Shown in pieces: positions 1 to 64,000 of a DNA stretch of 64,000 nt (position 1 is its first letter; each line of letters begins with the position of its first letter). This stretch comes from Membranipora membranacea. Lineage: Eukaryota > Bryozoa > Gymnolaemata > Cheilostomatida > Membraniporidae. Location of the stretch: the NCBI GenBank assembly GCA_914767715.1, contig OU612066.1, forward strand, positions 31,532,283 through 31,596,282, written 5' to 3'. Made by a program: the position numbers and the translations under genes. The notes under the pieces are model-generated. The model did not search any database. It was not told the DNA's origin and worked only from the letters and a program-made list of their open reading frames with translations.

Positions 1-1027
1 ACAGTGATTTTTACTCATAGCTATCATTGATTTACCGTTCCCAGCTCGGGTTAAATGTTGATAACTCAACTGGCTTCAATCGAAATTTAAGTTTGAAAAT
101 TGCAATAGATTGAGCAGCTTCTGGCGATCACTTGGATAGTCGGTTTAGCTCCATAGCTCAAATATTATCAAAAGAGCAAGCTAATTAAAACGGTGCATAG
201 ACTTAAAGCTTTAATCCTTTTTGCAGTTTCAGGCCTGATTAAATGCTTATATCTCAAACAATTTTATTGGAATTTGAGTTTGAAATTTACAATAGATTCC
301 GCAGCTTCTGGTGATAATTTTGATAGTCTGTTTAGCTTCGTAGCACAAATATTATCAAAAGAGCAAGCTATTGAAAACAGTACATAGACTCATAACATAA
401 CATTTTTTGCAGTTTCAGCCCTGATTTAAAGTTTACTTCCTATCAATTTTGATGGAATTTTGAGTTTGAAAATTGCAATAGATTCAGTAGCTTGTAAAGA
501 TTATTTTGAAGGTCTGTTTAGCTTTGTAGCTCAAGTATAACCAGGGAGTTTAGGACTTTCCTCGTTGGTATAACCGAACAAGCAAGCAATTGAAAACCGT
601 TATACAACTAATAATGACACAATTATTGGCTGATGGAAAGGGGTAGCAAAGAAGAAAGTCCTGAACTCCCTGGTTATACTTGAGCTACAAGGCAGAAGAG
701 ACCATCAAAATGATCTCCACAAGCTACTGAACCTAACGTAATTTTCAAACTCAAAATTCCAACAAAATTGTTTGAGATATAAGCATTTAATCAGGACTGA
801 AACTGCAAAAAAAGTATAGCTTTAAGTCTATGCACCGTTTTAAATAGCTTGCTCTTTTGATAATATTTGAGCTATGGAGCTAAACCGACTATCAAAGTGA
901 CCGCCAGAAGCTGCTGAATCTATTGCAATTTTCAAACTTGAATTCCGATTGAAGCCAGTTGAGTTATCAATGTTTAACCCGAGCTGGGAACGGTAAATCA
1001 ATGATAGCTATGAGTAAAAAACACTGT
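1..1027. repeat. Large fold-back (inverted-repeat) element
   Basis: The first ~120 bases recur as reverse complement just before 1027. The edges read ACAGTG and CACTGT, and the arms converge on a centre near 600-660, where a stretch around 540-570 pairs with one around 660-690. Each arm is built from diverged ~190-bp direct repeats recognisable by a shared 'AGCAGCTTCTGG' / 'ATTATCAAAAGAGCAAGC' core. No transposase-like frame is seen inside. This is a fold-back or MITE-like repeat, and its left limit may lie outside the window. Related bits of sequence recur at about 1850-1890. Confidence 0.8.
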
Positions 1028-1300
1028 TTCTACACCCTCTAGTGGCGTCGCGTCACCATAATTAAGTGCCTCACTTCAGCTATATACAGTGTCCTGTCTA
1101 GGTTTATTATAAAGTCTATGACTTAAACTGATCTTTAGCTGACATGTCTCTTTTATAGTACTGATAAATTTGTGACTTACCATGATGACACTATACTATT
1201 TATTGTATTTCATATATATACTGTCAGATCGACTTTATAAATTTAATAGTATCTTGATTGATTGATTGATTGATTGATTAATTGATTGATTGATTGATTG

Positions 1301-1353
<53 letters not shown>

Positions 1354-1393
1354 AATCACAAACAAACAAGTTACCCTTGGGTTATGCACTTAC
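1028..1393. repeat. Repeat-derived spacer with (ATTG)n microsatellite
   Basis: About 1035-1135 resembles about 2070-2155 (shared AAGTGCCTC and AGTCTATGA-TTAAAC blocks), so this is dispersed repeat DNA. From about 1253 to 1352 there is a nearly pure ATTG/TTGA tetranucleotide microsatellite with two interruptions. It sits immediately beyond the donor site of the minus-strand exon ending at 1394. No gene is seen. Confidence 0.8.
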
Positions 1394-4300
1394 CATTGCT
1401 TCAGTTTGTAATATGGTTTCTTCATGTTGTTTTACATAGTCTTCTAGCTGTCTGAGTGCAGTTTTCTCTTCAGATGATCCATCTGATTGAATTTCAGGGT
1501 TGAACCGCATGTCTTTATAGTTCTGCTGTAGCGTGTTGGCTTCTTCAGCCAGTTTAGAGTAAACATCTTGCTGTCTTTTTATTGGATCCTTATCATTTGT
1601 TGTTCCAATAGCCCTTGCAACTAGCTCGTCGACCTTTGATTTGAGCTCTGTAAACTTCTTCATGACTGAAGAATATTATCAAATGTAAAATCAAACCACA
1701 GACTTGATTTTCAACCTAGACAGAACACTATATGGAGCATTAACATTGAGGCATTCAATTGTGGGGGATGTTACGACATTGAAATTTGTTGAGTAGAATT
1801 GGTGTTTTCATTGATTTACAGACCATGTTCATCATTAGTTAATTAATTAACTCTAACAATTTTGAGTTTGAAATTTACTATAGATTGATAAGATTTTTAC
1901 CACAAAGGTCTTTTGAAGAAAAATGACATCTAACTTATAGCAATATGCTGCTAAATGTAAAGCGATTGTTACACTCAGAATCTTATCAAAATTGATCGAG
2001 TTGTCATAAGAAAACCTGTACTGTGGACTGCGAATCAATGATTATAACATCATTGCTATGACACAATTCAATGTCGTAACGTAATGTCACCCACAAATAA
2101 GTGCCTCGCTTCACTGTATATAGAGTAGGTTTATTATTCAGTCTATGAATTAAACAGTTTATTGCCAGACTGCACACCCCACTTGAGGGCAAGGTAATTG
2201 TTACCTCACTGCCTAGAGAAAGAGCAAATTGCCTGACCCTCATATAATTGATTAGAGGCTAAGGGAGCTAGAAAGAAAGGGGCCCCAGCATGGCTCTATG
2301 ATTGTGTTAAAAATGGTGGCAGTAAACAGAATGCATTGAGATGTATTGAAATCTGTTTTTTTCTAAATCTCTAGATAGGATAGATGAATAAAGCACTAGA
2401 AAACTTGTGCTTGCTCCAGTTGAATAAAAATACCACACCTTTTATGATACCAAAATACATTTTTATGTGGCAGCAAAAAGAAAGATGGTTATGTAAATGG
2501 GTTGATATGGCTGTTATTTGGCTAATGCTATGAGAACTTGAACTCTATTTTTTCAGTTTTGCTACTTTTGAAACATCATTATAATTTTTATAATTTCTCA
2601 AGTTTTTTGGCAGTTTTCTTATGGCAATTAGCAGCCGTTATGATCAGCTTAAAAACTGAACAAAACGGAAAGATGGGAGGGGGTTACCACCAAACCAGTA
2701 GTAATAGCACGACTCCCATCTCATTGAGAGAGAATAACTTGATCGGTTTTTCCAGCCTGTCATAATCTCAGGTGTATAATTTTACTGTCAGCCAATGCAG
2801 GGGGTCGGATTGTTAGGAATATTCCTTTGGCTGATAAGAGACCAAAATTATTGAAAGCAGATCCAGAAGATGTTTGTCAAACAACAAATAGTATCAAATC
2901 AAACTACTCAGTCTCTCACCTTGCATGCGGTACATCTCAAAGTTGTCCGCCAATTCCTGAAAATATATCGTGAGAAATTAGAGGACGGAACAGATAGCAC
3001 GGTGAGTAGGTAACTAAAAATAAAGCTTAGGAATACTTGTCAAATTTGTATCATTGCTCATCTTTTTGTGAGTATCATTTGAATACTTCCAAACAGCCTT
3101 CAAAAGAATCAGAATTAGACTGTTACTACTGAGATCCCCAACATAATTCATTGAAATGTGGGCTTGTATTATTGTGCGTTTATCTTTTGACAGCAAATAG
3201 CTGTTACATCATCGGTCGCCCTCTTATGCAAAATCAAATTTTTTTCAAAACTCACTGTGGCTCCTTGGGTTTCAGCTTCTGCTTCTAATATCAATTTTTC
3301 ACTTCGCTTTATGAAGTCTTCTAGATCCCTGAGCACTTTCAGCCTTCCCACAGAATCAGTGTTCGATCTCAAAGCTATGTGGGCCTGATGTATTGTGTTG
3401 GCTTCACTAGCCAGCTGAGAGAATTCATCATGCTGCTTCTTTATTGGATCATTATCATTCATTGTACATATGGCCCTCGCCACCATGTCGTCTACCTTTG
3501 ATTTGAGCTCTGCAAAACTCTTTAGGACTTCAGAATATTCTGTAATACAAAAAGTATCTCGAATTGTTTATGAGCAAACAAAATGCAAAGGAAAACGTCA
3601 TGCAAGTGCGAAGTAATTGTTGAGCTAACTATTCTGGCAGCCTCTCCAAAATGCGACTAGAAAATTGGATGGATAAAATTTTTTACTGTTATATAACATT
3701 CAAGTACAATTTAAAAACATTTTTTGACTGGACTGGCTGTGAGCTGCATATTGCCAACATTAGCGTATCAAGCTTGTTGCCATTTGTCAACCTTTTTTGG
3801 GTACGGTGATAGCACAATTGGTTAGTGCGCTTGCTATTTACTGCCAGGCGATTAGTATCTCAGGAGTTGTGGGTCCAAGTCCAATAGGGTTGACTGTTCG
3901 ACCCCCCCCCCCCCCAGTGTTCCTGCATACTCTTCTACTGACTGACTCATGGATATATATGTGACAGCATGGAAAGACATGATGACAAGCTGGAAAGACA
4001 GGAGTCCCAACAATATGCTATGTGAGGCAATAACTACCCTTTGTAATAGTGAAACCGACAGACGGGATAAATCAACAGTGATCACTAACCATGTGGGAGG
4101 TTAGAGCCAGTCTGGTTTTTGTATCGCACGTCACTGTCAATTGAGAAGTTTTCTTTGATCGGTACTATCTGCAATGATGTGGAATATGTGCTCTCTCGCA
4201 CCTTGGCTCCTTCCTTGTTCGCTGAATAACATGAAAAAAATTGTTTTACATATTATGAGTCTTGTATTACTACAAGTATTTTTGAGATCGTGAAAATTAC

Positions 4301-5785
4301 CTAGATCACATACAAGGATAATATTGATAGGGCGCTTGAATGTTCAAGGTACTGATGGAATATAAATGCTAAATGGAAAAATTTGTCAGTTACCTCCTCT
4401 TCTGCTCTGAGGAGACAACTCATAGTGTTTCTAAATGTTGTTGGTTTGTTTTGTAAACAATGAGCCTGGAAAAAAATATTCACATTAACACAAACTGACC
4501 ACGAGACCAACTTTCATGAAGTAGGTTAACTCCTGTCTTGCCTTGTCTTGATTTACATCGAGGGAAATACAACATATATTGTGTTATCAGAGTGTGGGCA
4601 CCCATAGTGCTCAAGGTCCCGGAAAGCAAGCATGCACTTGCCTCATATGGTTATCAATTTTGCATGACAAGACCTGGTACATTGATGCGTGTTTTGGCTT
4701 TCTAGATGGGTGTTGGTTTATACTGAACGTGTTTTCGATGAGAGGAATGCTATTGTATTGGGACAATTGTAAATAAACATAGTCATCCTCGTTTTACACC
4801 AAATGAGCGTTGATCGGCTAACCTAGTGTCACGTGGTATCACCTGATTGGTTCATGGACTGATATTGTACTGATTGTTTGCAAGATGACTGGCTTTGCAA
4901 AATTTCGAAAGGGTGTGCAAAAATTGTCAGTGCGTTTAAATTCTCAGGAATGAAGCTATTTTGAATGTAAATGTGCCTGCATCCATTGCATAGTTTAATC
5001 CTTATTTTGGCTTACATGAATTGGAGTGGCAGGATCAGGAAGCTCGGTGCCGAGCGCCTAACAAATTGTGGCTTGTTTCCCCAGGTTGATGGATTGGATA
5101 AGATAGAATGGACTGTAGCCCATAAATGCTACAGGATATAATGGAAAGCTTTTTACTATCATGCTATAAGAGCCAAGCTGCAGCAGTGGTTAGCGCAAGC
5201 ATTTATGATTGAAAACCTTAAGATGTTGCAGATAACAGTTTTGAAATATGTTGGTGTTGGAGCCTAGCATTTTCATTGCAACTTTGAATCAGACCATGCC
5301 GGTTCTCTCTTATTTGCTTTACATTTATTAGCATTTTAAACACACATCACTGCTCAACACGTATACAATGATATGCCCTAACATAAATATTTTGATTTGC
5401 AAACTCAAATGTATACTGGTCTGGATATACAATGGACTTTTTACAAAGAATAAAGATTCGACAATGCATGATTAAAATCCGGATAATTAGAGTATAATGA
5501 GCAAAGTATTTCATATGCAACAACTAAAAAATGAGTGAACGGATACTCACCAATATCATCAAAGCTGTGTTCACAGCTTCGACACTTAATTGCCAGATTG
5601 TTTGTCTTAGGAGACCTCAGGCGAGGAGTACCACAGTTTGGACATTTCCCATCAGCTGACTCTGGCCATGTAAGAGGGCTGCCACAATATATACATTCAG
5701 CTGCATATGGAGGCACCTGGTCTCCACAGCCAGGACATTCACCAGGAGTGGTCACAAGCAGAGATTTTGGTTTAAACTCTGACAT
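1394..5785 (-). CDS. Zinc-ribbon and coiled-coil repeat protein, five exons, 3' end outside window
   Basis: Exons read right to left: 5785-5551, 4221-4090, 3539-3256, 2956-2920 and 1665-1394. Each junction is GT-AG and the phases agree (1,1,0,1,0), giving 320 codons without a stop. The first exon starts at an ATG after a splice-like CAG (so a 5' UTR intron is possible). It encodes two C4 zinc ribbons, CPGCG...CIYCG and CPNCG...CRSC. Exons three and five encode related ~92-residue helical, charged modules sharing ELKSKVD, VARAI and a DPIK-Q core, which look like a duplicated exon. Zinc ribbons of this type usually bind nucleic acid or protein. I do not recognise the family and assign no function. 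The gene continues past 1394 by a GTAAGT donor, so the C-terminus is missing. Confidence 0.75.
1666..2919. other. Intron of the zinc-ribbon gene
   Basis: AT-rich intronic sequence between the 37-nt exon and the last visible exon. It contains a repeat related to 1035-1135 (about 2070-2155) and to the fold-back arms (about 1855-1890). No exon is supported inside it. Confidence 0.5.
3790..3915 (+). repeat. Degenerate tRNA-derived SINE fragment
   Basis: A box A-like stretch (TAGCACAATTGGTTAGTGCG) is followed about 45 bases later by a box B-like stretch (GTTGTGGGTCCAAGTCC). This is the spacing of a tRNA-type RNA polymerase III promoter. The sequence cannot fold into a clean tRNA and ends in a run of C. 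It lies in an intron of the zinc-ribbon gene. It is more likely an old SINE than a tRNA gene. Confidence 0.55.
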
Positions 5786-6294
5786 GCTCCCTGAAAAACA
5801 AGGCAAAAACATATTCACCATACAGACACTGATGCGCAGCCAAACCTGTTGAGTTATCACAATTTTTAGACAGACCGAAAAGTTTCTTGTTATCAGCTTC
5901 TGGTCAAGTGTGTGGTAAAGGTATATAGACTATTGTCAGAAGCCAATTATCATTCAGGTCTGCAGAAAAAAATGAGTATATACCTTGTTTTGATTGATTC
6001 CTATGTAAAAATTTATGGAGATTTTAATGGCATAGGTGTACCATAAATATTCTGTCACTGAAACTAAAGATTCCAATTTCTCTTAAATTTAAGGAGTTGT
6101 CCTCCTTTTTTAATTCATTTTTGCTAAAATAACCATTTTTCTAAAGTCATTATGAGTGACTGCATCTGACAATCGTTTTGGATGTAAGATCTTAGCCTAT
6201 TTTTTTCAGAATGTGGCTGGATGATTTGAGAATTTTGTTTTTATTAGAAAATGTTGCTTTCTGCATCATGCAAGCAGGTTTTGTCCATAAGTAG

Positions 6295-6567
6295 GATGGA
6301 GTGTGTGTGCCATTTAGAGCATCAAGGCTCAGTGGCACCCTAGTACCACTGAGGAGTGAAGAAAAGCTGAAGAAAGTCATCAGTGCTGCTGAGAAATGGT
6401 CAGTCTTAGATAAGGAGCCACAGGCAACTGTGGCAAAAGCCATCATATCATCAAGAGAAACCATAACTATTGACAGCACAACAATGTATCATCCAGGATG
6501 TCTGCTCAGATTTGCTAGTGATAGCAAAATACAAGCAGCTGCAAAGTCAACCAAAAGGAAGATAAAA
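6295..6567 (+). pseudogene. Exon of a transposon-derived Cys/His-module gene (5' half)
   Basis: An open 91-codon exon between AG (6294) and a GTGAGT donor at 6568, phase 0 at both ends. It encodes a module with a CVPF start, charged helices and a YHPGC motif near its end. The same layout (Cys pair, helices, YH-x2-C) appears in the exons at 24332-24985. The donor phase matches the acceptor phase at 24332, so the two were probably adjacent exons of one gene before the 17.4 kb element inserted in the intron. Upstream exons were not found. Function unknown; such modules occur at the N-termini of multi-copy, transposon-related proteins in marine invertebrates. Confidence 0.5.
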
Positions 6568-6720
6568 GTGAGTGCTTACAAATCAAACCTGTCCCTTACC
6601 TTACTAGTGTACTTTAGTTACACTATAGAAATGTCTAGTGGTCAGCACTGAATTGAATTTCTGAAATAAGTTTTTGACTCAATTTTCCATTAAAATGCAA
6701 GTGACCTCTGGATCACCAAC

Positions 6721-6729
6721 CAAACTCAC
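6721..6729. repeat. Left 9-bp target-site duplication
   Basis: CAAACTCAC immediately before the left terminus, repeated immediately after the right terminus. It resembles CGAACTCAC inside the termini themselves. Confidence 0.85.
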
Positions 6730-6790
6730 CGGTAGGTACGAAAAACCGAACCACGAACTCACAAGCTACGAACCTTTAAAAAACCGAACC
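6730..6790 (+). repeat. Left terminal inverted repeat
   Basis: About 58 bp starting CGGTAGGTACG. It contains repeated CGAACC / CGAACT words and is matched in reverse complement at 24073-24130 and in direct orientation at 29738-29789. Confidence 0.9.
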
Positions 6791-8580
6791 TTCAATGTGT
6801 CTGGTAACATAATTTCGTCCAATGATGATCTTTGTAACAAAATGTCAAAACTTTGATGAACAGTTATCCTCTCTTGCACTTTGGCAAATGGTAGAGGACA
6901 ACTCCAATCCCAGCAGAGAGTTTAGGACATAGGAGCAGGGAGAGAGGGAAGGGAATAGGGAGGGGAGCAGGGAGTTTGTCTCCGACTGAACAAAGAAGGG
7001 AATTTTGTTCTAGAGAAGACGCCAGGCTAGATCATGGCTTGAACGATTTCAAGATCGAGACAGAGGTTCCGGAGAGCTGGGAGCCACCAAGTTCAAACTT
7101 AGTGATTATTACCATGGTGGTGCGACTGATCCTGGAAAATTGAGTGATTATGCACAAATGCACGCAGTGATCCTTTTACTTACTAAATGATGCTTGCAAA
7201 TACTCTGTTTATGTGATCATTGCACTGTTTGAGTGATAAGGTGATCCAAGCAGATAACATATTATATGCGCATTCAAATAAAGGTAATGGTTCAGAGAAG
7301 AGACTGTTGATGGTGTTTACACGTGTATTCAATGAACTTATTTGTATATTATGGTGCCTGAAATAGAGGCAAGATGAGAGGCAGACAAAAGGCCTGAGAG
7401 AATAGTAATGGCTCAGGTGGATTATTACTGAAGTGTGAGCATTCATGGCTGTGAATACACATGTGATGGTAGACCATTGGGGACATAAAGCAGTTCCTAT
7501 CCAGTGGCAATGTATGTTGTTAATGACAGTAAGCTAACTATCAAGCCATAACTGTTGCACACCAGCTATCACGAGGTTTGTGCTGTGTCTTCTGGTACTG
7601 CGTAACTAAAAAAAAACAGAAAATATCACATTCAAATTCAAAGAGATGTGTTTGATATTATATGTCATGTTATTATCAGTTAAAATTTATAACTCACTTT
7701 TTGCTCACTGCGCTCTACTCATAGCTTCAGGGCAGCATGAGGCAAGCTTCCCGTTTCGTCATTGACGGTTAATATTATTTGCTTTTTTATGGCTAGTGGT
7801 GACTGGTGAAGCTCACACCACATTACATCTATCAATCATGCTCGGCTGGGATAAAATGAATAATACACCAATTAATTTTGGTACATACCTGACCCAACTT
7901 GCAGCTTAATTACAATGTAGTTGGTTTACACGAGGCCGTTGCAGAAGACTAGGATATTATCATTATCAGTTTAGTCCGGGCCACCAGAGCTTGAACCTGA
8001 ATTCGTTACACAGCTATAGTACAGCATTGAGCATGTTAGTCTGACCATCTGACCAAAATAAGAAAAACAGGCATTTTTTGGTATTCTGTGGTACGAGTCA
8101 GAGAAATCAATAGCTGAAGTTGTAATGAGTAAGGGCCCACATTGATATCTACAAACACAAGATTTCTTATGTTAGTTATTGCAATATGCAGTTAATATAG
8201 TATTTGCCTAACCACTTTCATAGAATCATTTCATAGATGATCAAGCTAATATAAATTACAGAGAGGCAACACTGATCTGATATCTCTTAGAGTAGCACGA
8301 AATGCTGTATGTAAGACCTAACAGTTATAGATATATAGTAAATAAGCTCAATTTTTTATAGAAGAATTATAATGTATATTAGAGGTCCTACTTCCCCCTC
8401 ATGCTTTGTTTGAACAATGAACTAAACTGAGGTTTAGTTCATTCATTGGTTTGAAACCAAAGAACAGCCATGAACCTTCAAAACAATATTTCAAGATCAC
8501 AGCATTCCACCACAGCTGAACATTCAACTATAAATTCATGAATCATGAGTTGTCTTCCCCTTTCATCATTTTTATAACTT
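6791..8580. other. Left subterminal region of the 17.4 kb element, no gene seen
   Basis: AT-rich sequence with a purine-rich stretch near 6935-6975 (GGGAGAGAGGGAAGGG-type). No exon chain with consistent splice phases was found. Short open frames here look like chance. Confidence 0.4.
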
Positions 8581-8584
8581 TTCT

Positions 8585-8720
8585 AATTTTAATAATAATA
8601 TGCTTTTAATAACTGAATTTAACTATAACAATCCATCTAAAATATTTCATCAGCCAGTATTATAATAATGCTTTTAATTACTGATTTTAACTCTTACACA
8701 CCCATCCAGAATGTTCCCTG
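8585..8720. repeat. Short tandem duplication, unit about 70 bp
   Basis: The block with TGCTTTTAAT-ACTGA-TTTAACT and CCATC(T/C)A(A/G)AAT occurs twice in tandem. A related CATCAGCCAGTAT block recurs near 21726. Confidence 0.6.
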
Positions 8721-8776
8721 TTTCCTGCCAGTCTGCGCATGTGCGAACTGTTGAGGCATACGTTCGTCTCTGCAGC

Positions 8777-10977
8777 ATAGGTCCAACACCTCTATTTATT
8801 TCCCCATTGCTTTACATGCAAACTATGTTGACTTGTCACCTCAATAGGCCTGCTTCAGGTTCTTTCAATTCTTTAACCATAGCACTCAAAATGATGGTAT
8901 TCTTCTGCTCTTCCATATTGGTGACTATGGGTTGAAAATTCGTTGCCAGAATTTTTCAGTGGCCCCATATGTAAGACCATTGCATTTATCACACATTTCC
9001 GGTCTAATTTCCATTAGCCAAACCGTATGCATTGATCTTCCAAAAATGATTTTGCAAAAAGAAATTTCATAATTTAATTCAATAAATTTCCATTGCAAAT
9101 ACACCTGACAATATTAACAGGGTTCAATATCACTGATAGCAGTGCTTTTGAATTGGCTACAGCCTCATTTGTCATCATCATACTAATCATTTTATTTTGG
9201 AGGATGGGTGCAACAAGTTGACCTTCACCCAATTACAGGTGTATTACCTAATAGTGACCGGACTGACGGTAACGGGTCTTCAAAGTTGGTCACATACGAC
9301 CTTTGTTGGTACGCTAGCATGGTGCGAAGTTCGGAGGCGATCCATCCATAGCGTGACTGGCCACGGCCATTTGACCATAAGACCGTTGCCCTCAAAACTC
9401 ACCTTGTCAGGCTTTGCTCCCTTATTGGTCTCTAAAATGGTATCTTGCTTAGGTTGCAGCTTACAGATATACAATGTTCATGACCATCATTGGCAAAGTC
9501 TGCAGCGACGGCTCAGGTTGTCTACAGACATAAGACAGAAGAGATGTTAAGCTAAAGTGTGACGTATACATGTCATTTGGAAGTAACTTTTCCTTGTCAA
9601 GCGGGGAGATAACTTCAAATAATGACCCATTGACTGAAGATATAGTTGTTTATTGAGTAATGGGGTGGGGTTTTGACCTTCAGAAATGCATTCAAGGAGA
9701 CACTCATTAATTCAACACACTTAAATCTAGTTAGAGTCTTATAAAGAAGAAGAGAGAACAAGTCCGGACTTGCCCGACAGGTGCAAATTCATGTGCTGTA
9801 AGCACCAGACGAAGTGTTTTATGAGGTTAAGATATAGTATAGTCATATTGATTGAGGATTGGGGTGTAATATTGGGGTTCGGGGTTGGCAGCCTGAGGTA
9901 TGTGAGCCAAATTTGGGGTTTTGGGGTCAGCTTTTGGGGTTTAGGGGTCAGGTTCGGGGTCAATATTTGGGGTTTGCAGTTAGCAGTTTTGGGCTTGCAG
10001 CCTACACTCCCGGGTTCACGGCCTACTTTCTGGTGTTTGGGGGTCATAAACGAGGGTTTCGTGTTTAGATGTCAGTTTTTGGGGTTTGGGGGTCATTTTT
10101 TGGGGTTTGAGGGTCAATATTTGGGGTTTGCAGTTCACACTTTGGGGTTTGCAGCTCACAGTTTGGGGTTTGCAGCATGAATGAAGTTTGGGGTTTGCAG
10201 CTCGCATTTTGGGGTTTGTAGCTTGAAGTTTTGGGTTAAAAGCTGGCAGTTTTGAATTTTTGGGCTCAAAAGCGGATTCAGGGGTCAACAGTTGGGGTTC
10301 AACACGACGACATGTTGCTCAACTAACCCAGCACTCTTTTCCATCACATATCTTCTTAGTACCAATATGATTATGTTAACCTAGTTCATACAGGACAAGC
10401 CACCAGCCCACCCCCCCCCCCATGCCCAACCCTACCGGTGCCCACCAATGTCACCAACCCTTAAATGTTCCATAACCTACCCAGCCAGGTCACTGAATAA
10501 TGTTTTTCCTTTGAAGTTGCTATATTTACTGCAGTCAGCTGATGGTGCAAGTTTGTCTGCTAGTGCTACTATTAGGTCCAACACCTCTATTTATTTCCCC
10601 ATTGCTTTACATGCAAACTATGTTGACTTGTCACCTCAATAGGCCTGCTTCAGGTTCTTTCAATTCTTCAATTTTTCAGTGGCCCCATATGTAAGACCAT
10701 TGCATTTATCACACATTTCCGGTCTAATTTCCATTAGCCAAACCGTATGCATTGATCTTCCAAAAATGATTTTGCAAAAAGAAATTTCATAATTTAATTC
10801 AATAAATTTCCATTGCAAATACACCTGACAATATTAACAGGGTTCAATATCACTGATAGCAGTGCTTTTGAATTGGCTACAGCCTCATTTGTCATCATCA
10901 TACTAATCATTTTATTTTGGAGGATGGGTGCAACAAGTTGACCTTCACCCAATTACAGGTGTATTACCATAGGGCTT
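8777..10977. repeat. Pair of direct repeats flanking a 1.3 kb insert
   Basis: 8777-9240 and about 10574-10970 are nearly identical, starting AGGTCCAACACCTC and ending CAGGTGTATTACC. The second copy lacks about 76 bases present at 8877-8952. The 1.3 kb between the copies holds a G-rich minisatellite and a short region with no recognisable gene. The high identity points to a recent duplication inside the element. Confidence 0.85.
9863..10300 (+). repeat. G-rich minisatellite (TTTGGGGTTTGCAG-type units)
   Basis: About twenty imperfect units of 18-25 bases built around TTTGGGGTTT, alternating with GCAGTTCACAC / GCAGCTCACA spacers. Runs of GGGG spaced by a few bases would allow G-quadruplex folding on the + strand. 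Open frames across it on both strands are repeat artefacts. Confidence 0.85.
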
Positions 10978-11220
10978 GAACTAATTCACCTAAACTGAGT
11001 ACCACAGGTTTAGTCAGTGCGGGGCGATCATGAATATTTTTTCTTAATCTGAAGATCATCAGGTTTTTCTGAAACAAATTTGAATGCAATAAACAGTTCT
11101 TAAAACTGTAAAATCTATTATAAAAAAACTTCATGATTATTTTTAAACTAAAAATTTGTGGTTGATGCATCCTTACTCAAAAGAAACTTTAAGTTGGATA
11201 AACTGTCGATTGTATTGCAG

Positions 11221-12688
11221 AGCCAGCAGAAGAAGAAAACTTACTAAGAAAAGAGTTCTCAATTTCAAAGTTGTGGTAAGTTATGAAAGAAGTGAGTTAG
11301 GATCCAAGGAGAGGCTTGCTTGATCTGTGTATGATCAAGCAAGCTGCTCCTCCTTGGATCTTGGAGAAACTACTTGGTAGGATAAAGGTTAATGCAAGCC
11401 ATTGAATTCCAATCATGCATTGCTGTACTAACTCCGACTCACTAGATATGTATATATATATAAATATAACAGTGATTCAATGTACTTGTGGTTGAAGATT
11501 TCAATGAATCTGAATAATATGATATATATGTAGCTGGATAGCTATGTGAAGTCTTTTCTCTATTACACAAAGTATTAGTAATAAAAGCTGAGTAAGTGGC
11601 TAGGAGTACAATAACTCTCTAGTCTAGTCTTTCCCTGATTTTGTTTCTGCATTGGATAGGTTCTGAACCTGAAAGAAAGTAATAATACAACAACTAGTGT
11701 CCTCATCATATATTATAATCCCATTTTAGCCTGCCTCTCATCATATATGTGTGGTTGTAAGCAAAAACATGTTGTGGCAAAGTATACTTTGTTTGTTCTA
11801 CTAACAAAACAAAACCATCTACCATCCCATTTCTGTTGCAGGTTTTCCTCCAGACTGTTTCTCAAGCATCGTATTATGAGTGAGGTAGGTTTGATGAATA
11901 AAAACCAGCACCTGGCTTAGTACGAGTGTGTCATTTTATTGCCAGGATAAAGGATATCATGCTCTGAAAATTAATATCTAACATTCAAATAGAATGTATA
12001 TGTAAATATGATTTGATGACCTTAAAACCATTGCATACGCCCTCGTTGGTATAACGGACAAAACGCAGTTGTGTTTTTACCAATTACTACTAACTATGAG
12101 TAAACCTTTTGCACAAAATAAATTCATTGATTATAACTACTTGAAGGCAACCGCTGGTTGCCCATGAAAATATCAAGCATAGATCAATCTGTGGATCTAA
12201 ATATGGTGACCCTGGTCATGCAAAAAAAACATGTGCATCTTGTGTAAAGGGTTTACAACAATGTATATTATTTTGCTTTTCTTCAAAGTTGTAGCGTTAG
12301 TGTAGAGAGGATTGAAGTGATATTCCTTTTACCCGTGATGATACAAGTCTTCACAAATCAGGCTGCGCTCCATTGTTTCTCCATAAATATGCCATTGAAA
12401 CATCCATTTCCCTACTTAACCATGAAAGATCTTTGAATATGCTTTAAAGGTGAGTCTTTCTTCCATAAAACCCGCAGCTATCTATCTTTTTTGCTGTTCA
12501 CCACCAAGTTAAAACGTTTGTTGTTTTGATTCACGTGAAATGGTTTTCTATACCTTGCAGATCTATTTCTATTCAGCTGAATGTAACTGACTCCATACTC
12601 TGAGATATCACAACTTGCTAAGTTGGCTGTTTACACTTTTGTTTTGTAGGAAGAAATTATGAGAGCAACATCGATCCCAGCTAAGTAG
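11221..12688 (+). CDS. Putative 3' exons of a small gene inside the element
   Basis: Three short exons, 11221-11275, 11842-11884 and 12650-12688, each have good acceptor and donor sites. The phases agree (2 then 0) and the frame ends in a TAG. The C-terminal peptide contains HRIMSEEEIMRA. AATAAA-like words occur near 13008. No upstream exon or start codon was found, and the exons are so short that chance agreement cannot be excluded. Confidence 0.25.
11301..11360. repeat. Hairpin
   Basis: GATCCAAGGAGAGGCTTGCT pairs with AGCAAGCTGCTCCTCCTTGGATC across a 7-base loop. It lies just after the donor site of the 11221 exon. Confidence 0.6.
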
Positions 12689-13678
12689 GCTTAACGGGAA
12701 ACAGGCAACAGTCTATAGATAATCTATCACGACACAAGCAAAAGTCACGGATAGAAAAATAGTTCACCATATGACGTTCACATCCATATATTGATATTTT
12801 ATTTTATTTATTTGTATACTATGTACATCACACGAGTTTAGATTAACATCTCAAGTTTACCAATATATTTTTATTATACAAGTATCATATACTATGTAAC
12901 ACTCTGCTATTTGAAATTTTCTTTGCACTTTGTGTAGAACTATATTTATTTGCAAGTGTGCACGGTCGGTGGTAACATTTTGATTATTTATTAGATTTCT
13001 AAGTTACAAATAAATACTAAATACTAATAAAGATTTTGAAAATATATCAGTGATACTTGAAGATGTGGCAACATTGAATAACCCAGATGTTACAATCAAG
13101 ACATCAGCTCAATAACACACAGTCATGTGATTTCCCACTGAGCCAACAACACAACAAAATCCTGGCATGTAGAAAGTACAGTTATCTGGAGTTGTCTTTG
13201 CTTGGGTTGTGAGAAGACAACTTGGCACTAATTATAATATAAAAGACCTACATTTTGGATTACTCATATATTTTTTTGTAACAATAATACAAAACTACAC
13301 AACAATATTGATCCATAGGTTTGTGATTAAATGGTTATAAACATTTATGGCGGATATTGCATGGCAACTGTTTTTTTTTTCGGTTTTAGCAACTAGATAC
13401 CCCCACCCCCCTTGGGAACAACACATTTACAGTTGGCATTGTAACTTAAAAAACAGATGGCATAGCGAATTCATCATCTGCAGTTCAGTTCCCACCTGAA
13501 ATATGCCATCCACATAAATGGTGTTCATCATAGGGTCTGTGTTGGCATGGCTCATTTTCCTGTCAACATTATCTTTAGGAGTTGTTTCCTTTGTAATATA
13601 TACAGGACAACTCCAATTTTACAAGATTATTTTATTTCATATTTGTCTTAAATTGTATCTCTTTTCGTTTCAAAGGAG
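12689..13678. promoter_or_regulatory. Upstream region of the DUF6589-like gene
   Basis: About 1 kb of AT-rich sequence between the putative upstream exons and the ATG at 13679. A TATA-like AATATATACA lies near 13596, roughly 80 bases before the ATG. No start site can be fixed from sequence alone. Confidence 0.3.
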
Positions 13679-16600
13679 ATGACATTTTGTACTGCTGCTA
13701 GCTGTTCCAACAGTTTTAAACAGCGGAGGTTTCCGATATCGGAGAGTGCACCAAAGGCTGCCAAAAGAAGAAGATGGGTTATGGAGAACGATGGAGTGTG
13801 TGTTGAGAAGAGTTGGCTATGTTATAGCTGTAATAAAAAGGCAATGGATGATCTATCAGGTGGGTAATGAGAAACTTGCAATTGAGATTATACTGCCTTG
13901 AGCTGTAAATTAATTAGAATCAATACTACAGTTGCAATCGTAACTTGGTGATTTCTTTTTTTAGAAGGACCTGCGACTCTTAGCAAAGGCTACCAAGAAT
14001 TGACAAATGCGGCTGAAAACCGTTATGCTGCTGGTGTTGTAAAAGTGAGTGTTGTAACATTCAGTATTACGTAACAGTTGATAATCTATAATTGATAAAT
14101 CTATGATCAAAGGTAATTTATTATTGATTAATGATGAGCTTTGGTAAACATTATCATTTGATGTTCTTTATTGCCAGGCTCTCAAGAAGATTCCAGAGGT
14201 GCAGGAATTGCTCCTGAAGGATTTTCTTTCTCAAATTGAAGAAGAGGTGACCTCACTAACAAGCATGGTAGAACCCAGTAATCTCAGGGAGGCTTTGACT
14301 CCAGCCAACCTTGACAGTATCTTGACAAGCTCCTGCAAAGAGTTTAGGGAAAGGAGCCCAAAGTTAGCTGCGGTTTTTCGACAAGCCTCGAATACAGGTA
14401 ATTAAATACTTTTTGCATCAAATAGGTTCTCTACTCGCAATTTTAGTGCTGCACTTGCAGCTATATGCGTATCATTTGACTAGTTACTTCTTTGCCAGCT
14501 GTTAGTTTTTCACAACAAATTATTCATCAAATGTATTATTTTGTGTTTCTGTAGATTCAAACCAGAAAACAGCAATACTGTATAGTATTGTCCTCTGCTC
14601 AAGGGCCAAGGAGCTTTGCATGATGAAACGAGGTTTCACAATGCTATTATCCTCACTAGGAGCCACAACTACCTTGACTGAGGCCCTAGTGCCGTATGGG
14701 CTGACTGTGGCTAGTGGAACCAAGATCAAAACACTGGATGCACTTGGGGAAGGCTACATCTGTGAGAGAGTAGCTGATCATCTAAATAAAGGAGGAAGAA
14801 TTGCTACTGTTTGTAAGTAGCTATTTGCATGAAGTGTTTATTACGAGGGCATTTTTTAATCTATTATTTAGAACCAACCTTGTGCATAAGACAGCTTCCA
14901 CATTCATTACTAGCTATCATTCACCAAACATCATTTCTTGATACAAGCTCCAAATTTATCGTCACAGCTGATACTTACTGTATACAACATAAATACATAT
15001 AGTATACATAGTACATAAAGTATTTGTCTTGTAGCTGATAACATCAACATCTGTGTACAGAGGGAAGTGGAAAGTCTCAAAAGAGCATCAAAAAAACAGT
15101 ATAATTGGATATACTGGTGGATACGGTCTATTCCCACTCTGCCAAATGTGGATATGCCCATCAGTATTCAAGGTATATATCTACATCGTGACAGCAAGTG
15201 AAACATTGATTCTTACGAACTCTCTTGGAAGGCCCTATTAATTGAAACACTGCAAGATATGATTTGTTTTGATTATTTCATTAGTATTTATCATTTCTTG
15301 CACATTTTCCAGCACCACCACAAGCTGCATTGTTCATGCTAAACAATCTTGAGGAGTCAAGGCTGGTCGAAGTATATTCTATACTGGTAGCAAGGATACT
15401 GACGGAGTGTTTTGAGAACATGACAAATACAACTCGGTGGGCTCCAAAACAGATAATTAGGTGAGTGCACTTCGTTGTCAATGGAGACTCATTTAATTCA
15501 GGGATTTATGGTTAGATGTTATGGACTGAAAGTGTACAGATATCATTTTACCCACAAATTAATTGTAGGTCTGAGGTCAAGACTGCTTTATGGTCAGAAG
15601 ACACCAAAGTGTGGCCAATGCCAGTAGAAATGAATGATCAGATGAAGATCGGTGAATGCACCAAGTTCTTACTCACATCAACAAGGAAACTAGATGCCAT
15701 CTATGATAAGACCGACAGTAAGTAGGCAACATTATCTCATTACAACATATATATGATAATATGAAATAATATACAGGTGAGACGGTGCCGCAAGTAGAGT
15801 CACCATTTTGTAAAGCTTTGACCCAAAATAATAGCTGAGGACCAGGAAATACTCAAATAAACATAACATAACTTTTACAATTTGTTTTAGGAAATATTAC
15901 TCTTGAACAGCTGCCAAGCTATGGCGACCAAATGACGAGAAAGAATCTAGATTTGGCAAAGGGAATGCGGGTGGATTTTGAAGGTGCAGTAGCCGGTCTC
16001 AGGATTCAAACTCCCCTGCTGTGTGCACCATGGCACATCAAACAAGATCTTTTGGAGGTGAGCTCCAGATGTACAACGTTTACGGTTATGTGCTTATATT
16101 TAAACCTAATGTTTTAGTCACATATTAAAAAATACCATGTCTGATAGGATGGTGTTCACATAAATATGATGTTCACTTTCAGGTTTATTTTGTTATTTAC
16201 AGAAAACGTATAAGAAAATGTATGACGAGAAAGAGTCAAGGTGCTATGGTACTATAGCCAACCTTAAGCATGTACTGAACAGAGTGAGAGTCACCGGTGC
16301 TGTCAAGGGGAAGTTTAGGGCTCATGATGACTATTTCAAACTGGTAAGGAAATGCAGCAATCGGTTATAAAGGAAAATGATTCAAAATAATATATCCCTG
16401 GGGTAGAGGATAGGAGTTTAAGCGGTAGCACTATACGCCTGAACAAATTGGCAACTCGCTGTGTCATACTTGAAATCAATAGACAGCGATGAACACCACT
16501 TTATTCATTACCAGGTTATGAAGAGTATTGTTTGTTCCGCTGCTATGCACCATCTGCAAATGGAAACTTTGGAGGACACAGTGGTTGTACCAGATGTCAT

Positions 16601-18183
16601 GGTTGTCGCCAGAGAAATAGTTACACGCTACCTTTATTCATCATTACAAACAGGTAGGTCCAATAAATAGTTACAGCATGTCAAAATGTAATTGTTCCTT
16701 GCACCTAAGAGTTGTTGGCCCCTTGGAGGAGAGGGGATGACTGCAAATATTCTAAGCGCCAATTTCAAAACGGAGTTTTACTTATTTCAGGGGAAAATGA
16801 CAGCAGCATATACAAATCTAAATACAGTACCCAAGAAGAGCCACCGACAGATCACTGCTACTTCCAGCCTGCTACTGACACAACAAACGAGGTATGCTGT
16901 TGCTTAGCACTACTAACTTCATAATCATTAAGTTATTGTCATAAGTTCAGGTGTTGGGACTAGTCGACAAAATTGTTATCATTATTTGTCGAGGATATTG
17001 TCGTAATCCATGTCTACAAATCCCGTTTATTTTTTGTATAGGATGGATGGCATAGCTACTATAGATGCATCGCAAACTATGGCTTGCATTACCTCAACAT
17101 GTGTGATACCACGGATGAAGGAGACATAGAAAGATACCTAATAAACACCAAACGGAATCTGGAGCTATTTCTAAGTTACAACAACAACAGCAAGTATGGT
17201 GCTGAGATGGTTGACACTATTTTCAAGCTTCAGCACAAGCTTCCTCAAGAGTCAGCTAAATCGGCATTGGCTGGTGAGTATGGCTGTAAAAACATATTTA
17301 TATCAACGACTTCATCAGATAACAAAATTTTATTAAAATCCCTTGATAGTAACATACAAAAATGATGAAATAACAAACCATTGCATATAACAGCAATACT
17401 CATTAGTTGTGTGCCAGAGAAAATTCCCGCCATTAAAATTGAACAATGTGAAACAGATATAACACAAAAAAGTTGTTACCTTACAGGTATGTACGTCAAA
17501 ACTAACGGCGTAATTAAAGAAGTTGACCTGGAGACTGAGACACATGTGAAGAAAGTAAAATTGATGATAAACTCCTTAGGTGCTAACAAAGAAAACGAAT
17601 CGGCAGTGCAAAGAATAACAGGTAACAGATAACATCTTCTGTTAAACCAACTGATAAAAATAAAGCAAAGCCAGATTGTGCAACTGATTATGACTCGGTG
17701 TTGGAGCTATTTATATAGAAAAATTGTATCGAATTACAGGATGTGCAGCGGCTCTCCAAAACATACAGAAGGTAATGACAGTGAAAAGAAGAAGTTATAG
17801 AAGTAAGATTTCCAAGAGGGCAGATTTGGAGGTAACAGTCAAGTATATAAACAGACTGAAGCCGTGGATGTTCAAACAGAGGATATGCCCAATGAGACTT
17901 ACGACATTCAAGGATAATGGCAAGGAAATCATAGAGGAGAAAATTCAGGGACTTATCTTCAACCAGCAAGTGTTCAATGGTGAGTACCTATTCCTACAAA
18001 AAAATAATTTTCCATGGATATATGACACAAAAACACAAGTTAGGTCAAACTTTCAAAGTCTTCAGTATCAAGTGAGACTGCGATGAAGTTAGCATGAGTA
18101 GATAGTTATTTCCCTAGCACGCGGTATCAAAGTGGTAGGAATGGTCTTAGATAATTCAGGTTTTTGTTTTTGTTTTAGAATGA
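13679..18183 (+). CDS. Intact DUF6589-like protein, candidate transposase, 808 aa in 15 exons
   Basis: Exons: 13679-13859, 13965-14044, 14178-14397, 14555-14812, 15035-15172, 15313-15460, 15569-15717, 15891-16057, 16203-16343, 16515-16653, 16791-16891, 17042-17273, 17394-17621, 17740-17979 and 18179-18183. All junctions are GT-AG, all phases agree, and the sum is 2427 nt ending in TGA. The N-terminus has Cys pairs (FCTAASC, CYSC) that may bind zinc, and a basic KRRR stretch. The middle has ATVSDNINICVQ, then PSYGDQMTRKNLDLA, then DGWHSYYRC, the order I associate with DUF6589 proteins. That match is from memory. Asp residues in DNIN and GDQ would fit an RNase H-like site, but the third acidic residue is not identified. 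The gene is convergent with the helicase gene; their stop codons are about 20 bases apart. Absence of any frameshift suggests recent function. Confidence 0.8.
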
Positions 18184-18201
18184 TTGAGGCATCATTTAAC
18201 C

Positions 18202-20897
18202 TTAACATACCTCAGAGCTTGTAGAGCATGAACTGCAGCAGAGCACAGAACTACCTCGATAATCTGAAACTTCCGTCGATGGCGAGCCATAAGCTGTATA
18301 GAGATGTTTCTGGAGGAAAAGAACAGAAGAGTTATGTCCACATATTTTTGTATCTTTTTATTCCATCAGTGTTGACTACAAAAATCTGACTAAGCCGGTT
18401 AAGAACCTTTGCAAAGATAGATCATTATTTTTTATATCCCTTTTTCAATGAACTGGCATTTTGATGATAATATCATAAAAAAATAATTTTCTTGTTCGAC
18501 TGAACCTATTTTCTGTCCAGTATACCGCTATGTTAGCCAATGCTCAACATCAATTTTGTTGATGTTATATGCTTGTTAATATATACCCGCAAACATGATG
18601 CTTGAATCAAAGCCTTCATTTCTTTCTTGGCTTTTCCAAGTTCGATATTGCTGTAGTGAATGGTGCAAGTACAGGTGCCGCCATCCCGGCCACCTCTTCC
18701 AATCTGCTGCACTAACTCCGATGTGGCTCCAGGGGGCTGCATGAAAATTATCTGACGGATATCTTTGATATCCACACCCAAACCAAAGGCAGAGCTCGCA
18801 ATAACTATACGATGACTGTAACACAAACAGAAGGTTACTCTTTTACTGCAATTGAGTGATTCCAACAGTAACCCGGACAAAAGTTTAAGCACTAATATTA
18901 TAATCATTCTTAGGACACTGTCACAACATGCCATTATCCATAACCGCAACAGATGGCTGCATAAAGCTGATGTTAAAAACGGAAGATACATACTTATATA
19001 TGGATGTCCCACCTGCTATTCTCCTTACACAGCTCATCTAGAATAGCTTTTTGCATCTCAGCATCTGTTTGGCCATGAAACTGTATCACTAGTTTAGCAC
19101 CAGCCCGCTTCACACCGTCTACAAATATGTGGGCAAAAAAGTATGAAATGGGTGTAATAATGGAATGTGCGGCGAAGATTAGAGTTTTGGGGTAGCTTTG
19201 TTTTTGGTTACAAATTCTTTCAGCGATTGGAGTTAAAATTGAGCGTAAGGCTTGATCAGTCCGATGATGCTTCTGTTGGATAGAAAAATAGAAACGGCTG
19301 AAGTTGTGAGGAAGGTTGATGATAAGAGGAGATTTGAGCATGAGTTGTTTGGAGACAGTCTGTAATGTATCTTTGTGAAGTGTGGCACTAAGAGCAAGGA
19401 CAGTTGGTTTGGAGATGGAGAGCTGACATATCAGTGCCCCAAGAGATCCAAATGCCTTTCGAAAGGTTGTACCCCTGCAAAATAAGACAGATATATCTGG
19501 ACGCTCTATTTGAATGCAACAATAATTTCACAGGTGATAATCAATTAACTCATGTTCTATACAATGTCTTAGCTTCATGAAAAGTCACAGAGATTTGAAC
19601 AGATAATTAAGGCAAACAATTTAGCGAATATGGACACAGCTCTCGGGCCTACCAGTTGTAAATAGCGAATGATGTCACATACCTACAACCTGTGAGTTCT
19701 AACTACACTGGTTACACAAGTTCAGAGTTCGATCTCAAAGCTCTCAATTTTTTGAACATCAAACCCTCTGTGTTTACCCGGGCTTGGGACCGGCTGAAAA
19801 GTGATTATTTCACTTTTCAGGCCACATTACAATGAATTTTTGTGTGAAAGCCACCTATCTTCAATCTCAAAAACACAGGAGAAATTTGGTGTGATCGAGC
19901 AACGGCATGGCAGACTGTCAAAAAACCTTACTATGCATATTGCATCAATACTGGTTTGCAGAAGGGTGGTTGGAGCTGAGTATCGATAGTCAGAGATGAG
20001 AAGCATTTCGTTCTATAAAGACTCTCCTGAAAACTCGCACCTGAAACTGCAACAGAAATAGCAAAAGATAGACAGTAGGCCAATAGGCTAATAAATTTGG
20101 AACAGCCACAGAACGACCAGAACAGTAGCCTACCTACCACTCCAAAACTAGATGACATTCATCAACTACTACACATCCAATTTGTATCTTTTCTTTTTGT
20201 ATTATGGCTTTTAGTTCAGCAGCATGTTCTGGTAGGGTAATGTAGTAATTTACATCTGATGATTCCTGTATTTCTACATAAGAGAAAAAAGGTCTTATTT
20301 TAGGTCATTTATATTGCTACAATGGTACAATACTAAAAGTTTCATGAAACGGCCAGTCATAGGCATACAATAACACGCCACTGTACAAAGAAGACAATAT
20401 GCAATGCACTATCATTTCCTCAACAGTGTCCCAATTCAAGCAAAATGTACCAAACAAAGAGGAGAAAATAATCACCTTCTCCAAACAATTTGGAGTTTCC
20501 CACAACACGAACACCTTTTCCTCTCAGTTTTCCTAGTTGGTCGATAATCAGGGCATTCGTTGGCAAAACAATCACAATGGGCAGAGCCAATATGAAAGGG
20601 AGTACCTAAAACATAGTTTTGTTATTTGACATACCTGACCAAACATATCATACACTCCATATATAGAGGGATTGAATTATTACACATAATTATTGCACAC
20701 ATTTAGACATTTAGTTCAAGTATACATGACCTGAAGAATGGCCCCTTAAATAACACTCACCCAAAATATCAGAGATTTCCCTGCTCCTGTTGGTACATGA
20801 ACAACCGTGTCCCTTCCGCTGATCAGAGAGCAGAGAGCATCTTTCTGGAAGGGATGAACCTTGGCTACACCAAACTCTTGATGGGCAAGCTGATCTA
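18202..20897 (-). CDS. RecQ-like superfamily 2 DNA helicase
   Basis: Exons right to left: 20897-20761, 20605-20478, 20273-20138, 19474-19013, 18815-18587 and 18309-18202, all GT-AG with agreeing phases. Motifs in order: Walker A PTGAGKS, motif Ia VLPTNALIIDQ, motif II VVVDECHLVLEW (DECH), motif III LALSATLH, motif V VIASSAFGLGVDI, and motif VI QQIGRGGRDG. The C-terminus has a CCSSC cluster like the zinc-binding subdomain of RecQ. No HRDC domain is present. About 400 residues are visible. The first exon is uncertain: the frame stays open upstream to 20988, where an ATG exists, but the AG at 20898 looks like an acceptor. The enzyme should unwind DNA 3' to 5' using ATP. Its place inside the transposon, tail to tail with the DUF6589-like gene, suggests a role in moving or copying the element. 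Confidence 0.85.
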
Positions 20898-21167
20898 CTG
20901 CAAAACACAGCCACATAGGATGGTGATTACAGTGATAGTGAGTGATAGTGAGTGACAGCATGGGCCACAGCTGCCTACTGACAGTCACAATGTTCTGCTC
21001 AAACGAGAGAAGTTCTCTCTATGAGATATAGCACTGGCAGGGAAAGGGCTATTTCCCTAGAACCAATAAGGAGCTACTCCTTGCTAGAACATCAAATTAT
21101 AATCAGTGGCACTGCTTCCAATTTACGCTCTGGCTGGTTGACCAATAGTAGGATCAAGGAGTAACAG

Positions 21168-21261
21168 CATGGGCCCCTGGGACTTGCATGTCTTTACTTT
21201 GCCAATGTCCACTATAGTGGACATTGGCAAAGTAAAGACATGCAAGTCCCAGGGGCCCATG
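21168..21261. repeat. 94-bp perfect palindrome
   Basis: Two 47-base arms meet with no spacer at the centre CACTATAGTG. Imperfect pairing continues outward (GTAACAG and ACTCCTTG blocks). It lies just upstream of the helicase gene. It could extrude as a cruciform, or be an assembly or foldback artefact. Confidence 0.9.
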
Positions 21262-22214
21262 AGTAACAGGGGCTATTACTCCTTGGTAAGTAGGATGTAT
21301 GTGTACTGTATGTATATATGTACTTAGAAAGAAGTAACCCAATCCAATGTGTTCTTAGCAGAGATGAAAGAACACATGAGATCATGCTCTGTTAACATTC
21401 ATACTCACTTCTTTGAGAAGCCATCATCTGTCTCTATCTCTCCTTTAGTTTCAGTTACTTACTACAAGTGTACTTCCTGACCTTTGTTGTTTACTCTTAG
21501 TTATTTTACTACAAGCTGTTTCATTATCTTGTATAGTAATAATGGCAAGCTGCGCATTGGCTGATGTAGTCTAAAAAATTTACAGAGCTAACACCTTAGA
21601 GGTTCGAATAATGCATTAGACAGAAAAGTTGTCTGCTCCTTGATCCAGGCAGCGCCACCGTCGCTATGCTGCAGAGATAGACTATGTCTCAAGTCTAGCC
21701 TGCAAGCAGAATGGTTTCCTGCTGTTGCATCAGCCAGTATCATATTACATTATGCTTTTTATAACTGAACATCAGAAGAGTCTAGTCAGTTAGTATGTAG
21801 CAGCTGAAGCAACAAGACCTTATATTTTCAAACTAGTAAACAGATCACCAATAAAGTGCCTTACAACTGAACACAACATATTGAAGTAAGTTTCTTGAGT
21901 TCTGCCTGCTGGCAGACCTCCCTGCCTTGACATAAAGTTGCCTTGTTTGTAATCTGTTGTTAGACTGTAGCCTCCCTTGGGTAGTAGGTAGAGGCCAAGT
22001 GAAAACCCCCATTGCACCACTGCATCCATTGTCCTGATTGCCAGTCCAGTCCAGTTCAATCTAGTCCAGTTCCAGTCCAGCCCAGTCTAGTTTTCTCGCA
22101 AAGATAGTTGTAAACCCAGAGCCATTCCCTCCCCAGATAAATAAGCCTATCTTTGTCCACATATTCCCCCCCCAAAGCCAGCCCCAAAGTCAGGTCAATT
22201 ATATTCCCAGCCCA

Positions 22215-22400
22215 GTTAGAGTCGTCGTACTCGTCACCCCCCCCCCCCCTCAGTTAGAGTCGTCGTACTCGTCACCCCCCCCCCCTCAGTTAGAGTCGTC
22301 GTACTCGTCACCCCCCTGAGTTAGAGTCGTCGTACTCGTCACCCCCCCCCCTCAGTTAGAGTCGTCGTACAGGCAGATAGAGAGTCGGCGTACTCGTTTT
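22215..22400. repeat. Tandem repeat with poly-C spacers
   Basis: Five units of AGTTAGAGTCGTCGTACTCG followed by TCAC and a C run of variable length (6-11), then degenerate AGAGAGTCGGCGTACTC copies. Run-length variation suggests replication slippage. Confidence 0.9.
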
Positions 22401-22545
22401 AGAGAGTCGGCGTACTCAGTATAAATAGGCAATGGGCGTGGTTGCAGTGGCGGGTATCGCCGCCTTAGGGTAACCCCCTCAAAATCCTCTACAATAGGCC
22501 AACACCCATCGTACATACTTGTTAACTCTGTTGAGATGTGATGAT

Positions 22546-23891
22546 TCAGGTGGCAGCCTTCTGCTCCTCCTGTGACGAGTCAAAGGGGCTCCAATTTATT
22601 AAACTGTGACCATTTCTAATAAATAAGTGAGGTGTGTCCTCCATTACAGCCTTCTGTAGTAGCTTCTGATATGGAAATGCCTCAGCTCCTGTTGCTCTAA
22701 ATCTAAAATATTCCTTGTTTACTTTTTACTACTAATGATAAATAATGACTCGCTAAAAATAGCCTATTAATGTGAATGTTTTCTGATCAACTTATTGTAT
22801 ATAAGTAACATGTGTATAAGTGGAGGAACATGCAGAAAAGTACTTGTCACATTGTAAATGATAGCCTGTGATATGATATTGATTTTATGTCAATGCCCAT
22901 AATGTATTATGCTTTTATGAATTAGTAGGCTATAGTAAACTCAAGTGCATTTAGGACAGTTTCAAGTGCATTTAGGACAGTTTTTCCAATGCGCCTATAA
23001 AAGGAGCGGCGTGGCTTTGTGCATCATGATTTAGTTATCAGACTTCATTGTGGATGGTTGAATTGTGAGAGCAATAAACTGTTATTAACATAATAAGTTG
23101 TTTATATAACTGAATTGTCCCGAGTAACATTTAGGACTGAGCCTGACCTAGTGTCTATAATTCAGTCTCTTTTATCTTGGTATATCACTATTAACAGCCT
23201 GGCCTAGTGCCTATAATTGTTAGAGTGGTGGCTTGCAGGATAATTCCACTGGCAATTACTCCGTTGAGCACAAAGGGTGGTTGACTATAGTTGTAAGCCT
23301 GGCTCCAATGCCTATAATTTACATCATAGCTTTTCCATTCTTCGCAGTCGCAGAGGTTTGACTATAGTTGTAGGCCTGGCTTCAATGCCTATAATTTACA
23401 TCATAGCTTTTCCTTTCTTCGCAAGTGGCAATATTATTGGCGGATTGACTATATTTATTGCAATATAGGTCTTTGGTTCTCTGCAGTGAGTAAGGGGGCT
23501 CAACGCCTTATACAACTCCTCATTCTGAGTAACTGCAATTGTTGAGGTGAGAGCCAATACTCACTGGATCATCAATTGGGCTTTGTATGAGCCGGTTTTG
23601 AGTTGCGTAATGGATTGGCAACTCGGTCAGTGTGCTTGAATAGACACTGAAGCTTTCTTGTTCTGGTGGATTTATTACAGTAACCCTCGTGCCTAAGCTA
23701 CCAAACTGATCACAAGAAGGGTGTAGTAATCAAGAAAATCCAGAACACTCCACATACTTCCATCATTTTCAAACTTGCAGGAATATATAGTCAAACCATT
23801 CCTCTCTCCAATACAAAAGTTCATTTGGATTCATCATGACTAATTTGACATCTGCTTGGTGTGTACCAAACTGTGCCATCTTGCTCTCCAT
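22546..23891 (-). CDS. Putative third gene of the element, incomplete model
   Basis: A 39-codon first exon (23891-23775, starting MESKMAQFG) would join in phase 0 to a clean 47-codon exon (23705-23565, containing VTVINPPEQESF and a GTGAGT donor). A likely last exon at 22696-22546 contains PHLFIRNGHSLINW and ends in TGA. The donor of the first exon (GTTTGA) is weak, and the exons between 22700 and 23560 are blurred by local repeats. I do not recognise the protein. Confidence 0.3.
23160..23465. repeat. Tandem repeat, about 75-bp units
   Basis: A block with TTGACTATAGTTGTA(A/G)GCCTGGC, AATGCCTATAATTTACATC and ATAGCTTTTCCTTTCTTCGCA occurs as two near-identical copies (about 23277-23355 and 23356-23430), with shorter diverged copies on both sides. 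Confidence 0.8.
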
Positions 23892-24072
23892 AATTTTTCA
23901 TCAAGTGACTTTGAGCTTGTGCACCTAGTTAGGATGCAATGAGCTCTATTAAAAGTCAAAGTTTGATATCTGTTATATTATTGGTCACGTATCAAAAACA
24001 TGACATTTCATTGGCCACTGACAATTCAAACTTTGAGCAAATTGATTTAAGCAGGAGAGGATAATCCTGAGT

Positions 24073-24130
24073 TTGGTTTTTTGAGGGTTCGTAGTTCGTG
24101 AGTTCGCGGTTCGGTTTTTCGTACCTACCG
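24073..24130 (-). repeat. Right terminal inverted repeat
   Basis: Reverse complement of the left end, finishing CGTACCTACCG at 24130. It is followed by the second CAAACTCAC. Confidence 0.9.
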
Positions 24131-24139
24131 CAAACTCAC
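24131..24139. repeat. Right 9-bp target-site duplication
   Basis: CAAACTCAC, identical to 6721-6729. Confidence 0.85.
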
Positions 24140-24331
24140 ACAATGAGCCAGTGTAAGAAGTTGTGTCCTTAGGCTACTTGTGAGTTTACTTTTCTTCAGT
24201 TTCACATCATAATAATTATAATATATCTATTGTAAATTTGTACCCATATGTATTTTACCAGAAACAATATTCCATTTATTTGTGGTCCTGCTACAAAGAA
24301 GTATACCTAATTGGTGTTTCTTGTTCTACAG

Positions 24332-25567
24332 GAATATGATGAGCCTGAGGAAGACATATGTAATATCAGCACACCGGTGTCAGCAAAGTACACTAGGTCT
24401 CAGGCAAAGACCCATATTAGCCCTGGTCCCACGCTACCCAAAGTATGTGTGGTCTGTCGGAAGGAGACAAAATATGTAAACAAAAGGCGAGAGCAATTCC
24501 ATCAGATTCAGACACTAGAAGGAGGTAAGGTTTGCATTGATGTGTACCGTACTACAAAATGATGTCCTGATGACGGACACATATATACATGAAATTTCCT
24601 TGAAGACTGATTGAAGGCAGATGTGGCCTACAGATAATTTAGATACGCTAAACTTTGCTAAAAGTGAAGCTAGTAGCGTTGTACTAGTTCCAATTTGGCG
24701 AAGCTTAGCATGCCTAAACAAGCTTACAGAGAAATATCGGTTAACATACTGTAGCCTAACTGCGCAAACTTTCAATGCTTTTTGCCTTGTCACGAGTTAA
24801 ACGGTTATGTCTTCAGGTGAATTGTTAGAAGCCGCACAATTCATGGAGGATCAGCAGCTACTCTCTTTTGTCAGCTCACAATCACAAGACTTAGCTGCCG
24901 CTGAGGCTCAATATCATCTCTCATGTAGGAGCAAATATGTTATGGCATACAAGCGGAGGCTTAAGCAACTTCAACCTGCTTCACTGTAAGTATCGATAAA
25001 GCCAGCAGATATTATTAAATTGTTAGATTAAAGAACCTGTCCATAAGAGCTACTTGTGCGTTAAAACCAGGGTGTTTTCAACATTATATGTCGGCTGGTA
25101 TGTAGGATACCGGCAGCCTCCATTAGTCTAAGTACCCCAATAAATTTTGCCAGAAGTGGAGCTAGTGGCATTTTAGTATCAATTTACTCTTTTTTCCCTT
25201 ATAGGAGGTCGATAGCACAACTGAGAAAGCTCTACCACCGAACGCCGACTGCTTACTACTGCACACCAAACAAGCAAACTATCAGTCCAGAATCTGGCAA
25301 TCGGCTCTTCAACCGATGATCACAGCTGAAAATCCTGATAGCAATGGATGGGAAGAGGAAAAAAGAGATCTAAAGATTAAATGGATGGATGGCCCCTCCG
25401 CGCCTAAATCAATTATGAAAACCACGAAATGTCAATGCAAGGCAAACCCATGCACTGGCAACCGATGCTCATGTTGGAAAGGAGGAATTTAAGTGCACAG
25501 CCCTCTGTGGTTGCCGTGACTGTAACAACTGCAGTGTCGCTATGGACAGTGAGGAGGAAAGTGATTA
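24332..25567 (+). pseudogene. Decayed Cys/His-module protein with CXC-like C-terminus (3' half)
   Basis: Exons 24332-24524 and 24817-24985 join in agreeing phase. They encode TRSQ...CVVCRKE, helices, and AEAQYHLSC, a second copy of the module at 6295-6567. After 25208 the frame reads KALPPNADCLLLHTKQANYQ, GWEEEKRDL and a cysteine cluster CQCKANPC...RCSCW. It then hits TAA at 25489-25491. One base out of frame the cluster continues as KCTALCGCRDCNNC with an acidic tail ending at 25567. The central catalytic-sized part expected between the modules and the tail is absent, and the junction at 25205 does not keep frame. It therefore looks like an internally deleted, frameshifted copy of a transposon-derived gene. 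Confidence 0.6.
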
Positions 25568-26890
25568 CGATGATGAATTATAACTATGTATTGGTAGCAG
25601 CGTATGCACGTTATGTGTTTGAACCTTTGTTTTTTAGGCAGTTAGTAGTATAATATTCTTTTGCGTAGGTCGTCAGTACATATTCTAATAAGTTACAGTA
25701 TTGACAGCTGCCTTTGCTAATAATATCAGTACAGGTACTCTCAAGTATATATTTGTATAGTTATTATATTTATAATAGTATGTGACCACTTTTCATGTAC
25801 AGCACATATACTCTTGGTCATTTACTAATCGCATGGGTTTTTAAATTTGTCAGAAATACACCAGTGTATTCCGAAAATGGTTAAATTGATAAAACTAGGA
25901 GTTTTCTCCTCAGACTATGCAAAAAACAATAATACATGCCATATTTTGTAAATATGAGTAGAAATTTAGAAATATATTGTGCCAAGACATCCTCAATAAT
26001 AAGCCTAACCTTGATAAATCAAAAAATATAAAGGCCAAAGTAGTCAAATGCAATTAGATATTTAAATATAATATAAGGGGGACAAACGCTGACGCTGCCT
26101 CTCTCTGTGACACTTTTTTTACGGTGCATGATGTTGGCTGTAATTAGCAAATAAAATTACCCCGGAAAAAACAAAGTATATACTCATTATTTTCTGCAAG
26201 AGGAAAATTTTGAACACTTCTGAGCCATCTGACAATAGACTTATAGCATATCCGATCTGATTAAATTATCAAGCATGCAACGCAACATAAGATAAGGCTT
26301 TCCAAATTTGGAAGTTTTCGTAAATGTGTAGAAACTTTGGTCTGAAGTTGAGGCCAAACATTAACATGGCAAGGGCCGCATTTGAAAGGAACAGGACACA
26401 CGTAAAATGGTTGCAAAAAGTGTGAATAAGATGGAGTGATGTCAACTCAATCCAGCACTTAGATTAAATTGTGTCCCTTTGAGCTTCCAGCTAAGTCGTC
26501 AGTGCCGTGAAACATTGTCGCTATCATATCCTGAACCATTGAGGTTGTAATATAGTATGTGACATAGACTTTTTTACGCCCGGCTGACTCCACGTTTAAC
26601 AAATAATATATACAAATTCGACCCAATTACAAACTCCAAGTCTTGCTCAATCATTCAGATCAGGTTGATAACATGCAATGTTTTGAGAGGATAGGTCACA
26701 TATCCGTAGGTAATAAAGTTAAGTGACAGTGACAGCAGTGTTTATCTTAATGTATTTATAAATCAGGATAATAGCAAAGTATTCTGCTGGATAAATATCT
26801 TGCTCTGACTTCGCATACATAACGTTACGGCAGGAGAAACTAACATATAAAAGTCTGTTTGCTTCTAAGATTTGTATGATTAAGTTATTG
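25568..26890. other. AT-rich spacer, no gene seen
   Basis: No consistent exon chain, RNA gene or clear repeat structure was found. Confidence 0.4.
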
Positions 26891-28268
26891 ATTTGATAGT
26901 TCTCAACTACTCGGATTTTATCCGAGCTTGCTCGGATTTTAGGCCTTTTCATGGGTGTCTGGAGGATTTTGCAAAATAGTGCTAATAGCTCGGGATTTTT
27001 ACCAAAACCTTCTTCACACATACAAAAGTGCTCAATTAGTGCTTGCATCAGTCATTGGTTTCCTTAAATCCGTGCCAAAAACTCACAACATACAGCTACA
27101 GCTTTTCAACATTCCTGCTCTAACTACTATTAATACTGTTTTTTTGCGTTTGTTTTGGTCCCTAGTTCCATAGATTGTCTTCAATATCAACCCATTCTGC
27201 GCATGCTCAGCTCAGGGCATGAGCTGATCTCTGCAAAATTGAGTCTCGGAATTCCGAAGCCATCTGATTGGCTACCTGCTCTGGTGACATGCTCCCTAAA
27301 GCGTGCAGATTTGTTATCAATAGTTATCCTCTCTTGTCATTATTAGCTGATTTTGATTGACAGTTTATGCAGGGGATATCCCATTTCCCCTTTCCAAAGT
27401 TGCAATCAGAACCCAAACTAAACTCATTGTTTTTGCACATGCGCAAATTCAAGTCATGCATGATGCATAGTTAGCCTTACGACAACTGCTTTGTGGTAAT
27501 GATAGCCTAGTTTATCAGTGATCTTCATGCCCAGTCAGATCACGAGAGTCAGTATGATATCAACCAGTACTGTGTAAATTATCCTTCTCAACCTGCTGTC
27601 TTATCACTCACAGCTAAATATAAAACATTTTATTGTACTCGCTAGATAGTCTGAATATGTTTTCAGGCTTAGATTTTTTATAAAAGTAGTTGGTCATAAT
27701 TCCTGCAGTCCTATTCCTGGTCTAATAAACAAATAAGATAATGGGTTTAGCAGACAGGTGTGAAATCCCCATGCTGGCCCTGTCCTGTCCTACACTTCTT
27801 CCTTCCACCTGGTAAACTGATTCTTCTCTGCTACAATGCCTCCTAAGAAGTCAGGTAAACAAAACAAACGAAGAGCTACTTCATCAAATGAAAGCAGTGT
27901 AGTTAGGATCCCCAAGAAGAGGAAGAAACAGAATGAGACTGATGAGGAGAATGATGACGATGAAGTTGTTGTTAGGGTTAGTGATTCTTCTGATGTTAGT
28001 TAGTAGTGGCCATGCACAAGACATTTGCCAAAACAATAGGTGAAAATATAACCCTCAAACACTATCATTTCTACCAATTCTGCTTCGATATTTCACTCTA
28101 AATGATTGAAAATGCGTTGGCGGCCGGGGCTCCGCCCCGAACCCTGTTGGGGGGGCTTACAGCGCCCCCCCAAACCCCCCAGCTGATTGTCTCGGCGCTT
28201 CGCGCCTCAGCTCAGGTGCGTCGCACCTGAGAGCTCGGATTTTGCTACCCAAAAGGTTGAGAACCATG
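26891..28268. mobile_element. Putative non-autonomous element with GC-rich terminal hairpins
   Basis: The left edge reads GTTCTCAACTACTCGGATTTT...TCCGAGC. The right edge, in reverse complement, reads GTTCTCAACC-TTTTGGGTAGCAAAATCCGAGC, so the ends are imperfectly inverted. Inside the right end are stacked GC-rich hairpins: GGGGCTCCGCCCC, GCGCTTCGCGC and CAGGTGCGTCGCACCTG. Such GC is out of place in this AT-rich window. No target duplication was established. Confidence 0.5.
27837..28007 (+). CDS. Small basic-acidic ORF, 56 aa
   Basis: ATG to TAG. It begins MPPKKSGKQNKRR, then a second basic run KKRKK, then an acidic run EENDDDE. This resembles the nuclear-localising start of a DNA-binding or transposase protein whose remainder is missing. 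It lies inside the GC-hairpin element. Transcription is unproven. Confidence 0.3.
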
Positions 28269-29737
28269 GATAGTACGTACCAAGCTGTTTAGAGCAGGAT
28301 CATTTGTTTTCATCTACACTGTGTGATGTATCACATTGTTGTTTCCGTTGTCTGTAAGAAACGAAACGGATGACTACTAGTCATCAGCTGGCCCCAGGTG
28401 AAGGTGAAAATGTAGACTAAGATATTACCTATTATCTGTTGGTGTGCAAACTGGGGATCAAATGCTCATGGAAAAAAAATAAATTGGTTCCCATGCAACA
28501 AAGAAGGAATGTTTTTATTGGTCACCAATAAATTGTATGCGGCACTTGAGCACCAATAAAATGAATCAAGGAGGTGATAAGAAAGTAATTCAGCGCTGTC
28601 CCCAGGATTATCAGTGGAATGGTAATCAGAATAATAGAGGCACCATTTTAATGTAAGTGTACAAAATATACCTGGAAAATTTGAATGAGTGGCAAATGAT
28701 TAATTTCAATTGAGATAGCATTTATAAATTAACCCCTCCCCCTGCTGATCTTTGGCTGAGGAAGATAGACAACTATTGATGTCATGGCAGCACAGCTACA
28801 GCAATCAAATACAAATTATGAATCCCTAGTGTCAATATTGATTTGTACTGATATTTCAGACGAAAATTTGGCAAGGCTCCTTGTAGTTGTGGAGCGGCTT
28901 GCAATTCGATTTGACCCACTTTCCTCTTTACATCATCAAGCTGTTTTGGGTTATCAACATTAACCCACCATGACCTCAGCAAGATATCAACATTTAATCA
29001 AATAATTAAGTACAATAAAATGAATCAAGGAAGTTATTGACCTCATGAAAGAAACAACGTTGCTCAAACCACTGGCCGCTATACCTTAACGTTATTGAGG
29101 TCTTGTTAAGCAGATTGCAGACCGTTCAAGGGAAGCCACCTTCATCCCTCTTGTGAGTGATAGGCTATGAAACATACTTATCAATCAGGAAAGCATCATC
29201 TCATGTCTGCCCTACTTCGCAAAAACCCGCAGAATTTGATTACAGCGCATGTGAATCCATCTTGTGCGCTCACCAGACAAATACCAGCCTAAGTTGACAG
29301 CATTGTGTACAATTTCATTGATATTGTAAAGCATGAGAACTGATGACACGTTACGCACATTCTTGGTTTCATAGAAGTTACACTGGTATCTGCAAGAGTA
29401 GTACTCCTGTTTTTTTTGCGATGGGGGGGGGGGGCAGATGTGTAATCATATAAGATTTGATCTTGATCAGATCAGGGAGATCTGATCAGATGAATAAGGA
29501 AAGCTACCCAAAATTCCCAACAATATTATATGGCGAAATATGCTACTACTGCAGATGTCAATCCTAAAATGATGACTTGCAAACATGTGAGAACAAGGAA
29601 CGGTTTGTTATACCTGACACTCTATAGATATGATATTGCCACAGTTCTTAGTCTGCGTGGTAAGTTCTGGTTGTTCTGGTAAGTTCTGGTAAGTAGCACT
29701 CCTCCTGTCAATTCTCACTGTTGTCTGTCTGTTGGCG
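28269..29737. other. Spacer with poly-G tract and diverged short repeats
   Basis: Contains a G(10) run at about 29424 and repeated AAAATGAATCAAGGA-G blocks at about 28557 and 29017. No gene is supported. Confidence 0.4.
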
Positions 29738-29789
29738 GTAGGTACGAAAAAGCGAACCACGAACTCACAAGCTACGAACCTTTATATCT
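29738..29789 (+). repeat. Solo copy of the 17.4 kb element's terminus
   Basis: CGGTAGGTACGAAAAAGCGA... matches the left terminus for about 50 bases (one mismatch in the first 45), in the same orientation. CAAACTCAC does not flank it, and no inverted partner was found to the window's end. It may be a relic of another copy or the start of a degraded relative. Confidence 0.8.
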
Positions 29790-30921
29790 TAAACACAAAA
29801 CAGTTTCATTTTGCTATCATAGAGATTTGGCTGCTTTGTTGATAGCCTGCATATGATCATTGTATCGCTTATATCATATAATGATGTCACAATGCTTTAG
29901 CTCAATTCATCATTTTTATGTATTTACCTTTGCCATGCACTTGTTGATGCTTTTCACTTTACCATTGTATTTTTTAACAGAGAGTACAACCCAGCTTTAG
30001 TAAATCTACAGTTTTAAAGATAAAAGCAGTTGCAATTATGCTTGTAAAGCTAAGCGTAGCAAGGTATAGGTATCTAGTATATGGTATACAGTATAAAAGG
30101 TATAGAGTAATACTTTTGACGTCTACTCACCTATCAAGATGTACTGTAGAGAGGTCGAGATCTTTCGTTGACTGTCCAATGTCAAGTTCAATAGTCTGTT
30201 AGCACTCTTGGTCTAGATCGTACAATTATGATAATGTGCTAGTCTGCTAAGATCTCGGATAACCTCACATACCTTTCCTTGTCAACGTCAGGGAGGAGAC
30301 AATTCCAAGGCAGAATTAATTCAATTTGGACAAATCAATTCCGCAGACTAAAGTGACAATTTATAATCAAGAAATAACCTTTGGTTAAATTAACCATTTA
30401 CAATTCCGCTCTCTAAGCATAAAAGACATTAGGTCTCTTCCATTCCCCATGGTGTAAAGGTGGCAACAAACTTTTTTTAATTTAGCTTTAAAGGAGATGG
30501 TCTGCCTTCAGGAGGATATCCTCCTCAATGTCATCCTCCTTCGCCGCTTTCTTTCTGACTAGGGATTTTGACATAAAGATTGCCAGCTTCCCTTTAATTT
30601 GAAATGGGAGGGGCTGAAGCTGACGGATCTGGAATATAGATAAAGATTATTAAACAGCCATCCCAATACACTCAGAGTGAGTTACTTAGCGTGTCAACAG
30701 ATTTTTCTCTGGGGTAGCGGAGGACACCACTATATCGGTTGAAAACCGAACCTTGTGATAAAATGTACCATCCACTCATATTAAGATAGATGTGAGTGCA
30801 GCTGAGGCCCAAAACTCTGTAGCTTAAATAAAGCATATTTTTAAAATAAATTAACTGTATGAGCTTAATACTTTAATTTATGCACATAAAATGAAACAAT
30901 TTTCTTTCATTTCTAAACAGT

Positions 30922-31129
30922 CTATAACACCCGCACGACTTACATAAAACTTCGTCGACCGAATTCCACAACCAGTCCAGGTCAACGAAGGGTATCATAT
31001 CAAATGGCAGCACTATGTAACAAGCTGCCTTGCAACCTGAAATCAGTAGAGAGTCAGGCTACTCTCAGAAGGCACTTCTTGGCTTTGAGGAATGGCCTTA
31101 CGTGTCGACTTGTTGCGACCTTCTCAAAG
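30922..31129 (+). pseudogene. LINE reverse transcriptase C-terminal fragment
   Basis: One open frame reads TRTTYIKLRRPNSTT, then SYQMAALCNKLPCNLKS and FLALRNGL before a TAA. The spacing (TR...LRRP...Y.MAALxNKLP...LRxHFL) is that of the C-terminus of CR1/L2-type LINE reverse transcriptases. No other LINE sequence is attached, so it is an old relic. Confidence 0.6.
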
Positions 31130-33648
31130 TAATTGCGAATGTTGGCCATATCACCACTTTACTCCCATATTTTATTGATGAAATAGAAACAAAATGTAAC
31201 CAAACAAAAATATTCAGCCCTTGGTAGTAGAAGTAGAAGCTTTTTTTAATTTTGTATGCGATCTTTCATCTAATGCAGCTCAGACTCCTTCTTATTTCAT
31301 TTTTCCACTTACGTGCCGTACTTTCGATGCTTTCAACCTAGTACAGGATGTATATTAGTAATAGTCAATAAGCAAAGTTTTAACTACCTGACAACCGCCA
31401 ATAAATTGGTAAAAAAGTTATGGGGAAAATGGTGCATAAATTGAAGCTGTCTACACTTGGCATGTAACTCCACATTGCAAAATTGAAATAATATGATTGG
31501 AAATATTTTTAGATCAGTCTATCTTTGAGCGATATATGTTATTTTTCTTCCATAAGGTTTTCTTTTTCCTTTCTAAATAGAAATATGACCCATTTTATTT
31601 TATTAGTCTCAAGCTCACAGCGGCAAAAATATAGATCCTCCCACGATAAAAGCATATGACTAAGCCATAATAATCCACTTTCTTTACTCTCAAGAAAAAT
31701 ATCAGTTCTGATGCTGTTTATTATTTGAGTACGTCAATATATCATATGAAGTCAAACTCCTGACGTGAAACTTGATCTATGTGTCAGGGAAGATGTTTTT
31801 GTGTAAATGTCAAAATAAAATGTGATGGTAGCTGAACAAATATTACTACCTTACAGATTATTGATCTAGGTCACTGCAACGATATATAATCATATATTAG
31901 GGGAACATATCTGACCCTGAGTTAGCATATGTCTAGTTATGTATGGTTGCTGGAATGAAATTTTCATTTATTGGTCTACTGGTTTGGCAATGCCTGAGCC
32001 ATCTTCTTCGAAAACTTCTTTCAAGAAGCTGCTTGTCGCTCAGGCCACGCCGCTCTCAAGTTTTACTGTCTCAGTATACCCTTACAGTAACTGTAGAATA
32101 TTCTATTATGACTTGCATATCTTTCTCAATGGGATGAAAAGGTCGGGCCACTTCTATAATGTCATAGATCAAAGAATATCCAGGAGACCCGGGATCACCC
32201 AAGAGGTGACAGCTCAGGCCAAACTTGATCGAGCTAAAGAAACTTGTGGAAATATAAAAGTTCAGGGCCTGAGTTGTCTCCCATATAGATCAAGTTTGAT
32301 CCAGTTTGCCTGCATTCCAGTGCTCCCTTCCAATAGTGACCAGTGGAGGGGGAGCAACTCTGAATGCAGGCCAATGGACTAAACTTGGTCTATATCCCAT
32401 CTATCTGATGCCTGTGTCAAAAAGGGTGGCAATGTAGGAATGATATGAGCATGTTGGATCCAAGCGCATGATTCAAAATGGTAAATAGCAGCCTTGCTAA
32501 TTAGAGTTCTGAGCCCATTTCTTTTGATATAGTGACATGGCTCCATCACTGCCATGGCATTGGTGACATTCCGAGTCTCGGGTTCAAGTACCATTCAGAG
32601 ACCTGTCGAGAATGATTGGTACAACTCCCATCACCCTCCATTGTATATGCTCTCATGGGTAATCTGAATACTTTGTCCGGTATAATGATAGATCCCCTCC
32701 TTATATATTCTAAAAAAGGAGATCATAATATGTTATAGCTTTCATGTGCCTAAGCCTGGGCCTCCATTCAGTTGTGTTTGATGTTAGCAGACTGTCATGC
32801 ACAGACCAATCAAACACAATGCTAGTGTCTTACTAGGCACCTCCCTCCAGGCATACTGATTCGAACATAACAACAGAGCGTAGACATTTTTTCCTGAATA
32901 CAGCGATATAAGAGTGTTATAGCTAGGATCCTGAAGTTAATGAATAGCCAGGAGTGTTGGGCCATAAATGCCAAGAATATCAACGATCATTGCACCACCA
33001 GGACAAAATTCTCATATGTAGTGTGTGAGTCAGGTGAGACCACATAATTTAAGTTGTTTTACTTGCGTCATGGAAAGTCAGTGTACAGTGTGGGAATCGT
33101 GTTATCTCGTTTTCAATTGGATTTTCAGCGATAAACTTATAAATATCAGGTAGAAGTATCAGCCAGGGTCTGCTATCAGTTCCCCTCAAGTACTGTATAT
33201 AGTAGGTGTCTCCACTGATTAGAAGCCCTATTTAGTATTTTATTGTACATAATGGCCATAAATATAATCATGTCTTACAATGAGGAAAAAGAAGGAAATA
33301 TACACAGTAAAGAATTCAGCACGCTGTATATCCTCTTTAGGTTAGCAATTTGTTCGTATCACGTATTGTTACACAATTCTTGGCCTTGATATGAAAACTC
33401 CACACTTTCTATGGATCACTTGGTCGGCATCACAATGGTGTTAAGTCACAACCCTCCTTTTCTTGTGATAATGATGGTTATTAAACCAGCCTCCCTGATC
33501 AAACTGTTCCATGAGATCTACTTGGATAATTTGTTATTGTCAGCAAAAAAAAACAAATGTAATATTTAGGTCACTTATGTTGAAAGAAGAGAAAAAGAGA
33601 GGATTTTTGTGCTGGCCATAAAAAGGGTCATTGCCAGGTAAAGTTACA
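31130..33648. other. Repeat-rich spacer
   Basis: At about 32297-32390 the GCCTGCATTC...CACTGGTCA block has inverted or diverged relatives at about 56318-56360 and 57140-57190, so it belongs to a dispersed repeat. No gene is supported. Confidence 0.4.
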
Positions 33649-33893
33649 CAGGGGGGGTCTTTCAATTAGAAAGAGTGACCCTTTACTAAAGCAAGTTATC
33701 ACTATCACATCACTATCACATCGCTTGATGTTTCATTTAGAGAAAATCGCTCCCAAATCGCTCACTCAGAATGTATATAGTTCCATCAAGTGACTGAGCG
33801 ATCTGAAAGCGAGACCCCTAGCAGGTATCGCTCACTCAGTGAGTGAGCGATAATATTGCGATTTTGGCTGCTTCTAATTGAAAGACCCCCCTG
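33649..33893. mobile_element. 245-bp MITE with CAGGGG termini
   Basis: The ends are CAGGGGGGGTCTTTCAATTA and its near-perfect reverse complement ending GACCCCCCTG. The interior holds repeated GAGCGAT / ATCGCTCACTCA words including the palindrome TCGCTCACTCAGTGAGTGAG. CAGGG-type ends occur in hAT elements, but no 8-bp target duplication is visible here. Confidence 0.75.
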
Positions 33894-34576
33894 GCTCACC
33901 ATAAAAAAATTCTAACAACATGGTTAAATCGGGATTTTTTCTCGTTTATGTTGGCCAAAATAAATGGTGCATACACATTGGCATTGGCATTCTCATCTCT
34001 CATGTAATCAATCAAAAGAAAATAATACATGTGAATAGAGCATGTAAATGACATTCTCACAAAGAAATTTTAACCTAAACTGCACAGGATGACCCTGTCA
34101 ATCTATCACATGTTCTCTCTGACGTGATGGAATTCAAGAAAAATGCATCGTTGGATAATCATTTACATGCCCTCTTATAATTCAGAAATAATTTCAATAG
34201 CAACTAATCAAAAGTTAATGAACTGACAAAATCTATCCAAACATATTTGGTAATTAATTGTAGTGCCTTACTTAAGGTAGTCGAAGTGCTCAGATGGCTG
34301 CAATGCAAGCTAGCAGCATTACGTTATAAACCATCCATTTTCTGTAGTCTCATCTCAAAGGCTTCTTGTTTGTTTTGTTGAAACAGAACAAAAAAGGGGC
34401 CTTCGGGATGAGGCTGTTTTTCTGATAGTGTAATGCCACCAACTCGCATAGTTGCCCTCTGAGCTCTTTGACTCACCTTTAGGGCTAGGCTATATGTTAG
34501 TTTTAATGTCGTATTGACCAAGCGGTTTATTTGGGCTTCTTCGCTGTCTCTTTCAGTGGTTTATAAGCCAAGGAGA

Positions 34577-37500
34577 CTACTCTTCCATGGCTTCCACCCC
34601 CACACCAAACATAACAGCCTCAGGATTACCTGCATCCTTATTTGTTTCTTCAGCAGGGTGACGCACTAAATCCATGTACTAGAAATAAGATAAAAGTAGA
34701 CTCACAGATAGGCTAAAAATAATACCGGTTGACTATTATAAATTGGAGACCAAATCGAATCATTGAATTACCAATTACATGAAGGGGCTTCCATCAACTG
34801 TAATCGAGGCAAAAATATCGATCAAGATTTTGTTGCTGGATACTGTTTATCTGATAAGAAATCCTGGTGTGGTCTGTTTAATATATTACTGGGCTCGCCA
34901 TGTTTGATTACATGTGTTTTATAGTAGTACAAAAATTTGTTTGAATAGACAGTTTTCTGAGCTCTTATTTATGCCTCAATTTGGAGTTGTCCTCTCTCCA
35001 GTTTGGTACTTTTAACCCACGCCGCATAGGAAAAACCTGCTGAAAGAGGGTTATCTTGAAAACCGTTTATGTTAGGATAAAAATGATTTTTGATTCAGAG
35101 TCTGCACCATTGACAACCTTGTGAGATCGGGTTTCCAAATCATTGGAGGCTTGAATGTTGATAAATCTCAATTTTAGTGACGAAAATGTTGAAAAATTCT
35201 GCCAAATTGTCCGCAAAACAGGCAGAAAATGCTATAATTGACTATCCAAATACTAAAATTCTTTCCCAAACTATGTCCTTATGAGTTTTCAATGTTGCAG
35301 ATTCCAAATCAAAAATAATTTTTCTCCTATTATAAGCGGTTTTCAAGATAACCCTCTTTTCAACACATTTTTCCTATGCGGCGTGGGTTAAAAGTACCAA
35401 ACTGGAGAGAGGTCAACTCCAAATTGAGGCCTAAATCAGAGCTCAGAAAACTGTCTATAGTTGAACATTTGGCATATCATTCAAAGACTTGTAACCTTTT
35501 GGCTGAAGAACGTAATTCCAAATATTGAAAGTGTGTGTCAAACCATGTTTAAAGCAGCTAAATAATCAAAAAATTAACCTGGTCTTGCGGCAAATTGAGG
35601 CTCCTTTCTCGGGATTGGTGGCTTTGAAATATCTCCGAATCTTTTCGATTTAATTTTCCTATAATTTTATGGAGGAAATCCTGAGCCTGTGAAAGATAAA
35701 AACATAGTGTATTAGGGCGTGATGTGAACAAAAGTAGAGGGGTATATTTTTTTAATTTTCATTTATTATTAGAGCATATAACTCTGAATTCAGATTGAAG
35801 GTGGAGAGGATAACCATATTATACAAAAAATCAAACCTCAGGAAAATCACCGCGGATTGGTCTTTAATTCTTGATCCGTTTTTCCCTGTGGCTTATCAGT
35901 GGGGAGGAGGGGAGAATGGACCGTTGGCAAACTGGTTCAAACTTGATCTACACATTTACTCACCATATTAAATTTGTATGTGTCAGACATTTTATTATTC
36001 AAGGCCAAATAATTGTTGAATCGGCTGACATCTTGTAAGAACCCGGTGATGTGGTGTCTACATGAGCATGTAGAATGGTTTTGTGCTTCGGTATTTTCAG
36101 CAGATTCAGGTCCATTCTGAGCAGCAGGGAGTATATTCATTGCTTCAGGTTCACAGGGTAGTTGGTGATGGACGTTAACCTGAATCCTTGCTGGTGGGGT
36201 GAGAGCTCCAACGCTTGCTGTCGTTATTGGGTTGTCTTGGAAGCGATGCTCAAAAGCTGGATTTTCTGCTCCCGGATCAACACGATCTTCTTCAACTTAA
36301 AATAATATTTCATTTTGCAAGTCAGTGTGCTCATGAATTTCACTACTAACAAACAACAGAAACTATCAGTTTTTTAGTCTGGTAAACTGTCACTGAGAAC
36401 TCATTATTGACAAAATGTTTTCACTCACACGTTGACATTGTTTGTCAACATTTGCAAAATAAAACAACAACCTTTACTTAAATCATTACCTTCTCCTATG
36501 TTATCAGCGATATGGGACACATCATGCCCTTCTCTCTGACCGACTGAGGATGAGATTTCTGGGTCACACTCATTAGCTTCGATATTCCTTCTGTCCTTAT
36601 TTGTCTTAGCAGACATTTGTCTCAATCCTGTCTTTCGCAACAGATAAAAAATACTAAGTAATGACCCTCAACAACAATGAGGATCAAGATCCTAGAGGAG
36701 GAACACATAATTATTCTGCCCTCCTATTTTAGTATTGAAAACTTTGGCATGAGACAAATTAAAACACTGATTATGTGAGAAAAATGTTGAACAAATGTGT
36801 AATGGAAAGGTGCAAAGTTTACCTTCCACATTTTTATAAATGCTTGTTTAAATTTCTTCCATCCTTTCTTCTTTCTGGCCGGGAGGGAATCATATGACTT
36901 CCGTATATCTGCATCTGAGGGCAGTGCATCATGACTAATGATAAGTCCAGTGTTGACAGTGCCAGATGTCTAGAAAATTGAGACATAGACAATTGATATA
37001 CATGTCTAAGCAAAAGGCTACGTTGAGGGCTACAATAGGATAACCAAACACTTTAAATTGGTGTTGTGTGCAGTTGTTTTGTAGTGCAGCTGGGGTGATG
37101 CAGGAAGTTAAATCATCACATTTCAGTCATACCAGCATAGAATTATTGGTCAAGACTACTCGCCTGTTGGCTTCTGATATGATCCTCTTCTGCAGCGACG
37201 TTTGAGGATTCAACTGGTAGCATAGGAGAGAGTTCATCTTTCTTCTGGTCCCTTTCTCCATGTTGCACTGTCCTACCTTTTACACCTGCCCGGTTTTTAC
37301 CTTTTCTTCCCTGAAACAAGCAAAAATATGCTGAAAGGATGCTATAATACTTTAATACTATAGGCTTTAAAGTATATAAGGAGTAGGAGGTAGCTCAGTT
37401 GGTAAGAGCGCCTGCCCCCAATTGCACAAGCATTGAAGGTCATGGGTTTGAATCTCACTGCGGTCTACCGACTACTGGGCTCAATTGACGCCCCAGGTGT

Positions 37501-38538
37501 GCTCCGACCTGCCTGAAAACTGAGGGCATCTTGGCGCTGAATACGGCAGCCACACCCTTAAGGCACCGATATTTCTCAGTCTTCTGACAGAGACAAAAAT
37601 GCGATTTTAACCCAATTTTTTTTAACCCAATAAATAATTAAAAAACATTGGGAAGATTCTTTGTGAGAGTGACCTGAACATTTTTTTCCAAATTAAAGGC
37701 CAGCTTGTTTTATGATGGGGACTAAGACAGACCATGGAATAAATAAGTCAGAATAAAGGTGATATTTGGCACCCAGCTTCCATTCTATCTAATAGTTGCT
37801 TTGAGATTTATATTCTGCATGCCAGGGCTATGATGATAATAGACAGATGTTACATTCCCATGTTACTTACACTGAAAAACTTAAACTTTGTAACGAGTGC
37901 TGCTTTAAGTCTCTTCAATACTTTCCACTTTTTATCCAGTGGAAGCGAGTTGACTGACTCATTTAGGTTCTCATCTGACAGTATCGTATCTGGATCCTTT
38001 GTTGACACATCGTCAGATCGGGGGAATCTAGGAGATACCTAAAGAAAAGTAGGGATCGATATCACTATACTGCAAGGATTACATTTTTCGTATGCTAGTT
38101 TTACGCTGGCTTTTCATGGCACACATAATACTCTCTGACTTTGTCTCAATCATTAAATACTACAAACAATGAACTGGAGGAAAGTACAGCAATCAGTTAA
38201 CTTTACTACTTCTCATGTGACCCAGTTTTTGCTGTAATACTTTATAAAAACTGTTCCAACTTATCTCCTTCAAATGCTCAAGGTGTAGGTGCTTGCTAGT
38301 CCAAAGCACCAAACTTTTGCCGAAATAAAATATGGTTTATGACTCAATCTTTGCCAATTTTTAAAGCACAAATTTTGATTGCGTTTATTTGTCTCTCCTT
38401 TCTTTTCTTCTTAAAGATCTTTCGTTCTGGTGGTCTGGTTGTTGGTTTCGTCAAGGATCTCACCATATTTGTGCCAGATTATTACAGAAAATCTTACCTC
38501 AAAACTGCTCGATGTTTTTAAGCTGGCTGTCGTGAAGC
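34577..38538 (-). CDS. Uncharacterised gene, at least seven exons
   Basis: Exons right to left: 38537-38498 (tentative), 38038-37871, 37310-37164 (GC donor), 36969-36823, 36631-36490, 36295-35964, 35686-35579 and 34678-34577. The last seven agree in phase throughout and sum to 1146 nt ending in TAG. The 38038 and 36969 exons encode related ~45-residue modules ending S(V/Y)(N/D)SLP..K..K.WK..K.A....K. The 37310 exon is basic then acidic. The 36295 exon is long and polar with a CSCRHH motif. No signal peptide or membrane segment is seen. I do not recognise the family. The start codon is not identified. The module exon is duplicated at 57785-57952. Confidence 0.7.
34945..35459. mobile_element. 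Fold-back MITE with ~200-bp arms
   Basis: The left arm from ATAGACAGTTTTCTGAGCTC is matched by the reverse complement ending GAGCTCAGAAAACTGTCTAT. Pairing continues through TTTTAACCCACGCCGCATAG and CTTGAAAACCG and then weakens toward the centre. It lies in an intron of the 34.6-38.5 kb minus-strand gene. Confidence 0.9.
37378..37600 (+). repeat. tRNA-derived SINE
   Basis: Box A GTAGCTCAGTTGGTAAGAGC and box B GGTCATGGGTTTGAATCTC are about 40 bases apart. They are followed by a non-tRNA body containing GTGCTCCGACCTGCCTG and an A/T-rich tail. The copy at 57520-57715 shares head and body in the opposite orientation. It sits in an intron of the minus-strand gene. Confidence 0.85.
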
Positions 38539-39744
38539 TGAAAAGGTTGGCTGTGTGGGTAATAACTGCTTGAGTGTTGAACACTATTGTTGATACGCCC
38601 TGATAAAGGCTTTATTGCTTGGATTCTATTGGATGTAGATAAGAAATGCAAACATGGGAAAATCCATCATCCATTCCACATGTTCACCAGGATATTCGCT
38701 AAATCTGTGAGTCACCAAACCATCACAGTTGAGCTTTCATGGTTATACTATACCGTATAGATGGGAGTATTTGGATTGTTCTTTCGGGTGCTAAGTTTTT
38801 CGAAAGTCATTGAATGGCTTTTTTATGGCGTGTTTATCTTGATTGCTTATTCCATTGTGCCCATGACGGAACAATATCTGGTCACACCAGGGAGAATGGA
38901 ATTCCATTCTCCCTGGTCTTACAGATGACTTGCTCATGAACTTCATAAACTTTGGCTGATGCATAATGATAGGCTGCTATGCAATGTCAAGATAGAAGTT
39001 ATGCTAACTTGATCAAAGAGCAGACAACCTCTAATGAGTAAACTGTATATTCAGGAAGTTCCCATGTGACTTCACTCGCCAGATCTCATTGTACAGAAAA
39101 TGTCTTCATCTCTTTATTGCAAAACATGATCATATTTAATGAAACATGAAAATCAATGTTATCGTTCTAATCTTATGGTTTTCAGAATTGAGAGAACACC
39201 ATTTGAATTATGGGAACTGAGACTGACGGACTTGACTGTTTTAATATTTGCACCTGTACATAACGTTTTAGACAATGCTGTACCAAAGATTTGGGTAAGA
39301 AAACATTCTTGGCTGCTAGCTTTTCACCTAGTCCATCACCTGTCACATGATTATAACAATCAACTAAACACCGGTGATATTTATGAGTATAATGATATAT
39401 AAAAAAGTATCGTGACGATCGCTCGAATGAAGTGGTAACTCCAAAACAGATAACTAACAATATTCCAATTCAAAGTCCTGGCCTTGATCATTGGCAAATA
39501 TTCATATATGTTTAAAATAATAATGTTACATTATAGAGAGCATGTGAAGTCTCATACTAGATGACATGCATATAATAATTGTTTGATTTTAAGTAAAGGC
39601 CTGGAAATCCTGATTTCTATATGGTGATGGCTGTACGGTGGTGTACTGAGCGTAATGGTTTTCATTAGATTTAATTCAATTTTCTAAGCACATAAATTAA
39701 TGTTTTTAATCATCATAATAGTGTTAAAATCCGCATTACTCAGC

Positions 39745-42433
39745 AGGTTAGATGCTGACTTGGTTAGATGCTGACAAACAACAAATGATAAAATGTGATG
39801 GATATGACAGTCATTTTTCTAACAGAAAAGGCGGAGTTGGTGGGGGCGTATGTATTCTATCTTCAACTAAGCTCAATGCCACATTGCTATCTACCTTCAC
39901 AACACGAACGGTCTCAGCAGCATGGATACTTGTAAAAGTCAAGGCACATCGACCTCTAATTTTTGGTTGCCTATATCATCCTCCAAACGCTGACCGAAGT
40001 GCTACGCTTGAGTATGTTGAGTCAACGATCGCCAAGCTGACCACAAAACACCCAAGCTCTAACTACCTTATTGCAGGTGATTTTAATCGATTACCAGTAA
40101 AGATATGTGTGAGCAATTTGGACTCAGAGATTTGGTAAATTTCTCTACACGTGGCGACACCAAACTTGACCTTGTCCTGACAGATATCGAAGAATACTCC
40201 AATCCCACTAAACTAGCCCCGATAGCACATAACGATCACTGCTGCATATTTGTGGAGGGGCAAATCAGTCACAAGAGTAATTACACTACAACAAAACGTA
40301 GACTGATAACTCCTGAAAGAAAGAAAGATCTGCTTCCAGACTTAGCTGCAACTAGATGGGATGATATAATAGAAGCAGCTTGTATTAATACAAAAGTCGA
40401 GACATTTCACAACAAAATGAATGTTCTCCTGGACAAACACTGCCCTGAACAGACAGTCAAAATAAAATCTGACCGACCACCTTGGATTACGACATCAATC
40501 CTAAAGCTAACTAAGGCAGGGAATGAGGCGTTTGATAAAAACTGTCTCTCTTACAAATTCCTAAGGGCACTTGTTCAGAAAGCCGTAAGATCAAGCAAGA
40601 GAAGGTACATCAGTTAGAAACTCAACAGTGATAGGAATGCAAAGTCATGGTGGAGCACAGTCAAAAATATCACCAACAAGAAATGTACAAAACCACTACC
40701 AGAGTATGCAGTTATAGATGGTGAGCGTATGGATAATAAACAGCTGAGTAACAACCTAAATATCTTCTACAAGAGTGTGGGCGGTGATGCGGTCAACATC
40801 AACAGTAGTACAGCACCTAGTCCTAGAGCAGCACTCGATCCAGTCAGCCTAGATTAAGCGCCTACTAAGTCAGCTCGACCAGGAGGATGTATGTATCCCT
40901 ATCCATGATATCATGGATAGGGATACATACATCTTCCCTTCCGTCTTTGGAGAGCCATGTCGGATAATCTTCATGGCTCGTAGCTTTTGTCTGGTCGAGC
41001 TCTGGATACTGACCAGTTTGCAGCATAGTGTTCACTATAATATAGTGAACACTATGCTGCAAACTGGTCAGTATCCAGATTTTTATAAACGTGCTCAAGT
41101 GACTCAAATTCCCAAAGTTACACGGCCACAAATGTATAAGGATTTTAGACCCATATCTTTACTTTTTCATGTTGGAAAGTTATGTGAGCAAGTCATAGTG
41201 GACAAGTTGAAGTTTTCTGTAAAAGCCAATATTTCTGATAACCAGTTTGCATATCGGCAAAGTTTAGGCACGACCGACGCCATCCTACAACTCCTAGATG
41301 ATTGTACCTCTGACCTTGATATTGTGAATAACAAATATGTGCAATTGGGCTTTTTAGATTTTTCGCAAGCTTTTGATAAGCTACAACCTAGTATTGTTAT
41401 AGATAAGATGTGTAAATGTGGTATTAATGAGAGTTTATTAGATATTTTGTGCAATTTTTTAGAGCAAAGGAAACGGTGCGTGAAAGTCAATCAAAGTTTT
41501 TCTAATTATATAGACATATCTGTAGGTGCACCTCAGGGCACTAAGCTAGGCCCCCTACTATGGCTTTTTTATGTTAATGACCTAAGTCTAGGCGGCTACA
41601 ATATGGTACAATACGCAGATGATACAACATTTTATAAAACATTTAGCAATCAAGGAGAAAGCGTAGCTGAAGCTGTCACCCATACTATGAAATGGGCCGT
41701 AGATAATATGATGCTTTTGAATGCTAACAAGACGGTCATTATGAATGTTATTTTAATGGTCGTACTAATTATGATGAGACTATTTTTGTTGATGATTCAG
41801 TAAGTGTTCAACCTTCTACGGATACCAAGTTTTTAGGCATACACATTGACAAACATCTAACTTTTAGTAATAATGTTGACAGCATTGTTTCAAGTTGCAA
41901 TTCAAGGCTTTTTCTGTTACGCCAACTGAAAGTCCTTGGTATGAATAGAGAAGGACTTAAACGATACTACTGTGCCAACATCCGATCCCTAATCACGTAT
42001 GCCTCCCCTGCTTGGTTTTTTATGTTATCTGATCAAGACAGGGATAGATTAGAAAGAATACAGCGATCAGCTAGCAGGACGATTTTACCTGATCTTAGTT
42101 ATAGTGAGAGATTACAAGTTTTAGCTTTGCCCACCGCATATGATTTTAGTTTTGAACTCTCGAAGTGCCATTTTTTACGAATAGCTGATGATCCGACCCA
42201 TCCACTTTATATTCGAATACCAAGAAATTTTAGTAGGGATTCCTCTCGCAATAATACCATTTTTTTTAGACCTAAGAAATGTAGAACACAAAAGCGTGCC
42301 AAATCGTTTTTTCCTTTTTTTATGACATATTTCAACAATCACCGGTCTTAGTATTTTTTTTACGCATTGTACACATTCCACACTATCATCATTGATAACG
42401 AATGTATCAATAAAATCTAATCTAATCTAATCA
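39745..42433 (+). mobile_element. 5'-truncated, broken non-LTR retrotransposon (CR1/L2/Jockey-like)
   Basis: Starts inside the endonuclease domain (CLYHPPNAD, LIAGDFN) and shifts frame near 40105. It continues with LDLVLTD and HNDHCC, then reverse transcriptase with DFRPISL, FLDFSQAFD, SVGAPQGTKLGPLLW and the catalytic YADD. It shifts frame again near 41750-41800, continues with FLGIHIDKHLTF and AWFFMLSDQDRDRLERIQRS, and ends at 42351. The 3' end carries ATCTA repeats (ATCTAATCTAATCTAATC), as in CR1/L2-type tails. The duplicated copy at 60.2 kb lacks it, which fixes the insertion limits to within a few bases. A stop at 40615-40617 and an internal inversion make it inactive. Confidence 0.9.
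40886..41079. repeat. Inverted segment bounded by two palindromes, inside the LINE
   Basis: 40886-40933 is a perfect 48-bp palindrome. 41001-41039 and 41041-41079 form a second with 39-base arms around one base. The stretch between them reads as LINE protein on the minus strand (KATSHEDYPTWLSKD), while both flanks read on the plus strand, so the segment is inverted. Confidence 0.85.
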
Positions 42434-43020
42434 GGGCAAATGTTTATGAAGAAATAACCAAATTTGCAGTCTTCAAAATCCCCAGTGTCTCACCTCCAAA
42501 TTGTCTATTGTACGAAGGCTGAATTACTAGTTATTCAAGAAAAAACTGTGAAGGCCTCCTTAATTGTGGAAGGAAATATACAAATATAAATCTTACTTTC
42601 CACCGAAACTATCAGACTCTGAAATAGCGAGGGACCATCCAGGTAGATCGTAGGACCATCATTGTCTGGTACCTAGCTTCTCACTATCTTAGACTACTAA
42701 TCAGATCTTATAAAATGGTACAGTCTGAACGAGATAACAGCAGTGAAGCCATTAATTAGTATATTCTTCTCTCACATCACCACTAAATCTTTATATTCAG
42801 CTAGTGACTTCTCCAAGTAGCGACAGAGAGACATCCCGGGTATTCATTCTTAAGAATGGTTTGGGTCTTAGCTCAGCTCTCGAAACTATGCTACCAGCTA
42901 AATCATTTATGTTATTTTATTTATAATAATCTGATAGATCTTTTAATATCAATATGCTAAATGATTTGGAAAGGACATGTTAAAATGGGGATAGTGATGG
43001 CTATTTAGTGTAAAAACTTT
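42434..43020. other. Continuation of the segmental duplication after the LINE
   Basis: 42434-42810 matches about 60270-60640. The rest is AT-rich with no gene. Confidence 0.6.
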
Positions 43021-43029
43021 CAACATATG

Positions 43030-43870
43030 CCTTAGAATAGAAATAATGGTAGTCGGGTATGACTGAGCCAAATTTCAGGTTAGTCCCATCCTATTGCTCT
43101 TATAAAGCTTACTGTCCATAAATGTCAAAATCCAACTCATTACTACACAACCCCTGCTGTTGTGGGATGCCAAGCCAGGGCCATATTTACTTATTAATCT
43201 TGATGATATTGCCTGTCTTTATCGATGTCACTAATACAAACAAAGTTTGACACCACTGTCTGACAACAATTTGTCGCTTTCTTGAGAAAATAAGGTCAGC
43301 ATTGACTCTAATCTGACACCCTCCCCTTTATGTTGGCTGTTTACATTTACATTCAACATCAAACACAACCAAGTGCCTGCGAATTTATTTTTTACTTTTA
43401 GAAATGTTAGGATTTTGCAGTCCCTCACATAATGATGTGAAAATGATAGTTCCGTACATATAATAAACCATTGAACACAATCCACCAGCAACTGGGCAAA
43501 AACTGCAGTGTACTGTGCCACCCCGTACTTTTGGGTATAGCTTGATGAGTAAGGCTGAGATTTAATAATAATACAAAGTGCAATTATCAGCTCAAAATAC
43601 ACTCCTCTAGGAAAAAAATTACAAGCCTGTTACCACAGGTGGGATTAATGTTAATAATCCATCCATTTAAACAAGGAAAACAAGTAAAAAACCATTGTTA
43701 TGAAACAGGTAAAAAAACGCTGATTTTTGAATCCCATTTTCTGATAATCACGCATTGTGGATTCTTCTGAACTATTTCAAATACATTAACAATCCTGAAA
43801 CAAATAGAAAAGTTTAAGTCTCCCAAAGTCAGTTCCATATTTGTCTGCAGGCTTGTAGGCTGGAGTCGTC
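43030..43870. repeat. Second duplicated block (partner 53210-54530)
   Basis: Shared words include GGTAGTC-GGT-TGAC, CACAGGTGGGATTAAT / CAACAGGTGGGATTAAT and CCATTGTTATGAAACA, in the same orientation. Divergence is moderate, with indels. No exon is supported. Confidence 0.75.
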
Positions 43871-44654
43871 ACACGTTTGCCTTCCTCCTGGATCTGGAAA
43901 TCATCTCTTTTTTTTCTGCTCTTTGCCTCACCTATACATGATATGTAAGTACTTCGGTTCAATATTTTGTGCTATGGATATTTACTACTTTGGATGCGGT
44001 TTTATTTTGAATCTCCTTAAGGAGTTGCCTCCCTTGTCATGTTTTATTGCATACTATGTGACCGACGGAAGTTCATCGATGTAACTGTATTGGGATGTTT
44101 TCTTGAACTGCAAAATTAATTAGCCTATTCATGAATTATCGAATTATTATTATCTCCTGTGTGGTTATGCAGCAACCTGCTGGTGTAAATTGTCAAGTGT
44201 CTTGTCAGTATTAATTAAAAATTTGACAAATTGTTTAAATTTGTGGCATCAGGTCAGGTCAGGTCATGTCGCCAGCAAAACCATGAGGCCAAATTTGTTG
44301 TGACCTCACTCAGATTACTGCAGAATTCATATTATCATTGCCTTAGTCATATTGTCATTACCTTAAAGAAGCAAGTAGAAGCAGGACGCATTTTCTCTCT
44401 CGTTATTTTACTCTCTGCACATTTAATCAGAAAAATGTAGCCAGAGTTTTATTTACAAAGCTTATCGGCTATCAATTCATCTTCACTACAATACTGACTT
44501 TTCAAGAGGACATGTAAGTTTAATGTTTTATTATACTTGTTTTATTATTATTTCCTATGTATTATTGTAATCATTTTTGTAAGAAAAGGCGACTGAAATT
44601 AATTGTGACAATTTTCTTTACTTCTTTTATGTTACTTTTCACTGTAGAAACCTG
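43871..44654. other. Spacer upstream of the receptor gene
   Basis: AT-rich, with GGTCAGGTCAGGTCA near 44251. No separate gene was found. Promoter position unknown. Confidence 0.4.
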
Positions 44655-47600
44655 ATGGATCAACTAGTATTAGATCGATACACACCTATTAGATCGAGAA
44701 GTGACCTAACCAGTCACCATTTGTAAGTTGAATAAAGTATTAAAAATTAATTAAGTAACATTTTTATCGTAACAGTGTAATTATCACCCCTTCTATCATA
44801 GGTTAATTAATGCTGCTAAAGGATGCAATGTTTGTGAAGTATTTTTTGCCTGATTGGTTGGTTAAATTGTTATTCAATTCCGAGAATTTTCTTCATGGCA
44901 CTTTTGTGGCTTTTATTTTGTCAATTTTTATGTACTTTCTTTGATTGCTGTATTTACCTATGTTTCAGGGTACAATAAATAAAATGTTTCGTTGCCAAAC
45001 TTCTCGATCCGATACAGTAACTAATTGGTTTTAATTAGAAAACAGATATATCAAAAACAGTTAATGCTATTCATGATCTAAACTAATATGAGCCCATTGA
45101 TCATAATTTCAGGTTGTTCATTGGGACTGCCAAATGTTTTACAGCGATAATAGCACTATACAGAGTTATATCTGCAGTATCTGCTCAAGGTTTGTCATAA
45201 TCCTGATTTATTTTGATAAACCTGATTATCTATAGCGCTGATTAACACCATGAAAATGCAAAAAACAATAGTTTTATGGAATTAAATAACAATTGTTGAA
45301 CTATTTTTTGCATCCAACCTCAACTTAGGTAGACCTACCGGCTCTTGTTATGATGCCCTTTCTTTGACCTATCGTTTGATTATATCATGTTTACCAACAG
45401 TAAAATTGTATTACCATGAAGAGCCTCTTTGCCACCAAATGCTCAGGCAGTTAATTTCAAATCTTTAGTTCTGACAGTTGAGGAGACAATTGATTTGGAT
45501 GAAGCTGGGGTTTGCAGTTGGTATGACAGTAGTGAGGACAAGAGCTCAGATAAGATAAGGTACTGCGGAGCAAAGATTGCAGGAATCGGGAGTCAACCAA
45601 TATTTCGTCAAATCCGGATTAAAGGTTCCTGTGACAACTGCTTATCGTCTTCAATCATCTGAGTTCTAACAGCGGTCCATGTCTGTTAAACAAAACTGTG
45701 ACTAGTAACAGAGAAAACAGAACATGCCCAGAACAGAGGGAATACTTCAGAGGACAGATTGATTTACTACTGCAGATTGAAAAACAAGTCGAGCCAGAAA
45801 TAAACATCAAATTTGCAGGTATAAGTTTATTGCAGGTTGATTATAGTAAAAAAATGAATGATAGTACATCATACAATCAATAATATAACTGTCCAGGTTT
45901 GTCTTTCAACAGATCAATCATCTGGTGTATAAATATACCGTAATAAATTCTAATGCATTTTTTTATTATCATTTCTTTCAGTATTTCCTGTGTTTCTGTT
46001 TACAATGTCAGACTCTAATGGTAATATTGATGTCAGTCGCTACCCAGATGGATACATCACAGGAAAATACCACAAGATCACATCAAACAATTTTATGCGT
46101 GCAGGACTTATTAATTTGCCAGTAGCAGGAACTGTGACTATATACATATATCGGATTGATGCGACAATAGCAAAAGTTCAGAATTTCAACATTTTCAGTT
46201 CTGACAAACTTTATGACGTTACACAACTTTCTGACACAGATCGACAAATGAATTTTTTTGGCCCTACCAATATCACATTACTTTATCAACCAGAGCAGGG
46301 ATATGATATTAAAGATGAATTGATCCACGTCAGGTATTCAGGTATGTATTTTATGTACTTATTATGTCTAAAAGACTCAAAATGAATTTGCAACTGTGAA
46401 GCAACCATATTACTGGAATTCAGTTGCATCATATATCATATCATTTTCAAAGAATATTCCATCTACTGCTAGAAATTCCACAGCCATACATACCACAACA
46501 CAGACACTTTGTTTTGACCTAGATTAAGTCGGTTGATTGGCAATGACTATATAATTGCGAACTGGGCAAATAGGGAAAGAGCAACATTGATCAAGGAGTT
46601 CGAGTCTCTAACTCCTTGCATTGATATAGCTGTACTTTCCAAGCCTAGGGGTACACAACCTGAGTATTATTACCTTATTTCTAAGGGTCCTGTCCTCAAA
46701 GACAAGGTCATAGGTGATTCTCTAAGCAGGAACTCTACCAATTGGGCTAACAAGATATTGATGGGATATCCTTAGTCATTAAACAGAACAGTTTTGTGGA
46801 TTACACCTTAGTCATTAAACAGATCAGTTTTGTGGATTACACCTTAGTCATTAAACAGATCAGTTTTGTGGATTACACTGTCTGAGATTTGTGAGGTGAT
46901 AAGGTTAAGATGATGTGTAAGTTTTGACACAATATGATTAAAATGAATTACAACATCTAAATTTACCATGATTCTATGTTACACATTATATCATACCTTC
47001 ATCATATTCATACTCTACTGTATACCAAACATGAATGTAATCATGATTAAATGACTTTTAGTGAGGTCGTGTAATACAAACATTGCAAATCTGAACATCC
47101 CAGCGTTAGAGAGGGTAACTGATCAGAACTACAGAGCCTCTTGTCTGCATGGGTTTGAGCTTCGACACAAAGCTCACACATTCAGCTGCAAAGATCGGCA
47201 ATGGGAACCACCGCTGGAATGTATTGCTCAAAACTCAAGTGTTCAAATATACACTACAGAATCAACCCCCGACACAGGTACTGACTTCTCATCTAAACGG
47301 TGTCTGTTTCCCTTTACCTTTACCGTCTATTATAACTAAAAATTAAACTGAAACTAAAATGTTCTTGGACTGCTCGGATCTAATCATTGCATTTTCCTAG
47401 ACTCCAATTTTTCAAATAATTCTGTAGCTCCTTTTATGAAAAGCTGGAAGCTCATTTGACCAACACTTGGCTTACAACTTACACAGTGTAAAGTCATCAT
47501 CAATAATTTGACTTCCTTACAGGGACAACTGACCACATAGATGGTGGAGACCAGGTGCCTCCAAGTCTAGAACAACTAACCACTGGAACTGAACAAACCA

Positions 47601-50600
47601 CAACTGAGAAAACAGTTACTATTAATTCAACAATAACATCTGCTGCTTCTATCGTATCCATCATTGCACCAACTCTGGGCTTATTGACAGTAATCGCAAT
47701 GCTACTGATTTGGTACTGCACTATAGTGAGGTATGTGAATTGCTTTAGCAGCTTGTTAAGTTTTTGCAATGATCGCTCTGTCTGAGCAAAAAGTTGGAAC
47801 TAAATTTAATCTAGAAACATTATCTTGACAACAATATTCGTAGCATTGTGTTAATATTATTAAGGTGCAAGTTAATAGCAAATAAAGCAAATAAACCACC
47901 TATGAGACGGCGCTGCTCTAACTATGCTAACTGCAGGCTGTTCACAATAATGCATTTTTTTATCTAGGGTTAGAGCTGAAGTGTCTAAAAACCAAACAAT
48001 CATCGAAATGAGAACACCAATTCAAGGTATGTGTCAGTTGTCCATGATTGTTTTGTGCTTATTTTATTGTGATTTAAATCATTTTCAGAGGTTTATTAGA
48101 CATGTATTTCAATATCTTTGGTCTAGTTGCTTAAAATCTCTGTCAGGGTTGCTGGAAGTCGCATTCTAATATCAACCATATCTCCCCTAATCAATTTTTT
48201 TACTTTTACAGTCAGGCATTATCTCATTATTGTTTTAAGCTTCTTTGAAATTACGAAAGCCAAATAATAAGAGTCCTGTCACAAATATTGTATCAAAAAA
48301 CTATACCACCCTTTCCAATAAAATGGTAACATTAGAAGATGATAACAAAATGCCACTCTTGCCACATGCCATATTTGAAGCACTAGGTATAAACCATTAG
48401 ACTTAATAATAAACCTTGACATATACATCATTAGCATGGAGGCACTGCTTATTAAGACTATGGTCTAAACTTTTCCATTTAATTTGGTTCAAAGAGACAA
48501 CCAGCCTTGATATTAGATATATTAGATAGATATTAGATATAATAACTTTTTGTTCTGCTGCAGCTCTTTGGTCATTAATGATTTGTAAAAATTACAAATA
48601 CTTTAACACCAGGTCCCTAAAAAGTACATTCAGTTAAAAAGGCTTGAATTCCAAAAGTAATTGGGCCCATGAGAAAAACACACCCATCAAAAATAGCGTT
48701 CTCTGAAAAACAGTTTAGTCCCATTGCTTGCAGTAATAAGAATGATAGATGCGCTCATTCATATACCATTTTCTTTTCATACTATCGGGATCTCTGCACC
48801 CCATCAGTCTAAGTAACAGATTCAGTTGTTTACCACGGAAGTAGTCCTCAGGACAGAGCCTGCATGTACACCTTGGATTATTTTCATCCATGTATGAAAA
48901 TATTCTTATCCCATCATAGCTGAACTTCTGACAAACGTCCTTGCAGTCAAAATACGACATTATAGATTGTGTTCGAGCCAACCAAAACATGTCTAAAAAT
49001 AAATGAAGAGAATAATTTACTGTCACACAATAATATCATCCACTCAAGGAGTAAAACTCCGTGAACTACTTGTACAAGACCACTGCTAGCAGATTAACGA
49101 GTTTGATAAAGGTTTTACAAAAGACTCAATAGGTCTGTATCATTTCTCTCATGTTCAATATCAGAGACAAATCAGTTGACTTCAATTTAAATTTTTGAAA
49201 AAATATTATCAAAAGAAAACACACCTCCAACAATCTTATGACCTTGATATTTGGCTGTCACCGTTCACTGCAAAATATTCCTCCCCCCCCCCCCAATGTA
49301 TTAGTTGAGCTGTTTAAGCTCCCATGGTCAAACTCAGGACTTAATTTGAAATGACCCTACCATCAGCATGTAAATACTATTGATGCTTACGGTTGTCACG
49401 ATATCATGAGCTACTGATCCAACTAATGATACAACCCACAGATACAATTTCATGATTTTCATAAGTGGCTCCCAGATTTTCAGCCCAAACACATTTTACT
49501 TAGAGACTCACCTGGTCTTTTATTGTATGGTCGTTTACATGTCCGGACTGGGCTTTCCAATACTAGCCAGTCTTCAGCATGAATAGATGGTGCGATTACA
49601 AGAGTAACCACTATAATAAGACCTGCTCCCCTCATTATTAATCAAAGCTGACACAGTAGATAAAAACGCTCCTAGTCGTTGATTGACCTTAACAAGTTCT
49701 GATTCACTGTATCCCTTTTCATGACATTTATATCATTGGTGTCTAATCCTTGATCGTCAATAGTATCATGTACTGATCTTGTTGTTGTGGTTTTGCTAAG
49801 ATGATTGCGCATTTGTGGCTGAAAAGTCAAGTATCTCAACCTGTCCTCAGAGACACCTTGACTATGTCAAAACATCTGAAAAGTTAAGACTTCTTCAATG
49901 ATGCAGACAGATCTTTCCACCAATTTTTTTGAAACTACATATTCGTCTTTCCTTCATATCAGGAGCATATATGAGAAGATTTATAAAAGTGGGGATCTGC
50001 TACTTGCAAAGGAAAGCGCTGTGTAAGTTCCGGCTGACATACATTTTTCGTGTATAGAATATGGTACGAAGTGATGTTTCTGCTGAGCTCTAAATATGTT
50101 GAGCATGATCATTTCGTTTTTTACATACCAATGTGTTATTTTATTTGACTTAGATGGCGATAAAGCTGCTGACGCGACCAAAGGGGATGTTGATTCTGTG
50201 TCTGATTATGAAGTGATCGAGCGAACTGATCCTTATCTGGACTACTGTGTGATAAACGAGTACGACACAATGAGCATTGTGAACCAAAGTATCTCTCAGT
50301 ACGACTCCAAAGAAACTGCTAGGAGTAAATCACCCGACGCAGAGTCTGAACACAGATTTGCCGAAAACTTACCACAGACTTCTTCGGATTTGTTGGGATC
50401 GATTTCCCGGGAAATAAGTAGGAGAGGCATAGATTTGCATAAAAAACAGCTTCCCAATTTCTCAAGCATGAAAAGACCTCATTATGGCCCAAAAAGAAAA
50501 GTACCCAAAACACCTCCAATGCCTTGCAGGGGGCCTCAGGGATTGAGAGTCTTTTCCAAAAGACAACAGACAACTGAAGATGAGGTGTACAGAAACAGTT

Positions 50601-50842
50601 TGGTATCCCAATGTGAAACTTTACATACGATACCGCAACCTGTTTTGGTAACAGTTCCTAAAATTTCTCACAATAACGCATCACTTCCAAAAGGTGCAGA
50701 TATCACCGCACCAAAACTGAATCATCCACCACCAGCACCACCAACACCACCACCACCCCCACCACCGGGTGAAAGTTGTGATTTGGAGGACGCTCTTAGT
50801 GTTTACCGTGTTTATACACTTAATGATGATAAAACTTTGTAG
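44655..50842 (+). CDS. Single-pass receptor with CCP domain and ITAM-like tail
   Basis: Exons: 44655-44722, 45113-45189, 45424-45818, 45982-46341, 47062-47277, 47523-47730, 47968-48026, 48240-48386 and 50154-50842. All are GT-AG. Phases agree except one missing base in exon three (between 45635 and 45660). A polar N-terminus precedes a hydrophobic signal or anchor (LFIGTAKCFTAIIALYRVIS). The extracellular part is about 290 residues of unrecognised type, then one CCP/sushi domain (four Cys, GF, FSC and QWEPPLEC), a Thr/Ser-rich stalk and a membrane span ending LIWYC. The cytoplasmic tail (about 300 residues) has SDYEVI and LDYCVI with eight residues between the YxxI units. It ends with a proline-rich run and ALSVYRVYTL. 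The architecture suggests a phosphotyrosine-signalling receptor for adhesion or recognition. Total is about 739 residues if the frame slip is an error. Confidence 0.75.
46524..46772 (+). other. Open frame in a receptor intron, possible alternative terminal exon
   Basis: An 80-codon frame follows an AG at 46522-46523 and ends in TAG. It needs phase 2, whereas the preceding exon ends in phase 1 and joins cleanly to the CCP exon at 47062. It could be a terminal exon of a shorter, non-membrane isoform using another donor (a GT at 46345 would fit phase 2), or a relic. Evidence is weak. Confidence 0.3.
46770..46880. repeat. Three-copy tandem repeat, 36-bp unit
   Basis: CTTAGTCATTAAACAGAACA / ...GATCAGTTTTGTGGATTACAC occurs three times in a row with a single difference. 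It starts at the stop codon of the intronic open frame. Confidence 0.95.
48715..49635 (-). CDS. Small secreted cysteine-rich protein nested in a receptor intron
   Basis: Two exons, 49635-49512 and 48992-48715, join in phase 1 with GT-AG sites and encode 133 residues. The start MRGAGLIIVVTLVIAPSIHA is a typical signal peptide with cleavage likely after HA. The mature part has eight cysteines (RTC, DCKDVC, RCTCRLC, MGC, YYC), compatible with four disulfides. The DCKDVC...GIRIFSY...CTC layout recalls PAN or WSC-type folds, but this is only a resemblance. It lies antisense within the 1.8 kb intron before the receptor's last exon. It is likely secreted; its partner is unknown. Confidence 0.7.
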
Positions 50843-51914
50843 TTTTTTTACCGGTGTTAATAATTTAGCTGGTGATGTGATATGGAGATATGTTACATTT
50901 TTTCTATTGCGCATGTGGTGTGTATTTGATTAATTGCTCCAAGTTTCTGTACTGGCCTATATGGTAAATATTTGTTATGATCCCTGGCTCCAACTGGCCA
51001 TAATATCCAGCAGCTGGGGAGGTGGTAAAATGAAATTTATGCATGTATGCACATAATTGTAAATTTTGATCTTGATGAGGCTCTCAGTATTTACAATTTA
51101 ATTAGAAGGATCCTTATGAATTTTTTGTTAAAGTGATTAATGATGATAATTAAGCTGAGGACAATGCTAATCTCTTACCCTTTGTACTGCTTACCCTTCA
51201 TCTGATTGGTTGTTCAATGATACCATTACGTAGATGAAGAGTACTGCGCATTTCCTGCTCCCACTAAATAAGAGGCTTAGAATAATCATCAATCCTCATC
51301 CTGGAATTATACTTCAATTTCATCTACTGACTGAAATTTGAGCAGATTGCATCTTCAGTTTTTTCGTTACATTGACGTAATCGTTGGTTTCACAATCAAG
51401 TGTTTATGGTCGGTGGTTTGGTGGTATCTTAAGGTGTCAATGAGGACTCTGATCTCATTGCCTGATGACATATGACATGTGACATATGTACATTGACTAG
51501 TGTATTGCCTACTAGGTTGCATTAAAAAAAGTACTTTCAGCAAATGATTATAGCCCTCTAAATTTTGACCTCACGCTATTTACTAGAGTATTCTGGAATT
51601 TTTAATTGAAGGTTGATGTTGATTACTTGTAAACAATTTGCGGGGATTTCTTTCAGTCATTGTAAAGACATTAATCTTAAGTGAATTAAACACTGTTTCC
51701 AAAGGTAACGTAATTTCTCTTCTTGAGGCAACCAAAACATACAACTTCTTTAGGGCGCTAAGATGTTGTGGAAGACTGTTGAGAACAATCACAATCACTA
51801 TGGTCCCATGCCTCGGATTTGTGGTTCACTCCAATTTCGAATTATGAATGCTAACCATTTCCATGATGGAAAAAACATGAAAAGAATTTACTGCGGCCAG
51901 GACTTGAACCCTAA
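50843..51914. other. Receptor 3' flank, no gene seen
   Basis: AT-rich sequence. No clean AATAAA was fixed as the polyadenylation signal. No exon chain is supported. Confidence 0.4.
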
Positions 51915-52217
51915 CCATTCAGCCATTCAGCCATTCAGCCATTCAGCCACGCCATTCAGCCATTCAGCCATTCAGCCATTCAGCCATTCAGCCATTCAGC
52001 CATTCAGCCATTCAGCCATTCAGCCATTCAGCCATTCAGCCATTCAGCCATTCAGCCATTCAGCCATTCAGCCATTCAGCCATTCAGCCATTCAGCCATT
52101 CAGCCATTCAGCCATTCAGCCATTCAGCCATTCAGCCATTCAGCCATTCAGCCATTCAGCCATTCAGTCATTCAGCCATTCAGCCATTCAGCCATTCAGC
52201 GCTATCCATTCAGCCAC
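51915..52217. repeat. 8-bp minisatellite (CATTCAGC)n
   Basis: About 37 copies of CATTCAGC in tandem, with rare changes (ACGC near 51947, CATTCAGT once near 52162). The open frame across it, a repeated eight-residue peptide, is a by-product because three units equal 24 bases. Confidence 0.98.
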
Positions 52218-53209
52218 GTGCCAATTAGGAATTGATCGATTCAATACGGTATGTGTATTAGAGTCTAAAAGGTCATTTGTCACAATCGGAAAGTGACTTT
52301 AATGTCATTTCCATGGATCGATAACTCCCGAAATCCTTACGAAATCGCAATATGGGACCATAATGATTGAGTATAGCATTAGGAGGTTGTAGTGTAGTAG
52401 TATCGTTATCAGCTATTTGTACTAGCATTAAAAGTTAAATCTATGCTATGGCTGCTACCAATATATTATTATGACTCAAACTGATGTGTATCATAGTTTA
52501 AGTGTTCAGTCTTTGCCTTGGTGCATGGTGGCAGCATCTCGTTATCAACCACATTAGGGGGGGGATGTTTTTGATAATAAAATGCCAATATCAGAATATA
52601 ATCTCAGTAGATGAATTGGTGATAATTGTAGCTTTGCAGTTGACGCTTTTAACAGGTGATAATAAAAATGACTTGCATGCTGCCGTGTGTAATGTCATTG
52701 TCTCACATTGTAAAAGATTACTGTTGTGATTGAATTCAATGTGCTTTGCTTTTTGTATAAAAAAATATATAACATATATATAATGTGTATATATATATAT
52801 AATATCACTCTAATAAATGTATAACCAATAAAAATATTATAAAAATTCAGTGTGATGATTTGGAGAGATGGGTACCCAGTGTTTCCAAAGTTCATTTTAT
52901 TAATGAACTGTTACCCAGCACTGATATTTAAAATGGACAAGAATCTGTGAAAATAAGCGGAGCGATTCTGAGAGAGGCTCTGACTCACTTGTAACCCCTG
53001 CCAGAACAGTACAACGGGAGAATTCTTTTTCAACTATTTTGTTAACTATTCTCAGTAAATTATTTGGGATTTCACTGATCAATCATCCGTATTATTAAAT
53101 GAAAAGGATGCCTGACATTCCACAATGGGAGTAAAAATCGTTCATCACCACAATACTAGCTACACACTCACCATTAGGTGTTACGGGTATTGTGGTGTCC
53201 AAATACATC
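52218..53209. other. Spacer, no gene seen
   Basis: Contains an AT microsatellite-like stretch (about 52760-52805). No exon chain is supported. Confidence 0.4.
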
Positions 53210-54530
53210 CTAGAATGGAAACAAAGGTAGTCTGGTTTGACAGATTTCAGGTTAATCCCAACCCATTGCCCTTATTGTTAGCTTATCCTCAATTAACATG
53301 ATATATCTCATTTTAAAACTTTTTAATATTGTATTGGTGATCATGTCTAATAGTTATTTTCATAGTTGAAACCTCCCAAATATTTGACTAGAGTTGCAGT
53401 GACCTCTGGAAGTTCATTTTGGGGCAAAAAGTGCCCTTTTTAAATTGAGCCCTCTGTGCCTTGTTTTCGAGGTATTTTATTAGTTTATGCTTTCACCATA
53501 TAGAGGAGGCATGGCACTAACTGGAGGAGTGACATTTTAGTGAAACTTTATGATTGTAGGCCTTCTGTCTTCGAGACTTGAAATTGATTGTTGCAATAGT
53601 AATAAGGCCATTTCTGACCCCCCATTACATGCGACCCAAATAATGCAAAAACTAAAATTTCCAATTTATTATACCATTTTGGTCTTGTACTGTCGCTTCC
53701 ATCAAAAATCTTAACAGCTTACAGATCCTGGTTGTCACAACTGTAACAGATAATAACCCAAATTTTAACTAACTTAGGTTAAAATTTTCCAGCCGAAATT
53801 CAGAAAGATGTCAGTCAAATTTGTTGTCAGCATGATGAACAGCAGGAGATTGTCTAGATTTTGATCGAAGCGATTATTGATTATGGCTTTACATCTTGAG
53901 ATATTTGGATTTTTGTGGCTTAACCAGCTTTATTTGGTCCAAAACATGCACTCCTTTCCAGCCAAAAAACTGAAAACAGGTTAACCAACATGTTATACAC
54001 ACTAGCTTCCATTAAGCTGAAGATTATTTCAGAGGTTTTGATCGTGGCGTTTGATGATAAATTCAATAGTAGAAAAGTTATGAGCATAAACATTTCTCTT
54101 TCGATGCTAATCAATCACCCAAAAAAGTTGATCCATTGTGATCCATATAATACATTCCAATCAACAACCCGGCAAAAACTGCATTGTACTGTACCACCCC
54201 ATACTAGGGGGTTTAGCTTGATCAATAAGGCCACGACATAATAATGTTACAAAGTGCAATTATTAGCTCAAGATGCACTCCTGGAGAAACAAAAAACACA
54301 AATCCCTTACAACAGGTGGGATTAATCCAGAAATTCAAACAAGGAAAACAACAAAATCCATTGTTATGAAACAAGTAAATAATTATAAGCTGATTTTTTA
54401 ATCTGGTTGTCAGATAATCATGCATTGTAGTTGTAGCTTATTCTGAACTTTTCCAAATACGTTGCAATGATGAAAGAAATCGTAAAAAACTAAGCATGAA
54501 GGGCTGGAGTGATGAAGAGATTAATCGCAG
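53210..54530. repeat. Second duplicated block, partner of 43030-43870
   Basis: Same orientation as its partner. It is longer because about 400 bases of extra sequence lie inside. No gene is supported. Confidence 0.7.
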
Positions 54531-54739
54531 AAATGATCTCTTAGCATCCTTAATCCAGGTCGGCACGGAAGGGAAATAAGAGCTTTTTGTCAATTATTGA
54601 CACTCAGTCGGTTTATTTTATCTGTTCTGTTTGTGATAACATGGGGTAAAAGTAGCCTATGGATAAGTGATTGAAAGTGAAAAAGTTTGCTCCTGCCTTT
54701 ACCAGTTTTAGAACACTTTTAGCAATATTTTTGAAAAAC

Positions 54740-56240
54740 TTTTCATGTCACACTATGAGATCACTTGCAAGTGATTTCTTTAGCAGTCAGGGGACAAATA
54801 GATTTGTTTTATCTTAAACGCAAACACATCATCGCGGTGAAATCATAATTACCTGGCTAGCCGGTTTTTGCCACCGCCAGTTTAACTGTGTCCTGTCTCT
54901 CTAACTAAAAAGTTACATACCCAGTGAGTTCATTTTATCTGTCTAGTATTATGACTTCCAACTTTACTAGGCGTACAAGTAACCTGTGATTCAATCATTT
55001 CTCGAGTTTTGGTTTGGCTATGTCATTTAAAGCTCTTAATTCCCACTACGGGTGCCAATCGTTTTTGTAGTGCTGAAACTATTGAGGCCAACACAGCAGA
55101 TTAAATCAATAAATGCATAAACTTTTCTGCTGAGTCGGCTTCACAACTTCAATCCTCAGTTGAGCAGAGGACAGAGGGCGTAATTATATACTTTCATAAT
55201 ATTTCATCTTCAGGTACAAATAATAGTAAACAGCGTGAATTAAAATCTTATATATAACATTGGTCCAAATCTTTCTATTTCTCTCACCTCTGCGTTCTAC
55301 CATCTTGCAGAAAACTCTACTCGCAAGACTGATATTGTACGGTTATATTATTAGTGCAGAGAAAGCTGATATAATTTCACTCTCTCACCGATGTGACATT
55401 TTTAAGTTTACAGATACTCCAGAGTTCTCAACATACTCAAAATAAGATATCATCTTTTTTCTTATGGTTGTTTATTTGTAATTAATGTCAACATCATATA
55501 CAATATTTTTTATACACTGCATGATAGTTCAGTAATGTTTGAAATATTTGAAGCTGACGTGTATAGGTGTGCATTTGCATGGCGGATGAAACATGTTTTA
55601 TATAAGCTTTTGATGGACAGTGAAGTAGGAACAACCTTGTTAATTGTTAAATCCTTTGAAACGACCAGAGTTTGCATTTCTAACACCTTTGAGTCTCCAT
55701 CAGAGATGGATTGACGCTATGAAAATAAAAGTCTTGCAGTCCGAAAGTGAACTGATAAGCATCGGGGCTTGTAGCAACATCACATTTTAACTTGCAGTGA
55801 TGTTAGCACCAATCTGAATTGATTTACTTTGACTACCAAACAAAGAAACCAATATAATACACTCAATAAAATTATGATATCTGAAGAGCAAATCTGAATC
55901 TGGAAATTATGTACACTGTGACTGCAAACAAGGCAAGCGGCAAACATTTACACCTCCGATCACTTCTACACGGGCTACTTGTACTTCATCTAATCAAAAA
56001 TAAAATAAGCCCACTGAGCGTGTAACATATCAGTAAGAAAGACAGGACACAGCTAATATGGCTGGCAAGTGGCATCGAAAAAATCAAGCTAGCCGGGTAA
56101 TGTCTATTTCATCACAATTATTTGTTTGCGGTTGAGATTTTGGCTTCTTTTAATGGGAAAAAATAGAAAAATTTCCACTGGCTGCAAGTGAAAATACCTG
56201 CAAGTGATCCATATGGTGTCAAATGAAAAATTTTCCGAAT
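54740..56240. mobile_element. Diverged fold-back element, about 1.5 kb
   Basis: The left arm (ATCACTTGCAAGTGAT..., TACCTGGCTAGCCGG, CTGTGTCCTGTCTCTCT, CCAGTGAGTTCATTTTAT) is matched in inverted order on the right (ATTTTATT/AAATAAGCCCACTG, AGACAGGACACAG, CTAGCCGGGTAA, GCAAGTGATCCA). Arms agree only approximately, so this is an old insertion. Confidence 0.7.
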
Positions 56241-56833
56241 AAATGGCTCTAAGCCCTCTAAAATTCTAAATTTCCATGCCCAGCCCAATACGTAAGGGAT
56301 GAATGTAGACTAAGTTTGGTCCATTTGCCTGCATTCCGAGTAGCTCCTGATCCACTGGTCACGCCGCAAGCAAAGGGACCAAGAATTAACTACCACTTTG
56401 CTGTAATTGTCTGCTCCAAGGTGGACAATTGGTGGACATTTAGTTTTTTTAGCAGGAGATGTGTAACAGACTATAAAATAATATGTAATCAAGTATGAAG
56501 ATTCCAAATATGGAATTATTTTTCCAAAATATGAACTACGAGCTGAGATATCCTGTAAAATGTGTAACCCTTCCTTATGATGCCAACACTCAATTTTTGG
56601 AGTTGTCTCCATTCTTCTATAATACAACTTTCTTTACCTCTCAAATTGTCTGAGATAATATCATCAGCAACAGGAAACAGCCATTTCTAATGTTAAAAAT
56701 CAGGACATATGTCTGACATAATGTTCTTTTCTGGTTCTGATTTTCTGATTACAATCTTTTAATTGAGTTCAAAGAATCGCATAGTTTGGGAGCATCACCA
56801 ATGTCTGTAATGCTGCCAAAAATCATACCTTTC

Positions 56834-57061
56834 ATGATTTGCCTCTCTCGACCGCTTCTCGGACTAATGGCTAAGATCAAAGTGTCACTGCCAATGGCTG
56901 ATTAGTGCCTGTTTCAGTTTCTGGCAGCTTGCGACACACTTACGATTAGGAGGTCCACCATGGCCTCACCTCTAGGATGCATTCTAGTTTTCTAGGATGT
57001 CCCTTTTTAGGGGCAGCCCACCCTCTGTTTTGTCATAAAAAAAATGATTTGCCTCCCTCGA
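56834..57061 (+). mobile_element. SINE with a U2 snRNA-like head, flanked by target duplications
   Basis: The body (56852-57043) starts CCGCTTCTCGGACTAATGGC and TAAGATCAAAGTGT, closely matching the conserved 5' end of U2 snRNA (CGCTTCTCGGCCTTTTGGCT, then AAGATCAAGTGT). After about 35 bases it diverges into unrelated sequence and ends in a run of eight A. ATGATTTGCCTCTCTCGA before it and ATGATTTGCCTCCCTCGA after it are 18-bp target duplications with one mismatch. This is a retroposed element with a U2-derived head, not a U2 gene: the branch-site-pairing and Sm regions are absent. Confidence 0.85.
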
Positions 57062-57499
57062 TGCACTTGTGTATACTAGGTACAATCAGTTGGCATGGGC
57101 ATTTATCAAGACTATCCCAATGGATTGGTAGTTAATTCTTGATCCTTTTGCCTGCGGCGTGACCAGTGGAAGGGAGCAACAGGAATGCAGGAACAAGAAA
57201 CTTGTTCTCGGATGAATGCAACATAGAAATTCAACATCTTTATTTCAAACACCGATAAAATTTATCATTTAAATGTTGTATTTACATACCTGTACCTGTA
57301 CCTGTACGGAGGAGCAGTTCTTATGTCCTCATAACATACATTACTGAGCTGACCAGCAGGTCCTGAGTAGTTGAAGTTGAACACATTAACTGTGGCATAA
57401 GGAAGAAAAATAAAGTTTTTGGTACAAAAAACGTTTTTTTCTGCCCTTATAACACTCTCCTTGTCTTGGCAATCAGGCTCAAGACTTGACAAATAACCA

Positions 57500-57715
57500 C
57501 ACGCCACATCCCAAAGCATGGGCGGTGAAATATTATTTTGCCTTAATGGCAAGGCTGCAATGTCTGCACCAGTTTGCTCTCTGTTTACAGGCAGGTCGGA
57601 GCACAGCCAGTCGTCGATAGACTGCAGTGGGATTCGAACCCACGACCTTCATCACTTGCGTGTTGAAGAACCGGCGCTCTAACCAACTGAGCTTTCTCCT
57701 ACTCCTACTCTGAGA
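57500..57715 (-). repeat. tRNA-derived SINE, second copy
   Basis: In reverse orientation: box A AAGCTCAGTTGGTTAGAGCG and box B GGTCGTGGGTTCGAATCCC, then CAGTCTATCGACGACTGGCT and GTGCTCCGACCTGCCTG. The body continues with ACAGAGAGCAAACTGG...CCCATGCTTTGGGATGTGG, which also occurs at 62885-62995 without the tRNA head. It ends exactly where the segmental duplication begins. Confidence 0.85.
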
Positions 57716-60640
57716 CTTATATTATGCATGCCTGGACCATGATAATAGACAGATGTTACATTCCCAAGTGACTTACTCTGAAAAATTTCAACTTTATGGT
57801 GAGCGCCGCTCTAAATCTATTCCATATACTCCGCCTTTGGCCTATTGGGAGCGAGATGACTGACTCTTTTAGATTTTCATCTGACAATATCGGATCAGGA
57901 GCCTTTGTTAACACATTGCCAGGTCGGGGGCTTTTAGGGAATACCTGGAGAGTAATAGAAATTGACATTACTATACATATAGATAATCCATAAGAAACAA
58001 AGCACTCTCTGACTGAAAATAAACAGGAGGAAAGTACAGCAATCAGTTAACTTTACTACTTTTCATGGGAACTAGTTTTTGCAGTAATACTTTATAAAAA
58101 CCATTACAATTTCCTTCAAATGCTAAGGTGTATGTGCTCGCTAGTACAAAGCACCTAACTTGTGCCGAAATCAAATATGGTTTATTACTCCATCTTTGAC
58201 AGTTTTTAAAGCACAAATATTGATTGCGTTTGTTTGTCTCACCTTTCTTTTCTTCTTAAAGATCTTTCGTTCTGGTGGTCTGGTTGTTGGTTTAGTCAAC
58301 GATCTCACCATATCTGTGCCAGATCATTACAGAAAATAATTATCTCAAAACTGATCCATATTAAGCTGGCTGTCGTGAAGCTGAAAGGTTGGCTGTGTTA
58401 GTTATGAATGCTTACAGGTCATGATATTAGTGGATACGCCCTGCTGATAAAGGTTTTATTGCTTGGATTGGATCTAGATAAGAAGTGCAAAAATGGGAAA
58501 ATCCATCAAATATTCCACAGATACCTCAAAAAAACCCATTCACCAGGATAAAGTGCTTATCCGTGAATCTACAAACTGACACACTTGAACTTTTTTGGAA
58601 ATACTGTACCATGCATAAAGTCAGAGTATTTGGATTGTTCTTTGTCCTAAGGATATGGAGAGTCTCTAGATGGCTTTTTTATGGCATAGTTTATCTTGAT
58701 ATGCTTATTCCATTGTACCTATACCTGTACTTGCAGAACAATATCTGGTCATACAGCTGACGTGTTCATGAACATTGTGCACTCTGTAACAGCCAACATG
58801 TATAAGGATAGGCTGCAATGCAATGTCTGATAAGAAGTTGTGCTAACCTGATCAAAGAGCAGACAAATCAAATTGGTAAACTGTATATTCAGGTAGTTTG
58901 GGCAAGTTTGAGATATTCCCATAAAGTTATAAAGTCATAGAGTATATAATAACTCTATAGATATTCCCAACCTAAAACCTTTCTCCTAGGTATACCTATG
59001 CCATGGATTATAAAATGGGGATAATAATAGATTTTGAAATTGGTGAATCTAATCATAACCAACTCCAAGTCGATTAAAATATTTAACACAATATTCATCA
59101 TTTCCACTGATTTCCGTGTATTTAGCCTAGCCGTCTTTGTCTCCCATTTTTCTTATTTTCTTTTTTATTGTTTTGCATGTTTTGGCACAATCGGAAGAAC
59201 ATCATTTTAATGATGAAGATTGTTTGTCAATAGATATTGAAAAAAAATACAGAGCTTCATTAATTTGGACTACAACAACACTATGGACTTTAAAGCACCC
59301 TGGTCATAGCCACTCCATTTCTAGTATTTGAAATTTTTTTAATTTTCGAAACATTATGATATTTTCTGCGTTGGGTTTCGCAAAGTCAACCTGAAAGTAT
59401 TTAGTTTAAGACATAACAGAATGGGGAAAATTTCAGTGGGTTTCTTTCATCTGTTGGTGTGAAATACAAATATATGTTCGGAGCCCCCCAGACCCTTCAC
59501 CCCCCCCCCCCCCCCCTTATAGATTCAGATTCCTTTGCTGCTGTTTGTGTAACGCAGTGTTGTTACATTTAAATTCGAGTTGTCTACCCATGTGGCTTCA
59601 CTCGCCGATGAAGATCTCCATGCACAAAAAATGCATTCATTCTTTTTTCTTGCAAAACATGATCCTATTTAGTGACATATGAAAAACAGTGTTTTACGTC
59701 TTTATCTAATTGTCTACAGAATCATGAGTTCATCATTAAACTTTGCAGCATGGGAACCGAGTCCGACGAGCTTGACCGTTACAATATCTGCATCTGTAAA
59801 ATATTGCTTTAGACAAAGCTGCACCAAAGATTTGGATAAGAAAACACCTAGTCCAACAAATGTCACATGATTCTATCAATCAACTAAACATCAATAATAA
59901 CTATTTATATCAAGTATTGTGACGATCCGGTCGCTCGAATGAAAAGGTAACTCCAAAACAGATAGCTGTACATATTTTAACTGAAAGTCCTGGCCTCAAT
60001 CGTCGGTAAGTATCTCATATACATTCAAAATATAATGTTTCATTATAAAGAGCAGATGAAGTCTGATACTAAAGGACATGTATATAGTAAATGTATGATT
60101 AGAAGCTACGGCCTGGGAACCCTGGCTAGATTGCGTATGTGGATAAAACCTGCGTAAAAACTGTTGTAAAAATTGTGTTCTCATTTGAATTAAGTTTTCC
60201 AGCATATGAATCATTTTTTTGTAATCCTCAGCCCTGAAAATAGTAGTGTTGAAATTCACATTATTCAGCGCAGGGCAAAAACCAAAATCCCGATAGTCAC
60301 ATCTCCAAATTGTCTATCGTACAAAGGCTGAATTGCTAGTTATTCAGGAAAAAACTCTGGAATACCCATTAATTGAAGAATTAAATATATAAATATGAAT
60401 CTACCCTTCCACCGAAACTATCAGACACTAAAATAGCGAAGTACCACCCAGGTAGATCGTAGGACCATCATTGATAAGAGAAAGTCTGGTACCTAGCTTC
60501 TCACCATCTTAGACTACTAATCAAAGCTTATACAATAGTACAGTCTGAATAGATAACACCAGAGACTACTGATAACACTGCAGTGAAGCCATTAATTAGT
60601 ATATTCTCTCACATCATCTCTAACTATCAATTTCCCAGCT
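57710..60640. repeat. Segmental duplication, copy 2
   Basis: Matches 37803-39740 and 42434-42810 in the same orientation and preserves the empty site of the LINE (around 60262). It carries one apparently intact exon and a mutated splice site of the duplicated gene. Confidence 0.85.
57785..57952 (-). pseudogene. Duplicated single exon of the 34.6-38.5 kb gene
   Basis: An open exon with AG and GTAAGT sites encodes PILSDENLKESVISLP, matching TILSDENLNESVNSLP in copy 1. The donor of the preceding small exon has changed from GTAAGA to ATAATT in this copy, and none of the later exons is present to the left. It is probably a non-functional fragment. Confidence 0.6.
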
Positions 60641-61124
60641 AGTAACTTCATCTCATCAGTAGTATTTAGTCTCAGAAGCAAGCTTTGACATTTTATCTTG
60701 CTGGACTTTGACTTGAACTGGTTTGTGGTGATAAATTTCACAGTGCCATTTAATCATGTAGTCTGTCTCTATGGTTGACTGAAGGTTAGCAGGAATTTTT
60801 AGGGTTGTACGGATAAATAATCAGGTTGTGATGGTAACTATACTAAGCTAATAACCTGTCACAAGCATCAGTAGTTAGTTATACTCGTTCTAGTACTGAG
60901 CACTGCACACAACATCACATACTCATAGCCATTGAACGGAGATCTTCACAGCGGCCATTAATCACATATTCATGGCTAAGACCTTTACCACTCAGACAGA
61001 GCAAAACAGGATGACAGAAAACACTTGCACCGAACAACGCACCAAGGTGGCTACCAATTAGAAAAGTAAACTAAAGATCACTGTTGGTCTATGACTACTG
61101 TTGGCTGGTTTCACTCTTCTTTAG
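60641..61124. other. Spacer, no gene seen
   Basis: No exon, RNA gene or repeat was identified. Confidence 0.4.
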
Positions 61125-61231
61125 ATTATTCAATATTGGATATCAACCTCTACGCAGGGATAGCACAACTATGGATCTGGATATGGATCGAACGGATACA
61201 ATCACTGTACCAGTGATTTCTATAAATGGTG
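61125..61231 (+). CDS. Probable single exon of an unknown gene
   Basis: An AG acceptor after a pyrimidine-rich stretch, about 35 open codons (LFNIGYQPLRRDS, MDLDMDRTDTITVPVISING) and a GTAAGT donor. It may begin at the internal ATG near 61171. The next exon was not found with confidence. Function unknown. Confidence 0.35.
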
Positions 61232-64000
61232 GTAAGTTTAACTCTGAGGTTGATTCCTTATCAGCCATCACTTGATGGTACCTGTACCCAGTTCTCTGCA
61301 TAACAGTGTCATCTTTGTAATTTCACAGACTGATCTGGAAACAATTAGAAAGTTATCTAGTAGCAAAGCTCGACAGCTATCCAAAATACAACTTGCCTGA
61401 CCAGGCTTCCTGAATTCTCTTTGACAGTGGTATTAGATCAGTTTCTATGAGGTGATGTTTATTTTGAAACAAATCCTCCTGAATTTGAATGCAGTAGTGT
61501 TAGTCAGTTATCGTTATCAGGAATTTCAAGTCTTCGTTTAAGTGCGGAGCTACTTTTTGTTCTCATTCTTATCACAGGTAGATTGTATGAGTTCTATCAT
61601 TAGACCATTATTGGTGGCAGCATACAGTAAATCTCGAAAGCAACACATTATTAGCCTGCTCATTGGAGGAAAGGCACTGCCATCGTTTTATTGCACTTAA
61701 GTGCCAATCCAGCAGCACAGTGTTCTTTTTGCCGAGATTTCGATGTTTGAAAATATTTCATTGTGCCTATGGAAAGAATGAAGTTCTACGACCATTTTAA
61801 TGATGTTGTGCTGTATCAGCATTTTGATCTGGTCATTTCAAATGGTGATTTATCTGGTTATTGCTAGATCAATGACCAGTAAATTCAAGCTTCTGTGACC
61901 CCTGAGCGACACCTCCCCCCTATTCATAGAACACTGGCTAGAGGCTACGATAGGGTTTCAGGCATTCCTTGATAATTCTCGCAAATTTTGGATCATGCTA
62001 TTATTTACAATCTATGGTGAAAACAACACCAAGAAATCCGGTTTCTATCTAGTTCCTCATTCTTCAGATATTTTACACTGATGATTTTCAAATCCCCTTC
62101 GGTGGCAGATCAGCGTTACTCATTTTTAAAAGGTTTGTGGTTATTGCCTGGAGTTGGCCAACAAACATTCTATGTAGTCAGAGATATCCCACCAAGCCTC
62201 CAACATTTAAAGCCTAATACCAGTTTGCTCAAAGTGAGCAGTTGGCTCAAAGCAGCACAGTTCAACTGACTTCCCCCCCCCCCTTCCTCTAATGCCAGGA
62301 TCATATGCAGTATAGTAAGAGACTTTGGATTGTCTAGAGAACGTTAGACTGTAGGCTGTAGTTTAAGGGATCGTGTTAGCGACATGGCTCTGGGTGCGGG
62401 CAGATCATCAAAGATACGGTGACTCATCAATCGCTTAACCACAGTTCGGATCATTAATCATTTCATTCAAAATATTAGCCTCAAAATCTATACAGACACT
62501 TGATGAAAACCATTGACAATGGTGACTTCCTCCAACGAAGCATTGTCAGATTTGAATGATTTCAGTCTTTCAAATTTCCTCTGCATACTTTCACCAGATA
62601 GCTTTGCATATAATGAGAGGCTATTAGGTGAAATTGAATAATTACCCATATTGTAAGTGAGATTATAATTATGGGATATTTGTAAGATATTATCACAGAG
62701 TAAGGATAAATAAGTTTATCCTTACTCTGTGATATTATAAGATTATAGTTACACCAACGACTTGTGCCTCAGGTCTGATGGTGACTTGTGGCTATTTTTG
62801 ACAGCTATTATACCAGTCTTATAGGTATTGTAACTGTACAAAAAGACACTTGGTCAGGGTTTACAGCAACATCTGTCAGTGTAAAACATGGGTCAAACCT
62901 GCCTGCAAACAGAGAGCAAATTGGCGCAGATATTGCGGCCTAGCCATTAATTAAGGCACTACAATTTCGCCACCCATGCTTCGGGATGTGGTGAGTGATA
63001 AGACATCCGATTTTAATTTTTAATCAACCGGGTCCTGACAGCGATTTAAGATGAGAAGGTTTTCACGGAAAATTTCGTATAGAAGCTAGTTTCCTGTGAT
63101 TTCTAATGCAGGGCTGACACGAATGCAGTATACATGGGTAGATGGGTAAATGTCATTGGCCTGACATAAAAATTGAGGATCAATGTGGTATAAATTTTGG
63201 GGAAAAAATGGGGTTTTTATTACCAACGACAAAAAACCACAGAGATGGTTCTGATTGTATTGGCCTGGAGCATAAACCTTGTAAACTCGCTTTTTTTTAC
63301 GAAAGTCAACAGACAGATTTATTTGGTTGCAGCAAAAAATGTTGACAAAAACTGTATTGTGAGAAATAAAAACTCCATAATCTGACCACCACAAATTGCT
63401 TGCACTTGTGTAGGTCCTTATATACCAGATAATACATCATTAGGGCGATCAAGATTCAAACACAGGTTCAAAACTTTTAGTTCCAGCCATAACTGGTAAA
63501 TATGTGAGTTGTTGAACTATAAAGCTATGACTCAAGAGGGAACCTGTGTCCTAACGGGCGGGCGGATGGTTTAGCCAATTATAGAAAATAAAAAACAGTA
63601 TATATCACAACTGAATTCTCTGCAAGTGTACAAAAAAAACTACAAACCATGCAGTTTGTTTTATCTATTTTTTCTGTTCCCGAGTGCCAGGTATTGGGTT
63701 GTTGATTCTGGTTGGGCTAAAGACTGCAGCTTCATCTTCCTTGGTGAGTCATAGACTGCAAGGGACGTGAAAATAAAAGTGTATTTAGTGCCTGGGCATC
63801 TATAAAACTCCGAAGACACTTAGGTTAGGACAAAGTGAATGATGGATCCATAGATTCCTAACTCTCGGTTTTTAATCCTATATGAAAGTCTAGTTTGCAA
63901 TATTTCTTTTACCTAGAAGAAGTTCTTAGTTTTCATCATTCAAGCATCAGACTCAAACTTTTGACAAGATTTTACTCGCTTCTCACTGACTTTCATATAT
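61232..64000. other. Right-end spacer with repeats
   Basis: Contains an inverted repeat at 62691-62734, a fragment of the SINE body at about 62885-62995 and a C run at about 62272. Several AG/GT pairs exist, but no phase-consistent exon chain was found. Confidence 0.4.
62691..62734. repeat. Hairpin with 20-base arms
   Basis: TATCACAGAGTAAGGATAAA pairs with TTTATCCTTACTCTGTGATA across a 4-base loop. Confidence 0.9.

Follow-up and report, generated by a model that had tools for sequence, protein, structure and literature searches.

A 17.4-kb AcademH-like DNA transposon of Membranipora membranacea with a DUF6589 gene as likely transposase gene and a convergent RecQ-type helicase gene

The stretch of Membranipora membranacea DNA analysed here, hereafter the window, comprises 64,000 nucleotides (C2:31532283-31596282) and contains a transposon of 17,401 bp from outer base to outer base (6730-24130). 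The element reads as a new AcademH-like family with a DUF6589 protein as likely transposase, the assignment being made on two published traits, a helicase gene and the length of the target-site duplication (TSD). It is probably a full-length DNA transposon of the AcademH kind or of its close kin, with both genes open after splicing, the DUF6589 gene (gene D) coding for the transposase and the RecQ-type helicase gene (gene H) for a helper. The DUF6589 assignment is the most interesting part of this family.

A sequence-only reading of the window had proposed a mobile element with matching inverted termini and a perfect 9-bp duplication outside both, and these features stood up to the analysis. 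The two 60-nt terminal inverted repeats (TIRs) match each other, and directly outside each lies an identical copy of CAAACTCAC (Table 1). The whole window was scanned for 8-bp exact inverted ends that are separated by more than 200 bases and directly flanked by 9-bp direct repeats; this revealed two cases, the element described here and 26866-29459. The outer 11-mer of the TIR, CGGTAGGTACG, was present with at most one mismatch at three places in the window, compared to 0.17 expected. The third of these marks a solo left end that belongs to this family but lies outside the element; a right partner for it was looked for within the window and not found.

Table 1 Features of the element in the window and loci of related genes in the genome
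Feature	Position	Strand	Remarks
Left TSD copy, 9 bp, CAAACTCAC	6721..6729		direct reading; identical to 24131-24139
Left TIR, 60 nt, outer end CGGTAGGTACG	6730..6789	+	54/60 to right TIR; this end recurs in other copies
Internal direct duplication	8778..10968	+	8778-9248 and 10573-10968; 99-100% alike where aligned
Gene D, DUF6589, probable transposase	13679..18183	+	15 exons, 777 codons, all 14 introns GT-AG
D exons 1-8	13679-13859, 13965-14044, 14178-14397, 14555-14812, 15035-15172, 15313-15460, 15569-15717, 15891-16057	+
D exons 9-15	16203-16343, 16515-16653, 16791-16891, 17042-17273, 17487-17621, 17740-17979, 18179-18183	+
Gene H, RecQ-type helicase	18202..20897	-	six exons, all 5 introns GT-AG, 399 codons open (modelled part)
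H exons	20897-20761, 20605-20476, 20273-20138, 19474-19013, 18815-18587, 18309-18202	-	stop at 18202
Right TIR, 60 nt	24071..24130	-	54/60 to left TIR
Right TSD copy, 9 bp, CAAACTCAC	24131..24139		direct reading; identical to 6721-6729
Solo left end, same family, outside the element	29736..29784	+	49 nt, 98% to left TIR; third place of the 11-mer
Clusters with D and H	window, C8:6.72M, C10:1.26M, C2:39.51M, C8:19.71M, C2:8.82M, C11:6.56M, C8:16.15M
D without nearby H match	C6:5.80M, C3:32.09M, C4:9.05M, C3:6.68M, pieces on C6
H without D	C5:11.36M, pieces on C11

Gene D is spliced. An unbroken gene of 808 codons had been read from the sequence, but no such frame exists: the element contains no stop-to-stop frame longer than 177 amino acids, and the exons of D join to 777 codons. 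The last exon contributes few coding bases and ends at the stop codon. Our guess is that the figure of 808 arose from a retained last intron, with which the frame is about 30 codons longer (17694-18083). Most exon ends of D recur in its relatives. For the relative at C8:6.72M, the matched stretches mostly stop no more than about six residues from exon ends in the window, though some cross an intron; this supports the exon model. A match of the spliced protein to Pfam PF20231 (DUF6589) bore out the earlier domain assignment (E 1.5e-33, 116.6 bits, gathering score 27); residues 297-710 cover profile positions 9-398 of 410. All four relatives in the D alignment (A1) also matched PF20231 at E 0.01 or better, and three relatives are 48-53% identical to the D protein of the window. 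Among the residues invariant in a four-row alignment are D222, D248, D365, C436, H440, E600, E615 and E629, an invariance that proves no catalytic acidic triad. Near the N-terminus, the cysteines C4, C9 and C48 are conserved in the alignment rows covering them. Among solved structures none was related to D by sequence, a large protein database queried with D or its alignment yielded no homologue beyond this genome, and the viral contigs scanned contained neither a D relative nor a TIR match. In the literature searched no mention of DUF6589 by name was found; the paper that is said to define AcademH (Kojima 2020, Mob DNA 11:15), which reportedly gives animal or fungal hosts in its title, may name the domain differently. 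D is likely the transposase of the element, and the proposed nuclease function of DUF6589 is plausible.

Gene H is located tail to tail with D on the minus strand, the stop codons being 18 bp apart, and was recognized correctly as a RecQ-type helicase gene in the earlier reading. Its 399 codons represent the modelled part, without an assigned start codon or first exon. The domains DEAD (E 1.4e-17) and Helicase_C (E 1.5e-12) were detected above the Pfam cut-offs. Residues 2-372, thus most of the length of H, align to the solved structure 1oyw (E 1.1e-22), which we take to be E. coli RecQ, and matches to WRN, BLM and RecQ5 (Q5) are similar. The protein also shows a DECH box and, after it, WGxxFRxxF, a RecQ-like combination. 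H differs from the RecQ family in its shortness, in the absence of Pfam matches to RQC and HRDC domains and in its score with the NCBI RecQ model TIGR00614, 134 bits and below the curated cut-off of 219.8. The DpdF model scored just above TIGR00614, 139.5 bits, below its own cut-off of 550.

The element is likened to AcademH by description, that is by helicase and TSD length, not by transposase sequence or gene arrangement. Passages of PMC10045372, citing Kojima 2020, present AcademH as the helicase-encoding Academ lineage with TSDs of 9 or 10 bp, and AcademX, of the same superfamily, as coding for a nuclease in place of the helicase and having TSDs of 3 or 4 bp; the difference in TSD length, it is remarked there, seems tied to helicase versus nuclease. 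Both AcademH traits are shared by the element: H, with DEAD and Helicase_C domains, lies between the TIRs, and the duplications have 9 bp in the window and 9-10 bp in other copies, in contrast to AcademX. In an excerpt of PMC10799480, DEAD and Helicase_C are listed among the domains from AcademH, KolobokH or Helitron. The sequence-only reading had regarded the element as an undescribed transposon type, or a member of one with undefined termini, and a RecQ-like helicase as non-standard cargo of cut-and-paste transposons. An undescribed type is not supported: a lineage with helicase and TSDs of 9 or 10 bp is already described in PMC10045372, and since AcademH encodes a helicase and KolobokH a RecQ helicase (PMC9587614), the pairing of a DNA transposon with a helicase has precedents.

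KolobokH shares with the element the character of a DNA transposon with a RecQ helicase, which raises the reading that a Kolobok transposase is at work here. According to parts of PMC9587614, the helicase of KolobokH is encoded downstream of the transposase domain, and one red-alga Kolobok has its RecQ helicase on the complementary strand; the same parts report KolobokH from fungi only and give a 4-bp TTAA as the Kolobok TSD. The duplications, CAAACTCAC in the window and other non-TTAA sequences of 9-10 bp elsewhere, refute this very improbable explanation. A separate lineage has to be weighed as well, in which a DUF6589 recombinase that is no relative of the Academ transposase was combined with a RecQ helicase and arrived independently at 9-10 bp duplications. 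Such a lineage would fit the literature searched, with its lack of the name DUF6589, the lack of any Academ link seen in our data and the D-H pairing kept across diverged families. However, the element has both published AcademH traits, helicase and TSDs of 9 or 10 bp, and we consider the separate lineage unlikely. The corresponding view, DUF6589 as a transposase family of its own with a dedicated tail-to-tail RecQ-type helicase in the transposition machinery, setting the stagger of 9-10 bp, is doubtful to the same extent.

Other copies of the ends were sought in the genome (339 Mb, 18 contigs). The exact 11-mer occurred at 180 places, compared to 80 for a reversed-pattern control. One hundred of the 180 places were listed; twelve were located in a satellite array, where the exact 11-mer is thus also present, and were dropped, leaving 88. 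Among these listed places were 11 neighbouring left-right pairs within 30 kb and 3 in reversed order. Ten copies were read, nine of the 11 pairs (the window element and a 26 kb pair on C3 were left out) and one copy in L079 that adjoins another D-H locus. Exact 9-bp TSDs were observed for five copies (C1:19803667-19807455, L072, L074, L075 and L079; in L079 the duplication was read by eye and one outer base of the TIR differs), exact 10-bp TSDs for two (L070, L073) and a 9-bp TSD with one mismatch for one (L069); the duplication was absent in two (L071, L076). That unrelated repeats, by chance or by an assembly artefact, mimic an element has a negligible probability. The 80 control matches and the two copies without duplication would be in accord with it, but the exact TSDs of 9-10 bp in seven of the ten copies differ in sequence, and what the copies have in common next to their ends extends far past the 11-mer; these independent copies refute an artefact. 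TIRs, TSD and independent copies with duplications together support the transposon.

The copies are short: nine of the ten have 0.3-3.8 kb, L069 has 7.6 kb. With window position 6721 counted as element position 1, blastn detected in none of the ten copies a match to positions 1778-15773, save a few bases at the joints, and both genes fall within this interval. The joint of 1777 to 15774 was common to seven copies, and so was the joint of 15944 to 17028, though not in the same seven. Deleted forms have been amplified, because the joints are shared while the flanking duplications differ, and therefore an enzyme was supplied in trans. The short copies form a non-autonomous subfamily moved in trans, and we infer that D, with H, supplied this activity for the deletion derivatives. 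For the earlier expectation that further TIR pairs bracket the genes, the outcome was mixed: further pairs with proper duplications are present, but the genes are missing from the ten copies read, and the remaining loci with genes are diverged families for which ends around the genes were not found.

The genes themselves are frequent in the genome, with at least 79 matching stretches for D and at least 68 for H. Including the window, D and H occur together in eight clusters and are convergent in all eight, which supports the linked two-gene module proposed from the window. D and H pieces on C7, about 19 kb apart on one strand, were left out of this count. The D-H families are approximately 50% identical in protein. 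One family comprises C8:6.72M, C10, C11 and C8:19.71M, with main DNA blocks 93-97% alike, another C2:8.82M, C8:16.15M and C5:11.36M; the D locus C6:5.80M belongs to the family of the window and has remnants of the H region (blastn). Further H matches, at 21-31% identity, are probably host helicases. Between families, dN is about 0.4-0.7 and dS mostly beyond estimation, suggestive of long-term constraint; dN/dS within families is 0.43-1.24, as for mostly decaying copies. C3:32087157-32088943 aligns to the C8 copy in 12 blocks that are near-contiguous on C3 and separated by introns on C8, an arrangement typical of a processed copy of a spliced message. Seven merged loci, mostly with short flanks, were scanned for 7-bp exact inverted ends flanked by duplications of 9 or 10 bp. 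None was present around genes; one palindromic 10-bp case was observed on C8, left of the genes. For the second family, a right end (C8:6734833 / C10:1268564) was tentatively placed at the point where homology stops, but no matching left end was found.

These loci bear on the possibility that D and H are captured passengers and that another transposase, e.g., a Mutator-like one, moves the ends in trans. Mutator-like transposases cause duplications of 8-10 bp. The genes are absent from all ten other copies read, and the ends of the window element were not found at any other D-H locus, both as anticipated for passengers. However, another transposase-like domain was absent from the frames scanned, which are part of the frames of the element (ten further frames in or beside it had no Pfam match), and passengers would hardly maintain a pair that recurs in eight clusters and diverged families, always convergent. 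We regard capture as quite improbable.

With D as transposase and H as helper, transposition may proceed as follows. D would bind the 60-nt TIRs, possibly with the N-terminal cysteines C4, C9 and C48, cut the ends and link them to the target strands with a stagger of 9, sometimes 10, bp. H would act during excision, strand transfer or repair, unwinding DNA at the ends, at the target or at the gapped joint. In this model D is a putative DDD/E enzyme, H has a presumed role in transposition, and a cut-and-paste mode is favoured over a copying mode. Should DUF6589 prove to be the transposase of helicase-bearing Academ elements, a role could be assigned to a domain so far without known function, and DUF6589 genes would become recognizable as transposon genes, not host genes. 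A full-length element in which both genes are open is present in one genome together with several diverged gene pairs and with deletion derivatives mobilized in trans; with full-length, deleted and diverged forms side by side, the role of a RecQ helicase in DNA transposition is testable.

Two minor observations concern the interior and the surroundings of the element. The internal direct duplication, one copy of which is without about 75 bases, encloses a tandem array (10078-10237) and is probably a later rearrangement or a nested insert. A Pfam scan of ten flanking frames revealed reverse transcriptase only.

Two repeat structures were located inside the 17.4 kb element, and parts of its palindrome are repeated in C8:19.71M, another cluster of the DUF6589 gene (D) and the RecQ-type helicase gene in the same genome.

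Repeat structures inside the transposon
Feature	Window position	Description
Perfect palindrome	21168-21261	two 47-nt arms, no spacer
Direct duplication	8778-10968	copies 99-100% alike where aligned, flanking a GGGGTTTGCAG-type tandem array

A relative, without introns, of the D gene in the C8:6.72M family was present at C3:32087157-32088943 of the genome's own assembly (G000; loci L013, L017, L028 and L036). It is interrupted by stops and apparently represents a processed, i.e., reverse-transcribed, copy of a transposon gene.

A solo left end of the element's transposon family lies 5.6 kb downstream of the element (29736-29784), and no right end to partner it was found in the window. The stretch 26866-29459 has 8-bp inverted ends (TATGATTA) with a 9-bp direct repeat (TAAGATTTG) just outside, possibly another small element or a product of chance. 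An array with a period of 9 bases at C2:8562412-8562566 of G000 includes CGGTAGGTACG; as far as seen, it is unrelated to the copies sharing the element's 60-nt terminal inverted repeats.

Elsewhere in the window, a reverse transcriptase fragment (RVT_1, E 8.6e-22; 40853-41800) is probably of retrotransposon origin. A longer repeat was observed in two diverged copies (37379-42811 and 57539-60649), about 70-78% alike in pieces.
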